A DNA stretch of 64,000 nucleotides, from NCBI RefSeq assembly GCF_001278075.1, contig NZ_CP011340.1, positions 5,329,501 through 5,393,500 of the forward strand. The letters are read 5' to 3'. Origin of the DNA: Streptomyces pristinaespiralis (lineage in GTDB: Bacteria > Actinomycetota > Actinomycetes > Streptomycetales > Streptomycetaceae). Numbering within the stretch: position 1 is the stretch's first letter; every line of letters starts with the position of its first letter. The position numbers and the translations under genes are program-made. Of this stretch, positions 1 to 64,000 are shown one piece after another. Below the pieces are notes generated by a model, which ran no database searches, was not told the origin of the DNA, and worked only from the letters and a program-made list of their open reading frames with translations.

Positions 1-350
1 CGGTGATGCTGCTCCTGCACTTCAGCCCGTCGTGGGAGTCGTGGCCGCCGAAGCTGCGGCAATGGGACAGCGTGATCACCCTCCTCAACGCGCGGGCGGT
101 GACCGTCTACCTCTGGCACAACGTGTGCATCCTCGGTGCGGCGGCGCTGTGGGACACCATGTGGGACATCGACCTGCTCGCGGAGCAGGCCCCCTGGCTG
201 CTGGAGAGCTGGGTGCCGGTGCTGCTGCTCGCCTGGGCTCTGATCGCCGGGTGCGTCCTGGCGTTCGGCTGGGCCGAGGACCTCGCCGCGAAGCGGCGCC
301 CGAGGCTGTGGCCCAACGGAGAGCCACGGCGCCGCTCACACGCCGCCTGA
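1..350 (+). CDS. Acyltransferase family 3 membrane protein, C-terminal fragment
   Basis: The reading frame is open from the window edge, so the 5' part of the gene is missing. About 115 residues are visible, with two hydrophobic segments separated by a loop. The stretch with NARAVTVYLWHN matches the last-helix signature of acyltransferase-3 (O-acyltransferase) membrane proteins, which move acyl groups onto sugars or lipids at the membrane. It ends in a basic, Arg-rich cytoplasmic tail, as is usual for the family. The substrate cannot be told from the fragment. It lies 105 bp upstream of narK on the same strand but is probably unrelated to it. Confidence 0.7.
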   Translation, partial: VMLLLHFSPSWESWPPKLRQWDSVITLLNARAVTVYLWHNVCILGAAALWDTMWDIDLLAEQAPWLLESWVPVLLLAWALIAGCVLAFGWAEDLAAKRRPRLWPNGEPRRRSHAA

Positions 351-455
351 CCGACGGGTGAGAGCAAGGTTTCGCGCCGGTCACCTCCTGGCACCGGCCT
401 GAAACCCGGCCTCCATAACGTCGCTCCCACGATCGGAAACAGGTGGAGGCGCGTG

Positions 456-1820
456 ATGGCAGGCCGTTGGATCGAAGAGTGGGACCCCGAGGACGAGACC
501 TTCTGGCGGAGCGGGGGAGAGCGCGTCGCCCGGCGCAACCTCGCCTTCTCCGTGCTCAGTGAGCACATCGGGTTCTCCATCTGGAGCCTGTGGTCGGTGA
601 TGGTCCTCTTCATGGGGCCCGAGTACGGGGTCGACCCCGCCGGCAAGTTCTTCCTGATCGCCACGGCGACCGTCGTCGGTGCCGTGATCCGGGTGCCGTA
701 CACGTTCGCCGTCGCCAAGTTCGGCGGCCGGAACTGGACGATCTTCAGCGCCCTGCTGCTGCTCGTGCCCACCGCCGCGGCGTACCTGGTGATGGAGCCG
801 GGCACCTCGTACACGACGTTCGTCGCCGTCGCCGCCCTCACGGGTGTCGGCGGGGGCAACTTCGCCTCGTCGATGACGAACATCAACGCCTTCTTCCCGC
901 TGCGCAAGAAGGGCTGGGCGCTCGGCCTCAACGCGGGCGGCGGCAACATCGGCGTACCGGTCATCCAGCTGGTGTCCCTGCTGATCATCGGTACGGCCGG
1001 TGCGGCCCACCCGCGGCTGGTCCTCGGCATCTACCTGCCGCTGATCGTGCTCGCCGCGCTGTGCGCCGCGCTGTGGATGGACAACCTCGCCCCGGTGAAG
1101 AACGACACCGGCGCGGCGATCGACGCGGCCAAGGACGGCCACACCTGGATCATGGCCTTCCTCTACGTGGGCACCTTCGGCTCGTTCATCGGCTACAGCT
1201 TCGCCTTCGGCCTCGTGCTGCAGACCCAGTTCGGCCGCACGCCGCTCCAGGCGGCCTCCCTCACCTTCATCGGCCCGCTGCTCGGCTCCCTGATCCGGCC
1301 GATGGGCGGTGCGCTGGCCGACCGCTTCGGCGGCGCCCGCATCACCCTGTGGAACTTCGTGGGCATGGCCGCCGCGACCGGCGTGGTCATCGCCGCCTCG
1401 GTCCAGGAGTCCCTCGCCGTGTTCCTCGTCGGATTCATCGCCCTGTTCGTGCTCAGCGGCCTCGGCAACGGCTCGACGTACAAGATGATCCCCGGCATCT
1501 TCCAGAACAAGGCGCTCGCCCAGGGCATGACCGGTGAGACCGCGGCCGCCTACGGGCGACGGCTCTCGGGAGCCTCCATGGGACTCATCGGCGCGGTCGG
1601 CGCGGTCGGCGGGCTCGCCATCAACCTCGCCTTCCGGCAGTCGTTCCAGACGGCGGGCACCGGAACCGCCGCCTTCGTCTCCTTCCTCGCCTTCTACGCG
1701 GTCTGCTCGGTCGTCACCTGGGCGGTATACCTTCGCCGGCCCGTCGTGGTGCCGGTACGCGGCGGGCGGACCGGCACGGACGCCGAAGCAGGCACCGAAC
1801 CGGCGTACGCCCGGGTCTGA
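456..1820 (+). CDS. narK: NarK-type nitrate/nitrite MFS transporter
   Basis: A 454-residue major facilitator with about 12 hydrophobic segments. The NNP (nitrate/nitrite porter) signature is visible as the glycine-rich run GVGGGNFASSMTNIN in helix 5 and a second one, SGLGNGSTYKMIP, in the C-terminal half. Proteins of this family move nitrate in or nitrite out across the cytoplasmic membrane. The ATG at 456 is preceded by AGGTGGAGG (441-449) at good spacing; a GTG one codon earlier is possible. The next gene downstream is the nitrate/nitrite regulator nnaR, as in S. coelicolor, which supports the assignment. Direction of transport (uptake or extrusion) cannot be decided from sequence. Confidence 0.88.
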   Translation: MAGRWIEEWDPEDETFWRSGGERVARRNLAFSVLSEHIGFSIWSLWSVMVLFMGPEYGVDPAGKFFLIATATVVGAVIRVPYTFAVAKFGGRNWTIFSALLLLVPTAAAYLVMEPGTSYTTFVAVAALTGVGGGNFASSMTNINAFFPLRKKGWALGLNAGGGNIGVPVIQLVSLLIIGTAGAAHPRLVLGIYLPLIVLAALCAALWMDNLAPVKNDTGAAIDAAKDGHTWIMAFLYVGTFGSFIGYSFAFGLVLQTQFGRTPLQAASLTFIGPLLGSLIRPMGGALADRFGGARITLWNFVGMAAATGVVIAASVQESLAVFLVGFIALFVLSGLGNGSTYKMIPGIFQNKALAQGMTGETAAAYGRRLSGASMGLIGAVGAVGGLAINLAFRQSFQTAGTGTAAFVSFLAFYAVCSVVTWAVYLRRPVVVPVRGGRTGTDAEAGTEPAYARV

Positions 1821-1833
1821 GCGAGCGGAGTAC

Positions 1834-1849
1834 GTAACGACGGTGAAAT
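1834..1849 (+). promoter_or_regulatory. GlnR-like half-site upstream of nnaR
   Basis: GTAAC, six bases, then GAAAT. This closely fits the GTnAC-n6-GAAAC pattern of GlnR boxes that control nitrogen genes in Streptomyces. It lies about 100 bp before the nnaR start and directly after the narK stop. A matching second half is not clear, so this is a candidate only. Confidence 0.35.
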
Positions 1850-1949
1850 ATGAGCGAACCGGGCCTGTCACGCGCCTTTGACAGGCTCGGTCGCCCGTTC
1901 ACCGTTCAATGGCACCGGCCATCAGGGCACTCCAGTGGGGACGACCGAG

Positions 1950-3095
1950 ATGCACGACCAAGGCCAACCGCACGGCCCCCTCGCGGGCTTCACCGTCGGC
2001 GTGACCGCCGCCAGGCGGGCCGACGAGCTCGGCGCGCTGCTCCAGCGGCGGGGCGCGGCCGTCCTGCACGCCCCCGCGCTGCGCATCGTTCCGCTCGCCG
2101 ACGACACGGAGCTCCTCGCCGCCACCAAGGAACTGATCGACCACACTCCCGACGTGGTCGTCGCCACCACCGCCATCGGCTTCCGCGGCTGGGTGGAGGC
2201 GGCCGACGGCTGGGGGCTGGGGGAGCAGCTGCTGGGCCGGCTGCGCGACGCCGAGCTGCTGGCCCGCGGCCCCAAGGTCAAGGGCGCCATCCGCGCGGCG
2301 GGCCTGACCGAGGAATGGTCACCCGCCTCCGAGTCCATGGCCGAGGTACTGGACCGGCTCCTCGGCGAGGGAGTGGCGGGCCGCCGTGTCGCGCTCCAGC
2401 TGCACGGCGAGCCGCTGCCCGGGTTCGTGGAATCGCTGCGGGAGGCGGGCGCGGACGTCGTCCTCGTACCCGTCTACCGCTGGATGCCGCCGGAGGACCT
2501 CGCCCCGCTCGACCGGCTGCTGGACGCGGCCGTCTCCCGCGGCCTGGACGCCGTCACCTTCACCAGCGCGCCCGCCGCCGCGTCGCTCCTGAACCGTGCG
2601 GAGACCCGTGGCCTGCTGACCGAACTCCTGGCCGCCCTGGACCACGACGTCCTCGCGGCCTGCGTCGGGCCGGTCACGGCGGTGCCGCTGCAGGCGGCCG
2701 GCGTCCCGACGGTGCAGCCCGAGCGCTTCAGACTCGGCCCGCTGGTGCAGCTGCTCGGTGTCGAACTGCCCGCCCGGGCGCGGACGTTCCCGGTCGCGGG
2801 CCACCGCGTCGAGATCCGCGGCCACGCCGTCCTCGTCGACGACGACCTGCGCCCCGTGCCGCCCGCCGGTATGGCGCTGCTGAGGGCCCTGTCGGAACGG
2901 CCCGGCTGGGTCGTCGCCCGCTCCGACCTGCTGCGGGCCCTGCCCGGCGCCGGCCGGGACGAGCACGCCGTGGAGACGGCCATGGCCCGGCTGCGCACGG
3001 CGCTGGGCGCTCCCAAGCTCATCCAGACGGTCGTCAAGCGGGGTTACCGGCTGGCCCTGGACCCGGCGTCCGACGCCAAGTACGCCGACGCCTGA
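1950..3095 (+). CDS. nnaR: NnaR nitrate/nitrite assimilation regulator (HemD-like plus DNA-binding domain)
   Basis: A protein of 381 residues with two parts. Roughly residues 10-265 resemble uroporphyrinogen-III synthase (HemD) and begin with LAGFTVGVTAARR. Roughly residues 275-375 form a winged-helix domain of the OmpR C-terminal type (ARSDLLRALPGAG, AVETAMARLRTAL, VVKRGYRLAL). This architecture next to narK is that of NnaR, which acts with GlnR on nitrate/nitrite genes in S. coelicolor; it is not thought to serve heme synthesis. The ATG at 1950 is chosen because homology begins just after it; the frame is open back to 1878. The 3' end overlaps the convergent DUF1772 gene by about 50 bp. Confidence 0.85.
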   Translation: MHDQGQPHGPLAGFTVGVTAARRADELGALLQRRGAAVLHAPALRIVPLADDTELLAATKELIDHTPDVVVATTAIGFRGWVEAADGWGLGEQLLGRLRDAELLARGPKVKGAIRAAGLTEEWSPASESMAEVLDRLLGEGVAGRRVALQLHGEPLPGFVESLREAGADVVLVPVYRWMPPEDLAPLDRLLDAAVSRGLDAVTFTSAPAAASLLNRAETRGLLTELLAALDHDVLAACVGPVTAVPLQAAGVPTVQPERFRLGPLVQLLGVELPARARTFPVAGHRVEIRGHAVLVDDDLRPVPPAGMALLRALSERPGWVVARSDLLRALPGAGRDEHAVETAMARLRTALGAPKLIQTVVKRGYRLALDPASDAKYADA

Positions 3096-3601
3096 CCGGC
3101 CCGGTTCGGGCCTGTGGTGCGCAGCAGCGAGGTGGCACGCCACAGGCACAGCAGGGCCGCCGTGGTGAGCACGGTGCGCACCGCGTTCCAGAGCACCCAC
3201 GGGTCCTCGAAGTTCTCGCGTACGGCGGCCGGGTCGGCGATCCTGTCCGGGGCGCCCGCGGCGGCCAGTTCGTTGTTGAGCGGCACGTTCGCCGCGGACG
3301 TCACGACGAACACCAGGACGTAGAGGACCAGCGCCGCGCTCACCCAGCGGCCTCTGGGTGTACGGCGCTGCTGCCATGCGGAGACCGCCGTGAGGACGAG
3401 CGCGCCGAAGAGCGCGGCGAAGAAGGCCGGGTTCTCGATCACCTCGTTGATGTTCTGCATGACCTCGACGTAGGTCCGGTCGTCGCTGCGGCCGAGCGCC
3501 GGCATCACCGAGACCGTGAACGCGAACCAGACGCCCGCGATGAGCCCGGTCGTCACGGTCGCCGCCGCGAGGACCGCTCCTGCACCCCTGTTCTGTGTCA
3601 T
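3044..3601 (-). CDS. DUF1772 family membrane protein
   Basis: 185 residues with four hydrophobic segments. The first, with TGLIAGVWFAFTVSVMPAL, carries the small-residue and aromatic pattern typical of DUF1772 (anthrone-oxygenase-like) integral membrane proteins. The loop with NVPLNNELA followed by W/R-rich positions (DPWVLWNAVRT) is also characteristic of this family. The role is unknown in most bacteria. The gene is convergent with nnaR and overlaps its last codons. No partner gene is adjacent on the same strand, so it is probably monocistronic. Confidence 0.75.
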   Translation of the reverse strand: MTQNRGAGAVLAAATVTTGLIAGVWFAFTVSVMPALGRSDDRTYVEVMQNINEVIENPAFFAALFGALVLTAVSAWQQRRTPRGRWVSAALVLYVLVFVVTSAANVPLNNELAAAGAPDRIADPAAVRENFEDPWVLWNAVRTVLTTAALLCLWRATSLLRTTGPNRAGQASAYLASDAGSRASR

Positions 3602-3758
3602 GAGAGCCAGTCAACCGGCCCGCGCTCGCACGGGACATGGGTGAGCGTCGCATTCGCATGTCCGTGCGTCCACGTCTCGATGAGGGCTTCCGGCCGCACC
3701 GTCGGGCAGGCACTCTGGTGGGAACACCCGACGGTGATCCCGAGGCGGTGACAGGCGC

Positions 3759-4373
3759 ATGACAGCGGCGACGGGCGTGGGACCGTACCCGTCCCAGTGG
3801 CGATTCGACTCCGGGCGCGTCTGCCTGGACCTGGTGGCGACGGCGCGGGAGACGGACCGCCGGGCCGACGGGCCCGAACCGCTCGCGGGCACCGGGCAAC
3901 TGGCGCGCTGGCTCGTCGGCGCCGGTCTCGTCCCCGCCGGGACACCGCTGCACGGCGTCGACGGCGCCTGGGTGGCACGCTTCGTCGAACTGCGCGACTG
4001 CATAGACCGTCTGGTGCGCACCGGGCCGGGAGAAGGCCGCGCCGACGACGCCCTCGAAATCCTCAACGCCCGTGCGCAGAACGCCCCTCCGGGCATCGCG
4101 GCCGTGAAGGACGGCAAGGGAACGCTGGTACGGGCGCTGTGCGCCCCCCCGGAGTGCGCGGCGCTGCTCGCCCTCGTCGCCCGGGACGCGGTGGACCTCC
4201 TCACCGATCCCGTCGCCCGCTCGCGGCTGCGGCAGTGCGAGGGCGACAACTGCCGCCGCGTCTACCTGGACACCTCACGGGGCAGGCGGCGGCGCTGGTG
4301 CTCGAGCGAGGTGTGCGGGAACCGCGAGCGGGTGGCGAGACACCGCAGGAAGGCCTCCGTCAAAGAATCTTGA
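3759..4373 (+). CDS. CGNR zinc-finger / ABATE domain protein
   Basis: 204 residues. The N-terminal 130 or so fit the ABATE domain (a putative stress-induced regulator domain, with FDSGRVCLDLVAT at its start). The C-terminal 45 residues form a CGNR zinc finger: CEGDNCRRVYLD, then WCSSEVCGNRERVARHR, giving the C-x4-C ... C-x4-C-GNR pattern followed by basic residues. Such proteins are presumed DNA-binding regulators, but targets are not known. RBS-like GAGGCGG lies upstream of the ATG. It precedes sigU on the same strand by 100 bp; whether they share transcription is unclear. Confidence 0.82.
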   Translation: MTAATGVGPYPSQWRFDSGRVCLDLVATARETDRRADGPEPLAGTGQLARWLVGAGLVPAGTPLHGVDGAWVARFVELRDCIDRLVRTGPGEGRADDALEILNARAQNAPPGIAAVKDGKGTLVRALCAPPECAALLALVARDAVDLLTDPVARSRLRQCEGDNCRRVYLDTSRGRRRRWCSSEVCGNRERVARHRRKASVKES

Positions 4374-4473
4374 ATTTTCTTCGGCCGGCGTTGAGTGAAC
4401 CTGTGGCGGTCCCCGTAGTGAAGGGGGACAAGCAGCCAGCCGTGAAAAACAGGGTCTCGACCGGGAGGTTCAG

Positions 4474-5061
4474 GTGCGCAAGGATGCCGCCGTGGCCGAT
4501 GACCGTCCGCAACGGGCCCGCCATCGCAGTGAGAAGCCACGTATCGACACCTCTGTGCCCGACGAGGAGTTGATGCGCGCCCTCTACCGTGAACATGCAG
4601 GACCGTTGCTCGCCTATGTACTGCGTCTCGTCGCCGGCGACCGCCAGCGCGCCGAGGACGTCGTACAGGAGACGCTCATCCGTGCCTGGAAGAACGCCGG
4701 CCAGCTCAACCGGGCGACCGGCTCTGTCCGACCCTGGCTGGTGACGGTCGCCCGGCGCATCGTCATCGACGGTCACCGCAGCCGGCAGGCCCGGCCGCAG
4801 GAGGTCGACCCGTCGCCGCTGGAGGTCATGCCTGCGGAGGACGAGATCGACAAGGCGTTGTGGCTGATGACGCTCTCGGATGCACTCGATGATTTGACGC
4901 CCGCCCACAGGGAAGTTCTTGTCGAGACGTATTTCAAGGGGCGTACGGTCAATGAAGCGGCCGAAACGCTCGGCATACCCAGCGGGACCGTGCGGTCCCG
5001 TGTGTTCTACGCACTCCGTTCCATGAAGCTCGCTCTGGAGGAGAGGGGGGTCTCGGCATGA
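4474..5061 (+). CDS. sigU: ECF sigma factor SigU
   Basis: 195 residues, a typical length for extracytoplasmic-function sigma factors. Region 2 (about residues 34-74) includes RALYREHAGPLLAYV and AEDVVQETLIRAW. Region 4 (about 140-187) includes LTPAHREVLVETYF and the helix-turn-helix EAAETLGIPSGTVRSR. The GTG start at 4474 follows GGGAGG (4463-4468). The stop overlaps the start of the next gene (ATGA), which encodes a membrane anti-sigma factor, so the pair is translationally coupled. Position between a CGNR protein and a HelD helicase matches SigU of S. coelicolor, where the factor affects secreted proteins and development; the symbol rests on this context. Confidence 0.82.
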   Translation: MRKDAAVADDRPQRARHRSEKPRIDTSVPDEELMRALYREHAGPLLAYVLRLVAGDRQRAEDVVQETLIRAWKNAGQLNRATGSVRPWLVTVARRIVIDGHRSRQARPQEVDPSPLEVMPAEDEIDKALWLMTLSDALDDLTPAHREVLVETYFKGRTVNEAAETLGIPSGTVRSRVFYALRSMKLALEERGVSA

Positions 5062-5888
5062 CCATGTACGAGCAGGAGTCCGTACACGACGCGGTGGGCG
5101 CATATGTGCTCGGCGTGCTCGACGAAGCGGACGCCTCCGCCTTCGAGGCGCATCTGGCGGGATGCGACATCTGTGCCGCCCACCTCGAGGAGTTCTCGGG
5201 GATGGAGCCCATGCTCGCGATGCTGGCGGAGGCGCCCGCCCCCGCACCGCCGCAGAGCAATGTCTACAGCCTGCCCGGGATGCCGGGCATGTCCGACTTC
5301 CCGCCGCCCCGAGCCGTCCCCGTGGTGCCCACCTCCCCGAGCCCCAAGGTCCTCGACGGTCTGCTGAACGAGGTCGCCGTCAAGCGCGCCCACAAGCGCC
5401 GGCGCGGCATGTACCTGCTCGCGGCGGCCGCGGCGCTGATCATCGGCGGCCCCGCCGTCGCGGTGGTCGTCACCGCCGACGACACCAGCAGCAACGTAGC
5501 GGGTGCCGACCCGCACCCCACCAGCCCGGCCGAGGACGCCTTCTTCAACCACATGGAGGAGAAGGTGCAGGCCACGGACGCGACCACCAAGGTCAGCGCC
5601 GTCGTCGGCATGGAGAAGAAGGGCTGGGGCACCCACGCCGTCCTGGAGCTGAAGAACGTCAGAGGCCCCCTGAAGTGCAACCTCATCGCCGTCTCCAAGA
5701 CCGGCGAGGAGGAGGTCGTCACCTCGTGGGCCGTGCCGAAGTGGGGCTACGGAATCCCTGACAGCCCCAACAAGGACGCCAAGAACCCTCTGTACGTCCA
5801 CGGCGGCTCGGCGATGGACCCGGCCGACATCGACCACTTCGAGGTCCGCACGTTCGACGGCGAACGGCTGGTGGAGGTCGACGCCTAG
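5058..5888 (+). CDS. rsuA: Zinc-type membrane anti-sigma factor (RsuA)
   Basis: 276 residues. Residues 32-39 carry H-x3-C-x2-C (HLAGCDIC), the zinc-binding anti-sigma signature; the zinc-bound N-terminal domain holds the sigma factor in the cytoplasm. A single membrane helix follows at about 117-137 (LLAAAAALIIGGPAVAVVV), and the remaining 140 residues are extracytoplasmic and resemble the C-terminal sensor domain of SigL/SigK-group anti-sigma factors. It overlaps sigU by four bases (ATGA). The conserved outer domain suggests release of SigU by regulated proteolysis or by a redox/zinc change; which one is not visible. Confidence 0.82.
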   Translation: MTMYEQESVHDAVGAYVLGVLDEADASAFEAHLAGCDICAAHLEEFSGMEPMLAMLAEAPAPAPPQSNVYSLPGMPGMSDFPPPRAVPVVPTSPSPKVLDGLLNEVAVKRAHKRRRGMYLLAAAAALIIGGPAVAVVVTADDTSSNVAGADPHPTSPAEDAFFNHMEEKVQATDATTKVSAVVGMEKKGWGTHAVLELKNVRGPLKCNLIAVSKTGEEEVVTSWAVPKWGYGIPDSPNKDAKNPLYVHGGSAMDPADIDHFEVRTFDGERLVEVDA

Positions 5889-6132
5889 CCGGCGGCAGTC
5901 CGCATGCCGGCCGGGACCTGTGCCCCCGGCCGCATCCGCATGTCCGCTTCGCCGCCTTCGTGCCCGAGCCTTGTCCGCATGCCCGCCGGCGAACGGCGTG
6001 CCCGCCCCTGCGGGGGCCGGCGCCCGCCACGGCCGCCGCACCCGGGCCGGCCCACGGCCGGGCCGGGTGCAATAACCTGCCTCCTTGCCGTACGGTTGAC
6101 GGCTGCCCAGTGCACGTCAGAAGGGGGCCTCG

Positions 6133-8499
6133 GTGGCCGCGCAGGATGCCGCTGTCGAATCCGTGGTCGGCTCCGCCGCCGACACGGTCAGAGACCGTGA
6201 GATCGGTGTCGAACAGGAACATCTCGACCAGGTGTACCGCCGTCTCGAGGAGAAGATCCACGAGGCCGAGTTCCTGATGAACGACGCCGCCAAGCGAGGT
6301 CAGGTCGGCACCCCCGGCGCCCTCGCCGAGCGGGACGCCCAGGTCTTCCGGGCCGGCGTCCACCTCAACCGCCTCAACAACGAATTCGAGGACTTCCTCT
6401 TCGGCCGGATCGACCTGCTCCACGGCAAGGACGGCAGGAAGGGCCCCGACGGCGCCTTCACCTCCGTCGAGCCCGCCGACGACGCCGTGCGCCCCGACAA
6501 CACGGCCGAGATCGGCGAGACCCTGCACATCGGCCGGATCGGCGTGCTCGACTCCGACTACGCCCCGCTCGTGATCGACTGGCGCGCCCCGGCCGCGGCA
6601 CCCTTCTACCGCTCCACCCCGGTCGACCCCGGCCGCGTGGTCCGCCGCCGGGTCATCCGCTCCAAGGGCCGCAAGGTCCTCGGCGTCGAGGACGACCTGA
6701 TGCGCCCGGAGCTGACCGCCACGCTGAACGGGCAGACCCTCCCCGTGGTCGGCGACGGCGCCCTGATGGCGGCGCTCGGCCAGGCCCGCAGCCACACCAT
6801 GCGGGACATCGTCGCGTCCATCCAGGCCGAGCAGGACCTGGTCATCCGCGCACCCGCCGCATCAGTGACGTACGTGGAGGGCGGCCCCGGCACCGGCAAG
6901 ACGGCGGTGGCACTGCACCGGGCCGCGTACCTGCTCTACCAGGACCGGCGCCGCTACGCCGGCGGCATCCTCATCGTCTCCCCGACGCCGCTGCTCGTCG
7001 CCTACACCGAGGGCGTGCTGCCGTCGCTGGGCGAGGAGGGGCAGGTCGCGATCCGCGCCGTCGGCTCGCTGGTCGACGGCGTCGAGGCGACGGTGTACGA
7101 CGAACCGGCCGTGGCCCGCGTCAAGGGCTCCTCCCGCATGCTGAAGGTGCTGCGCAACGCCGCGCGGGGCGCGCTCGAGATGCCGGACACCACGCCCCGC
7201 AACGGCCAGCTCTCCTTCGGCGAGGAGCCGGCGGCCGCGCCGGGCACACCCTCGCAGCTGCGCGTCGTCGCCTTCGGCCGGCGGCTCGAGCTGGAGGCCG
7301 ACGAGCTCCGCCGCATCCGCCACAACGTCCTCGGCGGAAGCGCTCCCGTCAACCTGCTGCGCCCGCGGGCCAGACGGCTGCTCCTCGACGCGCTGTACGC
7401 CAAGTCGGGTGCCGCCGGCCGCCACCCCGGCGACCCGGAGCTGGCCGCGGAGCTGCGGTCCTCCTTCGACGAGGACGTGACCGGCGAGGACAGCTTCATC
7501 GCGTTCCTGGACGCCTGGTGGCCCGAGCTGACCCCGCGCGCCGTGCTCGCCGCGATGGGCGACGAGCGGCGCCTCGGCCGCTGGGCGCGCCGGGTGCTCA
7601 ACCCCGGCGAGGTGCGCAGGCTGGCCCGCTCACTGCGCCGTGACGCCCTCTCCGTGCACGACGTGGCGCTCCTCGACGAGCTGAGCACCCTGCTCGGCAC
7701 GCCGGCCCGGCCCCGCAAGCGGCGCGAGCTCGACCCGCTGGACCAGCTCACCGGCCTGGAGGAGCTGATGCCGCAGCGCGAGGAGACACAGCGCGAGCGG
7801 GCCGAGCGGCTGGCGGCGGAGCGCACCGAGTACGCGCACGTCATCGTCGACGAGGCGCAGGACCTCACGCCCATGCAGTGGCGGATGGTCGGCCGCCGCG
7901 GCCGGCACGCCACCTGGACGGTCGTCGGCGACCCGGCCCAGTCGTCCTGGTCCTCGCCGGAAGAGGCGGCGGAGGCCCGTGACGAGGCACTCGGCAGCCG
8001 CCCGCGCCGCCGGTTCGAGCTGACGGTCAACTACCGCAACCCGGCCGAGATCGCGGAGCTGGCCGCCACGGTGCTCCACCTGGCGATGCCGGGCATGCGG
8101 TCGCCCTCCGCCGTGCGTTCCACGGGAGTGCGGCCGCGGTTCGCGGTCCTGCCGGACGGCGGCGACCTCGCGGATGCCGTACGGGCCGAGGCGGAGCGGC
8201 TGCTGGAGCAGGTGGACGGCACGGTCGGGGTCGTCGTCGCCATGAACCGGCGGGAGCAGGCCGCGCGCTGGCTGGCCGGGCTGGGCGAACGGGTCGTGGC
8301 CCTCGGCTCCCTGGAGGCGAAGGGCCTGGAGTACGACGCGACGGTCGTCGTCTCCCCGGCGGAGATCGCCGACGAGAGCCCGGCGGGCCTGCGCGTCCTC
8401 TACGTGGCGCTCACCCGGGCCACCCAGCAGCTCACGGTGGTCTCCGGGCGCCGTGACCAGCCGGACGCCCAGGGCGTACCGGAGCTGCTGCGGGACTGA
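6133..8499 (+). CDS. HelD-like UvrD-family helicase (RNA polymerase recycling motor)
   Basis: 788 residues. A long N-terminal coiled arm (about residues 20-75, with EQEHLDQVYRRLEEKI) precedes the SF1 ATPase core: Walker A GGPGTGKTAV near residue 250, Walker B VIVDEAQDLTPMQW near 575, and the SF1 motifs NYRNPAEI and YVALTRATQQL at the end. The N-terminal arm plus split core is the layout of actinobacterial HelD proteins, which pull stalled or rifamycin-bound RNA polymerase off DNA; some give rifampicin tolerance (HelR). The GTG start at 6133 follows AAGGGGGC. I see no clear rifamycin-associated promoter element upstream, so I do not assign it to HelR. Confidence 0.8.
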   Translation: MAAQDAAVESVVGSAADTVRDREIGVEQEHLDQVYRRLEEKIHEAEFLMNDAAKRGQVGTPGALAERDAQVFRAGVHLNRLNNEFEDFLFGRIDLLHGKDGRKGPDGAFTSVEPADDAVRPDNTAEIGETLHIGRIGVLDSDYAPLVIDWRAPAAAPFYRSTPVDPGRVVRRRVIRSKGRKVLGVEDDLMRPELTATLNGQTLPVVGDGALMAALGQARSHTMRDIVASIQAEQDLVIRAPAASVTYVEGGPGTGKTAVALHRAAYLLYQDRRRYAGGILIVSPTPLLVAYTEGVLPSLGEEGQVAIRAVGSLVDGVEATVYDEPAVARVKGSSRMLKVLRNAARGALEMPDTTPRNGQLSFGEEPAAAPGTPSQLRVVAFGRRLELEADELRRIRHNVLGGSAPVNLLRPRARRLLLDALYAKSGAAGRHPGDPELAAELRSSFDEDVTGEDSFIAFLDAWWPELTPRAVLAAMGDERRLGRWARRVLNPGEVRRLARSLRRDALSVHDVALLDELSTLLGTPARPRKRRELDPLDQLTGLEELMPQREETQRERAERLAAERTEYAHVIVDEAQDLTPMQWRMVGRRGRHATWTVVGDPAQSSWSSPEEAAEARDEALGSRPRRRFELTVNYRNPAEIAELAATVLHLAMPGMRSPSAVRSTGVRPRFAVLPDGGDLADAVRAEAERLLEQVDGTVGVVVAMNRREQAARWLAGLGERVVALGSLEAKGLEYDATVVVSPAEIADESPAGLRVLYVALTRATQQLTVVSGRRDQPDAQGVPELLRD

Positions 8500-8540
8500 G
8501 CGGGGCGTTCGGCGGCCGACCGTCGGGGCTCTCCCCGGGG

Positions 8541-8571
8541 CTCGGCCGGACCCTGCCCCGGGCCGGCCGAG
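8541..8571 (+). terminator. Possible terminator of the HelD-like gene
   Basis: CTCGGCCGG and its exact reverse complement CCGGCCGAG, separated by 13 bases, about 40 bp after the stop codon. No T-run follows, which is common in Streptomyces. Confidence 0.4.
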
Positions 8572-8626
8572 AAGTCGGCGTGCGATGCGGGAATCACTTC
8601 CCGGGGCGGTGCGTTAGCCTGGTTAC

Positions 8627-8768
8627 GGCACCGGCTCGATCCAAGCCCCCGGGCCCAACCTTCGTCCCTTAGAGGGACCACTTGCCGCGAGGCGAGCATG
8701 GCGGGTCGGTGCCACCTACTTGCGCGGAAGAGGCCCGCGTCACCTGTCCAGGTGACGCGGGCCTCTTC
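8627..8768 (+). ncRNA. Candidate structured small RNA / leader RNA upstream of the malic enzyme
   Basis: No protein reading frame makes sense here, but the sequence folds well. GGCACCG (8627-8633) pairs with CGGTGCC (8707-8713); directly inside it GCTCG (8634-8638) pairs with CGAGC (8693-8697); inside that lies GTCCC-TTAGA-GGGAC (8664-8678). A very strong terminator (8727-8768) closes the unit. A -10-like TAGCCT (8615-8620) sits six bases before the first stem, so a transcript of about 142 nt starting at the stem base is predicted. It could be an independent sRNA or an attenuator/riboswitch for the gene starting at 8931. I do not recognise the family. Confidence 0.55.
8727..8768 (+). terminator. 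Strong intrinsic terminator, 19-bp perfect stem
   Basis: Two perfect 19-base arms (GAAGAGGCCCGCGTCACCT and its complement) with a four-base loop. It ends the candidate RNA and lies 160 bp before the malic enzyme start, so readthrough would be needed for it to act as a leader. Confidence 0.8.
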
Positions 8769-8794
8769 AGTTTCCGAACGCTTTCTCGTATGGT

Positions 8795-8808
8795 GGAAAA
8801 CAGTTTCC
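8795..8808. promoter_or_regulatory. Inverted repeat in the malic enzyme promoter region
   Basis: GGAAA-ACAG-TTTCC, a palindrome in an unusually A/T-rich stretch (8770-8825). CAGTTTCCGAA occurs twice, at 8768-8778 and 8801-8811. The pattern looks like a dimeric repressor/activator site; the regulator is unknown. Confidence 0.4.
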
Positions 8809-8930
8809 GAAAACAATATGACCGCATTACCTGCTACTGGCGGGTAGGTGTCACCATCTTCACAGCGCTGCCGGGCCTCAGGTGCGGTACCGCACAGCAA
8901 CGAAGCTAGGGAAAGCAGAGGAACCCGGTC

Positions 8931-10364
8931 ATGGCAACGGCGCCAAGCGTCTCGTACTCGATGACGGTCCGACTGGAGGTGCCCGCGAGCGGAACCGCGG
9001 TCTCCCAGCTCACCACGGCCGTGGAGTCCTCCGGCGGTTCCGTAACCGGCCTCGACGTGACCGCGTCCGGCCACGAGAAGCTGCGGATCGACGTCACGAT
9101 CGCCGCCAGCTCCACCGCGCACGCCGACGAGATCGTCGAGGGCCTGCGCGGCATCGAGGGCGTCGTCCTCGGCAAGGTCTCCGACCGTACGTTCCTGATG
9201 CACCTCGGCGGCAAGATCGAGATGGCGTCCAAGCACCCCATCCGCAACCGTGACGACCTGTCGATGATCTACACCCCGGGTGTGGCGCGGGTCTGTATGG
9301 CGATCGCGGAGAACCCCGAGGACGCCCGCCGCCTGACCATCAAGCGCAACTCCGTTGCAGTGGTGACCGACGGCTCCGCCGTGCTGGGCCTCGGCAACAT
9401 CGGCCCCAAGGCCGCGCTGCCGGTCATGGAGGGCAAGGCGGCCCTCTTCAAGCGCTTCGCCGGCATCGACGCCTGGCCGCTGTGCCTGGACACCCAGGAC
9501 ACCGACGCCATCGTCGAGATCGTCAAGGCGATCGCCCCCGGCTTCGCGGGCATCAACCTCGAGGACATCTCCGCGCCCCGCTGCTTCGAGATCGAGGCGC
9601 GGCTGCGCGAGGCCCTCGACATCCCCGTCTTCCACGACGACCAGCACGGCACGGCGATCGTCGTCCTCGCCTCCCTGACCAACGCGCTGCGCGTGGTGGG
9701 CAAGGGGATCGGCGACGTACGGGTGGTCATGTCGGGCGCCGGCGCGGCCGGTACCGCCATCCTCAAGCTGCTCATCGCCGCCGGCGTCAAGCACGCCGTC
9801 GTCGCCGACATCCACGGTGTCGTGCACGCGGGCCGCGCCGACCTGGTGGACGCCACCCCTGACTCGCCGCTGCGGTGGATCGCCGACAACACCAACCCCG
9901 AGGGCGTCACCGGCACGCTCAAGGAGTCGGTCGTCGGAGCGGACGTCTTCATCGGCGTCTCCGCGCCCAACGTGCTCGGCGCGGACGACGTGGCCGCCAT
10001 GGCCGACGACGCGATCGTGTTCGCGCTCGCGAACCCCGACCCCGAGGTCGACCCGGCAATCGCCCGGCAGACGGCGGCAGTTGTGGCCACCGGCCGCTCG
10101 GACTTCCCCAACCAGATCAACAACGTGCTGGTCTTCCCCGGCGTGTTCCGCGGTCTGCTGGACGCCCAGTCCCGCACCGTCAACACCGAGATGATGCTCG
10201 CGGCCGCGGCCGCGCTCGCGGACGTCGTCACCGAGGACGAGCTCAACCCGAACTACATCATCCCCTCGGTCTTCAACGACAAGGTCGCCGGAGCCGTCGC
10301 GGGGGCCGTCCGGGACGCCGCGAAGGCCGCCGGCCCCACTGTGACGGGCCCCACGTCCCACTGA
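8931..10364 (+). CDS. NAD-dependent malic enzyme with N-terminal ACT-like domain
   Basis: 477 residues. Residues 1-85 form an ACT-like regulatory domain (MTVRLEVPASGTAVSQL). The rest is a short-form bacterial malic enzyme: the start IYTPGVARVC with the catalytic tyrosine, KRNSVAVVTDGSAVLGLGN, the acidic metal-binding block NLEDISAPRCFEIE and DDQHGTAIV, and the nucleotide-binding fold at VVMSGAGAAGTA. The enzyme oxidatively decarboxylates malate to pyruvate in the cytoplasm. Gene order next to HelD and hupA corresponds to the NAD-specific malic enzyme of S. coelicolor. RBS-like sequence is weak (GCAGAGGAAC). The ACT domain suggests allosteric control by a small metabolite; the effector is not evident. 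Confidence 0.88.
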   Translation: MATAPSVSYSMTVRLEVPASGTAVSQLTTAVESSGGSVTGLDVTASGHEKLRIDVTIAASSTAHADEIVEGLRGIEGVVLGKVSDRTFLMHLGGKIEMASKHPIRNRDDLSMIYTPGVARVCMAIAENPEDARRLTIKRNSVAVVTDGSAVLGLGNIGPKAALPVMEGKAALFKRFAGIDAWPLCLDTQDTDAIVEIVKAIAPGFAGINLEDISAPRCFEIEARLREALDIPVFHDDQHGTAIVVLASLTNALRVVGKGIGDVRVVMSGAGAAGTAILKLLIAAGVKHAVVADIHGVVHAGRADLVDATPDSPLRWIADNTNPEGVTGTLKESVVGADVFIGVSAPNVLGADDVAAMADDAIVFALANPDPEVDPAIARQTAAVVATGRSDFPNQINNVLVFPGVFRGLLDAQSRTVNTEMMLAAAAALADVVTEDELNPNYIIPSVFNDKVAGAVAGAVRDAAKAAGPTVTGPTSH

Positions 10365-10386
10365 CATACGGCGCGTCGCGGGTCGC

Positions 10387-10401
10387 GGGGTTGCAAACCC
10401 C
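10387..10401 (+). terminator. Short hairpin after the malic enzyme gene
   Basis: GGGGTT-GCA-AACCCC, 23 bp after the stop, followed by CCTTTA. Small but well placed. Confidence 0.35.
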
Positions 10402-10707
10402 CCTTTAGGGTGGCGGATCAGGGAGCACGCGGCCCCGGCCCGCCCGCTCCGACGAGTCTCCAGGGAGTCGACGGAACGTCACCACGACGAGGCAGTGGTG
10501 GCCTTCGTGTGACTCCGGAGGGTGCCGGATTGGCTTTCCCGCCGCTGGTGGGGGCAGGATGCTTCCCCGAGGACCTGCGTCCTGGGGGAAGCCCCGCGGG
10601 CGCGGAGGGGTCTGACAGCAGACCCGGGTCCGGGGACTGTCCGAGGGCCCTGGCAGCATCGGCTTCGATCCACGCCTCACAGGCAAGAAGAACACGGGAG
10701 TAACAAA
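10402..10707 (+). promoter_or_regulatory. Leader/promoter region of hupA
   Basis: About 300 bp without a credible gene. It contains a near-perfect hairpin at 10561-10592 (GCTTCCCCGAGGAC pairing with GTCCTGGGGGAAGC, one mismatch, four-base loop). It also has the RBS ACGGGAG (10694-10700) directly before hupA. The reading frame of hupA stays open back to 10522, but the upstream part lacks any HU homology and is treated as leader. Confidence 0.45.
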
Positions 10708-10989
10708 ATGAACCGCAGTGAGCTGGTGGCCGCGCTGGCCGACCGCGCCGAGGTGACCCGCAAGGACGCCGACGCCGTTCTGGCCGCTCTCGCCGAGACC
10801 GTCGGCGAGGTCGTCGCCAAGGGCGACGAGAAGGTCACCATCCCCGGCTTCCTGACCTTCGAGCGCACCCACCGTGCCGCTCGGACCGCTCGGAACCCGC
10901 AGACCGGCGACCCGATCCAGATCCCGGCCGGCTACAGCGTCAAGGTCTCCGCGGGCTCGAAGCTCAAGGAAGCCGCCAAGGGCAAGTAA
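10708..10989 (+). CDS. hupA: HU family DNA-binding protein HupA
   Basis: 93 residues: MNRSELVAALADRAEVTRKD, the helical dimerisation part, then IPGFLTFERTHRAARTARNP, the beta-arm that intercalates DNA, and a C-terminus ending in KEAAKGK. This is the short HU paralogue of Streptomyces, without the long Lys/Ala-rich tail of HupS. It bends and compacts DNA as a dimer in the nucleoid. ATG at 10708 has a good RBS. The gene is followed by a perfect 15-bp terminator stem and is monocistronic. Confidence 0.95.
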   Translation: MNRSELVAALADRAEVTRKDADAVLAALAETVGEVVAKGDEKVTIPGFLTFERTHRAARTARNPQTGDPIQIPAGYSVKVSAGSKLKEAAKGK

Positions 10990-11005
10990 GGCCTTCGGCA
11001 GCGTG

Positions 11006-11041
11006 AGGGCGGCCACCCGGGCTCCGGGTGGCCGCCCTTCT
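11006..11041 (+). terminator. hupA terminator
   Basis: AGGGCGGCCACCCGG and its exact complement CCGGGTGGCCGCCCT separated by three bases, then TCT. A textbook intrinsic terminator 17 bp after the hupA stop. Confidence 0.87.
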
Positions 11042-11043
11042 GC

Positions 11044-12290
11044 GTGTGCGGCCCCTGCGCGGGCCTTCCCGGGGGCTCCGCCCCCGGGCCCCCGCGCCGC
11101 AATCGCCGGCGGGGCTCGAGATGCCGCCCGGCGGCCGCCCGGCCGTGGGGATGCCCGGCTCGAGCGGCCTGCCGGGCACGGGCGGGCATGCCCCCGCTCA
11201 GCGGCCCGCGGTCTGCGAACCGGCCGTCTCCGCCACCAGCACGCGGGTGCGCGCCAGGCCTTTCCGGCCCACCGGCTCCGGGTGCGGCCGGGGCAAGCGG
11301 CCCGCCGGGCACGGGCGGCGGGCTCCGGGGCAAGCGGTTAGCGGGTGCGCCAGGCACTGCCGGCCCACCGGCCCCGGGTGCGGGCGGGCACGCCCCCGTG
11401 CAGCGGCTTGCCCGAGCGCGGCCGGGGACAAGCGCCCCGCCGGGCGCGGACGGCAGCGCTCTCGGCCATGCGGCTCGCGGGCGCGGGCGGGGATGCCCTT
11501 GGCTCGGGCGCCCCGCCCGGGCGCGGATCGGGCATGCCCCCGCACGAACGGCCTGCCGGGCGCGGCCGGGAACAAGCGGCCCGCCGGGCGGGGAGGGGCG
11601 GCGCCCCGCTCAAGCGGCTCGCGGGCGCGGACGGGATGCCCTCGGCTCGAGCGGCCTGCCACGGACACGGGACGCCCCGCTCGAACGGTCCGCCTGGCGC
11701 GGACGTGCACGGCCCCGCGCAGCGGCTCGCTGGCGTGGACGGGCATGCCGCCGCTCAGCGGCTTGCCCGAGTGCGGACGGGGCAAGCGGCCCGCCGGGCA
11801 CGGTCGGCGGCGCTCCCGGCCAAGCGGCTCGCGGGTGCGGGCGGGGATGCCCGGCTCGAGCGGCCTGCCACGGACACGGGACGCCCCGCTCGAACGGTCC
11901 GCCTGGCATGGACGTGCATGGCCCCCGCGCAGCGGTTCGCGGGTGCGGGCCGCGGCGCCCCTGGTTCGAGCGGCCCGTCGGGTGCGGGCGGGGATGTTCC
12001 CGCTCAGCGGCTTTCCCGGCACGGACGGGCATGCCCCTTGCCCGAACTGTCCGCCTGGCGCGGACGTGCATGGCCCCCGCGCAGCGGTTCGCGGGTGCGG
12101 GCCGCGGCGCCCCTGGTTCGAGCGGCCCGTCGGGTGCGGGCGGGGATGCGCCCGCTCAGCGGCTTTCCCGGCACGGACGGGGACGCCCCCGCTCGAACGG
12201 CGTGCCGGGCGCCGACCGGGAGTGCCCCCGGTCGAGCGGCGCGCCCGGCGCGGACGGCGATGGCCCGTGCAGGGGCCGGGGGGTGCAGAC
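11044..12290. repeat. Degenerate GC-rich minisatellite between hupA and murA
   Basis: About 1.25 kb of imperfect repeats with recurring words such as GCTCGAGCGGCCTGCC, GGCGGGGATGCCC, GCTCAGCGG and CGGACGGG. Two long copies can be measured. A 55-bp block at 11644-11698 recurs exactly at 11853-11907. A block at 11910-12029 recurs at 12062-12181 (152-bp offset, 2 differences in 120 bp). Several frames are open across it on both strands, but the translations are only Gly/Arg/Ala-rich repeats. Units have no fixed spacers, so it is not a CRISPR. No gene is supported here. Confidence 0.85.
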
Positions 12291-12293
12291 GGC

Positions 12294-12328
12294 GACGGCC
12301 CCCGCGGAGGGCATCCGTGGGGGCCGTC
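12294..12328 (-). terminator. murA terminator
   Basis: GACGGCCCCCGCGGA and TCCGTGGGGGCCGTC (one G-T pair) with a five-base loop, placed 18 bp after the murA stop codon on the minus strand. Confidence 0.75.
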
Positions 12329-12345
12329 GGGCGTCGCAGGGGGCG

Positions 12346-13686
12346 TCAGACGATCGGGCCGCCGGGCAGTTCCACCTTCGCGCCGAGCTTCTCGAGCTTC
12401 TCCATGAAGTTCTCGTAGCCGCGGTTGATCAGGTCGATCCCGTGCACCCGGCTCGTCCCCTGCGCGGCCAGGGCCGCGATCAGGTACGAGAAGCCGCCGC
12501 GCAGGTCCGGGATGACCAGGTCCGCGCCCTGGAGCTTGGTCGGGCCGGAGACGACCGCCGAGTGGAGGAAGTTGCGCTGGCCGAACCGGCAGTGCGAGCC
12601 GCCGAGGCACTCGCGGTACAGCTGGATGTGCGCGCCCATCTGGTTGAGCGCGGAGGTGAAGCCGAGCCGCGACTCGTACACCGTCTCGTGGACGATCGAC
12701 AGCCCCGTCGCCTGCGTGAGGGCGACGACCAGCGGCTGCTGCCAGTCGGTCTGGAAGCCGGGGTGGACGTCCGTCTCCAGCGCGATGGACTTGAGCCGGC
12801 CGCCGGGGTGCCAGAAGCGGATGCCCTCGTCGTCGATCTCGAACGCGCCACCCACCTTCCGGTAGGTGTTGAGGAACGTCATCATCGAGCGCTGCTGGGC
12901 GCCGCGTACGTAGATGTCGCCCTCGGTGGCCAGCGCCGCCGACGCCCAGGACGCCGCCTCCAGGCGGTCCGGGAGGGCCCGGTGGGTGTAGCCGCCGAGC
13001 TTGTCGACACCGGTGATCCGGATCGTCCGGTCGGTGTCCATGGAGATGATCGCGCCCATCTTCTGCAGCACGCAGATGAGGTCCTCGATCTCCGGCTCCA
13101 CCGCCGCGTTGGTCAGCTCCGTGACACCCTCGGCGAGCACGGCCGTGAGCAGCACCTGCTCGGTCGAGCCGACCGACGGGTACGGCAGGCGGATCTTCGT
13201 GCCGCGCAGCCGCTGCGGGGCCTCCAGGTACTGACCGTCCGCGCGCTTCTCGATCGTCGCGCCGAACTGGCGCAGCACGTCGAAGTGGAAGTCGATGGGC
13301 CGGCCGCCGATGTCGCAGCCGCCGAGGCCCGGGATGAAGGCGTGGCCGAGGCGGTGCAGCAGCGGGCCGCAGAAGAGGATCGGAATGCGCGACGAGCCCG
13401 CGTGGGCATCGATGTCGGCGACGTTCGCGCTCTCGACGTACGTCGGGTCGAGGACGAGCTCGCCCGGCTCCTCACCGGGGCGGACCGTCACGCCGTGCAG
13501 CTGCAGCAGCCCGCGTACGACTCTGACGTCACGGATGTCCGGCACATTGCGCAGCCGGCTCGGTTCGCTGCCGAGCAGGGCCGCGACCATCGCCTTGGGC
13601 ACGAGGTTCTTCGCGCCGCGGACGCGGATCTCGCCCTCGAGCGGGGTTCCGCCGTGGACAAGCAGTACATCGTCAGTGCCGGTCAT
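12346..13686 (-). CDS. murA: UDP-N-acetylglucosamine 1-carboxyvinyltransferase
   Basis: 446 residues; catalyses transfer of enolpyruvate from PEP to UDP-GlcNAc, the first committed step of peptidoglycan synthesis, in the cytoplasm. Visible marks are GAKN (residues 24-27, active-site Lys and Asn) and the loop GLGGCDIGGRPIDFHF, in which Cys124 is the fosfomycin-reactive residue (so sensitivity is expected, unlike mycobacteria with Asp). Other marks are the EPSRL/NVPDIRDV start and NRGYENF near the end. The ATG at 13684-13686 is chosen because homology begins there; the frame is open 64 codons further. It is divergent from the YqgE-family gene. Streptomyces usually have a second murA elsewhere. 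Confidence 0.95.
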   Translation of the reverse strand: MTGTDDVLLVHGGTPLEGEIRVRGAKNLVPKAMVAALLGSEPSRLRNVPDIRDVRVVRGLLQLHGVTVRPGEEPGELVLDPTYVESANVADIDAHAGSSRIPILFCGPLLHRLGHAFIPGLGGCDIGGRPIDFHFDVLRQFGATIEKRADGQYLEAPQRLRGTKIRLPYPSVGSTEQVLLTAVLAEGVTELTNAAVEPEIEDLICVLQKMGAIISMDTDRTIRITGVDKLGGYTHRALPDRLEAASWASAALATEGDIYVRGAQQRSMMTFLNTYRKVGGAFEIDDEGIRFWHPGGRLKSIALETDVHPGFQTDWQQPLVVALTQATGLSIVHETVYESRLGFTSALNQMGAHIQLYRECLGGSHCRFGQRNFLHSAVVSGPTKLQGADLVIPDLRGGFSYLIAALAAQGTSRVHGIDLINRGYENFMEKLEKLGAKVELPGGPIV

Positions 13687-13970
13687 GAATCTCGCGTTCC
13701 GGAAGTGGTCCCCCAGGCAGAGCCAGGAGGAGGATCGGACGGGGGGCCAGAGGAAAGGGTAAGGGGGCAGGGCCCCTAAGTTGTAAGCCCGCGGACCGTT
13801 CTCGGCCGTAATGAATCGGGCACAATACGCTGTGTCCGCCGGGCCTCGCACAACGTCACCGTCCCACCCCTCGGACACCTGTCGGGGCCCCCGCCCTCTG
13901 AGCTGCGCCCATCGCCCGGGCGGCAGCGAGTGGGCCGCTCGGGCTCCGCGGAGGGGAAAGATGCGGGATC

Positions 13971-14540
13971 ATGTCTGGCATGACCGAGGTGTCCTCGCTC
14001 ACAGGGCGGCTGCTCGTCGCCGCGCCCGCCCTGGCGGACCCGAACTTCGACCGGGCGGTGGTCCTGCTGCTCGACCACGACGACGAGGGTTCCCTCGGCG
14101 TGATCCTCAACCGGCCGACCCCGGTGGTCGTGGAGGACATCCTGGAGTCCTGGGCGGCACTGGCCGGCGAGCCGGGTGTCGTCTTCCAGGGCGGCCCCGT
14201 CGCCCTGGACTCGGCGCTCGGTGTCGCCGTGATCCCCGGTGACGAGGGCCCGCTCGGCTGGCGGCGGGTGTACGGCGCGATCGGCCTCGTCGACCTGGAG
14301 GCTCCTCCCGAACTGCTCGGCGGCGCCCTCGGCTCCCTGCGGATCTTCGCCGGTTACGCGGGCTGGGGCCCGGGCCAGTTGGAGGACGAACTCCAGGACG
14401 GCGCCTGGTACGTCGTCGAGTCGGAGCCGGGGGACGTGTCCTCGCCCCGGCCGGAGAGCCTGTGGCGCTCGGTGCTGCGGCGCCAGCGCAACGAGCTGGC
14501 CATGTTCGCCACGTATCCGGACGACCCGAGCATGAACTGA
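13971..14540 (+). CDS. YqgE/AlgH family protein (UPF0301)
   Basis: 189 residues. MTEVSSLTGRLLVAAPAL, NFDRAVVLLLDHDDEGSLGVILNRP split over two strands, VFQGGPV and RIFAGYAGWGPGQLE are the hallmark motifs of the UPF0301 (YqgE/AlgH) family. Members are small cytoplasmic alpha/beta proteins of uncertain biochemical role; AlgH has been linked to alginate regulation in Pseudomonas, which is not transferable here. The start at 13971 or the Met at 13980 is possible; GAGGGGAAAG lies 10 bp upstream. The gene is divergent from murA with a shared 284-bp promoter region. Confidence 0.9.
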   Translation: MSGMTEVSSLTGRLLVAAPALADPNFDRAVVLLLDHDDEGSLGVILNRPTPVVVEDILESWAALAGEPGVVFQGGPVALDSALGVAVIPGDEGPLGWRRVYGAIGLVDLEAPPELLGGALGSLRIFAGYAGWGPGQLEDELQDGAWYVVESEPGDVSSPRPESLWRSVLRRQRNELAMFATYPDDPSMN

Positions 14541-14609
14541 CGCGCCCGGGGCAGGAGCGGGCAGGGCCTTGCTCCCGTAGCGAGCGCGCGATGAGTACCC
14601 TTGGAGCCC

Positions 14610-14909
14610 ATGAGCACTCTTGAGCCCGAGCGCGGGACAGGCACGGGGACCCTCGTAGAGCCGACACCCCAGGTGTCGCACGGCGACGGCGACCACGAGC
14701 GCTTCGCCCATTACGTCCAGAAGGACAAGATCATGGCGAGCGCCCTCGACGGCACTCCCGTGGTGGCACTGTGCGGGAAGGTCTGGGTGCCGGGGCGTGA
14801 CCCCAAGAAGTACCCCGTCTGCCCCATGTGCAAGGAGATCTACGAGTCCATGGGCGCCGGTGGCGACAAGGACAAGGGCAAGAGCGGCAGCGGCAAGGAC
14901 AAGAAGTAG
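14610..14909 (+). CDS. DUF3039 domain protein
   Basis: 99 residues. The core RFAHYVQKDKIMASALDGTPVVALCGKVWVP followed by CPMCKEIYE is the actinobacterial DUF3039 motif set, with four cysteines suggesting a small zinc-binding fold. The C-terminal tail is Lys/Gly/Ser-rich (DKDKGKSGSGKDKK) and probably disordered. Function is unknown; it is conserved in actinobacteria, usually near housekeeping genes. ATG at 14610 begins MSTLEPERG; a TTG at 14601 is less likely. A strong terminator follows. Confidence 0.85.
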   Translation: MSTLEPERGTGTGTLVEPTPQVSHGDGDHERFAHYVQKDKIMASALDGTPVVALCGKVWVPGRDPKKYPVCPMCKEIYESMGAGGDKDKGKSGSGKDKK

Positions 14910-14938
14910 GTCCTCAAGCCCCTCCCCAGCCCGCACAA

Positions 14939-14978
14939 CGGCCCCCGGGACGCGCTTCGGCGCGCCCGGGGGCCGTTT
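14939..14978 (+). terminator. Intrinsic terminator after the DUF3039 gene
   Basis: A 16-bp stem (CGGCCCCCGGG-a-CGCGC paired with GCGCGCCCGGGGGCCG, one bulged A) with a TTCG tetraloop, followed by TTTG. Confidence 0.85.
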
Positions 14979-15021
14979 GCGTGCGGTGCGCCGTTGCACA
15001 GGGTGCTTCCGCCGGTCACAG

Positions 15022-15037
15022 AGTGGTTGAGACCTCT
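15022..15037. promoter_or_regulatory. DasR-like (dre) operator upstream of the sugar importer operon
   Basis: AGTGGTTGAGACCTCT matches 13 of 16 positions of the DasR consensus A(G/C)TGGTCTAGACCA(G/C)T. It lies just upstream of the predicted -35 box. DasR is the GntR-family N-acetylglucosamine regulator of Streptomyces, and the operon ends with a beta-N-acetylhexosaminidase gene, so the site is biologically fitting. Confidence 0.45.
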
Positions 15038-15047
15038 TGTGAACCTC

Positions 15048-15076
15048 TTGTACGGCCGTTCGGGCGGGCCTAGCCT
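15048..15076 (+). promoter_or_regulatory. Predicted vegetative promoter of the sugar importer operon
   Basis: TTGTAC (15048-15053), a 17-base spacer, then TAGCCT (15071-15076), a good HrdB-type promoter about 70 bp before the binding-protein start. ACCTCTTGT is directly repeated just upstream (15032-15051). Confidence 0.6.
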
Positions 15077-15103
15077 CCTGCGTGTTGTGCAATGCGAAAC
15101 GCC

Positions 15104-15122
15104 CGTTGCGTATGTTGCAACG
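15104..15122. promoter_or_regulatory. Inverted repeat in the 5' leader of the sugar importer operon
   Basis: CGTTGC, seven bases, GCAACG. Located between the predicted promoter and the RBS, a usual place for a LacI- or ROK-family sugar repressor. Confidence 0.35.
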
Positions 15123-15144
15123 CCCACCTCGTAGGGGATCACGC

Positions 15145-16449
15145 ATGAAGCTCGTCTCCAAAGTCGCCGCCACCGCAGCGGCACTGGCACTGGCCGGCGT
15201 CACCGCCACCGCCTGTGCCCCGCAGACCTCCGGCAACAGCGCCCAGCAGGACGACAAGAGCGGCACGCTGCGGGTCTGGCTGTTCCAGGAGGTCAACAAC
15301 AAGCCCAAGGAGCAGGTCGTCGACGCCGCCGTCGCCGCGTTCGAGAAGGCGCACAAGGGCGCGGAGGTCGAGATCGAGTACATACCGGTCGAGACCCGCG
15401 CGCAGAGGATCAAGGCGGCGTTCAACGACCCGAAGAGCGCCCCCGACCTGATCGAGTACGGCAACACCGACACCGCCGGCTACGTCAAGGACGGCGGACT
15501 CGCCGACGTCACCGCCGAGTTCGGCGCCTGGGACGAGGCCAAGGACACCGACCCCACCGCCAGGCAGTCCGTCACGGTCGACGGCAAGGTCTACGGAGCG
15601 CCTCTCTTCGTCGGCGTCCGCGCGCTCTACTACCGCACCGACGTCTTCAAGGACCTCGGCATCGCGGTACCCGAGACCCAGGACGAGCTCATCGCCACCG
15701 CGAAGAAGATCCGCAAGGAGAAGCCGGACCTCTACGGCCTCGCCGTGGGCGGTGCCTACACCTACGGCGCCATGCCGTTCATCTGGGCCAACGGCGGCGA
15801 ACTGGCGCAGGAGAAGGGCGGCTCCTACGAGTCCGCCATCGACAGCGCCGCCGCACAGAAGGGCATCAAGGCCTACACGTCGCTCTTCGGTGACGACAAC
15901 TGCCCGGCCGCCAAGTGCGCCGCCATGGGCGGCAACGCCGTCATCACCGCCTTCGCCGCCGGCAACGCGGCCATGGCGATCGGCGGAGACTTCAGCCACC
16001 AGGCCGTCGAGGCCGGCGCGGTCAAGGGCAAGTACGCGGTCGTACCGCTGCCGGGCCTGAAGGCCGGCGAGATCGCCCCGGCGTTCGCGGGCGGCAACAA
16101 CGTCGGCGTGCTCAAGAGCAGTTCGCACCGCACCCTGGCGGTGGACCTGATGAAGCGGCTCGCGGGCAAGGAGTCGCAGGGCAAGCTCTTCGACGCGATG
16201 GGCTTCCTGCCCACCTACACCGATGTGCGCGCGGAGGCCGCGAGGAAGCAGCCGTTCGTCGAACCCTTCATCAAGACGCTCGGAGCCGGCGCCAAGTTCG
16301 TCCCCGCCTCGCCCGCCTGGGGCCGGATCGACGCCTCGCTCGTCCTGCCGACCATGTTCCAGGAGATCGTCAGCGGCAAGAAGGACGTGGCCGCGGCCTC
16401 CGGTGACGCGGCCGAGAAGATGGACGCCGCGTTCACCGACGCGGGCTGA
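15145..16449 (+). CDS. Sugar ABC transporter substrate-binding lipoprotein
   Basis: 434 residues. The N-terminus MKLVSKVAATAAALALAG ends in ATAC with Cys24 as the probable lipidation site (weak lipobox, Ala at -3). The mature part is a family-1 extracellular solute-binding protein: LRVWLFQE, KVYGAPLFVGVRALYYRTDVF, GGNNVGVLKSS. It captures a sugar outside and hands it to the two permeases downstream. The frame is open to 15082, but the signal peptide fixes the start at 15145. With the downstream GH20 enzyme, chito-oligosaccharides or another GlcNAc-containing sugar are likely ligands; this is inference. Confidence 0.9.
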   Translation: MKLVSKVAATAAALALAGVTATACAPQTSGNSAQQDDKSGTLRVWLFQEVNNKPKEQVVDAAVAAFEKAHKGAEVEIEYIPVETRAQRIKAAFNDPKSAPDLIEYGNTDTAGYVKDGGLADVTAEFGAWDEAKDTDPTARQSVTVDGKVYGAPLFVGVRALYYRTDVFKDLGIAVPETQDELIATAKKIRKEKPDLYGLAVGGAYTYGAMPFIWANGGELAQEKGGSYESAIDSAAAQKGIKAYTSLFGDDNCPAAKCAAMGGNAVITAFAAGNAAMAIGGDFSHQAVEAGAVKGKYAVVPLPGLKAGEIAPAFAGGNNVGVLKSSSHRTLAVDLMKRLAGKESQGKLFDAMGFLPTYTDVRAEAARKQPFVEPFIKTLGAGAKFVPASPAWGRIDASLVLPTMFQEIVSGKKDVAAASGDAAEKMDAAFTDAG

Positions 16450-16454
16450 ACGAC

Positions 16455-17432
16455 ATGGCGTACAAATCCGCCGCCGCCGAGCCGGCCGTGGTCCCCGCGG
16501 GGACCACGGCCCGCCCGCCGGCCACGAAGCCACGGACCTCGGGGAGGCCGCCGCGCCGCCGGGGCACCTGGACGCCCTGGCTCTACCTCGCGCCCGCCCT
16601 GGTCGTGCTCGCCGCGCTGCTCGTCTACCCGATCTACCAGCTCGGCCTGATCTCCTTCCTCGAATACACCCAGGCACAGGTCAGCGGCGGTGAACCGACC
16701 ACCTTCCAGGGCCTCGGCAACTACCGGGCGCTCTTCGCCGACGGCCAGTTCTGGCAGGTGCTCCTCGCGACCCTGCTCTTCGCGGCCGCGTGCGTGGTCT
16801 CCACACTCGCCGTCGGCTGCGCGCTGGCCGTCCTGCTGACCCGCGTACGCGCCCTGCCGCGGCTCGCCCTGATGCTGGCGGCGCTCGGCGCCTGGGCGAC
16901 GCCGGCCATCACCGGCTCCACGGTGTGGGTCTTCCTCTTCGATCCCGACTACGGACCCGTCAACCGGCTGCTGGGACTGGGCGACTTCTCCTGGACGTAC
17001 GGGCGGTTCAGCGCCTTCGCGCTCGTCCTGTTCGAGGTCGTCTGGTGCTCGTTCCCGTTCGTGATGGTGACCGTCTACGCGGGCATCAAGGCGATCCCGG
17101 GCGAAGTGCTCGAGGCGGCCTCGCTGGACGGCGCCTCGCAGTGGCGGATCTGGCGGTCCGTGACGGCGCCGATGCTGCGGCCCATCCTGGTGGTCGTCAC
17201 CATCCAGTCGGTCATCTGGGACTTCAAGGTCTTCACCCAGATCTATGTGATGACGAACGGCGGAGGCATCGCGGGACAGAATCTCGTCCTCAACGTGTAC
17301 GCCTATCAAAAGGCCTTCGCGTCCTCGCAGTACAGCCTGGGCTCTGCGATCGGCGTCGTCATGCTGGTGATTCTGCTGGCGGTCACCCTCGTCTATCTGC
17401 GCCTGCTGCGACGTCAGGGAGAAGAGATATGA
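16455..17432 (+). CDS. Sugar ABC transporter permease, MalF type
   Basis: 325 residues with six to seven membrane helices. The N-terminal 35 residues are cytoplasmic and Ala/Pro/Arg-rich. The EAA loop that docks the ATPase is visible as EAASLDGASQWRIWRSVTAPML. It starts 5 bp after the binding-protein stop and its own stop overlaps the next start (ATGA). No ATPase gene is present in the operon; in Streptomyces the shared ATPase MsiK serves such importers. Confidence 0.92.
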   Translation: MAYKSAAAEPAVVPAGTTARPPATKPRTSGRPPRRRGTWTPWLYLAPALVVLAALLVYPIYQLGLISFLEYTQAQVSGGEPTTFQGLGNYRALFADGQFWQVLLATLLFAAACVVSTLAVGCALAVLLTRVRALPRLALMLAALGAWATPAITGSTVWVFLFDPDYGPVNRLLGLGDFSWTYGRFSAFALVLFEVVWCSFPFVMVTVYAGIKAIPGEVLEAASLDGASQWRIWRSVTAPMLRPILVVVTIQSVIWDFKVFTQIYVMTNGGGIAGQNLVLNVYAYQKAFASSQYSLGSAIGVVMLVILLAVTLVYLRLLRRQGEEI

Positions 17433-18280
17433 GCCCGGTCCGCCCGCAGATACGGATCCGGCGGCCCGGACGGCTGCTGGCGGAGGCAGCGGCGCTGGTC
17501 ATCGCGCTCGTCGTCGCCTTCCCGCTGTACTGGATGGTGCTCTCCGCATTCAAACCGGCCGGGGAGATCCAGTCGAAGGAGGCGAGGCCGTGGACGCTTT
17601 CCCCCTCGCTGGACTCGTTCCGGCGGGTCTTCCGACAGGAGGAATTCGGCGGCTATTTCGTCAACAGCCTGATCGTCGCCTGCACGGTCGTCGTCGCCTC
17701 CGCGCTGATCGCGTTCCTGGCCGCCACCGCGGTGACCCGCTTCCGGTTCACGTTCCGCACCACGCTGCTCATCATGTTCCTGGTGGCGCAGATGGTGCCG
17801 ATCGAGGCGCTGACCATTCCGCTGTTCTTCCTGATGCGGGACCTCGGCCAGCTGAACACCCTCGGTTCGCTGATCCTGCCGCACATCGCCTTCTCCCTGC
17901 CGTTCGCGATCTGGATGCTGCGGGGCTTCGTCAAGGCGGTCCCCGAGGCGCTGGAGGAGGCGGCCTACATCGACGGCGCCAGCCGCGCCCGGTTCTTGTG
18001 GCAGATCCTCTTCCCGCTGGTCCTGCCGGGACTGGTTGCCACGAGCGTGTTCTCGTTCATCTCGACCTGGAACGACTTCCTCTTCGCCAAGTCGTTCATC
18101 ATCAGCGACACTTCGCAGTCGACGCTGCCGATGGCGCTGCTGGTCTTCTTCAAGCCCGACGAGAACGACTGGGGCGGCATCATGGCGGGTTCGACGGTGA
18201 TGACCGTCCCGGTCCTGGTCTTCTTCGTACTCGTACAGCGACGTCTGGTCTCCGGGCTGGGCGGCGCGGTGAAGGACTGA
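17429..18280 (+). CDS. Sugar ABC transporter permease, MalG type
   Basis: 283 residues, six membrane helices. The typical MalG features are present: FPLYWMVLSAFKP near the N-terminus, the EAA loop EEAAYIDGASRARFLWQILFP, and the C-terminal RRLVSGLGGAVKD ending. It forms the heterodimeric channel with the preceding permease. Start by ATGA overlap at 17429. Confidence 0.92.
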   Translation: MSPVRPQIRIRRPGRLLAEAAALVIALVVAFPLYWMVLSAFKPAGEIQSKEARPWTLSPSLDSFRRVFRQEEFGGYFVNSLIVACTVVVASALIAFLAATAVTRFRFTFRTTLLIMFLVAQMVPIEALTIPLFFLMRDLGQLNTLGSLILPHIAFSLPFAIWMLRGFVKAVPEALEEAAYIDGASRARFLWQILFPLVLPGLVATSVFSFISTWNDFLFAKSFIISDTSQSTLPMALLVFFKPDENDWGGIMAGSTVMTVPVLVFFVLVQRRLVSGLGGAVKD

Positions 18281-18282
18281 AC

Positions 18283-18384
18283 GTGAGAGCGCCCGGCGCC
18301 CGCGCATCCGGGGCCGCCGGGCCCCTGGCGGACCGGCGCGGTGCCGTGCCCGCCGTGGCCGACCGACTCGAAAGGCGGACCTGA
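18283..18384 (+). CDS. Possible 33-residue ORF coupled to the hexosaminidase start
   Basis: A GTG two bases after the permease stop opens a 33-codon frame (Arg/Ala/Pro-rich) whose TGA overlaps the hexosaminidase ATG as TGATG. The spacing would suit translational coupling. There is no recognisable domain, so it may equally be untranslated spacer. Confidence 0.25.
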   Translation: MRAPGARASGAAGPLADRRGAVPAVADRLERRT

Positions 18385-20009
18385 TGGATGTCCTCCCCCT
18401 GCCGCGCAGCGGCAAGACGCACAACGGCGGATTCGTGCTCGACGGGTCCACCGTCATCGACGCGGGCCCCGGCACCGAAGGCGCCGAGCGCCGGCTTCGC
18501 GCCGACCTGGGCGCGGCGACAGGGCTGCCTCTGCCGCCCGGTGCCGGTGCCGACGGGAAGGCGATCCGGCTGCGCGTCGACGCCGCGGACGCCGGACACC
18601 TCGGCCCCGAGGGCTACAGGCTGGACGTCGACGGCGACGGCATCACCATCCACGGCGGAGGCGCCGCCGGAGTGTTCTGGGGCGTCCAGACGCTCCGTCA
18701 GCTCCTGGGGCCCGAGGCGTACCGCAGGGCGCCCTTGGCGACGGACAGGCGCTGGGAGGTGCCGGGCACGTCCGTCGAGGACGCGCCCCGGTTCTCCTGG
18801 CGCGGCCTCATGCTCGACGTGTCACGGCACTTCATGCCCAAAGAAGGCGTGCTGCGCTACCTCGACCTGCTCGCCGCCCACAAGCTCAACGTCTTCCACT
18901 TCCACCTCACCGACGACCAGGGCTGGCGCATCGAGATCAAGCGTTACCCCGGACTGACCGAGGTGGGCGCCTGGCGGTCGCGGACCAAGTACGGGCACCG
19001 GGCGTCACCGCTCTGGGACGAGGCTCCGCACGGCGGTTACTACACCCAGGACGACATCCGGGAGATCGTCGCCTACGCCGCGGAGCGGCACATCACCGTC
19101 GTCCCCGAGATCGACATCCCCGGGCACTCTCAGGCCGCCATCGCCGCGTATCCGGAACTCGGCAACACCGACGTCATCGACACGACCTCCCTGACCGTCT
19201 GGGACAACTGGGGCATCACCCCCAACGTACTCGCCCCCACCGACAGCACCCTCCGCTTCTACGAGGGCGTGCTCGAGGAGGTCCTCGACCTCTTCCCGTC
19301 CACCTTCGTGCACATCGGCGGCGACGAATGCCCCAAGGACCAGTGGAGGGCGTCCACCGCCGCGCAGGCCCGCATCAAGGAACTCGGCCTGGCCGACGAG
19401 GATGAACTCCAGTCGTGGTTCATCAGGCACTTCGACCGCTGGCTCACCGGCCGCGGCCGCCGCCTCATCGGCTGGGACGAGATCCTCGAAGGAGGACTGG
19501 CACCCGGCGCGGCCGTCTCCTCCTGGCGCGGCTACAAGGGCGGTATCGCCGCCGCCGAGGCCGGCCACGACGTCGTCATGTGCCCGGAGCAGCAGGTCTA
19601 CCTCGACCACCGGCAGGCCGCCGGCGACGACGAGCCGATGCCCATCGGTTACGTCCGCACCCTCGAGGACGTCTACCGCTTCGAGCCCGTACCGCCCGCG
19701 CTCGCCCCCGAGGCCGCCGCGCACATCCTGGGCACCCAGGCGAACGTCTGGACCGAGGTGATGCAGGACAGCGCCCGCGTCGACTACCAGGTCTTCCCCC
19801 GGCTCGCCGCGTTCGCCGAGGTCGCCTGGTCCACGCTGCCCCCGTCCGCGGAGCGCGACTTCGCAGGCTTCGAGCGCCGGATGACCGCCCACTACGCGCG
19901 CCTTGACGCGCTCGGCGTCCACTACCGGCCCCCCGGCGGCCCGTTGCCGTGGCAGCGCCGCCCCGGTGTCGCCGGACGTCCGATCGACGGCGTGCCCCCG
20001 AACGTGTGA
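18384..20009 (+). CDS. Cytoplasmic beta-N-acetylhexosaminidase, GH20
   Basis: 541 residues, no signal peptide. The N-terminal 130 residues are the GH20b helper domain; the catalytic barrel follows with GLMLDVSRHFMP, NVFHFHLTDDQGWRIEIK, PEIDIPGHSQAA, and HIGGDECPKDQW, in which Asp314 and Glu315 are the catalytic pair of substrate-assisted GH20 enzymes. It removes terminal GlcNAc/GalNAc from imported sugars. The operon context (binding protein and permeases just before it, possible DasR site) points to intracellular degradation of chitobiose-like or glycoconjugate sugars. RBS-like GAAAGGCGG lies 7 bp upstream. Confidence 0.92.
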   Translation: MDVLPLPRSGKTHNGGFVLDGSTVIDAGPGTEGAERRLRADLGAATGLPLPPGAGADGKAIRLRVDAADAGHLGPEGYRLDVDGDGITIHGGGAAGVFWGVQTLRQLLGPEAYRRAPLATDRRWEVPGTSVEDAPRFSWRGLMLDVSRHFMPKEGVLRYLDLLAAHKLNVFHFHLTDDQGWRIEIKRYPGLTEVGAWRSRTKYGHRASPLWDEAPHGGYYTQDDIREIVAYAAERHITVVPEIDIPGHSQAAIAAYPELGNTDVIDTTSLTVWDNWGITPNVLAPTDSTLRFYEGVLEEVLDLFPSTFVHIGGDECPKDQWRASTAAQARIKELGLADEDELQSWFIRHFDRWLTGRGRRLIGWDEILEGGLAPGAAVSSWRGYKGGIAAAEAGHDVVMCPEQQVYLDHRQAAGDDEPMPIGYVRTLEDVYRFEPVPPALAPEAAAHILGTQANVWTEVMQDSARVDYQVFPRLAAFAEVAWSTLPPSAERDFAGFERRMTAHYARLDALGVHYRPPGGPLPWQRRPGVAGRPIDGVPPNV

Positions 20010-20302
20010 GCCCGGCCGGAGGCGGCCTCCCGGCCGCCCCGGCCCTGAGACGGTAGGAGGGTGGCACGGCAAGGAGAAAGGCGTACAAGCGCCGCTGAAG
20101 AACGGCAATCCGCCCGTGACGGTACGGGAGTACGAAACCGGACGTTTGTCGCGGGCCCGCACGTGTGGGGCGGATGCGCCCTTCGCGGACCCTCCCGTCG
20201 GTCCGCCCGGAAGATGTGCCAGAGTTGCCACGTCCGGCCTGTGAGCACGTACGGTACGGCAACACAGGCGGGACAGCCGGGACACCGGGAAGGGGCAGCT
20301 TG

Positions 20303-21199
20303 GTGACCACGCACGCACCGCGAACGGCACAGTCGGTGACGCTGCCGGCCTCGCTCGACGAGGCCGTGGCGGCGCTCAGCGCCATGCCCGCCGCCGTCCC
20401 CGTCGCCGGCGGCACCGACCTCATGGCCGCGGTCAACAAGGGCCAGCTCCGTCCCGCCGGCCTCGTCGGTCTCGGCCGCATCAGCGAGATCCGCGGCTGG
20501 CGCTACCAGGACGGGCACGCGCTGCTCGGCGCCGGCCTCACCCACGCCCGGATGGGACGGCCCGACTTCGCCGCCCTCATCCCCGCGCTCGCCGCCTCCG
20601 CGCGTGCGGCCGGGCCGCCCCAGATCCGCAACGCGGGCACGCTCGGCGGCAACATCGCCAGCTCCGCGCCGACCGGTGACAGCCTGCCGGTGCTGGCCGC
20701 GCTCGAGGCCGACCTGGTGATCGCGGGGCCGGGCGGCGCCCGGCGCGAGATCCCGGTGTCGCACCTGCTGGCAGGTCGCGAGATGCTCGGCCCCGCCGAA
20801 CTGATCGGCTTCGTACGCGTACCCCTCCTGCACGCCCCGCAGGTCTTCCTGAAGGCGACCGGCCGCACCGGCCCCGGACGCGCCACGGCCTCGGTGGCCG
20901 TCGTCCTCGACCCGGCCAGGCGCGGGGTGCGCTGCGCGGTGGGCGCCATCGCGCCCATGCCGCTGCGGCCGCTGGAGGCCGAGCGCTGGATCGGCTCACT
21001 CATCGACTGGGACGGCGAGCGGGGTCTCGAGGGCGAGGCGCTGACCGCGTTCGGCGAGTACGTCGCCGCCGCGTGCATCCCCGACCCGGCGCCGGCGCCC
21101 GAGGGTCAGGAACAACAGGTGCTGTCGCCGGCCGTACTGCATCTGCGGCGTACCGTCGCCGCGCTGGCCCGACGGGCACTGGGGAGGGCGCTGTCGTGA
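20303..21199 (+). CDS. Xanthine dehydrogenase-type FAD-binding subunit
   Basis: 298 residues. The PCMH-type FAD motifs are clear: PVAGGTDLMAAVNKGQLRP (first FAD loop) and QIRNAGTLGGNIASSAPTGD (second FAD loop). It carries electrons from the iron-sulfur subunit to NAD or another acceptor. The GTG at 20303 follows GGAAGGGG; the frame is open to 20165 without homology. The stop overlaps the next GTG (GTGA). First gene of a FAD / Fe-S / Mo three-gene operon, the usual order of molybdenum hydroxylases. The substrate (xanthine or another N-heterocycle or aldehyde) is not known. Confidence 0.9.
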   Translation: MTTHAPRTAQSVTLPASLDEAVAALSAMPAAVPVAGGTDLMAAVNKGQLRPAGLVGLGRISEIRGWRYQDGHALLGAGLTHARMGRPDFAALIPALAASARAAGPPQIRNAGTLGGNIASSAPTGDSLPVLAALEADLVIAGPGGARREIPVSHLLAGREMLGPAELIGFVRVPLLHAPQVFLKATGRTGPGRATASVAVVLDPARRGVRCAVGAIAPMPLRPLEAERWIGSLIDWDGERGLEGEALTAFGEYVAAACIPDPAPAPEGQEQQVLSPAVLHLRRTVAALARRALGRALS

Positions 21200-23214
21200 G
21201 CAACGAGAACAACCCGCACGGCCTTCCGCCGGAGTTCCAGGAGCTCCCGGAGGGCTTCGAGCAGGAGCGCCGCGGCGACGAGTACGACGCCCACGGCCGA
21301 CAGGACCCCTACGGCCGGCAGCACGACCAGGGGGGACCGTACGGCGAGCACGGTCACGGGCAGTCGTACGAGGAGCACGCCGGTCACGGGGAGTCGTACG
21401 AGCAGTACGAACAGGGTGACTCGTACGGGCAGGGCGAGCAGTACGAGCAGGGCGACGCGTACGGGCAGTACGAGCAGGGGCAGCCGTACGGGCAGCCCGA
21501 GCACGGGGACGCGTACGGCCGGCACGAGCCGCCGCAGGGTTCCTACAGTGACGCCTACGGCTCGTACGGCGACCAGGGCGGCGGCTGGCAGCCCACGCCG
21601 CAGGGCGGCGAGTACGACGGCGAGGCCACGGCCTTCTTCCAGCTGCCCGAGGAGTTCACCTCCGGCTCCGCACCGCTCGAGGCGCCCGGGCACGGTTACG
21701 TACCGCCGATGATCAGGCCGCTGACGCCTGCCGCGGGCATCGACCCGGCGGCGCCCGGCGGCTGGGCGACCCCGTGGCCGGAGCCTGCGGACGTGAACGC
21801 GGACGCGAACGTGAACGTCAACGAGACGGGGCAGTGGGCCTTCCACGAGTCCCGGGACGTCCAAGAGGCGCACGACGTCCATGACTTCCATGAGGCCCAT
21901 GAGGCGCATGACGGCCACGGCGTTCAGGGCGGCCATGGCGCTCAGGGCGCCCAGAATGCGCGTGATGCGCAGGATGCCCCTCATGTGCACGATGGGCGTG
22001 AAGCCTATGAAGTGCGTGACTCGGGGGAGTTCGGGGAGTCCCGGACGCCTCAGGGCACGGCTCCGGCGGCCCAAGGGCCTCAGGAGGCCCCGCACTTCCC
22101 GCAGGTCCCCCGGTTCTCGGAGTTCGCGGAGGCCCAGGAGGCGGAGCCTGCCGCGTCGTCCGATGCCGACTCCGGTGAGTTCCCGCTGCCGCAGGGTCCC
22201 GACGCGCCCTGGGCCGGTACGACCCCGTCCGCGACGCTCCCCGGAGGTGCGCCGGCGCCTTGGGCGACGCTGCCGGGCGGCGCCGCCGCTCCCTGGGCGG
22301 CGGACGAGTCGCAGCGGGCGGAGGAGCCGGCCGTGTCCGTGCCGGAGCCGGTGATCGCGGAGCCGGCGGCCGAAGGGGACGCCGCGGCGGCGGAGCCGGT
22401 CGGGACATCTACCGAGGCCGCGGTCGAGTCGGGCTCCGAGGCCGGATCCCCGTCCGGATCGGAGTCGCCGGAGCCCGAGCCCGAGTCGGCGGCCGGCCCC
22501 CCGGCCGGGACCGAAGCCGATCCTGAGACAGGGAACGACACCGGGACCGGCACCGAGGCCCAGGCCGTGCCGGCCGACCCCGACCCGGCGGCCACGGCCG
22601 TGCCCTCCGCCGGGACCGAGGAGCACCCGCCCACCTCGTACGTCCTGCGCGTCAACGGCACCGACCGGCCGGTCAGCGACGCCTGGATAGGCGAGTCCCT
22701 GCTCTACGTGCTCCGCGAGCGCCTCGGCCTCGCCGGCGCCAAGGACGGCTGCTCCCAGGGCGAGTGCGGCGCGTGCAACGTCCAGGTCGACGGCCGGCTC
22801 GTCGCCTCCTGCCTGGTCCCGGCGGCGACCGCCGCGGGCTCCGAGGTGCGGACGGTCGAAGGTCTCGCCACCGACGGCGAACTCTCCGACGTCCAGCGGG
22901 CGCTGGCGGCGTGCGGCGCCGTCCAGTGCGGCTTCTGCATCCCCGGTATGGCGATGACCGTCCACGACCTCCTCGAGGGCAACCACGCCCCCACGGAACT
23001 GGAGACCCGCCAGGCCCTGTGCGGCAACCTCTGCCGCTGCTCCGGCTACCGCGGCGTCCTCGACGCCGTGCGCGAGGTGGCCGCCGAACGCGCGGCGAGC
23101 GCCACCGCCGCCTCCGAGGCGGCGGACGCCGGTGACGAAGCCCGCATCCCGCACCAGGCAGCACCCGGCGCAGGTAGTGTGCAGATTCACCCGCACGACG
23201 GAGGCATGGCGTGA
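21196..23214 (+). CDS. 2Fe-2S subunit of xanthine dehydrogenase-type enzyme with long disordered N-terminal extension
   Basis: 672 residues, against about 160-200 for usual family members. The C-terminal part from about residue 478 is a standard two-cluster subunit: the plant-ferredoxin cluster C-x4-C-x2-C (CSQGECGAC, Cys519/524/527) and the second cluster with CGFC and CGNLCRCSGY. Residues 1-477 are low complexity: Tyr/Gly/Gln/Glu repeats such as EQGDAYGQYEQGQ at 60-140, His/Asp/Ala-rich repeats at 215-290, and Pro/Glu/Ala-rich sequence to 470. Starts with GTG overlapping the FAD-subunit stop; ends overlapping the Mo-subunit start. There is no frameshift between the extension and the domain, so the fusion is genuine in this sequence. 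Role of the extension is unknown. Confidence 0.88.
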   Translation: MSNENNPHGLPPEFQELPEGFEQERRGDEYDAHGRQDPYGRQHDQGGPYGEHGHGQSYEEHAGHGESYEQYEQGDSYGQGEQYEQGDAYGQYEQGQPYGQPEHGDAYGRHEPPQGSYSDAYGSYGDQGGGWQPTPQGGEYDGEATAFFQLPEEFTSGSAPLEAPGHGYVPPMIRPLTPAAGIDPAAPGGWATPWPEPADVNADANVNVNETGQWAFHESRDVQEAHDVHDFHEAHEAHDGHGVQGGHGAQGAQNARDAQDAPHVHDGREAYEVRDSGEFGESRTPQGTAPAAQGPQEAPHFPQVPRFSEFAEAQEAEPAASSDADSGEFPLPQGPDAPWAGTTPSATLPGGAPAPWATLPGGAAAPWAADESQRAEEPAVSVPEPVIAEPAAEGDAAAAEPVGTSTEAAVESGSEAGSPSGSESPEPEPESAAGPPAGTEADPETGNDTGTGTEAQAVPADPDPAATAVPSAGTEEHPPTSYVLRVNGTDRPVSDAWIGESLLYVLRERLGLAGAKDGCSQGECGACNVQVDGRLVASCLVPAATAAGSEVRTVEGLATDGELSDVQRALAACGAVQCGFCIPGMAMTVHDLLEGNHAPTELETRQALCGNLCRCSGYRGVLDAVREVAAERAASATAASEAADAGDEARIPHQAAPGAGSVQIHPHDGGMA

Positions 23215-25526
23215 GCAACGACGCGGCCACCACTGCGATGCCGCAGCCGGTCGAGAGCCCCCAGCCGGAGGCTCCTGCCCACGGCCTCGGCGCGTCGCTC
23301 CCCGCCGCCGACACCCGCGCGAAGAGCGAGGGCACGTTCCCCTACGCGTCCGACCTGTGGGCGGAGGGCCTGCTGTGGGCCGCGCTGCTGCGCTCGCCGC
23401 ACCCGCACGCCCGCATCGTGTCCGTCGACACGTCCGCGGCGGTCGAGATGCCGGGCGTACACGCGGTGATCACCCACCAGGACATCCCCGGGGACGGCGC
23501 GTACGGCAGGCGCATCGCCGACCGGCCGGTCTTCGCCTCTGAGATCGTCCGTCACCACGGCGAGGCGATCGCGGCGGTCGCCGCCGACCACCCCGACACG
23601 GCCCGTCTCGCGGCGGCGGCGATCGCGGTGGAGTACGAGGTCCTCGAGCCGGTCACCGACCCCGAGAAGGCCTTCGCCGCCGAACCGCTGCACCCCGACG
23701 GCAACCTCATCCGCCACATCCCCCTCCGCTACGGCGACCCCGAGGCGACGGGCGAGGTGATCGTCGAGGGCCTGTACCGCATCGGCCGCCAGGACCCCGC
23801 CCCCATCGGCGCCGAGGCCGGCCTCGCAGTGCCCCGCCCCGACGGCGGCGTCGAGCTCTATGTGGCCTCCACCGACCCGCACACCGACCGCGACCTCGCC
23901 GCGGCGTGCTTCGGCCTCGAACCGGAACGCGTCAAGGTCGTCGTCACCGGCGTCCCGGGGGCGACGGGCGACCGCGAGGACCCCGGCTTCCAACTGCCCC
24001 TCGGACTGCTCGCGCTGCGTACCGGCTGCCCGGTCAAACTCGCCGCCACCCGCGAGGAGTCCTTCCTCGGCCACGCCCACCGCCACCCGACGCTGCTGCG
24101 CTACCGGCACCACGCGGACGCCGAGGGCCACCTGGTCAAGGTCGAGGCGCAGCTGCTGCTCGACGCGGGCGCGTACGCCGACGCCTCCTCCGAGTCGCTG
24201 GCCGCCGCGGTCGCGTTCGCCTGCGGTCCCTACGTCGTGCCGCACGCCCACATCGAGGGCTGGGCGGTCCGCACGAACAACCCGCCCTCCGGTCATGTTC
24301 GGGGCGAGGGAGCGATGCAGGTCTGCGCCGCGTACGAGGCGCAGATGGACAAGCTCGCCGCGAAACTCGGCCTGGACCAGACCGAGATCCGCCTGCGCAA
24401 CGTCCTGGCCACCGGCGACATCCTGCCCACCGGCCAGACCGTCACCTGCCCGGCGCCCGTCGCCGAACTGCTCGAGGCCGTACGGGACTTCCCGCTGCCC
24501 GCCCTGCCCAAGGACTCCCCGGAGGACGACTGGCTCCTCCCCGGCGGGCCGGAAGGCGCCGGTGAACCGGGCGCGGTACGCCGCGGGGTCGGCTACGCCC
24601 TCGGCATGGTCCACATGCTCGGAGCGGAAGGCACCGACGAGGTCTCCACGGCCACGGTCAAGGTCCACGACGGGGTCGCGACGGTCATCTGCGCGGCGGT
24701 GGAGACCGGTTCCGGGTTCTCCACGCTGGCGCGCCAGATCGTGCAGGAGACGCTGGGCGTGGAAGACGTCCGCGTCGCCTCGGTCGACACCGACCAGCCC
24801 CCGGCCGGCCCGGCCGCCCACGGCCGCCACACCTGGGTGTCCGGCGGTGCGGTGGAGCGTGCCGCGAAGATGGTCCGCACGCAGCTCCTCCAGCCGCTGG
24901 CCCACAAGTTCGGCATGTCCACCGAACTGCTCCAGATCACCGACGGCAAGATCACGTCGTACGACGGCGTCCTGTCGACGACGGTCACCGAGGCGATGGA
25001 CGGCAAGGAACTCTGGGCCACCGCCCAGTGCCGCCCCCACCCCACCGAGCCGCTCGACGGGTCGGGCCAGGGCGACGCCTTCGTGGGCCTGGCGTTCTGC
25101 GCGATCCGCGCGGTGGTGGACGTCGACATCGAGCTGGGCTCGGTCCGCGTGGTGGAGATGGCGGTGGCGCAGGACGTGGGCCGCGTCCTCAACCCCGCGC
25201 AACTGGCCACGCGTATAGAGGCGGGCGTCACCCAGGGAGTCGGAGCGGCCCTCACGGAGAACCTCCGCACGGCCCGCGGTCTGATCCGCCACCCCGACCT
25301 CACCGGGTACGCCCTCCCCACCGCCCTGGACGCGCCGGACATTCGCATCGTGAAACTCGTCGAGGAACGCGACGTGGTGGCCCCCTTCGGCGCCAAGCCG
25401 GCGAGCGCCGCCCCAGTGGTCACCTCTCCGGCCGCGGTCGCCTCCGCGGTCCGCGCGGCCACCGGCCGCCCGATCAACCGCCTGCCGATCAGGCCCCAGG
25501 CGGCGGTGGCTGTTCCAAACCCGTGA
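23211..25526 (+). CDS. Xanthine dehydrogenase-type molybdopterin-binding subunit
   Basis: 771 residues. The N-terminal a/b hammerhead domain (KSEGTFPYASDLW, LLRSPHPHARI) and the later Mo-cofactor domain (AGAYADASSESLA, AVETGSGFSTLARQI, GRVLNPAQLATRIEAGVTQGVGAALTEN) are present. The last block holds the glutamate position of the family. Two usual motifs differ: the GGGFGGK loop is replaced by PGATGDREDPGFQ, and RGFG by RGEGAMQ. GTG at 23211 overlaps the previous stop. It should bind Mo-molybdopterin and hydroxylate a small carbon substrate, but the altered loops make the substrate uncertain. Confidence 0.85.
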   Translation: MSNDAATTAMPQPVESPQPEAPAHGLGASLPAADTRAKSEGTFPYASDLWAEGLLWAALLRSPHPHARIVSVDTSAAVEMPGVHAVITHQDIPGDGAYGRRIADRPVFASEIVRHHGEAIAAVAADHPDTARLAAAAIAVEYEVLEPVTDPEKAFAAEPLHPDGNLIRHIPLRYGDPEATGEVIVEGLYRIGRQDPAPIGAEAGLAVPRPDGGVELYVASTDPHTDRDLAAACFGLEPERVKVVVTGVPGATGDREDPGFQLPLGLLALRTGCPVKLAATREESFLGHAHRHPTLLRYRHHADAEGHLVKVEAQLLLDAGAYADASSESLAAAVAFACGPYVVPHAHIEGWAVRTNNPPSGHVRGEGAMQVCAAYEAQMDKLAAKLGLDQTEIRLRNVLATGDILPTGQTVTCPAPVAELLEAVRDFPLPALPKDSPEDDWLLPGGPEGAGEPGAVRRGVGYALGMVHMLGAEGTDEVSTATVKVHDGVATVICAAVETGSGFSTLARQIVQETLGVEDVRVASVDTDQPPAGPAAHGRHTWVSGGAVERAAKMVRTQLLQPLAHKFGMSTELLQITDGKITSYDGVLSTTVTEAMDGKELWATAQCRPHPTEPLDGSGQGDAFVGLAFCAIRAVVDVDIELGSVRVVEMAVAQDVGRVLNPAQLATRIEAGVTQGVGAALTENLRTARGLIRHPDLTGYALPTALDAPDIRIVKLVEERDVVAPFGAKPASAAPVVTSPAAVASAVRAATGRPINRLPIRPQAAVAVPNP

Positions 25527-25623
25527 CGTACCAGGTGTGTTGCTAGTGCAATCCAGGGGTGCGCTGTGTCATGCCCACTCGGTACAGTGATCCCTGTAGA
25601 CGTGTGTAAACGGGGAGGCATTC

Positions 25624-26145
25624 GTGGCGGAGGACGACGGGACGGGGCGGCCGGTGTACGGCCCGCCGGTACCGAGGCCGAGTGCGCCGAGCGGGGGCAG
25701 CACGGGCAAGGACCTGGATGTCGACGCCGGGGAACTGGCCGCGTTCAAGGGGCGGGTCGACAAGCTCCTCCTGCGGCTCGAGGGATCACCGGCGGCACCG
25801 GGGAAGCTCGCTGACGGAGAGATTCCCGAAGGGGACATGGGCACAGGGTTCAGCGAGGCCAAGGCCCTGTTCGGTATCTATCAGCGCGTGCACGCAGAGC
25901 TCAAGAACCTGTCCAAGGGGCTCGCGGGCCAGATCGAAGGCCTGGGCATCGCGGTGGACGGGTCGTCCAAGGGCTATCAGAACATCGACGACGACATCAA
26001 AGAACGTATGCGGCGTATCAGTGCCGACGCTCAAGCAGCCGTCGATCGGCGCGAGCAGGAACGACGCGAGGCTGAGAAGCCCAAGGACGAAAAGCCGAAG
26101 GACGAGACCGGCCAGGGCGACACCTCGGGCGGCACGGGCTTCTGA
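25624..26145 (+). CDS. Small helical protein, EspC/type VII-secretion-like
   Basis: 173 residues. After a Pro-rich start, residues 30-115 read as amphipathic helices (LDVDAGELAAFKGRVDKLLL, then KNLSKGLAGQIEGLGIAVDG) resembling EspC-like helical proteins of ESX loci; no WXG is present. The C-terminal 45 residues are Lys/Glu/Asp-rich (EKPKDEKPKDETGQ) and probably disordered. GTG at 25624 follows GGGGAGG. It begins a + strand set with a WXG protein and a mycosin. Assignment rests on helical pattern and neighbours, so it is tentative. Confidence 0.6.
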   Translation: MAEDDGTGRPVYGPPVPRPSAPSGGSTGKDLDVDAGELAAFKGRVDKLLLRLEGSPAAPGKLADGEIPEGDMGTGFSEAKALFGIYQRVHAELKNLSKGLAGQIEGLGIAVDGSSKGYQNIDDDIKERMRRISADAQAAVDRREQERREAEKPKDEKPKDETGQGDTSGGTGF

Positions 26146-26187
26146 TGTCGGCAGACATGAAGGCACGGGGAAGGGTGGGGAAGAACA

Positions 26188-27687
26188 ATGGCTGAACCGA
26201 GCGAGGGCGGCGGAGTGGTCATGCCTCCGCTGGGAATCCTGGGTCTCTTTTTCGGAACCACCGACTTCGAGTCCAAGACGCATGAAGAGATGCTCGCCAT
26301 GGTCAAGGCGGCGAATCCGGAGACGCTCAAGACTCTGTCCGACCAGCTGACCGACGCGGGAAAGACGATCACCGAGATCGGCGAAGACCTCAGGGCGTAC
26401 ATCAAAGGCGTTCGTTGGGAGGGCGAAGCCGGCAAGGCGATGGAGCTCTGGGGCGATCAGGCATGGAAGGCGACGCTCCAGCTCGGCACGTACAGCACTG
26501 TCGGCGGTACGTGGATCGGCAACGCTGCTCAGACACTCCGCGAGGTGAAGGCCAACCTTCCGGATAAGGACGCGGCGGCCCAGGCCAACTACGACGCCGC
26601 CGTGAAGTACCGCAACGACCCTGACTCCGAGGACATCAGGCGCGAAGCGTGGTCCAAGATGACCGAGGACCACGCCCAGGCTGTGCAGCAGATGAACAAG
26701 CTGGCCCAGTCCTACTCGTTCTCCACGTTCGTGATCAGCGCAGCTGAGCCGCCGACGTTTCCGCCGCCGCCGGGGCAGTTCGTGCCTAGGGCAGACGAGC
26801 AGCGGAGTGAGTACATCGGCACGGGAACCGGCCGGACCTCTGGGACCGAGCGGGGCACCGGCGAGCCGTACCTTCCTGCCTCGTACAAAGAGGTGAACGA
26901 AGTACGTCCGGACTCTCCTTCCACGGTTCGCACCGAGACAGTCGTTCCCCGGCAGGACCGTCCCGTGGACATGGGAATCGACAGCGTCGATACGCTGCCT
27001 CCCCAGACGCAGATTCCCCAGACGCCCGTGGGAACACCTCCCGTCGGCCGGCCGGAAACCAATGTGCTTCCGCCTGTCGTAGGTATCCCGCCGATGCAGG
27101 GGGGCAAGACGACCGGGCCCGCCTCCGTACCTCCGGGCGGTTCCAAGGGTTTCCCGAACGCGAGAAACGTGGTGTCGCCGAGCGGTGGGGGCATCAATTC
27201 GAGAATGCCTCGAGACAGCGGCATCACCGGTGGTCGCCCCGTTCCGCCCTCCGGCGGTCGGCCGACAGGCGGGATTCCGCGCAGCAACGTCATCGGTGGC
27301 GACTCCACCGCTCGAGGGCTTACGGGACGCGGCATGTCGCATATGCCGGGGATGCCCGGCGGCCCTACGGGGACGGGACAGGGTGGTGCTTTCGGCGGCC
27401 GTCGTCTGGCTTCGGAGGGCGGTGGCATGGTCGGTGGTCGCCCGCCCCAGTCGGGTCAGGCAGGAGCTCGTCCGTTCACAGCAGGCGGGTCCGGCCTGGT
27501 TCGTGGCACGCCTGCCGGTGGCGCTGGTGCCGGTCAGGTGGGACGTACGGGCCCGGCGGGTGCGGGAGCCAACAGCAGCCGTCGGCGTCGGGATGACGAG
27601 CAAGGAGAGCGCCCCGACTACCTGTCAGAGGACGAAGAGACCTGGCAGCAGGGCAGTCGGCGGATTGTTCCTCCCGTAATCGACTGA
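26188..27687 (+). CDS. WXG/PPE-like type VII secretion substrate candidate with Pro/Gly-rich tail
   Basis: 499 residues. Residues 30-190 are helical and contain VRWEGEAGKAM, a W-x-G turn at 77-79 between two long helices, as in WXG100 and PPE-type ESX substrates. Residues 195-480 are rich in Pro, Gly and Arg, without a domain. The tail ends acidic and polar. It sits between the EspC-like gene and the mycosin gene, 17-23 bp from the latter, which suggests that it is a secreted or surface-exposed substrate processed by that protease. No C-terminal toxin domain is seen. Confidence 0.65.
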   Translation: MAEPSEGGGVVMPPLGILGLFFGTTDFESKTHEEMLAMVKAANPETLKTLSDQLTDAGKTITEIGEDLRAYIKGVRWEGEAGKAMELWGDQAWKATLQLGTYSTVGGTWIGNAAQTLREVKANLPDKDAAAQANYDAAVKYRNDPDSEDIRREAWSKMTEDHAQAVQQMNKLAQSYSFSTFVISAAEPPTFPPPPGQFVPRADEQRSEYIGTGTGRTSGTERGTGEPYLPASYKEVNEVRPDSPSTVRTETVVPRQDRPVDMGIDSVDTLPPQTQIPQTPVGTPPVGRPETNVLPPVVGIPPMQGGKTTGPASVPPGGSKGFPNARNVVSPSGGGINSRMPRDSGITGGRPVPPSGGRPTGGIPRSNVIGGDSTARGLTGRGMSHMPGMPGGPTGTGQGGAFGGRRLASEGGGMVGGRPPQSGQAGARPFTAGGSGLVRGTPAGGAGAGQVGRTGPAGAGANSSRRRRDDEQGERPDYLSEDEETWQQGSRRIVPPVID

Positions 27688-27710
27688 AGCAGATATCGCG
27701 AAGGATGAGA

Positions 27711-28913
27711 ATGCACACCAGTAGCCGTCACAAGGCCCGGCTCGGCCGCGTGATTTCAGCCACCTTGGGACTGCTGCTGGTGGGCGTCGCAGCAACGCCC
27801 TCGCATGCGGAGTCGATTCGCTCGATGCAATGGCACTTGGACGCCATGCAGGCCGAGGAGATGTGGAAGTCGAGTACCGGCAAGGGCGTCACTGTGGCTG
27901 TGATCGACACCGGTGTTGATCCCACTGTTCCGGACCTACGTGGTCAGGTACTCGACGGGCGTGACTTCTCACCCGAAGCCGGTACATCGGCCGACGACGT
28001 CGATGGGCATGGGACCGGCATTGCCGCCCTGATTGCCGGCACGGGCAAGGGGAAAGGGGCATACGGCCTGGCCCCGGATGCCAAGATTCTTCCTGTTCGC
28101 CTCTGGAAGGTGAGTGGCGAACAGATGGGCATGGAGGAGGAAAAGTCCCTGGCCGCAGCTATCCGTTACGCTGCCGATTCCTCCGCCAAGGTGATCAACA
28201 TGTCCATCGGTGGGCCGATGCACTCAGAGACCGTCACCGAAGCCGTCCGATACGCCCTGACCAAGGACAAGCTTCTCTTCGCTTCTGTGGGTAACTACGG
28301 AAGCGCCGTCGGGTACCCGGCAGCGACGCCCGGGGTAGTGGGCGTCGGTGCTGTGGACAAGGAGACCAATAAGACCGATGAGTCGTCGGTCGGGCCAAAG
28401 GTCGACCTTGTTGCTCCTGGTATCGACATGGTGGGCGCCTGCACGGGGGGCACCGGCGTCTGCAAATCCCACGGAACGAGTGGGGCCACAGCTCTCGCCT
28501 CCGCCTCCGCCGCCCTCATCTGGTCCCAGCACCCCGAGTGGACGAACAACCAGGTCCTGCGCGTCATGCTCAACACCGCGGGCGGTCCTCGGAGCGGCAA
28601 CAAGCGCAACGACTCGATCGGTTACGGCGTCGTCCGCCCCCGCATCGCGCTCAAGTCACCCGGAGACCCCGGCCCTGCCGACGAGTACCCGCTGCCCGAC
28701 CTCGCCGAGGCCGCTGCTCCGTCCTCGGCACCGTCACCCGACGCGTCGGAGCCCGCTGCCGGCAGCGAGGACAGCAAGGAAAAGCCGGCCGTGGCCGCTC
28801 CCGCGTCCGAGGACGAGAGCAACTCGGGCCTGTGGATCGGGCTGGGGGTTGCCGCGGCGCTGCTCATCGGAGCAGCGATCGGCATTCCCGTGGTCCGAGC
28901 ACGTCGAGGCTGA
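27711..28913 (+). CDS. Mycosin-like subtilisin protease (type VII secretion-associated)
   Basis: About 400 residues: signal peptide (LGRVISATLGLLLVGVAATPSHA), subtilase domain with the triad Asp66 (VAVIDTGVD), His100 (DGHGTGIAALIAG) and Ser257 (SHGTSGATALAS), an Ala/Pro/Glu/Ser linker, and a C-terminal membrane helix (LWIGLGVAAALLIGAAIGIPVV) followed by RARRG. This is the MycP layout: an outward-facing, membrane-anchored serine protease. ATG at 27711 has GAAGGA at proper distance; the ATG at 27705 overlaps it. No eccB/C/D/E genes are in the window, so it is an orphan mycosin. The second half is visibly richer in GC than the first. Confidence 0.88.
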   Translation: MHTSSRHKARLGRVISATLGLLLVGVAATPSHAESIRSMQWHLDAMQAEEMWKSSTGKGVTVAVIDTGVDPTVPDLRGQVLDGRDFSPEAGTSADDVDGHGTGIAALIAGTGKGKGAYGLAPDAKILPVRLWKVSGEQMGMEEEKSLAAAIRYAADSSAKVINMSIGGPMHSETVTEAVRYALTKDKLLFASVGNYGSAVGYPAATPGVVGVGAVDKETNKTDESSVGPKVDLVAPGIDMVGACTGGTGVCKSHGTSGATALASASAALIWSQHPEWTNNQVLRVMLNTAGGPRSGNKRNDSIGYGVVRPRIALKSPGDPGPADEYPLPDLAEAAAPSSAPSPDASEPAAGSEDSKEKPAVAAPASEDESNSGLWIGLGVAAALLIGAAIGIPVVRARRG

Positions 28914-28927
28914 AGCGAGGACGCGCG

Positions 28928-30979
28928 CTACAGGACAGGCACCGCGGTCACGTTCCCGTCGCTCACGAGGAACACCCGACGGCCGGCTCCCGCCATCACC
29001 GTCGGCGTCCCTGTGTCGGACTTGTAGACCCAGGCACGCCTGGAGGGAGGGTCGTGGAAGACCGACACTCCCTCAGCTCCGTCAACCAGGAGGCTTCTGC
29101 CCTCGACGACGGGTGGAAGGCTGCTCAACACGTCCGCTTCCATCGAGTCGTCCCCCATCAAGTCCGTGTCCCCGTTGGACATGCGCACCGATTGGGGCCT
29201 GCCTCCGACGACGGCGAAGACATTCAGCTCCTTGACCCACGGCGCGCCCCATCCGTCCGCGGCGGAGGAGGTGTAGCCGGAGACGGTCCATCGCTCCGTG
29301 CCGTCCGCCACCATCAGGGCTGCGAGTTCTCTGCCCCCGAGATAGACGCTGGACCGGTCGATGGCCGGCATCGCCGGCCCGAATCCTTGGCCACGCCGCC
29401 AGACTTCACGACCGGTGTCCGTGCTCAGGGCGATCACGACTCCGTTCGAACCCGAGACGACAAGGCGCTCGGCACCGGCCGCGGCGAGCGGCCGGTCGGC
29501 AGACTGCATGCCCTCCGGCGCATTCACCGTCCACAACGGCTTACGCCCGGAGATCTCCACAGCACGGATCTCCTCGGCACCGGTGAGTACATAGACACAG
29601 GTTTCGTCCAGGGCGAGAAGCTGGACCGCCTCCGCGGACACCGCCCACCGCTGTTCTCCTGTGGAGGCGTCCAGGGAAGCCACCTCGCCGCTGTCCATCA
29701 CTGCGATGAAGTGCGTCTCTGACAGTTGCAGCATGCCCGCTGTGCCGGATGCTTCAGAAAGACTCCACACCGCCTCGCCGTCCACGGCCTTGTGCGCAGC
29801 CAGGCCACCGTCATGAGCACTGAAGATCACCACCCCGTGCATGGCGACCGGCGGCGGGACCGTGCCTTCTGCGGCCACACTCAGTGGCCCCCACAGCGGC
29901 CGGGGGGTCTTTCCGTCGGCGTACTCCTGGTGTGCCACCGGCTCCGCGTCCGGTGGGATCGCAACCGGCCCGCCCATGTGGTTCAGCCACCAGGCCGTGG
30001 TCCCGCCTGCTGCGGCGAGCACCGCACCTCCGGCCGACAGCGACGCTACGAGGAACCTGCGGCGCGAAGGCTGTTCTCCCGCTCGCGGTCCGACAGCCGT
30101 CACGAAGCGCTTTACGTCGGCCTCGCGTTCCTTGATGTCGGATGCGAGGGCACCGGTGCGCCAGCTCTTGTCGTCTCCTCGCCGAGTGGTGAACGCCCTC
30201 GCAATGTGCTCGGGCCGAGGGCGATGTCCAGGAGCCTTCGACAGGCAGGGCTCGATGAGACTGCGGAACTGCCCCGGTACGAAGTCGAGTCGGGGCTGCC
30301 CGTGGACGACCTCGTACTGCACAGCCGCGACGTGCGCGCCCTCGAACACGCGGTGCCCGCCGGCGGCGTAGGCGAGAACGGCGCCGAGCGAGAACACGTC
30401 GGCCGAAGGATCCACGCGCTGCCCGAGCACCTGTTCCGGCGCACCGTAGCCCGGGGTCGCGGGGGCCTGCCCGGTGGTCGTGAGCGTGAGGCCGTGCTCG
30501 GGTCGAGCGATTCCGAAGTCGATGATGCGGGGACCGGTCCTGGTGAGGATGATGTTGGACGGCTTGATGTCCCGGTGGATCAGCCCGGCGCGGTGGATGT
30601 CGCAGAGGGTGCGGGCCAGCGAATGGGCCAGGTGGCGCAGAGCGGGCTCGTCGAAGGGACCGTGGCGTTCCACGGCACTGTCGAGCGTCGGTCCGGCCAG
30701 GAACTCGGTCGAGATCCACAGCCTCCCTGCCTCCGTCTGAGCGGCGAGCAACCGGGCCACGCCCGGGCTCGTCACCGCTTGTGCGGCCTCCGCCTCACGC
30801 ACGAACCTCTGGGTGAGGTGCCGGTCGTTCGTCAGGCCGGGGTGCAGCACCTTCACCGCGGCAGTCCGACCCGCACCGTCCTGACCGAGGTACACCCTTC
30901 CCATTCCCCCGGCTCCCAGGACCCCCAGGAGCCGATAGGGGCCGAGTCGAATCGGATCACCGGGGCCGAGGGGCTGCAT
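28928..30979 (-). CDS. Membrane Ser/Thr protein kinase with C-terminal beta-propeller
   Basis: 683 residues. The kinase domain spans 10-270: LGAGGMGRVY (20-30), Lys43 in AAVKVL, HRDIKPSN (135-142), DFG (154-156), then PGYGAPEQ. It is followed by SRRRFL (305-310) and a membrane helix (about 310-332). The remaining 340 residues are PQQ/WD-like propeller blades with repeated GxxLAAL and W/GRE-type strands (LDASTGEQRWAV, LSTDTGREVWRR). The kinase faces the cytoplasm; the propeller should lie outside and may sense a ligand or wall structure. It is second in a minus-strand pair with the kinase at 31028-33184 (48 bp apart) and convergent with the mycosin gene. Confidence 0.88.
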   Translation of the reverse strand: MQPLGPGDPIRLGPYRLLGVLGAGGMGRVYLGQDGAGRTAAVKVLHPGLTNDRHLTQRFVREAEAAQAVTSPGVARLLAAQTEAGRLWISTEFLAGPTLDSAVERHGPFDEPALRHLAHSLARTLCDIHRAGLIHRDIKPSNIILTRTGPRIIDFGIARPEHGLTLTTTGQAPATPGYGAPEQVLGQRVDPSADVFSLGAVLAYAAGGHRVFEGAHVAAVQYEVVHGQPRLDFVPGQFRSLIEPCLSKAPGHRPRPEHIARAFTTRRGDDKSWRTGALASDIKEREADVKRFVTAVGPRAGEQPSRRRFLVASLSAGGAVLAAAGGTTAWWLNHMGGPVAIPPDAEPVAHQEYADGKTPRPLWGPLSVAAEGTVPPPVAMHGVVIFSAHDGGLAAHKAVDGEAVWSLSEASGTAGMLQLSETHFIAVMDSGEVASLDASTGEQRWAVSAEAVQLLALDETCVYVLTGAEEIRAVEISGRKPLWTVNAPEGMQSADRPLAAAGAERLVVSGSNGVVIALSTDTGREVWRRGQGFGPAMPAIDRSSVYLGGRELAALMVADGTERWTVSGYTSSAADGWGAPWVKELNVFAVVGGRPQSVRMSNGDTDLMGDDSMEADVLSSLPPVVEGRSLLVDGAEGVSVFHDPPSRRAWVYKSDTGTPTVMAGAGRRVFLVSDGNVTAVPVL

Positions 30980-31027
30980 CGAAACTCTTTCTCTGTGGGG
31001 AATGGTGAACGAGGAGGCGCGCGTCAG

Positions 31028-33184
31028 TCACTTCACCGAGTAGCCCGCGATCACGTCCGTCTGCACAGCGACGAACATGCCGCTGTCCCCCCGGACGTAG
31101 CGGGCGTCCTGCGGCATCGTCACGGTGTCGCGCGTGCGGCGCGTACGAATGTCGATCACCTCGAGCCCGGACCTGCCGATGATGTAGAGGTCCTGCTCGC
31201 CTACGAACACGACGCCGTATCGGTCCGGTCCGGGAGACGACTCCCAGACGAGGTTCCCCTTGGCGGCGTCGATCGCTGTGACGATGCCGCCGAACCGCAT
31301 GGTGTACAGCACGTCCCCGCCGAGAACCGGATGAGGAAGGTCCTGGGGGACGTCCTCGCCGTACTCCCACACCGTTTTCCCGTCTGTCAGACGCACGGCG
31401 ATGACCTGATGGCGTTCTGTGCTCAGACCGAAAGTGTTGGCACCCAGGTACACATGCTCCTCATCCATCACGATGCCGCCCACAAGAGGGGAGTCGGGTT
31501 CGACCACCCAGCGCAAAGCGCCTGTCGCGGCGTCGTAGCACTCGAGGCGCGCCTCGCTCTCGGAGTTGCCGACCGTCATGAGGAAGCTCCCCGCCAGGGA
31601 GCGTGCCGCGTAGAAGGACTTCAGGACCGGATTCTCCAGAGGGCCCAGCTCGCTGCGCCAGAGTTCCTCGCCGGAGGTGACGTCGGCGGCGACCAGATAC
31701 CAGGTGGCGTGGGCGTCCGTCTCCCCCTTGCCGGCGACGAGGAAAGCGGTACCGTCCGAGACGCAGAGCAGCTTCCCGTTCTTGAGGGCGCTGTTGAAGT
31801 CGTCAAGCACCAGTACGAGTTCGAGCGAGCCGTCCGCCAGGTCCACCGTACAAAGGGTCAGTTCGCTCGAGTCCGGCGTGACTGCGTAGATGCGCCGGCC
31901 GTCTGTCGTCACCGCACTGGCCGACCGCAGTTCCTTGCGGAGCCACCTGTCTTCTCCTGTCGCTACATCGACACCGATCAGCCCTTCGACGGTCGTGATC
32001 GACAAGCAGTCACCCGCCAGCAAAGGGGCAGTGTCGACTTCCTGCGAGTTCCTCGAGATGCCCCTGGTCCAGACGGCGCCCGGCAGTTGGGGAACTTCAG
32101 AGGCGGGCGACGGCGCAGCCGTGTCCCCGGTGGAGCTCGTACTGCGGCTGTCGAGCCAGGTCCAGATGCCGGCTCCGAGCGCGATTGCGCCTGCGGCGGT
32201 TCCACCACCGCGCTTGAGTAGCGTGCGACGGGAGACCGCGGCGCGTGAAGTGATTGCTTCCCTGATCGGCGAGGTAGGAGCCGGGGCCGGAAGCCGGTGG
32301 GGGTGGTGGGTCCACACGTCCGTGGCGCGTCGGGCGATGTCGGTGAGGAGAGGGTCGGGGAGGTGGTCGGCGAACTGGCCCCGGCCGTCGTGGAGCTGGG
32401 CGGCGAGCTCGTCGGTGGTGGGGCGCTCGGCGGGGTCCTTGCCGAGGCAGCGGCCGATGACGGGGGCGAGGGCCGGAGGGAGCCCGGTGAGGTCGGGTTC
32501 GGCGTAGCGGATGCGGTAGAGAAGGTCCGCCGCCTGGCCGGTACCGAAGGGCGGCCGGCCGGTCGCGGCGTAGGTGAGGAGGCCCGCGAGGGCGAAGGTG
32601 TCGCCGGCGGGGGTGTGTTCCTGGCCGGTCGCCTGCTCGGGGGACATGTAGGCGGGGGTGCCCGCGGCGGCGCCGGTGCGGGTGAGGTGGTCGTCTCCCG
32701 CCGCGCGGGCGATGCCGAAGTCGATGATCTTCGGCCCGTAGGCGGTGATCATGACGTTCGAGGGCTTGAGGTCGCGGTGGACCACGTCCGACGCGTGGAG
32801 CTGGGTGAGAGCTCCGGCGAGGGCGGCGCCGATCGCACGGACGGAGGTTTCGGGCAGAGGTCCGCAGAGGCCGACGGCGTCGTCGAGGGGCGGGCCGAGG
32901 ACGTATTCGGTGGCGAGCCAAGGTGTTTCGGCGGTCGGGTCGGCGTCGATGACCTGGGCGCCGTGGTGGTTGCCGATGATGCGGGCCGCGTCGATCTCGA
33001 GGTGGAAGCGGCTGCGGGCGGCGGGGTCCGTGGCGATGGCGGCGTGCATGGTTTTCAGCGCGAGGACGCGTCCGCCGAGGGTACGGGCCAGATAGACGGT
33101 GCCCATGCCGCCGTGACCGAGTCGGGCGAGGAGGCGGTGGCCGGCGATGTCGGCCGGATCGTCGTGCGTCAAAGGGGAAAGCAT
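31028..33184 (-). CDS. Membrane Ser/Thr protein kinase with C-terminal beta-propeller
   Basis: 718 residues from the ATG at 33182-33184. The kinase domain is complete: LGHGGMGTVY (22-31), Lys44 (LALKTM), HRDLKPSN (136-143), DFG (155-157), PAYMSPEQ. SRRTLL (318-323) precedes a membrane helix (about 327-345), then a Ser/Thr linker and a PQQ-like propeller (LIGVDVATGEDRWLR, YDAATGALRWVV, IDAAKGNLVWES). First gene of the kinase pair. No strong RBS precedes this ATG. A 30-residue leader ORF with a good RBS ends 5 bases before it, so translation is probably coupled. The kinase half is about 78 percent GC (32581-32640), the propeller half about 58 percent (31381-31440). Confidence 0.87.
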   Translation of the reverse strand: MLSPLTHDDPADIAGHRLLARLGHGGMGTVYLARTLGGRVLALKTMHAAIATDPAARSRFHLEIDAARIIGNHHGAQVIDADPTAETPWLATEYVLGPPLDDAVGLCGPLPETSVRAIGAALAGALTQLHASDVVHRDLKPSNVMITAYGPKIIDFGIARAAGDDHLTRTGAAAGTPAYMSPEQATGQEHTPAGDTFALAGLLTYAATGRPPFGTGQAADLLYRIRYAEPDLTGLPPALAPVIGRCLGKDPAERPTTDELAAQLHDGRGQFADHLPDPLLTDIARRATDVWTHHPHRLPAPAPTSPIREAITSRAAVSRRTLLKRGGGTAAGAIALGAGIWTWLDSRSTSSTGDTAAPSPASEVPQLPGAVWTRGISRNSQEVDTAPLLAGDCLSITTVEGLIGVDVATGEDRWLRKELRSASAVTTDGRRIYAVTPDSSELTLCTVDLADGSLELVLVLDDFNSALKNGKLLCVSDGTAFLVAGKGETDAHATWYLVAADVTSGEELWRSELGPLENPVLKSFYAARSLAGSFLMTVGNSESEARLECYDAATGALRWVVEPDSPLVGGIVMDEEHVYLGANTFGLSTERHQVIAVRLTDGKTVWEYGEDVPQDLPHPVLGGDVLYTMRFGGIVTAIDAAKGNLVWESSPGPDRYGVVFVGEQDLYIIGRSGLEVIDIRTRRTRDTVTMPQDARYVRGDSGMFVAVQTDVIAGYSVK

Positions 33185-33189
33185 CGCCG

Positions 33190-33282
33190 TCAGACTCCGG
33201 ACGTCCGACAGGCGGCATCGTGCGAAGTCCGGCCGGTGCCCACCGGCACATGGTTCGGCCTGTGCAATGACGCACGTTCCAT
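33190..33282 (-). CDS. 30-residue leader ORF upstream of the kinase pair
   Basis: It begins ATG GAA CGT GCG (MERA) behind a GGGGGGA RBS and ends with TGA at 33190-33192, five bases before the kinase ATG. The start and RBS are nearly identical to those of the pseudokinase gene at 41516, which also begins MERA. It may be a coupling leader peptide or the relic of a longer kinase N-terminus lost by frameshift. Confidence 0.4.
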   Translation of the reverse strand: MERASLHRPNHVPVGTGRTSHDAACRTSGV

Positions 33283-33327
33283 CTGTGAATCCCCCCGAGG
33301 CATGGCTGCGCAACTGGAGCCTACCGG
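33283..33327 (-). promoter_or_regulatory. Promoter and RBS of the kinase pair, shared with the pseudokinase gene
   Basis: On the minus strand CCGGTAGGCTCC (33316-33327; -10 box TAGGCT) is followed, about 35 bases on, by the RBS GGGGGGATTC and ATG. The same words in the same order and spacing occur at 41517-41560. No shared -35 element is visible. Confidence 0.5.
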
Positions 33328-33413
33328 CGGCTGCCGCGCGTCCCTCTCGAGGGCATGCCCGAGCCCGCCACAGGCCAAGCGGCACTTGGGTGTGGAGATG
33401 CGGGGAGAGGCAT

Positions 33414-33441
33414 TTGGTCTGTCCGGATTCCGTCGTAGGGT
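33414..33441 (+). promoter_or_regulatory. Predicted promoter of cassette 1
   Basis: TTGGTC (33414-33419), 16 bases, TAGGGT (33436-33441), about 60 bp before the start of the small helical protein gene. The remaining intergenic sequence between the divergent genes shows nothing else. Confidence 0.35.
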
Positions 33442-33501
33442 GGTCCGGTCCGGCTGCCCATTGGCACTCCACCTATCGTTTGCACAGGTTCCGGGGGATT
33501 C

Positions 33502-33927
33502 ATGTCGTTCGACACCGAGTGGTCTTCGGTCCGTTCCGAGTCGACTGCGAATGTCAGCATGCGTTTGAACCAACTGCCCGTAGAGCCCGGTGGTGGCAGC
33601 AGCACCGCCGATCTCAGCGCCAATCAGGACAAGTTGGGCGCTATTGGTAATGCCGCTTTTCTCCTGCACGGGCGATTGAACACGGCAGGCAAGAAAGCGA
33701 ATGCGAGCACGTCGGAAGCGGCCACGATGATGACCGCCAACGGCTTCCGGACCGGTGCCGCCATGGCGACGGTGCACGAGACGTGGGGCTCTCAGCTGCA
33801 GACGCTGCTGGACGCGTGCGCGAACATCTCGAATCACCTCGATTACAGCGCCGCGTCGCACGCGCAGGACGAGAAGGACATCGCGGCGTCTCTGAGCACG
33901 TCGAAGATCAACGAGTACCTGAAGTAG
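33502..33927 (+). CDS. Small helical protein of cassette 1 (unknown family)
   Basis: 141 residues, no signal peptide. It starts MSFDTEWSSVRSES and contains DLSANQDKLGAIGNAAFLLHGRLN, an internal helix with TWGSQLQTLLDACANISNHLD, and ends INEYLK. The paralogue at 39856-40284 has the same pattern (DLSVNQDDLGAVGHDAYVLH, RWNTQLRALLDACGQISNHL, LDKYFK). The fold looks like paired long helices, similar in size and position to the small partner proteins encoded next to LXG/WXG substrates. RBS GGGGGATTC precedes the ATG. The next gene follows after 11 bp, so the two products probably act together. Function is unknown. Confidence 0.75.
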   Translation: MSFDTEWSSVRSESTANVSMRLNQLPVEPGGGSSTADLSANQDKLGAIGNAAFLLHGRLNTAGKKANASTSEAATMMTANGFRTGAAMATVHETWGSQLQTLLDACANISNHLDYSAASHAQDEKDIAASLSTSKINEYLK

Positions 33928-33938
33928 GCGGGGGAGCC

Positions 33939-36272
33939 ATGCTGACGTTCGACAACGTGTACCACGCTCCACTCGACAAGCTGAAGGCGTCGGTGGACGA
34001 CTGGTCGAAGGTGACGACCGACCTCGAGACGCTCGCCACCGACGCGACGTCCACGATGGCGGCCAAGGCGAAGGACGACTACTGGCGCGGGGTGAACGCC
34101 GAGGTCACCAAGCCGTTCGTCGACAAGACGGCCAAGGAGTTCGACGACGCGGCGAAGGCGGCCAAGGGGATCAAGCAGATCCTCTCGGACGGGTACGAGG
34201 CGTTCAAGAAGGCCAAGGACGACCTCAAGAAGCTCATGGACACAGAGGCGCCGGCCCAGCATCTCGTCATCACGGCTCAGGGCAAGGTCGAGGCGTCGTA
34301 TCCGCTGGAGAAGGACCAGGGCGCGCGTCACGACCCGGACTATCCGGAGGCGCTGCGGGCCCAGCGGGCGAAGATCGAGGCCATGCAGAAGCGTGTCGAC
34401 GCGATCATCGAGACGTGCGACGACGCGGACATCGCCGTGTCCAACGCGCTCAAGGCGAACATCACCTCCGACAAGCACAACTTCAGCGCCCCGAAGTACA
34501 GCAGCATCGACGCAGAAGAGGCCCAGCGCGCGGTCGACCTGGCGAAGAAGGGCCGCGACCTTTCGCACCAGGAGCTCGAGCAGCTCAACGAGCTGCTGAA
34601 GGACAACCACGACTCGAAGGTGTTCTCGCGGACCTTCTACGACGGCTTGGGCCCGAAGGGCGCCCTGCAGTTCTTCGGGCAGCTCTCCACGGACACGTAC
34701 GACTACGCGGAGCAGGACAAGGAACGTCTCAAGGACGTCCAGGAGCTCCAGAAGAACCTGGGCCTCAACCTCGCCACGGCGACGGACCCCTCCGGCAAGG
34801 ACGACAAGTGGTCCCAGCGGTGGGGCGACGAGATGCGCAAGCTCGGCACCGAGCGCATCCCCCTGGCGAAGCACGACTACAACGGACCGTACGGGTACCA
34901 GCTGCTCGGCGGCATCATGAGGTACGGGAACTACGACCCGAAGTTCCTCAACCCGATCGCCGAACACGTGGTCCAGCTGCACGCCAAGGACCCGTACATG
35001 TTCGCCGACACGAAGAACACGCTCGGCTACGACAAGTCCCCCTTCAACCCGTCGGGCAAGAACGGGGCGGGCTACGACCCGGTCGTCAGCATGCTGGAGG
35101 CGCTCGGGCACAGCCCCGAGGCGTCAAAGGAGTTCTTCTCGTCCGACCCGAAGGCGTACAACGAGGACGGCACCTACAAGGGTGGCGTTCCGAAGAACGC
35201 CGACGGCAAGGAGATAACCAGCTACCTGGACTACTTCACCGACAAGGACTACAAGTCGTTCCCCGACATCGTCGGGCACCATCCGGACGACGCCAAGAAG
35301 TCGATGGACTACATGCCCGATGCCTTCGGGCACGCGCTCGAGTCGGCGACGCTCGGTCACGCCTATGACGATCCGAACCCCAAACTTGTCCGGGACGAGG
35401 CGTCCGCCGACATCATGGAGAAGGTCGTCGACAAGTACGGAGGGGACCCGGAGTTCCTCAAGAAGAACCACTCGGCGCTGGCCGACAGCCTGGGCAACAT
35501 GGGCGCCGGATACATCGACGACCTCAACTGGGCGATCGACAAGAACGATCCGGACAGCATCTACGCCCCGGACAAGAACCCGGAGGCACACGCTTCGTTC
35601 GGGCGCTCGGGTGCTCGTGAGTTCCTGAGCGTCCTGGGCCAGCATCCTGACGCCTACGCCTCCATCAGTACGGCCGAGCGCATCTACACCACCAGTGTTC
35701 TCGAGACCCAGGTGGGCCCCGACGGAAAGATCGACGAGGGCGGCGCACGGCACGCTGTGAACACAGGCGGCCAGATCCAGGGCATTCTCGACCAGTCCCG
35801 GGGCGACCAGGTCGAGGCCGAGGGCCTGAAGAAGCACGAAGAATACGAAAAGGCGCACGAGAAGCGATCCGCCTGGATCGAATTCGGAGCGACAGCCGGC
35901 ATCGCGGCCGGTGTGGCCTTCCTCCCGGCGACGGCAGCGGCTGCCGGCGCGGCGGCCATCCTGGTCCCGCTCGCGGTGGATACAGGAAGCGGTGCTCTGG
36001 AGCAGATGGCCGGCCAAGTCATCGGCGACTGGTCCGACAAGTCGGTCGAGGACCACAAGAAGGTGACCGAGGGCGACATCCGGGAGCAGAAGTCCGAGGT
36101 CTTCCGCGCCGGCGAGGTCAGCTCCGAGGCTCCGATGGAGCGCTTCATCGACCAGTACGGCGACAGGATGAGCAGTGAGTTCGAGCAGGACCTGCGGGAA
36201 TCGGCGCAGGGTGGCTACAACACCGGCAACCTGAGGGAAGACCAGCAGGGGCAGGACCCGGAAACCGACTGA
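33939..36272 (+). CDS. Large WXG-containing protein of cassette 1
   Basis: 777 residues. The N-terminal 130 residues are helical with WRG at 49-51 (DYWRGVNAEVT), like WXG/LXG type VII substrates. The central 500 residues are conserved with the paralogue at 37537-39837 (NFSAPKYSSIDAEEA, HDYNGPYGYQLLGGIMRYG, ALGHSPEASKEFF, REFLSVLGQHPDAYASI). A hydrophobic stretch near residues 655-690 (TAGIAAGVAFLPATAAAAG) could enter a membrane. The C-terminus is polar. No known toxin motif is seen. I have a weak recollection of such proteins being listed as a domain of unknown function (DUF6571) in Streptomyces; this is not verified. Start 33939 follows GGGGGAG. Confidence 0.75.
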   Translation: MLTFDNVYHAPLDKLKASVDDWSKVTTDLETLATDATSTMAAKAKDDYWRGVNAEVTKPFVDKTAKEFDDAAKAAKGIKQILSDGYEAFKKAKDDLKKLMDTEAPAQHLVITAQGKVEASYPLEKDQGARHDPDYPEALRAQRAKIEAMQKRVDAIIETCDDADIAVSNALKANITSDKHNFSAPKYSSIDAEEAQRAVDLAKKGRDLSHQELEQLNELLKDNHDSKVFSRTFYDGLGPKGALQFFGQLSTDTYDYAEQDKERLKDVQELQKNLGLNLATATDPSGKDDKWSQRWGDEMRKLGTERIPLAKHDYNGPYGYQLLGGIMRYGNYDPKFLNPIAEHVVQLHAKDPYMFADTKNTLGYDKSPFNPSGKNGAGYDPVVSMLEALGHSPEASKEFFSSDPKAYNEDGTYKGGVPKNADGKEITSYLDYFTDKDYKSFPDIVGHHPDDAKKSMDYMPDAFGHALESATLGHAYDDPNPKLVRDEASADIMEKVVDKYGGDPEFLKKNHSALADSLGNMGAGYIDDLNWAIDKNDPDSIYAPDKNPEAHASFGRSGAREFLSVLGQHPDAYASISTAERIYTTSVLETQVGPDGKIDEGGARHAVNTGGQIQGILDQSRGDQVEAEGLKKHEEYEKAHEKRSAWIEFGATAGIAAGVAFLPATAAAAGAAAILVPLAVDTGSGALEQMAGQVIGDWSDKSVEDHKKVTEGDIREQKSEVFRAGEVSSEAPMERFIDQYGDRMSSEFEQDLRESAQGGYNTGNLREDQQGQDPETD

Positions 36273-36295
36273 CGAGGAATGGGCGCGAGATCGTG

Positions 36296-36943
36296 ATGCG
36301 ACGACGGGATGCGGCACTGGCCGCGACGGTGAGTCTCGCTCTGTGCTTCGGTGCGACCGCGTGCGGCGGCGATGAGGAGCCGGAGGCAAAACGCACCGCG
36401 GCCGAGGAGCAGTGCGGCGGTGTCCTGTCGCCTGCGGCGCTGACGGCGTTGGAGCAGGTGATGGGGAAGCAGTTCTCCGACGCCGGCGACGCGACGACGG
36501 ACGAGACGGTCGAACAGCTGCGCGGTGATTACGGCAAGCGTCTCAACTGGAGCCGGGGCAAACAATTCTGCGAGATCTCCAAGACGGAGGGCGGCGTGAA
36601 CTCCATGACCGTCAGCTTCTCGCTGTACGCCCCTGACGACCTGTCCGGCAGCAAGCACGCCGCGAACCTCCACGCGTACCCGATGGGGAAGGAAGCCTTG
36701 GCCGGGGCGGAGGACGCGTACCTGTACTTCGAGTGCGTCAGCCCCGAGCTGGAGGGCTCGAAGTCCCGCCCTGCGCGGATTGCGGGCCACCTTTCGCAGT
36801 CGGAGCCGCCGTCGGACACGGCGGAGGTGCACAAGGCGAACATGGCGGTGCTTCACTCGGCCGCGGTTGCTGTCGCGGGGGAGTTGAAGTGCGAGGGGCA
36901 GGCGGGGCTTCCTGCGGAACCGAAGCTGACGCCGACGGACTGA
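36296..36943 (+). CDS. Small lipoprotein of cassette 1
   Basis: 215 residues. A signal peptide with RRRD, a hydrophobic core and the lipobox ATAC-GG marks an outward-facing lipoprotein. The mature part has paired cysteines, including ECVSPEL and GELKCEG close to the C-terminus, and no recognised domain. It starts 23 bp after the large WXG gene. A lipoprotein in the same position is present in cassette 2 with a similar C-terminal cysteine (RELNCTG), so it is a conserved cassette member. Surface immunity or receptor roles are possible but unproven. Confidence 0.75.
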   Translation: MRRRDAALAATVSLALCFGATACGGDEEPEAKRTAAEEQCGGVLSPAALTALEQVMGKQFSDAGDATTDETVEQLRGDYGKRLNWSRGKQFCEISKTEGGVNSMTVSFSLYAPDDLSGSKHAANLHAYPMGKEALAGAEDAYLYFECVSPELEGSKSRPARIAGHLSQSEPPSDTAEVHKANMAVLHSAAVAVAGELKCEGQAGLPAEPKLTPTD

Positions 36944-36970
36944 GGGCTCTGTGCGGGTTGCGCCCTCTGG

Positions 36971-37534
36971 CTACGGCCGGGGGGCGCCGGTGCAGTTCAG
37001 CTCGCGCTGCGCGAACGCCACGAATTGCTTCATGAGCGCAGGCAATGCTCGGCGCAGCTTTTCTTCATCCGGCAGGTCGGATGTGCTGATCGTCAGATCG
37101 ATGTATTTGCCGGGACTCGAAGGAGTTTTGGACGCCTCGCAGATGATGTATGAGGCTGCGCCGTCGTACCAGACGATGCCTTTCTCCCCGACATCAATCG
37201 GTTCAGGGTGCGCCTTTTCGTAGCTACTCCAGTCGATTGACCGCTCGAAATCTTCGTAGAGGGCGTACGTCTGAAACTTTGTGTTGCCGTCGATGTAGAT
37301 GGAGCAGGTCGGTGAATCTGCAGGTTTGGCCAGCACGAATGGATCGGTGTCGACAGTGGCTCGATCTCCGGTCGGCAGGAGGGAAGCTACGTCTTCACCG
37401 TCGAAAGCGTTCCAGCAGACCCGTGCCGGCAGTTTGGGAACAGATCTGGTCTCGCCGCCCGAGCAGCTGGTGAGTGCTGTCATCAGCAACATCGAGACCA
37501 GGGCTGACGCAGCGATATTCTTGTGTCGATGCAT
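36971..37534 (-). CDS. Small lipoprotein of cassette 2
   Basis: 187 residues with a clear signal peptide and lipobox LTSC at residues 21-24. The mature part starts SGGETRSVPKLPARVCWNAF and ends QRELNCTGAPRP. It resembles the DUF3558-like actinobacterial lipoproteins in size and cysteine spacing, but no family is certain. Its ATG lies two bases after the stop of the large WXG gene, so it is translationally coupled. GC is only 51 percent over 37201-37300 (my count), far below its neighbours, suggesting recent transfer. It is convergent with the cassette 1 lipoprotein, 27 bp apart. Confidence 0.75.
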   Translation of the reverse strand: MHRHKNIAASALVSMLLMTALTSCSGGETRSVPKLPARVCWNAFDGEDVASLLPTGDRATVDTDPFVLAKPADSPTCSIYIDGNTKFQTYALYEDFERSIDWSSYEKAHPEPIDVGEKGIVWYDGAASYIICEASKTPSSPGKYIDLTISTSDLPDEEKLRRALPALMKQFVAFAQRELNCTGAPRP

Positions 37535-37536
37535 CG

Positions 37537-39837
37537 CTACTTCCCCTTGGGGTTTGAACTGGCTACCAAATCGCGGCCGATGGAATGAGCCGTGCCCATC
37601 TGCGTAGAGGCTGACCCCTGGTATTCATCGATCTGTTCTTGAGTGAGGCCGGAATCCTTGGTTGCCGCCTCGACTGCGTTCGAGGCGGCAACCTTAGCTG
37701 CCTTCTCCGACTCGCTGTAACCGGCTGAGGAGTCCCGCCGAGCAGCATCCGCCGTGTCCTTCTCCGCGCTCTTCACCGCCGACTCCGTGACGTCCTCCTT
37801 GATCCACATGATCACGTCACCACCCACCGGAATCATCTCGACATACTTGCCGCCCACCGCGTCGATCACGCGATTCGTCCACTTCGCGTTCTCCGCCACG
37901 CCCGCGTTGTACTCCGATGCCTCGTGCGTCTTCGCGTCATGGACCGCCTGCGCCCGCGCCTCGGTCATCATGCCCGCGATCTCGCCTCCCGGGTGGACGG
38001 CGTTCCTCACGGCCTCGCCCGTGTCGCCGTGTTGCTCCGGGTTCTGGAAGACGTCGGACACGAGCGCCGTGGTGTATGCCTGCTGGGCGTTGGTGATCGC
38101 GCCGTAGGCCTGGGGGTCCTGGCCGACCGCCCCCAGGAACGCGGCCATCTCGTCCTTGCGGAACTCGGCCGGGGCTCCCAGGTACTTGACCTGGTCCGCC
38201 CCGTTCTCCGCGGTGGCCTGCAGGTCGGGCATGTACTCCGCGGCCATGTTGCCGAACTGGGGCGCCAGCCCGCTCAGCGGGCCCGGCGGGTCGCCGGGCT
38301 TCGCTGCCACGAGGGACGGGTCCGCGCCGATCTTCGCGACGACCTGCTCCATCACGCTGCTCATCGCCTTGGTGTGCGGTACGGGCGGCGCGTCCTCGTC
38401 GCCCGGTACGCACCCGGTGACCGCCGCCTCCAGCGCGTTGCCGAGCGCCGTCTGTCCGGGGTGGGTCTCGCCGCCGGCGACCGTGTCGTACCAGTCCGCC
38501 GTCGGCTTCTTGTCCAGCATGTAGTCGACGACACCCTGGGCGCCCTTGCCCTCGACCGCTCCGTCCGAGAGCGTGACGATGCCGTCCTTGTCGGTGTCCT
38601 CGCGGATCGGTTCGTCGAAGAAGGCGGTGGAGGCCGCGGGGTTCTTGCTCATCGCCTCCATGAGACCGGTGAGCGGGTTGAACCCCCTGCCGCCCCCTCC
38701 GTCCAGGTTGATGGACACGGGTGAGTGGCTCAGTGGCATGTTCTCGTGCCAGATGTCCGGGTTCTGCCGGTCCATCGCCACCATGTCGCGGCCCACGGCG
38801 GTGAGGAAGTCCTTGTCGTACGTGCCCTCGCGCAGCAGCGCCCCCAGCGCCTGGTAGCCGTACACCTTGGTGCCGGGAGCCGTGAGACCCGACACGTCGA
38901 TCTCCTTGCGGCCTGCCTTCAGGAGCTGCGTGGTCCAGGCGGCGTCGAGATGGTTCGGCGTCGACGGCTGCGTGGCGAGCCCGAGCAACGCGCCCATGTC
39001 GTTCTGGATGTCGCGCACCATGTTCACCCGGTCCAGGCCGGCGGGGCCGAGGGAGGTCGAGTCGAGCGACATCTTCGCGTAGGCCTCGAGCGTGCCCTCC
39101 GCGCCCAGCTTCCGGTAGAAGGCGGCGGAGAAGTCAGGATCTGCGCGGTTGTCGTCGAGGAGGTCTCCGAGTTCCCTCAGCGCCGCCACGTTACGTGCCG
39201 TGCCGCCCGGACCTGCGACCTTCCTCATGAGCGCCGCGGCCCGGTCGGCCTGTTCCGCGTCGAGGCTCTTGTACTTGGGGGCAGTGAAGTTGTGGTCGTC
39301 CGTGACGTTCGCCGCGAGAGCCCGTTTCAGCGAGTCGTCGGCGTCCGAGCAGTCCTCGACGAGGCGGTCGATCCTCTTCTGCCACAGGCGGACGGCTTCG
39401 GCCTGCTGGCGCACGGCTTGCGCGTAGAGGGTCCGGTCGGGGTCGTGGCGCGCCGCTGCGTCGTCCTCGACGGGATGCCGCGGTTTCACCTTGCCGCCCG
39501 CGTCCACGTGCATTCCGGCGGCCGGTCCTTCCTCGTCCCTGATCCTGACCAGCGCGTCCTTGGCCGCCTTGAACGAGGTGTGCGCATCCTTGAGCAGCAG
39601 TGCGATGCCCTTGGCCTCGGCCGCCGCGTCGTGGAACTCCTTGGTGCTCTTTGTGATGAACGGCCTGGTGACGCTCGCGTTGACACCCTCCCAGTCGGCC
39701 TTGTCCGACTTGGCCTTCATGCCCCGCCGGGCATCGTCGGCCAGCTTGTCCAGCCTGGTCACCATCTCGGACCAGCGGTCGGCGGCTTCCTTCAGCTTGC
39801 CCACGGGCGCGTTCACGACGTCATCGAATTGCAGCAC
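37537..39837 (-). CDS. Large WXG-containing protein of cassette 2
   Basis: 766 residues, paralogue of the 33939-36272 product. By eye about half of the first 60 residues are identical, and WEG occupies the same positions 49-51 (ADWEGVNASVT). The central part follows the same order (NFTAPKYKSLDAEQADRA, VYGYQALGALLREGTYD, AAFLGAVGQDPQAYGAI). A hydrophobic segment (GGKYVEMIPVGGDVIMWI) lies near residue 680. The last 90 residues are Ala/Ser/Glu/Lys-rich and differ from cassette 1, as variable ends do in polymorphic systems, although no toxin domain is recognised. It begins 18 bp after the small helical gene. Confidence 0.75.
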   Translation of the reverse strand: MLQFDDVVNAPVGKLKEAADRWSEMVTRLDKLADDARRGMKAKSDKADWEGVNASVTRPFITKSTKEFHDAAAEAKGIALLLKDAHTSFKAAKDALVRIRDEEGPAAGMHVDAGGKVKPRHPVEDDAAARHDPDRTLYAQAVRQQAEAVRLWQKRIDRLVEDCSDADDSLKRALAANVTDDHNFTAPKYKSLDAEQADRAAALMRKVAGPGGTARNVAALRELGDLLDDNRADPDFSAAFYRKLGAEGTLEAYAKMSLDSTSLGPAGLDRVNMVRDIQNDMGALLGLATQPSTPNHLDAAWTTQLLKAGRKEIDVSGLTAPGTKVYGYQALGALLREGTYDKDFLTAVGRDMVAMDRQNPDIWHENMPLSHSPVSINLDGGGGRGFNPLTGLMEAMSKNPAASTAFFDEPIREDTDKDGIVTLSDGAVEGKGAQGVVDYMLDKKPTADWYDTVAGGETHPGQTALGNALEAAVTGCVPGDEDAPPVPHTKAMSSVMEQVVAKIGADPSLVAAKPGDPPGPLSGLAPQFGNMAAEYMPDLQATAENGADQVKYLGAPAEFRKDEMAAFLGAVGQDPQAYGAITNAQQAYTTALVSDVFQNPEQHGDTGEAVRNAVHPGGEIAGMMTEARAQAVHDAKTHEASEYNAGVAENAKWTNRVIDAVGGKYVEMIPVGGDVIMWIKEDVTESAVKSAEKDTADAARRDSSAGYSESEKAAKVAASNAVEAATKDSGLTQEQIDEYQGSASTQMGTAHSIGRDLVASSNPKGK

Positions 39838-39855
39838 TGCGCGTCCCCCGGCGGG

Positions 39856-40284
39856 CTACTTGAAGTATTTGTCGAGCGTGGCGACCGCGGTCAGCCTGCC
39901 GACGATGTCGGCGTCGTTGTCGGCGTGGTCGGTCCGTGTGTGGTCCAGGTGGTTGGAGATCTGGCCGCATGCGTCCAGCAGCGCCCGTAACTGGGTGTTC
40001 CACCGGTCGTGGACCTTCAGCAGTTCCGGTCCGCTGACGAAGTTGCCGTTGGCCAGCGCGTTCGCCGCCTCGAACGTCGACGGCCGGGCATGATCCCCGT
40101 CCCGCGACAGCCTGCCGTGGAGGACGTACGCGTCATGGCCGACCGCTCCTAGGTCGTCCTGGTTGACGCTCAGGTCGGCGCCGACGGCGGGGCTTCCGCC
40201 ACCGCCGTCGGAATGGCCGAGCCGCATCGCCACCGTCCGGGATGCTCCGGCACGGGCGGCAGCCCACTCGTCGTCGAACGTCAC
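39856..40284 (-). CDS. Small helical protein of cassette 2 (unknown family)
   Basis: 142 residues, paralogue of the 33502-33927 product (DLSVNQDDLGAVGHDAYVLHGRL; GQISNHLDH; end LDKYFK). GTG start with GGAGGATCC just before it. First gene of the cassette 2 operon. Like its paralogue it has no signal peptide or membrane helix and is probably a cytoplasmic partner or co-substrate of the large WXG protein. Confidence 0.75.
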   Translation of the reverse strand: MTFDDEWAAARAGASRTVAMRLGHSDGGGGSPAVGADLSVNQDDLGAVGHDAYVLHGRLSRDGDHARPSTFEAANALANGNFVSGPELLKVHDRWNTQLRALLDACGQISNHLDHTRTDHADNDADIVGRLTAVATLDKYFK

Positions 40285-40595
40285 GGATCCTCCGACCCCC
40301 GTTGGCCTTCCGCTCCCCGATCCGCTTGATCAGGACATGCGGCGCAGCAGGACCTTATAGGAGATGTTTGCGCACCTCCGCGCAAAAGCGACGACGTTGA
40401 CAACTCTGGCGGATGTTGTGCGGCGCGGGCCGAATACCGCCGATCCGCCGATCCGCCGATCCGCCGATCCGTCCATCCGGCCCCGTGGTCCTTCGGTACG
40501 GCCCGTGATCCTGCGGCACGGCGCACGGGACCCACGCGCATGGTGACGCCCCGGCGTCTGTGGCCCGGTGGGTCGTCGACCCCGGGGGTCGAAGC
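40285..40595 (-). other. Intergenic region upstream of cassette 2
   Basis: 311 bp without a gene. On the minus strand a possible -10 (TATAAG, near 40355) lies about 75 bp before the cassette 2 GTG. At 40441-40472 there is an 8-bp tandem repeat, four copies of CGATCCGC (the last one CGATCCGT). Nothing else is apparent. Confidence 0.5.
40441..40472. repeat. 8-bp tandem repeat, four copies
   Basis: CGATCCGC three times followed by CGATCCGT, a simple-sequence repeat that could vary in copy number between strains. Confidence 0.8.
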
Positions 40596-41516
40596 TCAGA
40601 CGGTGAACGCCCGGGGCGTACGGACTTCCGCGGCCAGCACCTGCGACGACTGCCGGGCGATGGCGGCCACCACCCTTCCCGGGAGCCAGCCGGGGCCCAG
40701 CAGGGAGCCGGCCGAGTCCAGGGCCGTCGCTGTGGGGGCGGGCGACGACGGGGACAGGGCGTGCAGGAGTTCGGCGGCCGTCGGGCGGGCCGCCGCGTCG
40801 CGGGACAGGCAGCGGGAGATCAACGGGCGGAGGGACTCGGGGAGTTCGGCGCTGTCCGGGACCGTGTGGCCGGTGGCCGCGTACGCCAGGACCGCGCCCA
40901 GACCGTGGACGTCGCCCGGCGGACGGGGCCGCCCGCCCGCCGCCGCCTCGGGGGCGAGGCTGCCCGGCTCCAGCCCGGCGATGCCCGTGCGAACCTCCCC
41001 GTCAGGGGCCGCCGCGCGGGCCGCGCCGAAGCAGGTCAGGCGCGGCCCGTTCCAGGCCAGGAGCACCGCGGCGGGGGAGAGCCCGGCATGTGTGATGCCG
41101 ACGGCGTGCGCGCCCGCCAGGGTCTCGGCCAGGGCGACGCCCAGGGCCCTAACGGTGTGCTCGGGCAAAGGGCCGCCGTGCACGGCCAGCGCCACCGGCA
41201 GCGGGAGCACCGGGAGATAGGGGGTGGCGTACCACGGGCTCTCGGGCGTGGGGGAGAGCTCGGTGACCGGCAGGACCCAGGGGCCGACGAGCCGGCGGGC
41301 CGCGTCCGCCTCGACGAGGAAGCGCGCGGGGTCGGCGGCCTCGAGAGGGGCGCTGATCAGGACCGTGCGCTCGGCGTCGGCGCTGCGTGCCACGAACCGG
41401 CGCTCAGGTACGGGCGGAAGGCCGGGGCCGGTCGGGTCGAGGCGGGTGATGAGCTGGTACGGGCCGATGCCGCGCGGCCCGCCCTGTCGTGATTGCTGCG
41501 TCCGCGCTCGTTCCAT
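40596..41516 (-). CDS. Pseudokinase of the Ser/Thr protein kinase family
   Basis: 306 residues that align with the kinase domains of the two neighbouring kinases but lack catalytic residues. The Gly-rich loop is gone (LDPTGPGLPPVP). The VAIK lysine is missing (TVLISAPLEA). HRD is HAG at 143-145 (GITHAGLSPAAVLL, so the KPSN asparagine is lost too). DFG is CFG at 162-164. The scaffold remains: ARFLVEADAARRL, PWYATPYLP, DVHGLGAVLAYAATGH, and RPLISRCLSRDAAARPTAAEL. It cannot phosphorylate by the normal mechanism and probably acts as a scaffold or regulator. No membrane helix follows. The frame is intact, so it is a selected pseudokinase rather than a pseudogene. It lies 311 bp upstream of cassette 2 on the same strand. 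Confidence 0.85.
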   Translation of the reverse strand: MERARTQQSRQGGPRGIGPYQLITRLDPTGPGLPPVPERRFVARSADAERTVLISAPLEAADPARFLVEADAARRLVGPWVLPVTELSPTPESPWYATPYLPVLPLPVALAVHGGPLPEHTVRALGVALAETLAGAHAVGITHAGLSPAAVLLAWNGPRLTCFGAARAAAPDGEVRTGIAGLEPGSLAPEAAAGGRPRPPGDVHGLGAVLAYAATGHTVPDSAELPESLRPLISRCLSRDAAARPTAAELLHALSPSSPAPTATALDSAGSLLGPGWLPGRVVAAIARQSSQVLAAEVRTPRAFTV

Positions 41517-41560
41517 CTGCGAATCCCCCTAGGCGTGACAACGCCACAGGAGCCTACCGG
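41517..41560 (-). promoter_or_regulatory. Promoter and RBS of the pseudokinase gene
   Basis: Minus strand: CCGGTAGGCTCC (41549-41560, -10 box TAGGCT), then RBS AGGGGGATTC, then ATG at 41516. Near-identical in sequence and spacing to the kinase-pair leader at 33283-33327. Confidence 0.5.
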
Positions 41561-41733
41561 CCCTCCGCTCCGCGCCCACGGGGACGGCCTGGGGAGCCCG
41601 GCCGGGAGTGGTCCGTGTCGCTGCCGAGCGCGCGCTGCGAAGGAAGCGTCGGCGTCGGGGCGGTCCTCGCTACGGCGCGACGACGGCCGCCCCCGTCACA
41701 AAGGGCGGCCGGCGTCGCGCAGCGGATCCGCAG

Positions 41734-41805
41734 AGGCCGTGACCGGATTCGAACCGGTGTAACTCGAGTTGCAGTCGAGCCCCTGAGCCACTCGGGCACA
41801 CGGCC
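41734..41805 (-). tRNA. tRNA-Cys (GCA)
   Basis: On the minus strand a 72-nt cloverleaf: acceptor GGCCGTG/CACGGCC, anticodon arm CTCGA-CTGCAAC-TCGAG with anticodon GCA, T arm ACCGG-TTCGAAT-CCGGT, short variable loop TTAC, discriminator T. CCA is not encoded. No integrase or duplicated tRNA end is nearby, so no attachment site is indicated. The rest of the 41517-41975 gap holds only the pseudokinase promoter and the upstream region of the MFS gene. Confidence 0.93.
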
Positions 41806-41975
41806 GTGTGTTCCAACTCCTCGACCGTACGGGGCCGGTGAGGCGGGCCTCAAGGAGTGGGTCCGCGCCGCAACACGACTGCCATACGCCGTTCATGGTC
41901 GTACGACGAAAGGACCGGCCGGGCACCGCCGAACGACAGGGCCCAAGGGCACTCTTGCCCCTTACTCTTGAGCCC

Positions 41976-43691
41976 ATGACCGTCCCCCTCGAGCCGAGTG
42001 ACGCCGATGTCGCTCCACGCCCCACCGCAGCAGCCGAAGCCTTTGCCGACGACAACCGTGACCACGGGCGTGACGGCGACAACCGTGACCACGGGCGTGA
42101 CGGCGACGACCGTGTCCACGGGCGTCACGACGACGAGCGTGGCGACGGACGCGGCGGACGGCACGACGAGCCGCAGGCCGCCGAGGAGGTCGCCGCGAAG
42201 GTCGCGGAGCAGGTCACCGCGCTGGGCACCGAGCAGGACGGCACGCACCACGGCTCGCCCGGCGGCAGGCCGGACCGCACGGACCACGGCAAGCAGAGCG
42301 GTGTTCTCGGTCGTGAGCACCGGGCGCTCAGCATCGGCATCGTCGCCGTCGTCTTCCTGATCGCCTTCGAGGCCACCGCCGTCGGGACGGCCATGCCGGT
42401 CGCCGCCCGAGAACTGCACGGCATCCCGCTGTACGCCTTCGCCTTCTCCGCGTACTTCACCACCAGCCTCTTCGGCATGGTCGTCAGCGGACAGTGGGCG
42501 GACCGCAGGGGCCCGCTCGGCGCGCTGGCGGGCGGCATGAGCGCCTTCGCCGCGGGGCTGGTGCTGTCGGGCACCGCGGGCGCGATGTGGGTCTTCGTGC
42601 TCGGACGCGCCGTGCAGGGCCTGGGCGGCGGACTGGTCATCGTCGCGCTGTACGTCGTGGTGAGCCGCGCCTATCCACGGCGGCTCCAGCCCGCGATCAT
42701 GGCGGCGTTCGCGGCGAGCTGGGTGATCCCGTCCGTCGTCGGGCCGCTCGCCGCCGGCACGGTCACCGAGCAGCTGGGCTGGCGCTGGGTTTTCATCGGC
42801 ATCCCCGCCCTGGTCGTCGTGCCGCTCGCGCTCGCACTGCCCGCGATCCGGCGCACGGCCGCCGGACCCGCGGACGTCCTTGCGCCCGTGCCGCCCTTCG
42901 ACCGGCGGCGGATCCGGATGGCCCTCGGCATCTCGATCGGCGCCGGATTCCTCCAGTACGCGGGCCAGGACCTGCGCTGGCTCTCCCTGCTGCCCGCGGC
43001 TCTCGGCGCTGCGCTGCTCGTGCCGTCGGCGCTGGGCCTGCTGCCCGCCGGGACGTACCGGGCGGCGCGCGGCCTGCCGTCCGTGGTCCTGCTGCGGGGC
43101 GTCGCGGCCGGGTCGTTCATCGCGGCCGAGTCCTTCGTCCCGCTGATGCTGGTCACACAGCGGGGGCTGTCCCCGACGATGGCCGGCCTGTCGCTCGCGG
43201 TCGGCGGCGCGACGTGGGCGCTGGGTTCGTACGTACAGTCCAGGCCGCGGACCGAACCGTACCGGGAACGCCTGGTGGTGTTCGGCATGCTGCTGGTCGC
43301 GGCGGCCGTGGCGACCGCGCCGAGCGTGCTGATCGAAGCGGTCCCCGTCTGGATCGTCGGGGTCGCCTGGGGCTTCGGCTGCTTCGGCATGGGACTGGTG
43401 ATCGGCTCGACCAGCGTGCTGCTGCTGAAGCTGTCCGCCCCCGAGGAGGCCGGCGCCAACTCGGCCGCGCTGCAGATCTCGGACGCCCTGTCGAACGTGC
43501 TGCTCCTCGCGGCGGGTGGCGCTGCGTTCGTCGCCCTCGGCGGCGGCGCCGCGGGCGCGGCCCACACCGTGTCCGACGGCGCCTCCGGCGCGCACCCGGC
43601 GGCCTTCGCGGCGGTCTTCCTGCCGATGGCGGCAGTGGCGCTGGCGGGTGCGTGGGTGGCGACCAGGCTGCGCGTACCGGATCCGGTGTGA
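41976..43691 (+). CDS. MFS multidrug-type exporter with charged N-terminal repeat
   Basis: 571 residues. The first 105 residues are hydrophilic and include a 9-residue repeat (DNRDHGRDG) with four progressively diverged copies. The membrane part begins near residue 110 (ALSIGIVAVVFLIAFEATAVGTAMP), followed by the MFS loop GQWADRRGPLGAL and helix-4 motif GRAVQGLGGGLVIVALYVVVSRAYP, typical of DHA1/DHA2 drug exporters. About 12-14 helices are predicted. ATG at 41976; the frame runs back to 41808 across tRNA-flanking sequence, which is not coding. The substrate is unknown. Confidence 0.82.
   Translation: MTVPLEPSDADVAPRPTAAAEAFADDNRDHGRDGDNRDHGRDGDDRVHGRHDDERGDGRGGRHDEPQAAEEVAAKVAEQVTALGTEQDGTHHGSPGGRPDRTDHGKQSGVLGREHRALSIGIVAVVFLIAFEATAVGTAMPVAARELHGIPLYAFAFSAYFTTSLFGMVVSGQWADRRGPLGALAGGMSAFAAGLVLSGTAGAMWVFVLGRAVQGLGGGLVIVALYVVVSRAYPRRLQPAIMAAFAASWVIPSVVGPLAAGTVTEQLGWRWVFIGIPALVVVPLALALPAIRRTAAGPADVLAPVPPFDRRRIRMALGISIGAGFLQYAGQDLRWLSLLPAALGAALLVPSALGLLPAGTYRAARGLPSVVLLRGVAAGSFIAAESFVPLMLVTQRGLSPTMAGLSLAVGGATWALGSYVQSRPRTEPYRERLVVFGMLLVAAAVATAPSVLIEAVPVWIVGVAWGFGCFGMGLVIGSTSVLLLKLSAPEEAGANSAALQISDALSNVLLLAAGGAAFVALGGGAAGAAHTVSDGASGAHPAAFAAVFLPMAAVALAGAWVATRLRVPDPV
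42051..42158 (+). repeat. 27-bp in-frame tandem repeat in the MFS gene
   Basis: Units at 42051-42077, 42078-42104 (identical), 42105-42131 and 42132-42158 (diverged) encode DNRDHGRDG-like charged peptides. A good candidate for strain-to-strain length variation. Confidence 0.85.
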
Positions 43692-44054
43692 TGCCGGAAA
43701 GCGGTCTTGAGTCGTGATCCCGGGCAGTGCCTGTGCCGTGACCGGCAAGCGCTCCGGGGTCGCGCCCGGAAAAGCGATCCCCGGTCGCGCCGGAAAAGCG
43801 ATCCCGGGTCGCGCCCGGAAGAGCGCTCCCCAGCCGTGACCGCCGAGCGATTCCCGGCCGTTTCCCGGACGCCCCGGCCACGGCCGGCAGGCGAGGACGA
43901 GCCGCACGCCGGTGTGAGGCACCTCCCACTCCCGGCCGCACGCCCCGTCCTGCCCTGACGGCGACCGGGCCACCGGTAGGGTGGCCCGGTTGTCGTACGT
44001 AACGACACCGATGCCGACGCCCGCGCCCCGCACCGAGAGCACGAACCGGAGACC
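43692..44054. repeat. Intergenic region with three 24-25-bp repeats
   Basis: About 360 bp between the MFS and helicase genes. Three copies of GGTCGCGCCCGGAAAAGCGAT-type units lie at 43758-43782, 43783-43806 and 43807-43831. Weaker relatives precede (43737) and follow (43838-43870). The last 100 bp should hold the helicase promoter. No gene is supported. Confidence 0.7.
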
Positions 44055-45839
44055 GTGACTACTACCGCCTCCCACCACCTCTCACCCGCCTTCCCCGGCC
44101 GTGCCCCCTGGGGTACGGCGAACAAGCTGCGTGCCTGGCAGCAGGGCGCCATGGAGAAGTACCTCCAGGAGCAGCCGCGTGACTTCCTCGCCGTCGCCAC
44201 GCCCGGCGCCGGCAAGACGACGTTCGCGCTCACCCTCGCGTCGTGGCTTCTGCACCACCATGTCGTGCAGCAGGTGACCGTCGTCGCGCCGACCGAGCAC
44301 CTGAAGAAGCAGTGGGCGGCCGCGGCGGCGCGGATAGGGATCAAGCTGGACCCGGACTACAGCGCGGGGCCGCTGAGCAAGGAGTACCACGGGGTCGCCG
44401 TCACCTACGCCGGTGTCGGTGTGCGCCCCATGCTGCACCGCAACCGCTGCGAGCAGCGCAAGACGCTCGTCATCCTCGACGAGATCCACCACGCCGGTGA
44501 CTCCAAGTCATGGGGCGAGGCGTGTCTCGAGGCGTTCGAGCCGGCGACCCGCCGCCTCGCCCTCACCGGCACGCCCTTCCGCTCGGACACCAATCCGATC
44601 CCGTTCGTCACGTACGAGGAGGGCAGCGACGGCATCCGCCGGTCCTCCGCCGACTACACCTACGGTTACGGGAACGCCCTCGGCGACGGCGTCGTCCGGC
44701 CGGTCATCTTCCTCTCCTACAGCGGCAACATGCGCTGGCGCACCAAGGCCGGTGACGAGGTCGCCGCGCGGCTCGGCGAGCCGATGACCAAGGACGCGAT
44801 CTCGCAGGCCTGGCGCACCGCGCTCGACCCGCGAGGCGACTGGATGCCGAACGTCCTGCGCGCCGCCGACCAGCGGCTGACCGAGGTCCGGAAGGGCATC
44901 CCGGACGCGGGCGGACTCGTCATCGCCTCCGACCAGGACTCGGCCCGCGCGTACGCCAAGCTGATCCGGGAGATCACCGGCACCAAGGCCACCGTCGTGC
45001 TCTCCGACGAGGCGGCGGCGTCCAAGCGGATCGAGGAGTTCAGCGAGGACGGCTCGCGCTGGATGGTCGCCGTCCGCATGGTGTCGGAAGGCGTCGACGT
45101 ACCGCGCCTCGCGGTCGGTGTCTACGCGACGACGATCTCGACGCCGCTGTTCTTCGCGCAGGCCGTGGGCCGTTTCGTACGGTCCCGCCGACGCGGCGAG
45201 ACGGCCTCCGTCTTTCTCCCCACCATCCCGAACCTGCTCGGCTTCGCCTCCGAGATGGAGGTCGAGCGCGACCACGCCCTCGACAAGCCGAAGAAGGACG
45301 GCGAAGAGGACCCGTACGCCGAGTCCGAGAAGGAGATGGCGGAGGCGGAGAAGCAGCAGGACGAGGACACCGGCGAACAGGACATGCTGCCCTTCGAGGC
45401 ACTGGAGTCCGACGCCGTCTTCGACCGTGTGCTGTACGACGGGGCCGAGTTCGGCATGCAGGCGCATCCCGGCAGCGAGGAGGAGCAGGACTACCTGGGC
45501 ATCCCCGGGCTCCTCGAGCCGGACCAGGTGCAACTGCTGCTCCAGAAGCGGCAGGCGCGCCAGATCGCGCACAGCCGCAAGAAGCCCGACGAGGAGGCCG
45601 ACCTCCTCGAGCTGCCGGCCGAGCGCCGCCCGGTGGTCTCCCACAAGGAGTTGCTGGAACTGCGCAAGCAGCTGAACACGATGGTCGGCGCGTACGTACA
45701 CCAGAGCGGCAAGCCGCACGGGGTGATCCACACCGAGCTGCGCAGGGTGTGCGGCGGGCCGCCGAGCGCGGAGGCGACGGCCGGTCAGATCCGCGAGCGG
45801 ATCAAGAAGGTCCAGGAGTGGGCCACGCGGATGCGCTGA
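44055..45839 (+). CDS. SF2 DEAD/DEAH-box helicase
   Basis: 594 residues. RAWQQGAM (Q-like motif), Walker A ATPGAGKTT, VTVVAPTEHLKKQW (Ia), DEIH in ILDEIHHAGDS (II), LTGTPFRSD (III), and, in the second domain, MVSEGVDVPRLAVGVYAT (V) and FFAQAVGRFVRSRR (VI). It is of the XPB/RadD-like type. A charged Glu/Lys linker (EKEMAEAEKQQDEDTGEQ) and a C-terminal helical part of about 180 residues follow. Widely conserved in actinobacteria; a role in DNA repair is plausible but unproven. GTG start at 44055. Confidence 0.87.
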   Translation: MTTTASHHLSPAFPGRAPWGTANKLRAWQQGAMEKYLQEQPRDFLAVATPGAGKTTFALTLASWLLHHHVVQQVTVVAPTEHLKKQWAAAAARIGIKLDPDYSAGPLSKEYHGVAVTYAGVGVRPMLHRNRCEQRKTLVILDEIHHAGDSKSWGEACLEAFEPATRRLALTGTPFRSDTNPIPFVTYEEGSDGIRRSSADYTYGYGNALGDGVVRPVIFLSYSGNMRWRTKAGDEVAARLGEPMTKDAISQAWRTALDPRGDWMPNVLRAADQRLTEVRKGIPDAGGLVIASDQDSARAYAKLIREITGTKATVVLSDEAAASKRIEEFSEDGSRWMVAVRMVSEGVDVPRLAVGVYATTISTPLFFAQAVGRFVRSRRRGETASVFLPTIPNLLGFASEMEVERDHALDKPKKDGEEDPYAESEKEMAEAEKQQDEDTGEQDMLPFEALESDAVFDRVLYDGAEFGMQAHPGSEEEQDYLGIPGLLEPDQVQLLLQKRQARQIAHSRKKPDEEADLLELPAERRPVVSHKELLELRKQLNTMVGAYVHQSGKPHGVIHTELRRVCGGPPSAEATAGQIRERIKKVQEWATRMR

Positions 45840-46259
45840 CCCGGCGCCGCCCACCCCGCGACGCGTCGCACGAAGGCGTCCGACGGCGGCCGACCCCGCG
45901 ACGCGTCGCACGAAGGCGTCCGACGGCGCCGCGCACCCCGCACGCCGTCGAACGAACGTCGCCCCGCGGCACCGCGTCGCGCCGAAGGAACGGTCGTGGC
46001 GACGCCCGTCCACATGACACGTACGGGGATCAATAACCCGTCGTCGAAGGAAGATCGCCCGGATTCTGGACGAGGGCTTCCGCTGAGCGGTGCCGGTCGC
46101 TACTGTCCCCGCAATGCAAACGCCCCGTGGCAGCGCCGCCGCGGAGCGCAGTCGGTGTGCCATGGCCTGCCGGCGGCCTCTGGGTGCGTCGCCGATGGGA
46201 CCGGTGCCGCGACATCCCCTGTGAGGATCGCCGTCACTCACTCCGAAGGAGAGGGCGTC
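45840..46259. repeat. Intergenic region with a 36-bp direct repeat
   Basis: 420 bp upstream of the IclR gene. A 36-bp sequence starting ACCCCGCGACGCGTCGCACG occurs exactly at 45853-45888 and 45893-45928 (40-bp period), with a third degraded copy at about 45935-45965. The reading frame of the regulator stays open back to 45996 but lacks homology, so it is treated as non-coding upstream region. Confidence 0.7.
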
Positions 46260-46901
46260 GTGACCGCGGAGACCTCCCAGACGCTCGACAGGGGACTACG
46301 TGTCCTCAAGCTGCTCGCCGATACCGACCACGGGCTGACCGTCACCGAGTTGTCCACCAAACTCGGCGTCAACCGCACTGTCGTCTACCGGCTGCTCGCC
46401 ACCCTCGAGCAGCACGCCCTCGTCCGACGCGACCTCGGCGGCCGGGCCAGGGTCGGCCTCGGCGTGCTGCGCCTCGGCCGCCAGGTCCATCCGCTGGTGC
46501 GGGAGGCCGCGATGCCGGCCCTCCGCTCGCTCGCGGAGGACATAGGGGCGACGGCCCATCTCACCCTGGTCGACGGGGCGGAGGCCCTCGCGGTCGCCGT
46601 CGTCGAGCCGACCTGGACCGACTATCACGTGGCCTACCGGGCGGGCTTCCGCCACCCGTTGGACCGGGGCGCGGCCGGCAAGGCCATCCTCGCCGCCCGC
46701 CAGACCAAGAGCACAGAGCCCGCGTACACGCTCACCCACGGGGAACTGGAGGCGGGCGCGAGCGGCGCTGCCGCCGCCCTGGTGGGGGTGACGGGCATAG
46801 AGGGCAGCGTCGGTGTGGTGATGCTGGCCGACTCCGTGCCGGAGCGGGTGGGTCCCCGCGTGGTGGACGCGGCCCGCGAGGTCGCGGACGCGCTCCGGTA
46901 G
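46260..46901 (+). CDS. IclR family transcriptional regulator
   Basis: 213 residues from the GTG at 46260, which follows GAAGGAGAG. Winged helix at 1-65 (LDRGLRVLKLLADTDHGLTV, LSTKLGVNRTVVYRLLATL) and an effector domain (AEDIGATAHLTLVDG, GFRHPLDRGAAGKAIL, IEGSVGVVML). It is shorter than the typical 250 residues, the effector domain being trimmed in the middle, but intact in frame. It probably controls genes elsewhere, since the next gene is a protease. Ligand unknown. Confidence 0.85.
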   Translation: MTAETSQTLDRGLRVLKLLADTDHGLTVTELSTKLGVNRTVVYRLLATLEQHALVRRDLGGRARVGLGVLRLGRQVHPLVREAAMPALRSLAEDIGATAHLTLVDGAEALAVAVVEPTWTDYHVAYRAGFRHPLDRGAAGKAILAARQTKSTEPAYTLTHGELEAGASGAAAALVGVTGIEGSVGVVMLADSVPERVGPRVVDAAREVADALR

Positions 46902-46986
46902 CGCCGGCGGCCCACGGACGGCGGGCCGCGGCACCGGACCCGCCGCCCGCCGACAGCGACGGGTCCGCTCCGGATAGATTGACGCC

Positions 46987-47775
46987 GTGCTCTCCAGTCT
47001 CACGCGCCCCCGCGCCCTCGCCCTCTGCGCCCTGCCCGTCGTCGCGCTGTTCGCCGTCGCCGGGCTGGCGCCCCTGCCGTTCGTCGTCGCCCAGCCCGGG
47101 ATGACCGCGGACGTGCTCGGGAAGGACCAGGGGACGCCGGTGATCACGATCTCCGGTGCGCCGACGCGCAGGACGGAGGGGTCGCTGCGGATGACGACGA
47201 TCGTGGCGACCGGTCCGGCCGCCGATGTCGACCTCGGTGACGTGGCCGACGGCTGGTTCCGCACCGATCGCGCCGTGCTGCCGCGCGACGCCGTCTACCC
47301 GGCGGGCAAGTCGGACAAGGAGATCGAGCGGCGCAACGTCGCGGACATGGAGGAGTCGCAGGACGTCGCGACCCGCGCGGCCCTCGCGTACCTCGGTGAG
47401 GACGCCGCCGAGGTGAAGGTGACACTGCACCTCGCCGACGTGGGCGGTCCGAGCGCCGGGCTGCTGTTCTCCCTCGGCATCATCGACAAGCTCGCGGGCG
47501 ACGGCGCGGGCGGCGACCTGACCGGCGGCCGCAGTATCGCGGGGACGGGGACGATCAGCGCCGACGGCAAGGTCGGCGCGGTCGGCGGGGTGTCGCTGAA
47601 GACCCAGGCGGCGCGGCGTGACGGGGCGACGGTCTTCCTGGTGCCGAAGGACGAGTGCTCCGACGCGCAGGCCGAACTCCCCGAAGGGATGCGCCTGATC
47701 CCCGTCACGACGCTCAAGGGCGCGGTGGAGTCGCTGCGTTCGCTGGAGAAGGGCGGGAAGGTCCCGAGCTGCTGA
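46987..47775 (+). CDS. Secreted/membrane Lon-like protease (YlbL type without PDZ)
   Basis: 262 residues. An N-terminal membrane anchor (RALALCALPVVALFAVAGLAPL) leads to an extracytoplasmic part ending in an S16 Lon catalytic domain: Ser156 in GGPSAGLLFSLGI and Lys205 in GVSLKTQAA form the Ser-Lys dyad, with GTGTISADGKVGAVG between them. YlbL-family proteins normally have a PDZ domain of about 90 residues before the Lon domain; here the sequence passes directly from MEESQDVATRAAL to the catalytic part. GTG start. It overlaps the convergent MFS gene by 62 bp. Confidence 0.85.
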   Translation: MLSSLTRPRALALCALPVVALFAVAGLAPLPFVVAQPGMTADVLGKDQGTPVITISGAPTRRTEGSLRMTTIVATGPAADVDLGDVADGWFRTDRAVLPRDAVYPAGKSDKEIERRNVADMEESQDVATRAALAYLGEDAAEVKVTLHLADVGGPSAGLLFSLGIIDKLAGDGAGGDLTGGRSIAGTGTISADGKVGAVGGVSLKTQAARRDGATVFLVPKDECSDAQAELPEGMRLIPVTTLKGAVESLRSLEKGGKVPSC

Positions 47776-49078
47776 GGTCGAAGCCGTCGGCCTTCTTCGG
47801 CGTGGCTCCGTCGAGGACGCCGTCGTCCACCGGAGCCGCGTCCATCTCGCGCCAGCGCGGGAACACCGCAGGGGCCAGGGTCGTCAGGAAGTACAGCCCG
47901 CCCAAGGTGAACAGCGCCGCCGCCAGGCCCGCTTGTTCGATGAGGTAACCGGCTGCCAGACCGCCGAGCGGCGTGGTCATCAGCACCCCGGCGGTGGCGG
48001 CGCTCGCGACCCGGCTGCGCAGCCGTTCGGGGACGCGCTCGTACGTCACCGTGGTCAGGATCGGGTTGAGCATCCCGGCCGCCAGCCCGCCCGCGGCCAT
48101 CGTCACGGCGAGCGGCACCGTGCCGTCCACCAGTGCCGCCACCACGAACCGCGGCAGCCCGCAGATCAGGAACGCGCAGGTGAAGAGAGTGCGCCGGCGG
48201 AAGCGGTGCCCGACCGCCGCGTACAGCAGGGCGCCGAGCAGCGCGCAGCCGCCGAAGGTGGCGGCCAGCAGGCCCAGATCCCGGGCGCCGTCCAGGTTCT
48301 CCTTGGCGTGCACCGGCAGCAGGACCGAACTCCAGCCCTGGTCCAGGCCGTTGGTGACCATCACCATCAGGACGACGCCCAGCAGCAGCCGGGCGCGCAG
48401 GAGGAACGCGTAGCCCTCGCGCAGCTCCGCCCGGTACGCCGTGAAGGACACCCGGCGCGCGTCCCGCCGTGGTTCGGCCGCGGCGACCCGCCGCAGCCCC
48501 AGTCGGATCAGCAGCGCCGAGCCGCAGAAGGTCGCCGCGTCGATGAGCAGGACGGTTTCCGCGCCGACCAGGGCGATGAGTACGCCGGCGAGCGCCGCGC
48601 CGGACATCCGCGCGCCGCGCGACACGGCGTCGAAGAGGCTCGCGGCCCGCGTCAGGCTGGTCCCCGCCGTCCGGGCCAGGTCGGGTACGAGCACGTAGCG
48701 GGCGGTCTCGCCGGGTGCGTGGAAGAGGCCTGTGACGGCCATCAGCGCGCACAGCATCCAGAACTCGAGCGCTCCCGCGTAGTGCAGCAGGGGGATCGCG
48801 GCGAGGGTGAGGGCGCAGACGAGGTCGGTGACGATGCTGACGCGGCGCCGGCCGACGCGGTCGATGACCGGGCCGCCGGCGATCGCGGACACCACGACCG
48901 GCAGGGTCGCGCAGAAGGCGACCAGGCCGGCCTTGCCGGGGCTCCCCGTGGTCTCGAGCGCGAACCACGGGACGCCGATGAGGGTGAGTGAATTGCCGGT
49001 GATGGAAACGGCGTTGGCCGCCAGGACGGCGGCGAGCGGTCCCCGGCGCGCCGCCTTCGGTCCCCCCTGGCCGCTCAT
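47714..49078 (-). CDS. MFS exporter (MefA/Tet-type, enterobactin-exporter-like)
   Basis: 454 residues, 12 helices. LAANAVSITGNSLTLIGVPWFALE, GPVIDRVGRRRVSIVTDL (loop 2-3 motif), PGETARYVLVPDL and LTRAASLFDAVSRGARMSG are typical of the DHA3 group of exporters. The start is overlapped by the stop of the small upstream ORF (ATGA), and an ArsR-type regulator precedes that, giving a regulator / small protein / exporter operon. This suggests drug- or metabolite-inducible efflux. The last codons overlap the Lon-like gene. Confidence 0.87.
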   Translation of the reverse strand: MSGQGGPKAARRGPLAAVLAANAVSITGNSLTLIGVPWFALETTGSPGKAGLVAFCATLPVVVSAIAGGPVIDRVGRRRVSIVTDLVCALTLAAIPLLHYAGALEFWMLCALMAVTGLFHAPGETARYVLVPDLARTAGTSLTRAASLFDAVSRGARMSGAALAGVLIALVGAETVLLIDAATFCGSALLIRLGLRRVAAAEPRRDARRVSFTAYRAELREGYAFLLRARLLLGVVLMVMVTNGLDQGWSSVLLPVHAKENLDGARDLGLLAATFGGCALLGALLYAAVGHRFRRRTLFTCAFLICGLPRFVVAALVDGTVPLAVTMAAGGLAAGMLNPILTTVTYERVPERLRSRVASAATAGVLMTTPLGGLAAGYLIEQAGLAAALFTLGGLYFLTTLAPAVFPRWREMDAAPVDDGVLDGATPKKADGFDLSSSGPSRPSPANAATPPRP

Positions 49079-49257
49079 GCGAGACGGGCGACGCGGTCGG
49101 CGCTCGGGCAGGGCTGCCGCAGCAGCCGCAGTCCCAGCGCCACTAAGGCCGACCCCAGTCGGAGGCGCAGTCGTTCGCGCGGCACCTGACGGGTGGCGGC
49201 CGCGCGCAGTTCGTCCGCGTCCTGCCCGTGGAGCATCAGATGAATGTCGGAGTGCAT
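49075..49257 (-). CDS. Small hypothetical protein between regulator and exporter
   Basis: 60 residues: MHSDIHLMLHGQDADELR then an Arg/Leu-rich helix (RLRLGSALVALGLRLL). It begins 14 bp after the regulator stop and its stop overlaps the MFS start (ATGA), which argues that it is translated. The MHSDIH-x-ML/HGQDADELR pattern resembles small actinobacterial proteins of unknown function encoded beside exporters. No domain recognised. Confidence 0.6.
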   Translation of the reverse strand: MHSDIHLMLHGQDADELRAAATRQVPRERLRLRLGSALVALGLRLLRQPCPSADRVARLA

Positions 49258-49271
49258 GACGCCGTGTCCTC

Positions 49272-49880
49272 TCAGTCGGTGGAGCGCGGGAACGCGTGCG
49301 TGTGCAGGCGGACCTGGGCGGCGCCCTCGGTGCCGGCCGGCGGCTGGACGTCGCGGTAGCCCTCGATGAGCGCGTGGATCTTCTCGTTGAGCTCGAGGGT
49401 CTGCTCCGCGGTCAGGTACAGCGTGAAGTCGCTGAGGTCGGAGCCGCGTCGCCACTCCTCCGACCAGTCCCGCATGCTGCCCAGCCAGGTGGCGACCTCC
49501 TGGGTGTGCATGGTCGCGTGCTCGTGGAGGAACAGGTCGGCAGCGCCGCGCACCGCCGGATCCGGGTCGGTGTAGAGGGCGCTGTCGAAGAGCGTGCCGT
49601 CGCCGGACGCCTTCCACCATCGCTCCCGGCCCTTGCCGCGCTCCGGGTCGTCCTCGACGAAGCCGTGGGCCGCGAGCTGGCGCAGGTGGTAGCTGGTGGC
49701 GCCGCTGGACTCGCCGAGTTTCTCGGCGAGCTGGGAGGCGGTCGCGGGGCCGTCCTGGCGCAGCGTCTGGAGCATCCGCATCCGCAGTGGGTGGGCAAGG
49801 CCGCGCAGCGATCGCGGATCCAGTGCCCGGAGCCTGCGCGGCTGGGAGGCGGCCGGGCTCTGTTCCTCGTTCTCGGTCAT
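49272..49880 (-). CDS. ArsR-type winged-helix transcriptional regulator
   Basis: 202 residues. The DNA-binding part is clear: RGLAHPLRMRMLQTLRQDGP, ATASQLAEKLGESSGATSYHLRQLAAHGFV, GRERWWKAS. The C-terminal 110 residues are helical (EEWRRGSDLSDFTLYLTAEQ), as in the actinobacterial helix-turn-helix 20 group. The ATG at 49878-49880 is preceded by a region of repeated TTGCAA motifs that likely bind the protein itself. It is the first gene of the operon with a small ORF and an MFS exporter, so it probably represses efflux until a ligand binds. Confidence 0.87.
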   Translation of the reverse strand: MTENEEQSPAASQPRRLRALDPRSLRGLAHPLRMRMLQTLRQDGPATASQLAEKLGESSGATSYHLRQLAAHGFVEDDPERGKGRERWWKASGDGTLFDSALYTDPDPAVRGAADLFLHEHATMHTQEVATWLGSMRDWSEEWRRGSDLSDFTLYLTAEQTLELNEKIHALIEGYRDVQPPAGTEGAAQVRLHTHAFPRSTD

Positions 49881-49893
49881 GCATGCAAAGGTA

Positions 49894-49943
49894 GCGTTGC
49901 AAAGAACTCGTTGCAACGCTTTTTTGCAACCACTTCTTTGCAA
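49894..49943. promoter_or_regulatory. Repeated TTGCAA operator region of the ArsR-type gene
   Basis: TTGCAAAGAA (49897-49906) and its inverse TTCTTTGCAA (49934-49943) flank the perfect palindrome CGTTGCAACG (49909-49918). A further TTGCAAC lies at 49924-49930. The set covers the start region of the regulator and likely serves autoregulation. Confidence 0.5.
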
Positions 49944-49949
49944 GTGGTC

Positions 49950-50429
49950 TCAGGTGCCCCGCGAGTCCTTTGCCGCCTGCTCCACCAGCGGGATGATCCG
50001 CAGCGGTACCGGGTTCTCCATCACGATCGCCGTCGACGCGCGCACGATCCCCTCGAAGCCGACGACCCGGTCGATCACCCGCTGGAGATCCGCGTTGGAG
50101 CGTGCGACCAGGCGGCAGAGCATGTCGCCGTGGCCGGTGGTGGTGTGCAGCTCGAGCACCTCGGGAACGGTCGTGAGGTGCGCCCGCACGTCCGCCCCCT
50201 GCCCCTGCTTGATCTCCAGCGTCGCGAACGCCGTCACCGGATAGCCGAGGGCCGCCGGGTCGACGTCGGGCCCGAAGCCGCGGACGACGCCCTGCGACTG
50301 CAGCCGGTCCATCCGCGCCTGCACCGTCCCGCGCGCCACGCCGAGCCGTCGTGACGCCTCCAGCACCCCGATCCTCGGTTCACGTGCCAGCAGCACGATG
50401 AGCCGCCCGTCCAGATGATCGATCGCCAC
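49950..50429 (-). CDS. Lrp/AsnC family regulator next to hppD
   Basis: 159 residues from the GTG at 50427-50429, preceded by AGGAGAGC on the minus strand. The N-terminal helix-turn-helix (LDGRLIVLLAREPRIGVLEA, RRLGVARGTVQARMDRL) and the RAM effector domain (VTAFATLEIKQGQ, HTTTGHGDMLCRLVARS) are typical. It is divergent from the 4-hydroxyphenylpyruvate dioxygenase gene, so it most probably controls tyrosine/phenylalanine catabolism; an aromatic amino acid or keto acid would be the ligand (inference). Confidence 0.9.
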   Translation of the reverse strand: MAIDHLDGRLIVLLAREPRIGVLEASRRLGVARGTVQARMDRLQSQGVVRGFGPDVDPAALGYPVTAFATLEIKQGQGADVRAHLTTVPEVLELHTTTGHGDMLCRLVARSNADLQRVIDRVVGFEGIVRASTAIVMENPVPLRIIPLVEQAAKDSRGT

Positions 50430-50442
50430 GGCGCTCTCCTGA

Positions 50443-51696
<1,254 letters not shown>

Positions 51697-51715
51697 GGCT
51701 GCCCCTGCCCACGAC

Positions 51716-51751
51716 TGCGGCCCCACGGTCCTGACCCGTGGGGCCGCATCG
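51716..51751. terminator. Terminator between hppD and the TPR gene
   Basis: TGCGGCCCCACGG and CCGTGGGGCCGCA, a perfect 13-bp stem with a seven-base loop, then TCGTTT. It may serve both convergent genes. Confidence 0.8.
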
Positions 51752-51791
51752 TTTCTCCGCCGGCCGATTCCCCGGAAGGGGCTCGCCCGGG

Positions 51792-53477
51792 TCAGCCGTT
51801 CTCGGACATCGCGGTCGACGGCGCCGTGGTCGCCGTGGTCGTGGAGCGCTGCACGGGACGCAGCTGCGGGGCGGGCCGGGCGGCCGGCGGCGCCGGCGCC
51901 GGTGAGACGGCCGTACGCGCGGCGGTCCCCGGTGCCGGGGCGGCCGAAGAGGCCGAGGGGAGCGGAGCGGCCGAACCGGCCGCCGGGTCGGGAGCGGCCG
52001 GGGCGGACGGCGAAGGCGACGACGCCGACGGCGACGGCGACGGCGGGACCGTGCCCGGCGGCGCGTCCTCCGGCGGGTCCAGCGGCCAGTACCCGTCACC
52101 CACCACGTCCGCGGGCCCGCCGGGCGCCGGTTCGCCGAGCGCGTCCTGCGCCTCACGCGCCTTCGGTGCGAGGAGCGGCGAGAAGTGCGGGTTCGTCCGC
52201 AGTGCCTCGTCGATGTGGCGCCGGGCGGGCCCGTAGTCCCCGAGGGCACGCTCGATCTCGCCCAGGTGGTACGAGAACAGTGCGCTGCGCAGCCCCTGGC
52301 CGGTGGCCACCTTCGCGAACGGCAGCGCGTCGTCCGGCCGGCCGGCCCGGTACAGCGCCCACCCCATCGCGTCGGCGACGTGCACATTGCGGTGGCCGCG
52401 CCGCCATTCGCCCTGGAGCCGGCGCACCGCGGCGGCCGGGTCCCCGTGGTCGGCCTCGTAGCGCGCCAGCACCAGGTCCCCGTCGACACCGTGCTCGCCG
52501 GCGCGGGTGACCTGCTTGCGCAGGAGCTCGTAGAGCGTGGCGGCGTCCCCGTTCAGCCCCATCGATTCGTACAGCTCGCCGGCCTCCAGCGCGTACTCGG
52601 GCAGCGGCAGCTTCGCCAGCGCCGACCGGTAGTCGTCCAGCGCCTCGTCCGTGCGGCCCAGCGCCGCCAGCGCACGCGCACGGCCCGCCAGCGAACGGTG
52701 GCTCTCGGGAACGGTCCTCAGCGCCTTGGTGAAGTGCTCCACGGCCTCCTCTGCCTCGCCCCGCTCCCAGGCCAGTTCACCCTCACGGTGCAGGGCGACG
52801 GCCTTCTCCGTGGGTGTCCGCGAGTTCGCGGTGGCGCCGTACGCCAGTGCCGCGGCGTCCTCGCGCCAGCCCTTGTTCCAGTAGATCCGCGCCTCGCGCC
52901 CCTGCACCTGGGGGCCGGTCTGCAGCTCGAGGAGCTTGTCCATGGCCTTGCCGGCGGCCGCGTACCTGCCGAGCCCGTTGTAGGCGTCGATCAGCGCCGG
53001 ATACACCGCCCAGCGTTCCGGCTTCTGCTTCCTGGCGCTCTCCGCGTAGCCGCGGGCCCCGGCGAAGTCGTGCCGGGCGTTCGCCAGCTCGGCCATCCCC
53101 ACCAGCGCGGCGACGTTGCCCTTGGCGGCCGGTACCGCCCGCAGCGACCGCTTCAGCGCCCGCTCGGCCTTCGGGTAGTACGCCGTCTCCCCGAGCCGCG
53201 TGCCCCGCTCCACGTACGCGGAGCCCAGCACCGCCCAGGACTCCTCGTCCCCCGGATGGTCGCGGACGAATCTCTCACGGTCGCGGATCAGCGCGTCCAG
53301 GTCGGAGAGCGAGGCCGGTGCGCCCGAACCGGCCGCGGTCATCGCCCTGGCCACCGGCCCGGGCGCGGGCGGCGGCGTGTCCTTCCCCCAACCGGGCGCG
53401 AGCACGATCACCCCGGTGACCAGTGTCGCGCCGACCAGCGTGCTGACAGCGGCGTTCTTCAGGGTTTCGCTCTTCAT
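51792..53477 (-). CDS. Membrane-anchored tetratricopeptide-repeat protein
   Basis: 561 residues. A signal anchor (LKNAAVSTLVGATLVTGVIVLAP) at the N-terminus, then TPR-like repeats across about residues 65-440 (for example SWAVLGSAYVERGTRL, REGELAWERGEAEEAVEHF, GRARALAALGRTDEALDDY, MGWALYRAGRPDDALPF, SYHLGEIERALGDY). The last 110 residues are Pro/Ala/Ser-rich and disordered. The TPR part probably binds proteins on the outer face of the membrane. Partner unknown. The ATG at 53475-53477 is set by the signal anchor; the frame upstream is open but without homology. It is convergent with hppD and divergent from the flavin oxidase gene. Confidence 0.85.
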   Translation of the reverse strand: MKSETLKNAAVSTLVGATLVTGVIVLAPGWGKDTPPPAPGPVARAMTAAGSGAPASLSDLDALIRDRERFVRDHPGDEESWAVLGSAYVERGTRLGETAYYPKAERALKRSLRAVPAAKGNVAALVGMAELANARHDFAGARGYAESARKQKPERWAVYPALIDAYNGLGRYAAAGKAMDKLLELQTGPQVQGREARIYWNKGWREDAAALAYGATANSRTPTEKAVALHREGELAWERGEAEEAVEHFTKALRTVPESHRSLAGRARALAALGRTDEALDDYRSALAKLPLPEYALEAGELYESMGLNGDAATLYELLRKQVTRAGEHGVDGDLVLARYEADHGDPAAAVRRLQGEWRRGHRNVHVADAMGWALYRAGRPDDALPFAKVATGQGLRSALFSYHLGEIERALGDYGPARRHIDEALRTNPHFSPLLAPKAREAQDALGEPAPGGPADVVGDGYWPLDPPEDAPPGTVPPSPSPSASSPSPSAPAAPDPAAGSAAPLPSASSAAPAPGTAARTAVSPAPAPPAARPAPQLRPVQRSTTTATTAPSTAMSENG

Positions 53478-53586
53478 GGCGCTCACTGTGCGGCAGCGCA
53501 CAGCCAATACGAAGAACACACTCTGACCCGCGGAGCGGAACGCAGACGGGTTCACACCGATGGCCCCCGGTGCGAGGCTTGGGATC

Positions 53587-54954
53587 ATGGACGATCTCCT
53601 CGAGCGGCTGCGCGCCGGTCTCCCCGCGGAAGCCCTCATCACCGATCCGGACGTCACCGCGTCGTACGGCAACGACATGGCGAGCTTCTGCGCGGCGGGC
53701 ACCCCCGCCGTCGTGGTCCTGCCGCGCTCCGTGGAACAGGTCCAGCACGTCATGCGCACCGCCACGGCACTACGGGTGCCGGTCGTGCCGCAGGGCGCCC
53801 GTACGGGCCTGTCGGGCGCGGCCAACGCCTCCGACGGCTGCATCGTGCTGTCGCTGACGAAGATGGACCGGATCCTCGAGATCAGCCCGGTCGACCGGAT
53901 CGCCGTCGTCGAACCGGGCGTCGTCAACGCCGTGCTGTCGCGCGCGGTGGGCGAGCACGGCCTGTACTACCCGCCGGACCCCTCCAGCTGGGAGATGTGC
54001 ACCATCGGCGGCAACATCGGCACCGCGTCCGGCGGCCTGTGCTGCGTGAAGTACGGGGTGACGGCCGAGTACGTCCTCGGCCTGACCGTGGTCCTCGCCG
54101 ACGGACGGCTGCTGAAGACCGGCCGGCGCACCGCCAAGGGCGTCGCCGGATACGACCTCACCCGGCTGTTCGTCGGCTCGGAGGGCAGCCTCGGCATCGT
54201 CGTCGAAGCGGTCCTCGCGCTACGGCCCCAGCCGCCCGCGCAGCTCGTACTGGCCGCGGAGTTCCCCTCCGCGGCCGCCGCCTGCGACGCCGTCTGCGCG
54301 ATCATGGAGCGCGGCCACACCCCCTCACTCCTCGAGATCATGGATCGCACCACCGTCCGGGCGGTCAACAAACTGGCCAACATGGGCCTCCCGGAGACCA
54401 CGGAAGCCCTGCTCCTCGCCGCCTTCGACACCCCGGACCCCGGGGCCGACCTGGCCGCCGTCGGGACGCTGTGCGAGGCCGCGGGCGCGAGCGAGGTGGT
54501 GCCCGCGGACACCGTCGCCGAGTCCGAACTGCTGCTCCAGGCCCGCCGGATGTCGCTGACCGCCCTCGAGACGGTCAAGTCGGCGACGATGATCGACGAC
54601 GTCTGCGTACCGCGTTCGAAGCTCGGGGCGATGATCGAGGGCACGGCCGCCATCGCGGAGAAGTACGACCTCACCATCGGCGTCTGCGCCCACGCCGGCG
54701 ACGGCAACACCCATCCCGTCGTCTGCTTCGACCACCTCGACCCCGACGAGTCGCGGCGGGCCCGCGAGTCCTTCGACGAGATCATGGCGCTCGGTCTGGA
54801 ACTGGGCGGCACCATCACCGGCGAACACGGCGTCGGCGTGCTCAAGAAGGAATGGCTGGCACGGGAACTCGGGCCGGTGAGCCTGGAGTTGCAGCGCGGC
54901 ATCAAGCAGACCTTCGATCCGCTCGGCATCCTCAACCCGGGCAAGCTCTTCTGA
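53587..54954 (+). CDS. FAD-linked oxidase, GlcD/D-lactate dehydrogenase type
   Basis: 455 residues. The PCMH FAD-binding domain shows VVPQGARTGLSGAANA, EPGVVNAVLS, YYPPDPSSWEMCTIGGNIGTASGG and YDLTRLFVGSEGSLGIV. The substrate domain ends with CAHAGDGNTHPVV, GTITGEHGVGVLKKEWL and FDPLGILNPGKLF, the consensus end of 2-hydroxyacid dehydrogenases (glycolate, D-lactate). Substrate cannot be settled. ATG at 53587. No GlcE/GlcF partner is next to it, so it probably acts alone with an unknown electron acceptor. Confidence 0.9.
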   Translation: MDDLLERLRAGLPAEALITDPDVTASYGNDMASFCAAGTPAVVVLPRSVEQVQHVMRTATALRVPVVPQGARTGLSGAANASDGCIVLSLTKMDRILEISPVDRIAVVEPGVVNAVLSRAVGEHGLYYPPDPSSWEMCTIGGNIGTASGGLCCVKYGVTAEYVLGLTVVLADGRLLKTGRRTAKGVAGYDLTRLFVGSEGSLGIVVEAVLALRPQPPAQLVLAAEFPSAAAACDAVCAIMERGHTPSLLEIMDRTTVRAVNKLANMGLPETTEALLLAAFDTPDPGADLAAVGTLCEAAGASEVVPADTVAESELLLQARRMSLTALETVKSATMIDDVCVPRSKLGAMIEGTAAIAEKYDLTIGVCAHAGDGNTHPVVCFDHLDPDESRRARESFDEIMALGLELGGTITGEHGVGVLKKEWLARELGPVSLELQRGIKQTFDPLGILNPGKLF

Positions 54955-54964
54955 ACCGCGCCGC

Positions 54965-55435
54965 TCACGCGTCGCCGTCCTGCGGGTCGCCGGAGGAGCC
55001 GTGCGCCCGCAGTTCGTCGGTCCTGGCCGGTGCGAGGAGCGCGGCCAGGGCCTCGTCGATGCCGAGCGCCGCCGTCTCGGTCCCGGGCGGCACGACCCGC
55101 AGCGTCCGCTCCAGCCAGGCCGACACCGCCGATGACGGCGCCTCCAGCAGCGCGTCACCGTCGGGTGAACTCAGCGCCATGAGGATGACGCTGCGGCCGT
55201 CGTTCTTCGACGGCCAGACACGCACGTCGCCGGTGCCGCACGGCCGGAACACCCCTTCCACGAGCAGCTCCCGGGCGAACGTCCAGCTGACGGGGTGGCT
55301 GGAGCCGACGTGGAAGACGATGTGCACGGCATAGGGGTCGTCGGCGCGGTAGGCCAGCCGGGCGGGGACGGGGATGCTGCGCTCGGGCGACAGCACCAGG
55401 TTCAACTCGAGTTCGCGTTCCACCACCGTGTGCAT
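54965..55435 (-). CDS. ssgG: SsgA-like sporulation/cell division protein, SsgG-type
   Basis: 156 residues. The SALP family is clear from ELELNLVLSPERSIPVPARLAYRADDPYAV, SSHPVSWTFARELL, FRPCGTGDVRVWPS and LMALSSPDGDALLEAP. These small proteins exist only in morphologically complex actinomycetes and help place septa and control peptidoglycan work during sporulation. The gene lies near hppD and before an RDD gene, as SsgG does in S. coelicolor; SsgG mutants skip septa. The paralogue name rests on this context. It is convergent with the oxidase gene, 10 bp apart. Confidence 0.87.
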   Translation of the reverse strand: MHTVVERELELNLVLSPERSIPVPARLAYRADDPYAVHIVFHVGSSHPVSWTFARELLVEGVFRPCGTGDVRVWPSKNDGRSVILMALSSPDGDALLEAPSSAVSAWLERTLRVVPPGTETAALGIDEALAALLAPARTDELRAHGSSGDPQDGDA

Positions 55436-55659
55436 GATCTCTTCCTTCCGTCACGCCTTCTCGGGCGGCCCGGTGAGTGGGCCTCACGGGAAGAGAGCGG
55501 CTACCCCCGATGGCATTACGCGACTTCCGCACATAACTTTCCGTGACATTCCTGTGACCTGAAAGTGGTCGTTACGGCAGGACCGGCCCAGGGGTGCGCG
55601 AGGGTCTGATAGATGTGGTCCCTCGAATTGAGGCATCGAAGAGATACGGGACCACGGTG

Positions 55660-57198
55660 ATGAGCGCCCCAACCCCGGCAACCGGCGACGGCAGCCCCAC
55701 ACCCGGCTACTACCCGGACCCGTCCATTCCCGGATATGTCCGGTACTGGAACGGCGCGGCATGGGTTCCCGGTACGAGCAGGCCCGCCCCGAAGTCGGGC
55801 GAGGCGATGCCCGGCCCGCCCGCGTCGGCCGCCGCTTCCGCGCCCGCCGTGTCCGCCCAGCCCGCGCCTTCCGTGGAGGAGACCGGACCGGTCTTCCTCG
55901 ACGAGGAGCCGTCGGACGAGCCCGCCCGCCCGGAGCCCGCCACCGCCTGGCAGGCCGACACCTCACGCCAGTCCGGTTTCGGCGGCGACCTCGACAACCG
56001 CGTCTCGTGGGGCGGCGATCCCCGTACGGCCGACCGGCCGGCCGCCGGTGACGCGCCGTCCGATCCGCGCCGTCCCGCCGCGGCCGCCCCGACGCCGGAG
56101 CCGTCCGCCGACCCGACCGGCGGCAGGCTGCCCGGCATGCGCTCCGCCGCGCCCCGGACCGGCCCCGCGGACGACGAGATCCCCGGCGGTGTCCGCCCCC
56201 TCGGCCCGTCCGCCACGGGCGAGCCGCCGGTGGACGGTACGGTCGCGATCCGCGCGCTCCGCCCCGGCGGCGCGGCGGGTTCTCCCGACCAGGCCCGGCC
56301 GGCCGCACAGGAGCCACCGGTCCGCCGCACCCCGAACCCTCAGCAGCCCGCGGAGAACACCGTCACCATCCGGGCCCAGCGACCGGGGCAGGCCGACGGC
56401 ACGATGACGATGCGGGCGGTCGGCAGGCCCGCGGAGGCGGACCCCACCCGGCAGGACCCGTCCCGTCCCGCCCCGCAGTCCGCCGCCACCCCGCCGCAGG
56501 CGCAGCCGCAGGCCCAGCCCCAGCCTCTGCCTCAGCAGCAGGCGCCCGCGCAGCCCCAGCCGCCGGTCACCAGCAGCACCGGCGGTGGCGCCGCCTCCTG
56601 GCCGCAGCAGGTGCACCAGCTGGCGCAGACGTCGGCCCCCGCGGAGGGCGAGCCCGTCCTTCCGTGGAAGCCCCCCGTCAACGACCCGTTCCTCGCCGCC
56701 GCGCAGGCGCAGGCCGCCGCCCGGCCCGCCGGCCTCGGCAAGCGCCTGGCCGCCCGCCTGATCGACACGGTGCTGCTCGGCGCGCTCGTCGGCGCCGTGG
56801 CCGTCCCCGTCGTCGCACAGGCACGCGCACACATCGACGAGAAGATCGAGGCGGCGAAGCTCTCCGGAAGGACGGTGACCGTCTGGCTGGTCGACGGCAC
56901 CACGGCGGGTCACCTCGGCATCGTCCTCGGCGCCCTGCTCGTCCTCGGCGTGCTGTACGAGTCACTGCCGACCGCCAAGTGGGGCCGGACGGTGGGCAAG
57001 AAGCTCTGCGGCCTCCAGGTCCTGGACATCGAGACCCATGAGCCGCCGACGTTCGGCGCCGCCCTGCGCCGCTGGCTCCTCTACAGCCTGCTCGGCGTCC
57101 TCGTCGTCGGGGTGCTCAACGTGCTCTGGTGCCTGTTCGACCGCCCGTGGCGGCAGTGCTGGCACGACAAGACGGCGCACACGTTCGTGACCGGCTGA
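55660..57198 (+). CDS. RDD family membrane protein with DUF2510 N-terminus
   Basis: 512 residues. The N-terminus has the DUF2510 motif PGYYPDPSIPGYVRYWNGAAWV. Residues 40-345 are Pro/Ala/Gln-rich, with repeated TVAIRALRPGG / TVTIRAQRPGQ / TMTMRAVGRPA blocks of unknown meaning. The C-terminal 150 residues are an RDD domain (Arg in LAARLIDTVLLGALVG, Lys/Gly in WGRTVGKKLCGLQV, DRPWRQCWHDKTAHT) with about three membrane helices. RDD proteins are proposed to move small solutes or ions. It forms a tandem with the next RDD gene, 84 bp later. A GTG one codon upstream (55657) is a possible alternative start. Confidence 0.87.
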   Translation: MSAPTPATGDGSPTPGYYPDPSIPGYVRYWNGAAWVPGTSRPAPKSGEAMPGPPASAAASAPAVSAQPAPSVEETGPVFLDEEPSDEPARPEPATAWQADTSRQSGFGGDLDNRVSWGGDPRTADRPAAGDAPSDPRRPAAAAPTPEPSADPTGGRLPGMRSAAPRTGPADDEIPGGVRPLGPSATGEPPVDGTVAIRALRPGGAAGSPDQARPAAQEPPVRRTPNPQQPAENTVTIRAQRPGQADGTMTMRAVGRPAEADPTRQDPSRPAPQSAATPPQAQPQAQPQPLPQQQAPAQPQPPVTSSTGGGAASWPQQVHQLAQTSAPAEGEPVLPWKPPVNDPFLAAAQAQAAARPAGLGKRLAARLIDTVLLGALVGAVAVPVVAQARAHIDEKIEAAKLSGRTVTVWLVDGTTAGHLGIVLGALLVLGVLYESLPTAKWGRTVGKKLCGLQVLDIETHEPPTFGAALRRWLLYSLLGVLVVGVLNVLWCLFDRPWRQCWHDKTAHTFVTG

Positions 57199-57282
57199 CC
57201 CGTCCGGCCGTACGGTTCCCGGGGGTCCCCCGAACGCCTGTGAGCCGTTGCGGGGCTCATGGGCCCGGGGTGCACTGCCCCC

Positions 57283-58020
57283 ATGAGCAACGACCAGCCG
57301 CCGCCCGGACAGTCGCCCGACGACGATCCGTTCCGTAAGAAGCCACAGGAGCCGCAGGGGCCCCAGGAACCGGGCGGACCGACTCCGCCGTCCGGGGGCG
57401 CTCCCGGCTCCGGCGGCAGTTCGCCCTATGACTCTCCCCTGGGAGGGCCGGGCGGCACGGGCGGTCCGTACGGTGGCGAGCGGCCGCCTCCGTACGACGC
57501 GGGGGCCTACGGCGGCCCCTACGGTGGTGCGGACCCGCTCGCGGGCATGCCGCCGCTGGCGGGTTTCGGCAAACGGGTGCTGGCCCGGCTCATCGACATG
57601 ATCATTGTTTTCGTGCCGCTGTTCCTCATCTCCCTGGCCTTCGGCGGCATCGAAGTGGCCACCGGCGGCGAGGACTGGGACGAGGTCACCGACCGGATGA
57701 ACTCCGGGGAGCAGTGGCTGTGGTCGCTGATCTCCCTTGTGGCGTACGTCGGTTACGACACGCTCATGACGGCGAAGTACAACGGGCGGACCGTCGGCAA
57801 GAAGATCATGAAGCTGCGGGTCGCGATGCTCAACGACGGCCGGGTGCCGGACGTCGGCTCCTCACTTCTGCGCGCCCTCGTGCTCTGGGTGCCCGCGCTG
57901 GTGTGCTGCTACTGCATCTGGTGGCTCGTCATCATCATCACGGTGCTCGTCGACAAGCCCTACCGGCAGGGACTGCACGACAAGGCGGGCAAGACGGTCG
58001 TGGTCTCAGCGGCGCAGTGA
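57283..58020 (+). CDS. RDD family membrane protein
   Basis: 245 residues. A Pro/Gly/Tyr-rich cytoplasmic N-terminus of about 100 residues (GGPYGGERPPPYDAG) leads into an RDD domain: FGKRVLARLIDMIIVFVPLF, NGRTVGKKIMKLRVAML, VDKPYRQGLHDKAGKTVV. Three to four membrane helices. Same family as the gene before it, and probably a tandem duplicate that diverged. ATG at 57283. Its end overlaps a small convergent membrane-protein gene by 15 bp. Confidence 0.88.
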   Translation: MSNDQPPPGQSPDDDPFRKKPQEPQGPQEPGGPTPPSGGAPGSGGSSPYDSPLGGPGGTGGPYGGERPPPYDAGAYGGPYGGADPLAGMPPLAGFGKRVLARLIDMIIVFVPLFLISLAFGGIEVATGGEDWDEVTDRMNSGEQWLWSLISLVAYVGYDTLMTAKYNGRTVGKKIMKLRVAMLNDGRVPDVGSSLLRALVLWVPALVCCYCIWWLVIIITVLVDKPYRQGLHDKAGKTVVVSAAQ

Positions 58021-58308
58021 GTGCTGGCCGACCCTGGCCTCCGCCCCGGCATGGGGGCGGGCCGCGGACGTGCCGGCCGTGAGGGGGTCGGAGGCGGGGG
58101 CCGCGGGCGGCGCGGCGGCCCGCGGCGGGGCGGCCCGGTGACGCAGGGACGGCGTGAGCGCGACCAGGAGTCCCAGGGCCAGTGAGGCGATGCCGATCGC
58201 GGCGACCGCCACGCCGTCGGTGGCGCGGGTCAGCAGCAGGAGGGCGACGGTCGAGAGGACGACGGTGGCCGAACCGTAGGCGAGCTGTGCGGCAGTCGGA
58301 CGCGGCAT
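58006..58308 (-). CDS. Small membrane protein, two helices
   Basis: 100 residues. Two hydrophobic segments (ATVVLSTVALLLLTRATD and AVAAIGIASLALGLLVALTPS) follow a short MPRPTAAQL start; the tail is Ala/Pro-rich and disordered. Similar small proteins are common in Streptomyces without known role. The coding call relies on hydrophobicity and position, so it is moderate. Confidence 0.6.
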   Translation of the reverse strand: MPRPTAAQLAYGSATVVLSTVALLLLTRATDGVAVAAIGIASLALGLLVALTPSLRHRAAPPRAAAPPAAPASDPLTAGTSAARPHAGAEARVGQHSLRR

Positions 58309-58688
58309 GACGGTATCCGTCCTATGGACAGGGGCAGGGCCGGAGCCTTGGGGACAGTTCGCACTGACAGCAGACTCTACGACGGTGGATGCCCCCGGGG
58401 AACCGGCAGTAAGCGTGACCTAACGCACGGTGCCGGTGCATGGGGGGCGCACAGGGTCACTCGACCCGCCAAGTGGCGAAAAATGTGCGCCTCTTGTCCT
58501 GATTTCCCATCGTCCGCATACCGGGGCCCTGCACCCGCATAGTGTAGTTGGCCTGTCCAAGTCAAGGACTGTCTTTTCTTCCCCAACTCCGGTCGAATGT
58601 CGTCACTTGAGACGCGTATACCGCGCACGCGGACGACCCCACAACCCTGTCCGCAGCAGCGACGGAACGCGGGGGAGGACACCATCAA
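58309..58688 (+). promoter_or_regulatory. Upstream region of the M6 metalloprotease gene
   Basis: 380 bp without a gene. It contains a less GC-rich stretch (58530-58600) where promoter elements such as TAGTGT (58540) are possible, and the strong RBS GGGGGAGGA (58671-58679) nine bases before the GTG start. No clear operator is seen. Confidence 0.4.
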
Positions 58689-61106
58689 GTGACCAGCAAG
58701 CGACGGACGTTCAGAGCGTCCGCGGTGCTCGTGGCCCTTGCCGCGACGACCGCGACCGCATCGGCGTTCACCAGTGCGCAGGCCGACGGCCAGAAGCCGG
58801 CGGACCCTGCGGGCATCGAGCGGCACGACCCGGCACCGCACAAGGGCCATGTCGAGCACGACCTCGAGGGTCCCTTCAGCAAGCAGCAGGAGGAGCAGCG
58901 ACAGGCCGCCCTCGAGCAGGTCATATCCGGCGACGCCACCGTGCAGCAGCGCGGCGGCTCCAAGGTCGTCAAGCTCGACGACAAGAAGTACGTCGAGCTC
59001 GCCCGGGAGAAGACCGAGAAGATCTTCACCATCCTCGTGGAGTTCGGCGACAAGGTCGACGACACGACGATGTTCGACCCGGACGGCGCCGACGGCCCCA
59101 AGCCGCCGGTGAAGAAGTACGGCGGCACGCCCGGCCCGCTGCACAACCAGATCGCGGAGCCGGACAGGTCGAAGGACAACTCGACCGCCTGGCAGGCCGA
59201 TTACAACCAGGAGCACTTCCAGGACCTGTACTTCGGCACCGGCAAGGACGAGAACGGGCAGCCGAAGCAGTCGCTGAAGACCTACTACGAGAAGACCTCG
59301 TCCGGCCGTTACTCGGTCGACGGCGCCGTCTCCGACTGGGTCAAGGTCGACTACAACGAGGCCCGCTACGGCTCCAACTACTGCGGTCAGACCAACTGCG
59401 CCAACGTCTGGGACACGGTCAGGGACGGCGTGACCGCCTGGGCCGCCGACCAGAAGGCCAAGGGCAAGACCGACGCGGAGATCAAGGCGCAGCTGGCCGA
59501 GTACGACCAGTGGGACCGCTACGACTTCGACGCCGACGGCAACTTCAACGAGGCCGACGGCTACATCGACCACTTCCAGATCGTCCACGCGGGCGAGGAC
59601 GAGTCGGCGGGCGGCGGCGCCGAGGGCACCAACGCCCTGTGGGCCCACCGCTGGTACGCGTACGGCACCGACGCCGGCAAGACCGGCCCGGAGAACAACA
59701 AGTCCGGCGGCACCCAGATCGGCAACACCGGCATCTGGGTCGGCGACTACACCATGCAGCCCGAGAACGGCGGCCTCGGTGTCTTCGCCCACGAGTACGG
59801 TCACGACCTCGGTCTGCCGGACCACTACGACACCTCCGGCGGCGGCGAGAACTCGACCGGCTACTGGACCCTGATGTCGGCCGGCTCCTGGCTCGGCACC
59901 GGCAAGGACTCCATCGGCGACCTCCCCGGCGACATGACCGCCTGGGACAAGCTGCAGCTGGGCTGGCTCAACTACGAGACGGCCAAGGCCGCGACGAAGT
60001 CGACCCACACCCTCGGCGTGTCGGCGTACAACACCGACAAGCCGCAGGCGCTCGTCGTCGAGCTGCCGAAGAAGCCCGTCACCACGACTGTCGTGAAGCC
60101 CTCCGAGGGCTCCAAGCAGTGGTGGAGCGACATGGGTGACGACCTCAAGAACACTCTGTCCCGTTCGGTGGACCTCACCGGCAAGTCGTCCGCTTCGCTG
60201 GAGCTCGACGGCTGGTGGGACATCGAGGCCGACTACGACTACCTCTACGCGGAGGTCTCGACGGACGGCGGCGCCAACTGGACGCCGGTGGACGGCACGG
60301 CCGACGGCAAGGCGATCACCCGTGACGCGGGCGACAAGCCGGCGCTGACCGGCCCGTCCGAGGGTCACAAGAAGCTCGTCTACGCGCTGGACGCCTACGC
60401 GGGCCAGAAGGTCGACGTCCGCTTCCGCTACCAGACGGACGGCGGCGTGGCGGGCAAGGGCTTCACGGCCGACGCCATCACGATCAAGGCCGACGGCGCC
60501 CCCGTCTTCTCGGACAACGCCGAGGGCGAGGTCGACGGCTGGACCGCGAAGGGCTTCAACCGCATCGGTGAGTCCTTCACGCTCGAGTACGAGCAGTACT
60601 ACATCGCCGAGAACCGCCAGTACGTGTCGTACGACCAGACTCTCGAGGTCGGCCCGTACAACTTCGGTTTCAAGGCGCCGCGCGACAACTGGGTCGAGCA
60701 CTACCCCTACCAGAACGGTCTGATGATCTGGCAGTGGGACACCTCCCAGAAGGACAACAACACCAGCGCCCACCACGGCCAGGGTCTGATCCTTCCGGTT
60801 GACGCGCACGCCAAGCCGCTGAAGTGGTCCGACGGCACGGTGCTGCGCAACAAGATCCAGACGTTCGACTCGACGTTCAGCCGGTACCGCACGGACAGCT
60901 TCTGGCTGCACAACGCGGACAAGCCGCACTGGATCGCGTCCCAGCGGGGCAACCCGGTCTTCGACGACCGCAAGGGCGTCTACTGGTACCCGGAGAACCC
61001 GACGGGCAGCGTCAAGGTAACTGACACCAACACCAAGATCTCGATCGTCAAGGAGCCGCTGAGCGGCCGGACGATCACCATCAATGTTGGTCCGTCGACC
61101 AAGTAA
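58689..61106 (+). CDS. Secreted M6 (immune inhibitor A-type) metalloprotease
   Basis: 805 residues. Signal peptide RRTFRASAVLVALAATTATASA, a propeptide to about residue 115, then the catalytic domain with zinc motif HEYGHDLGLPDHYD (His368, Glu369, His372) and the WTLMSAGSW stretch with the Met-turn. Residues 500-640 form MAM/carbohydrate-binding-like beta domains (SASLELDGWWDIE, VRFRYQTDGGVAGKG). It is an extracellular zinc endopeptidase of the InhA group, widespread in Streptomyces. The RBS is strong, the GC bias even, and no transport partner is needed beyond Sec. A terminator follows. Confidence 0.92.
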   Translation: MTSKRRTFRASAVLVALAATTATASAFTSAQADGQKPADPAGIERHDPAPHKGHVEHDLEGPFSKQQEEQRQAALEQVISGDATVQQRGGSKVVKLDDKKYVELAREKTEKIFTILVEFGDKVDDTTMFDPDGADGPKPPVKKYGGTPGPLHNQIAEPDRSKDNSTAWQADYNQEHFQDLYFGTGKDENGQPKQSLKTYYEKTSSGRYSVDGAVSDWVKVDYNEARYGSNYCGQTNCANVWDTVRDGVTAWAADQKAKGKTDAEIKAQLAEYDQWDRYDFDADGNFNEADGYIDHFQIVHAGEDESAGGGAEGTNALWAHRWYAYGTDAGKTGPENNKSGGTQIGNTGIWVGDYTMQPENGGLGVFAHEYGHDLGLPDHYDTSGGGENSTGYWTLMSAGSWLGTGKDSIGDLPGDMTAWDKLQLGWLNYETAKAATKSTHTLGVSAYNTDKPQALVVELPKKPVTTTVVKPSEGSKQWWSDMGDDLKNTLSRSVDLTGKSSASLELDGWWDIEADYDYLYAEVSTDGGANWTPVDGTADGKAITRDAGDKPALTGPSEGHKKLVYALDAYAGQKVDVRFRYQTDGGVAGKGFTADAITIKADGAPVFSDNAEGEVDGWTAKGFNRIGESFTLEYEQYYIAENRQYVSYDQTLEVGPYNFGFKAPRDNWVEHYPYQNGLMIWQWDTSQKDNNTSAHHGQGLILPVDAHAKPLKWSDGTVLRNKIQTFDSTFSRYRTDSFWLHNADKPHWIASQRGNPVFDDRKGVYWYPENPTGSVKVTDTNTKISIVKEPLSGRTITINVGPSTK

Positions 61107-61131
61107 TCCGTAACACCCCAGGTCAAAGCAT

Positions 61132-61171
61132 GATCGGCCGTCGCCCTCTAGCGGGCGGCGGCCGATCGTGT
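61132..61171 (+). terminator. Terminator after the metalloprotease gene
   Basis: GATCGGCCGTCGCCC and GGGCGGCGGCCGATC (one G-T pair) with a six-base loop, then GTGTTTA. Confidence 0.75.
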
Positions 61172-61228
61172 TTAGGTGCGTCTGACCGAGGTTCTTATTG
61201 ACAGTGACTCACGGGGGAGTGGTTCCGC

Positions 61229-61543
61229 ATGCCCGGCGGAGGTTTCTGCAAGTTGCCAGGCGGCAGCGTCGTCGTCGCGATCAGCCTGCCGAGTCCGGCC
61301 GGGGGCGGCGCGACGGTCCGCTTCCTGGTCCACGCGGCGAACCGCGCCAGGGCGCTGACCCGGCTGCGGAATCTCGGGTTCAGGGCGGTGTACCTGCGGG
61401 GGAACGCGGAGCCGCCGACACCGGACGAGATCACGGCGGTCCTGCACCATCCGGACGGGCTGCTGTGGCGTCCTGACCAGAACGCGGGCGCGGAGCTCTG
61501 GCACCCGGCCCGAGCCCTTCTCCGTCCGGCCCGCCCGGCGTAG
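61229..61543 (+). CDS. Conserved small hypothetical protein
   Basis: 104 residues. GSVVVAISLPSPAGGGATVRFLVHAANRARALTRL and GFRAVYLRGNAEPPTPDEI read like a small alpha/beta domain; no known family. The frame has normal Streptomyces codon bias and lies behind a terminator, so it has its own promoter. RBS spacing is long (ACGGGGGAG at about 61209-61217). Function is unknown. Confidence 0.6.
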   Translation: MPGGGFCKLPGGSVVVAISLPSPAGGGATVRFLVHAANRARALTRLRNLGFRAVYLRGNAEPPTPDEITAVLHHPDGLLWRPDQNAGAELWHPARALLRPARPA

Positions 61544-61657
61544 CGCGCCGCCGGTGCGCTTTCCGTGACCGGTGGCTTCCCTCCGTGCGGGGCCGCTCAC
61601 GGCCGCCGGCCGTGAGCGCTGCCCCGGCCGGCCGGGGCTGCGGGCCGTGCCCCGGCC

Positions 61658-62242
61658 TCACACCACCGGCTTGCCCGACAGTTCGACGCCCGCCCCGCGC
61701 ATCTCCTCCAGCGCCCGTGCCGTCGAGTCCGCCGACACTCCCGCCGTCAGCCCCAGCAGGACGTTCGTCCGGAAGCCCTCCCGCGCGGCGTCCAGCGCGG
61801 TCGCCCGCACGCAGTGGTCGGTCGCGATGCCGACGACGTCCACCTCGGTGACGTCGCGGGCGCGCAGCCACTCCGCCAGGGTCGTGCCGTTCTCGTCCGT
61901 CCCCTCGAAGCCGCTGTACGCCGCCGCGTACGCGCCCTTGTCGAAGACGGCGGAGATCGCGCCGGAAGCGACGGCCGGGGCGAAGTTCGGGTGGAAGCCC
62001 ACGCCCTCCGTGCCGGCCACGCAGTGCGGCGGCCAGGAGCGTGCGAAGTCCGGGTGGTCGGAGAAGTGGTCGCCCGGCTCGACGTGGTGGTCGCGGGTGG
62101 CGACCACATGGCGGTAGCCGGGCTGGGCGTGGCCGATCAGGTCGGTGATGGCGGCCGCGACATCGGCACCTCCCGCCACCGCGAGGCTGCCGCCCTCGCA
62201 GAAGTCGTTCTGAACGTCGACGACGATCAAGGCGCGGTGCAT
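61658..62242 (-). CDS. pncA: Nicotinamidase (isochorismatase family)
   Basis: 194 residues. ALIVVDVQNDFCEGGSL (catalytic Asp), RDHHVEPGDHFSDHP (metal-binding Asp/His), VFDKGAYAAAYSGF (Lys) and IATDHCVRATALDA (nucleophile Cys) give the full Asp-Lys-Cys triad and metal site. It hydrolyses nicotinamide to nicotinate in NAD salvage; pyrazinamide would also be a substrate. ATG at 62240-62242; the frame upstream is not homologous. It follows pncB on the minus strand, so the two steps of salvage are encoded together. Confidence 0.93.
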   Translation of the reverse strand: MHRALIVVDVQNDFCEGGSLAVAGGADVAAAITDLIGHAQPGYRHVVATRDHHVEPGDHFSDHPDFARSWPPHCVAGTEGVGFHPNFAPAVASGAISAVFDKGAYAAAYSGFEGTDENGTTLAEWLRARDVTEVDVVGIATDHCVRATALDAAREGFRTNVLLGLTAGVSADSTARALEEMRGAGVELSGKPVV

Positions 62243-62441
62243 GGCGGGTGTCCTTCGGTGGGATGGCGGAGTAGCGGACGGAAGGGGCGGACGAGCGGCA
62301 CGTGACCGCCGGCGCACAGAACCAGTGGCGAACAGAACTACTGAGCGTAGACACTCGCCACGCCGTACGGGAGGGGCTTGCCGCCCGCTGGGCGGGTCGT
62401 CGTGCTCCCTGCCCCTTTACGGGTGGTTCATTCCGGACGGC

Positions 62442-63770
62442 TCACACGTACTCGGTCGGGATGACCGCCTCGCCGCGCGAGAGCTGGATGGCCGACATCG
62501 GCAGGCCCTCCCGTGCCGCGGTGTGCCGGGCGCGCGCCGCGTCCAGCGGCTCGCGGGCGACGACGTCGCCGCCCTTGACCAGCTCCACCAGCAGCTGCCG
62601 CTCCGCGAGCTCCGCGGGCACCTCGCCGACGCCGACGACCTCGGCCTCCGCGATCCCCTCGGCGTCGAGACGGCGCGCGGCCCACTTGCGGCCGCCGACC
62701 GACATCTTGCCGCCCAGGGACTTCTTGGCGACCGGCTCGAGCGGCGCCCCGGGGTCCGTGGACCGGGCGCGGGCGACGAGCTTGTAGACCATCGAGCAGG
62801 TGGGGTGGCCGCTGCCGGTGACCAGCTGGGTGCCGACGCCGTAGGCGTCGACCGGCGCGGCGGCCAGGGAGGCGATCGCGTACTCGTCGAGGTCGGAAGT
62901 GACGACGATCTTGGTGTCGACGGCCCCGAGCTCGTCCAGCTGCTGGCGCACCCGGTGCGCGACGAGCAGCAGGTCGCCGGAGTCGATGCGGACGGCGCCG
63001 AGCTCGGGACCGGCGATGTCGACGGCCGTGCGGACGGCCTCGGCCACGTCGTAGGTGTCGACCAGCAGCGTCGTCCCCCGTCCGAGTGAGTCGACCTGTG
63101 CCTGGAACGCGCCGCGTTCGCTGTCGTGCAGCAGGGTGAAGGCGTGCGCGCTGGTGCCGACGGTGGGGATGGCGTAGCGGAAGCCGGCCGCCAGGTCGGA
63201 CGTGGAGTCGAAGCCGCCGACGTACGCGGCGCGCGCCGCGGCGACCGCCGACAGTTCGTGGGTGCGGCGCGCGCCCATCTCGATGAGCCGGCGTCCGCCC
63301 GCGGCGGCCGACATCCGTGAGGCCGCGGCGGCGATCGCGGAGTCGTGGTTGAGGATCGAGAGGATCACGGTCTCCAGCAGCACGCACTCGGCGAAGGTGC
63401 CCTCGACCCGGATGATCGGCGAACCGGGGAAGTACACCTCACCCTCGGGGTAGCCCCAGATGTCGCCGCTGAAGCGGTAGCGGGAGAGCCACTGGAGCGT
63501 GGGCTCGTCGACGATGTGCTGCTCCCGCAGGAAGCCGAGGACGCCCGCGTCGAAGCGGAAGTTCTCCACGGCGTCCAGGACGCGGCCGGTCCCGGCGACC
63601 ACGCCGTAGCGGCGGCCCTCGGGCAGGCGTCGGGTGAATACCTCGAAGACGGACCGCCGCTCGGCCGTGCCGGCCTTCAGCGCCGCCTGCAGCATCGTGA
63701 ACTCGTACTGATCGGTGAAGAGCGCGGTCGACGGCACGTCCACCGGCAGCCCAAGGTCTGCTGTGTTCAT
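62442..63770 (-). CDS. pncB: Nicotinate phosphoribosyltransferase
   Basis: 442 residues. LFTDQYEFTMLQAALKAG, the loop SVFEVFTRRLPEGRRYGVVAG, FMGARRTHEL-like EMGARRTHELSA (active-site His/Arg), GTSAHAFTLLHDSE and IRIDSGDLL are the family signatures. It converts nicotinate and PRPP to nicotinate mononucleotide, with ATP hydrolysis, the step after PncA. ATG at 63768-63770 follows the consensus start; the frame extends past it without homology. It is divergent from clpS with a long palindrome between them. Confidence 0.93.
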   Translation of the reverse strand: MNTADLGLPVDVPSTALFTDQYEFTMLQAALKAGTAERRSVFEVFTRRLPEGRRYGVVAGTGRVLDAVENFRFDAGVLGFLREQHIVDEPTLQWLSRYRFSGDIWGYPEGEVYFPGSPIIRVEGTFAECVLLETVILSILNHDSAIAAAASRMSAAAGGRRLIEMGARRTHELSAVAAARAAYVGGFDSTSDLAAGFRYAIPTVGTSAHAFTLLHDSERGAFQAQVDSLGRGTTLLVDTYDVAEAVRTAVDIAGPELGAVRIDSGDLLLVAHRVRQQLDELGAVDTKIVVTSDLDEYAIASLAAAPVDAYGVGTQLVTGSGHPTCSMVYKLVARARSTDPGAPLEPVAKKSLGGKMSVGGRKWAARRLDAEGIAEAEVVGVGEVPAELAERQLLVELVKGGDVVAREPLDAARARHTAAREGLPMSAIQLSRGEAVIPTEYV

Positions 63771-63786
63771 GACGCTGATGCTAGCG

Positions 63787-63813
63787 CACATCTCGTCAAT
63801 CTGACGAGATGTG
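63787..63813. promoter_or_regulatory. Perfect 12-bp palindrome between pncB and clpS
   Basis: CACATCTCGTCA, three bases, TGACGAGATGTG. The left arm is adjacent to the pncB start (17 bp upstream), so a regulator dimer bound here would cover the promoter. Likely an operator for NAD salvage genes; the regulator (NrtR-, NiaR- or other type) is not identified. Confidence 0.6.
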
Positions 63814-63873
63814 GTTCCGACGGGCCGGGGGGCGTTTGTGCGATACGGCCTCCCGGGTGGCAGCATGGGTTGA

Positions 63874-64000
63874 GTGACTATGCCCGTAGAGATCGAACGA
63901 CCGGAGTCGGCGGAGGAGGCGCACGCCGTCCCCGAGCCCGATGTGCCCTGGGTGACTCTGGTGCACAACGACCCGGTCAATCTGATGAGCTACGTCACCT
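63874..64000 (+). CDS. clpS: ClpS adaptor protein, N-terminal fragment
   Basis: The window ends inside this gene. Forty-two codons are visible (GTG at 63874; a second Met at 63880). After a Glu/Pro/Ala-rich N-terminus, WVTLVHNDPVNLMSYVT is the highly conserved first strand of ClpS (with the HNDP motif). ClpS delivers N-degron substrates to the ClpCP/ClpAP protease. Divergent from pncB, as in S. coelicolor. Confidence 0.93.
   Translation, partial: MTMPVEIERPESAEEAHAVPEPDVPWVTLVHNDPVNLMSYVT

Follow-up and report, generated by a model that had tools for sequence, protein, structure and literature searches.

Two cassettes of three genes each are arranged tail to tail in the 64,000-nucleotide stretch of Streptomyces pristinaespiralis DNA analysed here (the window). 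Each cassette encodes a small helical protein, a protein of about 770 amino acids and a lipoprotein, and both are located between the second and the third member of a kinase triad. This mirrored layout had been proposed in a first-pass annotation of the window, and the coordinates of the cassettes were confirmed by translation and by reading of the intergenic DNA. The features are as follows:

26188..27687, plus strand: Pro/Gly-rich protein of 499 aa that begins WXG-like, in the same orientation as the mycosin
27705..28913, plus strand: mycosin, a subtilase associated with type VII secretion systems (T7SS) (TIGR03921, 311.4 bits, cut-off 278.75)
28928..30979, minus strand: kinL, Ser/Thr kinase with PQQ propeller, intact, first of the triad
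31028..33184, minus strand: kinA, Ser/Thr kinase with PQQ propeller, intact, second of the triad
33502..33927, plus strand: small1, 141-aa helical partner; W95, H120-x-x-x-E124
33939..36272, plus strand: large1, 777 aa; N module ~1-205 (W22, W49-x-G51), middle ~206-640, strongly hydrophobic segment in the C-terminal part at ~650-690
36296..36943, plus strand: lipo1, 215-aa lipoprotein; lipobox Cys and four conserved Cys
36944..36970, no strand: inter-cassette gap of 27 bp separating the convergent lipoprotein ends
36971..37534, minus strand: lipo2, 187-aa lipoprotein; same four Cys as lipo1
37537..39837, minus strand: large2, 766 aa; N module and middle as in large1, no strongly hydrophobic segment
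39856..40284, minus strand: small2, 142 aa; paralogue of small1
40596..41516, minus strand: pseudokinase, 306 aa, third of the triad; helix-G region deleted

The genes are separated by 11 bp (small1-large1) and 23 bp (large1-lipo1) in the first cassette and by 18 bp (small2-large2) and 2 bp (large2-lipo2) in the second; the start of lipo1 is the ATG at 36296, with an alternative GTG at 36293. The large proteins are paralogous, as had been claimed (35% identity over 674 aa, E 5e-114), and so are the small ones (44% identity, E 3e-42). The two lipoproteins were not significantly similar by BLASTP (E 0.22). Because of the lipobox that both have and their four aligned cysteines, which also line up with cysteines of 31 further lipoproteins, lipo1 and lipo2 are probably homologous. 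A weak NCBIfam match of lipo1 was to the SCO4651 lipoprotein family (20.3 bits, cut-off 65), and the four-cysteine family gave no Pfam match worth naming (one of 33, at 0.097).

Conservation of the gene order

The large-protein family is present in 40 of the 61 Streptomyces genomes searched. A small gene is located directly 5′ of 90 of 91 large genes, and a frame with a lipobox or a lipoprotein homologue within 1.1 kb downstream of 90 of 91 (81 of 91 if the lipobox alone is counted). For large2-type genes the corresponding figures are 21 and 28 of 28; seven of the 28 have no adjoining small gene. By position this is the order, partner 5′ and immunity 3′, which PMC10730906 describes for LXG toxins and TslA, with the lipoprotein TilA as an immunity protein.

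A third small-large-lipoprotein cassette was found elsewhere in the S. pristinaespiralis genome (small gene C1:2018138-2018575, large gene C1:2018626-2020878, lipoprotein gene behind the latter). A histidine-kinase-like frame was seen by eye near it. Like kinL and the mycosin, this third cassette had no mention in the first-pass annotation.

The large proteins

The first ~205 residues of the large proteins constitute a module that is also joined to other C-termini. W22 and W49 are invariant in the module and G51 is kept in 90% or more of 22 members; a helical hairpin is predicted around this W-x-G motif. PPE and WXG100 are the Pfam families that match the module most frequently, in nine (best 3.2e-5) and five (best 3.2e-4) of 22 members, respectively; these matches are weak, and the N module of large1 gave neither at 0.1. 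Comparison of the module with six WXG100 proteins by hhalign gave E 0.027 and a probability of 1.8%. No LXG domain was matched by the window proteins or by ten further proteins checked, and LXG is absent among the 25 families listed of the 38 that match the module. In one related cassette (L160) the large protein matches PPE (8.1e-5; 23.1 bits, below the cut-off of 26) and the small protein matches WXG100 (3.4e-4) and EspC (5e-4), both below cut-off.

Of 24 loci fetched for their N-module matches, 22 gave a readable gene by ORF calling, and by eye the C-termini of these were 11 of a 'WDRYNWD' kind, six Gly/Ala-rich, two each of two hydrophobic kinds and one DUF6571-like. Large1 and large2 can themselves be grouped with the DUF6571 family (PF20211, 'AG2 protein') through their close relatives, which carry this domain in precomputed annotation (P0005, 77% to large1; P0122, 88% to large2); the window proteins lie below detection by the model (no match at E<=1). 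PF20211 was over cut-off in the toxin-bearing L150 and below it in L149. Two DUF6571 relatives in another family of the class end in an ADP-ribosyltransferase (PF03496, 55.9 bits, cut-off 23.4) or a nuclease (PF13930, 46.6 bits, cut-off 27). The polymorphic-toxin pattern, in which a common N part is shuffled among varied C-terminal toxin domains, is found in the wider family and not in large1 and large2, in which family searches recognised no toxin domain. The strong hydrophobic segment is present in 120 of 120 large1-type and in none of 120 large2-type proteins, the C-termini of the large1 clade align throughout, and glycine zippers exceed the chance expectation by little (52 of 120 observed versus 39.4 expected). 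No convincing relative of solved structure was found for the N module, the whole large protein, the small protein or the lipoprotein.

The small proteins and linkage to type VII secretion

The export motif of T7SS partner proteins, (Y/F)xxxD/E, is known in a Y form. In an alignment of 52 members of the small family position 120 is H in 48 and Y in one, while position 124 is acidic and W95 is kept in all 52. Neither WXG100 nor EspC profiles matched the window small proteins; EspC was matched by only one of the 52 members (0.037), PE was not among the matches of the family, and hhalign against six WXG100 proteins indicated no profile relation (E 0.9). In both sets analysed, one of 82 cassettes and one of the closer 45, the small protein covaries with the N module of the large one (partial r 0.60, p 0.001).

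Genetic linkage of the cassettes to T7SS machinery was observed in the window, through the mycosin, and beside relatives. A mycosin-like gene lies within 10 kb of the cassette in 27 of 61 loci with full flanks; from the genome background of three over-cut-off mycosins, or 11 subtilases of at least 100 bits, in 8.5 Mb, such proximity is expected by simple arithmetic in about 1-3% of cases. The 499-aa protein has a homologue of at least 100 bits in 21 of the 61 loci and no significant family match. Related cassettes adjoin EccCb (L157, 703 bits, cut-off 346.55) or an EssC/EccC-like ATPase (L151, 616 bits, below 778.4) and, in Streptomyces, EccCb (L230, 786 bits), over-cut-off WXG100 genes (L228, L225, L219) or an over-cut-off mycosin (L227). 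In S. pristinaespiralis a cluster of EccC-like, EsxA/B-like and mycosin genes is located at C1:2.558-2.563 Mb, ~2.8 Mb from the window. Together with the gene order, the weak PPE and WXG100 matches and the toxin C-termini of relatives, these neighbours support the earlier likening of the cassettes to LXG/WXG cargo with a small partner and an immunity lipoprotein.

Evolution of the lipoprotein

The lipoprotein evolves fastest of all parts of the cassette, ahead of every segment of the large protein. In the 82 cassettes its covariation with the C part of the large protein amounts to 0.21 (p 0.002), and it follows the middle and C parts and not the N part or the small protein. In the closer 45 the value for the C part is 0.10 (p 0.056), that for the N part is as good (0.08, p 0.062), and none is significant at 0.05. 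Recombination of neighbouring genes together could explain all of the covariation observed for the lipoprotein.

A proposed role in export and immunity

We consider it rather probable, judging from sequence comparisons, that the large proteins are effectors exported by the T7SS, each gene being preceded by that of a targeting partner and followed by that of a lipoprotein which probably confers immunity. Each cassette would supply the type VII (ESX) secretion system of Streptomyces with one cargo, whose export signal would be a heterodimer of the small protein and the ~205-residue N module of the large one, like PE/PPE or Lap/LXG; the EccC ATPase would recognise this pair and the mycosin of the window may process the cargo. 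Once outside the cell, the large protein would act through its C-terminal part on an envelope target, for the large1 type most likely the membrane because of the hydrophobic segment. The producer would be protected by its lipoprotein, which would bind this C-terminal part at the outer surface of the membrane. The three kinase genes would be independent neighbours.

In PE/PPE pairs a small PE gene lies upstream of a large PPE gene. The cassettes resemble these mycobacterial ESX pairs in that order and in the PPE matches of the N module; they differ in the weakness of these matches, in a small family without PE match and in having a lipoprotein as the third gene. The LXG/Lap/immunity cassettes of Bacillota T7SSb (PMC10730906) share a small helical partner, a large cargo with an N-terminal helical module joined to varied C-termini, and the immunity position. 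The F-x-G of EsxX and the FxxxD motif of LapX3, given in PMC12744356, are comparable to the W-x-G of the large N module and the HxxxD/E of the small protein. In contrast to the LXG cassettes, the host here is an actinobacterium with T7SSa-type genes, there is a single small partner gene, the cargo has a long DUF6571 middle and no LXG match, and immunity is putative. In TslA/TilA, a phospholipase and immunity lipoprotein of the Staphylococcus aureus T7SS, a lipoprotein gene also stands beside the active part of the cargo, whereas TslA, according to PMC10730906, has the reverse domain order and a lipase, and TilA is a DUF576 protein unlike the four-cysteine family. DUF6571 has no described function, and nothing was found in the literature on it, or on 'AG2 protein' with Streptomyces, as far as searched. 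The remark of the first-pass annotation that no such system has been described thus holds, within that search, for the protein family, but the logic is that of LXG cassettes.

The main alternative, which we regard as unlikely, is that the large proteins are exported by the T7SS and are not toxic, being surface or wall proteins of hyphae or spores that are trimmed by the mycosin and have the lipoprotein as a docking or processing partner. The lack of a toxin motif found in the window proteins, the presence of the family in so many Streptomyces genomes with C-termini alignable through the large1 clade, and the mycosin near many copies would suit such a role, as would the development-related rather than virulence-related role reported for Streptomyces ESX (PMC8401907), which counts against effectors. 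The ADP-ribosyltransferase and nuclease C-termini of relatives and the unrelated C-termini on the N module are however the pattern of polymorphic toxins, and a structural partner would not be expected to outpace every part of the large protein in change.

The kinase triad

KinA was confirmed as an intact propeller kinase (G-loop, VAIK Lys, HRD and DFG all kept) and the protein at 41516-40596 as a dead kinase in which all four are lost. All 13 orthologues in which every motif could be aligned, among them the protein of the window, have lost the VAIK Lys, HRD Asp and DFG Asp (L040, with a disturbed frame, and L074, cut at a contig end, are left out of this count). The same 13-residue gap in the helix-G region occurs in 15 of 15 pseudokinases, and no gap in 14 of 15 kinA and 17 of 17 kinL rows. 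According to PMC12599244, helix G is missing in about 60% of the ActPs1 family of actinobacterial pseudokinases, which the window protein resembles in this deletion and in the loss of all three catalytic residues; many ActPs1 members carry a C-terminal PQQ domain, which it lacks.

It had been suggested that the status of the kinases governs the secreted WXG protein, a reading that we find improbable. Of the 61 full-flank loci, 13 have a kinase match of at least 100 bits near the cassette (15 of all 80 loci), and a large gene lies within 20 kb of the pseudokinase in seven of 14 genomes, with one further orthologue beside mycosins. In the other 48 full-flank loci the cassettes are not accompanied by these kinases, the other seven genomes, read by eye, lack a large gene within that distance of the pseudokinase, ten of 20 fetched pseudokinase loci (a chosen set) have neither cassette nor mycosin in 19.5 kb, and the 16 kb read around the third cassette contained no match to the three kinases. 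KinL, kinA and the pseudokinase stay together across genomes, and the triad looks like a unit separate from the cassettes, open to testing as such with its consistently dead third member.

Wider implications

It is very improbable that the lipoprotein is the outside receptor or sensor of a self-recognition pair, reading the exported large protein as a signal of kinship, with divergence of both separating strains: its fast divergence within a fixed four-cysteine frame and its tracking of the middle and C parts in the 82 cassettes would fit, but the tracking fades in the closer 45, no conserved signalling gene was seen beside it among the named neighbours looked for, and the nuclease and ADP-ribosyltransferase relatives are followed, by eye, by small cytosolic proteins in the immunity-gene position.

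To our knowledge little is known of the cargo exported by Streptomyces ESX, for which the cassettes provide a concrete candidate family with partner and putative immunity genes in fixed positions; the partner-cargo-lipoprotein layout of Bacillota would thereby extend to actinobacteria under the DUF6571 name. The layout of both gene sets, with a helper, a large putatively exported protein and a fast-changing membrane-anchored partner, looks like that of bacterial weapons. More tentatively, the cargo of the Streptomyces T7SS may include a large family of effectors that act on the envelope and consist of a new PPE-like module and a DUF6571 stalk, each with a fast-evolving four-cysteine lipoprotein setting strain-specific immunity. 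Hyphae would use them for kin discrimination or contact killing, and in some lineages an adjoining triad of two kinases and a pseudokinase would time their use; this broader picture is possible and on balance doubtful.

Besides the window, convergent cassette pairs were found in four of 80 loci, with the same two large types in one of the four and other pairs in three. The mirror image is thus uncommon and therefore probably reflects duplication rather than mechanism. A 6-bp stem (GAGGGC/GCCCTC) in the 27 bp between the cassettes begins within the lipo1 stop codon and is foldable on both strands; it is no better than shuffles on the plus strand (z 0.06) and weakly better on the minus strand (z -1.65).

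Organization of the two cassettes

The two convergent three-gene cassettes described in the first-pass annotation were borne out when their coordinates were checked:

33502-36943, + strand: cassette 1, encoding a small protein (small1), a large protein (large1, 777 aa) and a lipoprotein (lipo1)
40284-36971, - strand: cassette 2, encoding small2, large2 (766 aa) and lipo2

The cassette ends are separated by 27 bp, and since the genes within each cassette lie 2 to 23 bp apart, each is likely an operon; promoter and terminator scans gave no signal exceeding that of shuffled sequences. The large products are paralogues as had been claimed (35% identity over 674 aa, E 5e-114) and so are the small ones (44% identity, E 3e-42). 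No relation between lipo1 and lipo2 was found by BLASTP (E 0.22), but it became visible in the family alignment of the lipoproteins. Upstream of small2, at 40437-40479, an 8-bp unit (CCGCCGAT) is repeated in tandem about five times.

Judged from sequence, the cassettes are best read as encoding a putative cargo of type VII secretion (T7SS, ESX), its targeting partner and an envelope lipoprotein, the last probably serving as the predicted immunity protein. In the literature searched, including the available portions of PMC12744356, PMC10730906, PMC11217815, PMC8401907 and PMC12599244, this actinobacterial family was not found described as T7SS cargo, and neither the word DUF6571 nor "AG2 protein" together with Streptomyces was encountered. 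The main rival reading is that the cassettes encode non-toxic developmental cargo, in favor of which stands the developmental role of Streptomyces ESX reported in the available portion of PMC8401907.

Distribution and gene content of the cassettes

Among 8000 scored candidates 1223 relatives of large1 were found; the 120 listed are, where named, hypothetical, DUF6571 or AG2 proteins and, where the organism is given, come from Streptomyces. The family is present in 40 of 61 Streptomyces genomes with up to nine matches per genome, some of them pieces. A class-wide search gave matches in 38 of 296 genomes: 22 from the same genus, for which six further genomes lacked one, plus 12 from a different family and four from yet another. 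A mycobacterial identity of these class-level relatives was not supported. In the S. pristinaespiralis genome itself there is a third cassette (large gene at C1:2018626-2020878, with a small gene before it and a lipoprotein gene behind), and profile searches detected three N-terminal modules of the large protein, three full small proteins and one extra hit limited to residues 1-35 of the small-protein profile.

Gene-neighborhood analysis across Streptomyces showed that the genes travel together. In 80 loci and the window, a small gene lies just upstream (its frame ending 1.8-3.2 kb before the large-gene end) of 90 of the 91 large genes, and a lipobox frame or lipoprotein homolog lies at most 1.1 kb downstream of 90/91 (81/91 by lipobox alone); counted by locus, the lipoprotein is present in 79/80, the exception being L093. 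These loci, with flanks of up to 10 kb, were the 80 most similar to large1 among 257 relatives and therefore over-represent its clade. As a less biased check 392 Streptomyces genomes were surveyed for large2-type genes, found in 28: the lipoprotein gene is adjacent in 28/28 and the small gene in 21/28, the other seven being two-gene versions when inspected one by one.

The N-terminal module and its putative small partner

In the 61-genome search, some family matches cover no more than about the first 205 residues of the large protein, and most of these lie in open frames 400 to 650 aa long. When 24 such or similar loci were fetched the gene was readable in 22, and the C-termini, sorted by eye, were of at least five kinds. 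Given these short matches and the varied C-termini, residues 1-205 (the N module) are a module used on various bodies. The GC3-based ORF caller missed genes in 2/24 of these loci and in 3/14 class-level loci.

All 22 aligned modules have W22 and W49, and nearly all have G51. A Pfam scan matched PPE in 9/22 (best 3.2e-5) and WXG100 in 5/22 (best 3.2e-4), all weakly, with no further family in more than three; the large1 module itself matched neither PPE nor WXG100. Comparison of the module with six WXG100 proteins by hhalign gave E 0.027 and a probability of 1.8%, with the W-x-G positions aligned. HindIII and Snf7 Pfam matches of large1 were disregarded as weak, and searches for PDB relatives of the large protein, the N module, the small protein and the lipoprotein gave none that was convincing.

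Partners in T7SS commonly carry a YxxxD/E motif. The small protein, in which W95 is invariant among 52 sequences, has HxxxD/E at positions 120-124 (histidine in 48/52, tyrosine in 1/52, the acidic residue in 52/52). In the LapX3 partner the motif is FxxxD (available portion of PMC12744356). Its membership of WXG100 or EspC was not supported, window-type proteins having no WXG100 match and EspC matching weakly in 1/52. In the related cassette L160 the small protein matches WXG100 (3.4e-4) and EspC (5e-4), both below cut-off, and the large protein matches PPE. No relation could be detected between the small proteins of Streptomyces and those encoded ahead of DUF6571 genes in other taxonomic families.

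Covariation was assessed by partial Mantel tests with label permutation on 82 and on 45 (the closer set) of 89 complete cassettes. The small protein correlates with the N module at r 0.60 (p 0.001) in both sets. For the lipoprotein, the values in the set of 82 are 0.21 with the C part (p 0.002), 0.26 with the DUF6571-like middle (p 0.001), -0.12 with the N module and -0.08 with the small protein; in the set of 45 they are 0.10 (p 0.056), 0.05, 0.08 (p 0.062) and 0.03, respectively. By the coefficients in both sets, the small protein and the N module thus form a firm covarying unit, and the weaker covariation of the C part and middle with the lipoprotein is seen in the wider set only. Joint recombination of neighboring genes would also give such values.

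Two side observations concern N-module proteins. A C-terminal domain marked by WDRYNWD recurs on the module (L125-L127, L130-L133, L137-L139 and L161), with no Pfam match in the two scanned (L127, L161). Two conserved genes follow an N-module protein with a hydrophobic C-terminus in L143 (3244-4821) and L162 (3336-4823); EspG-like by eye, they may encode dedicated chaperones, and the L143 pair has no Pfam match.

C-terminal parts and lipoproteins

A strongly hydrophobic segment is present in the last quarter of 120/120 listed large1-type proteins and 0/120 large2-type ones; the C-terminal parts of the two window cassettes probably act differently. A glycine-zipper toxin like EsxX was rejected as a general reading: zippers occur in 52/120 segments versus 39.4 in shuffled ones, hardly above chance, and large2-type proteins lack the hydrophobic segment. 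Large1 carries one GxxxGxxxG, and for it alone this reading is kept as a possibility. Recognizable toxins follow the DUF6571 middle in a different family of the class, an ADP-ribosyltransferase in L150 and a nuclease in L149. Behind each of these genes lies a small gene, by eye in the immunity position.

Exactly four cysteines follow the lipobox cysteine in 79/81 lipoproteins and five in 2/81; all four are in register in 33 aligned sequences (mean column identity 29%), one of which has a Pfam match, at 0.097. Pairwise identities in the 89 complete cassettes mark the lipoprotein as the fastest-changing part: at 70-80% identity of the middle, it averages 31%, against 67% for the small protein, 72% for the N module and 65% for the C part. 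In L153 and L157, from another family of the class, a lipoprotein with four cysteines after the lipobox is also encoded behind the large gene, undetected by the profile built from the lipoprotein family.

Linkage to T7SS machinery

The window contains a mycosin gene over the NCBI cut-off, one of three such in the genome:

27705-28913: mycosin

The ESX core of this genome, about 2.8 Mb from the window, comprises a putative EccC gene, which is a long frame containing three FtsK/SpoIIIE stretches, and, each over cut-off, two WXG100 genes and one mycosin. The third mycosin over cut-off (TIGR03921) lies at C1:6901778-6902818.

Counting hits of at least 100 bits to the mycosin of the window, a mycosin-like gene occurs within 10 kb in 27/61 full-flank cassette loci and 34/80 of all loci. 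In the large2 survey a mycosin-like gene was present within 1.5 kb of 14/28 genes. The 8.5-Mb genome holds three mycosins over cut-off, or 11 subtilases if all those scoring at least 100 bits are counted; simple arithmetic on these numbers puts the chance of one within 10 kb of a random gene at about 1 to 3%. Four class-level loci have a T7SS-type ATPase upstream: EccCb in L157 (703 bits, over cut-off), EssC in L151 (616 bits, below cut-off), and those of L148 and L154, read from frame similarity only. Within Streptomyces, L230 carries EccCb (786 bits) alongside a small gene and a large gene, and also shows a weak WXG100 match. Over-cut-off WXG100 genes or a mycosin adjoin the cassettes of L228, L225, L219 and L227.

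Adjoining the window's mycosin, 26188-27687 encodes a 499-aa protein, rich in Pro and Gly and WXG-like at its start, that has no significant family match; its homologs occur in 21/61 full-flank loci. Elsewhere in the genome, in L015 (5605-10635; C1:3.68 Mb), a 698-aa frame and several small tandem genes lie behind two WXG100 genes; this may be a further effector locus of T7SS in which several of the genes are immunity-like.

The mirrored arrangement and the kinases

The mirrored pair as a functional unit was not supported; a second large gene is present in 10/80 loci (four convergent, five tandem and one divergent). Among the convergent ones L016 (S. xantholiticus), alone of the 80, has the same large types as the window pair; the lipoprotein frames are about 0.2 kb apart in L077 and further apart in L084 and L081. 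Within 1.5-kb flanks, lipo1 faces a large2-type cassette in the window only (1/28), and in L200 a small gene with a large-gene remnant is oriented towards such a cassette. The mirror looks like one product of gene duplication and shuffling.

Three kinase genes flank the cassettes, the first two encoding Ser/Thr kinases with a PQQ propeller:

28928..30979, - strand: kinL
31028..33184, - strand: kinA
40596..41516, - strand: pseudokinase

KinA and the pseudokinase were correctly described in the first-pass annotation as active and dead, respectively. KinA, like KinL, retains all catalytic motifs across loci, save for disturbed frames in L040; in the pseudokinase HRD is changed to HAG and DFG to CFG, CYG or CHG, and the G-loop and lysine are lost, in 13/13 orthologs with complete motifs including the window's. 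An identical 13-residue gap at helix G was found in 15/15, and the protein resembles the ActPs1 family (available portion of PMC12599244). The further proposal, that kinase status controls the secreted protein, was not supported, and the kinases were rejected as part of the core of the system: the triad is absent from 48/61 full-flank cassette loci and also occurs without cassettes. A pseudokinase ortholog is present in 23/121 Streptomyces genomes, and there are 39 matches to KinA in the S. pristinaespiralis genome. Twenty pseudokinase loci were picked from the 22 genomes, other than that of the window, that gave a match. In 19 of them the three genes are contiguous on one strand in one order, the exception being L177, which is truncated at its end; of the loci read, the window alone has cassettes lying between kinA and the pseudokinase. 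In seven of the 14 pseudokinase genomes among the 61, a large gene lies no more than 20 kb from the pseudokinase, by eye, and in one more, L169, mycosins lie beside it, so the triad shows some association with T7SS loci and no dependence.

Directly behind the pseudokinase lies tRNA-Cys (gca; 41733-41805, - strand), and GC content over 26-40 kb is about 0.60-0.70 (one stretch 0.72) versus about 0.70-0.76 in the flanks, so the region of T7SS and kinase genes may constitute an island next to a tRNA gene.
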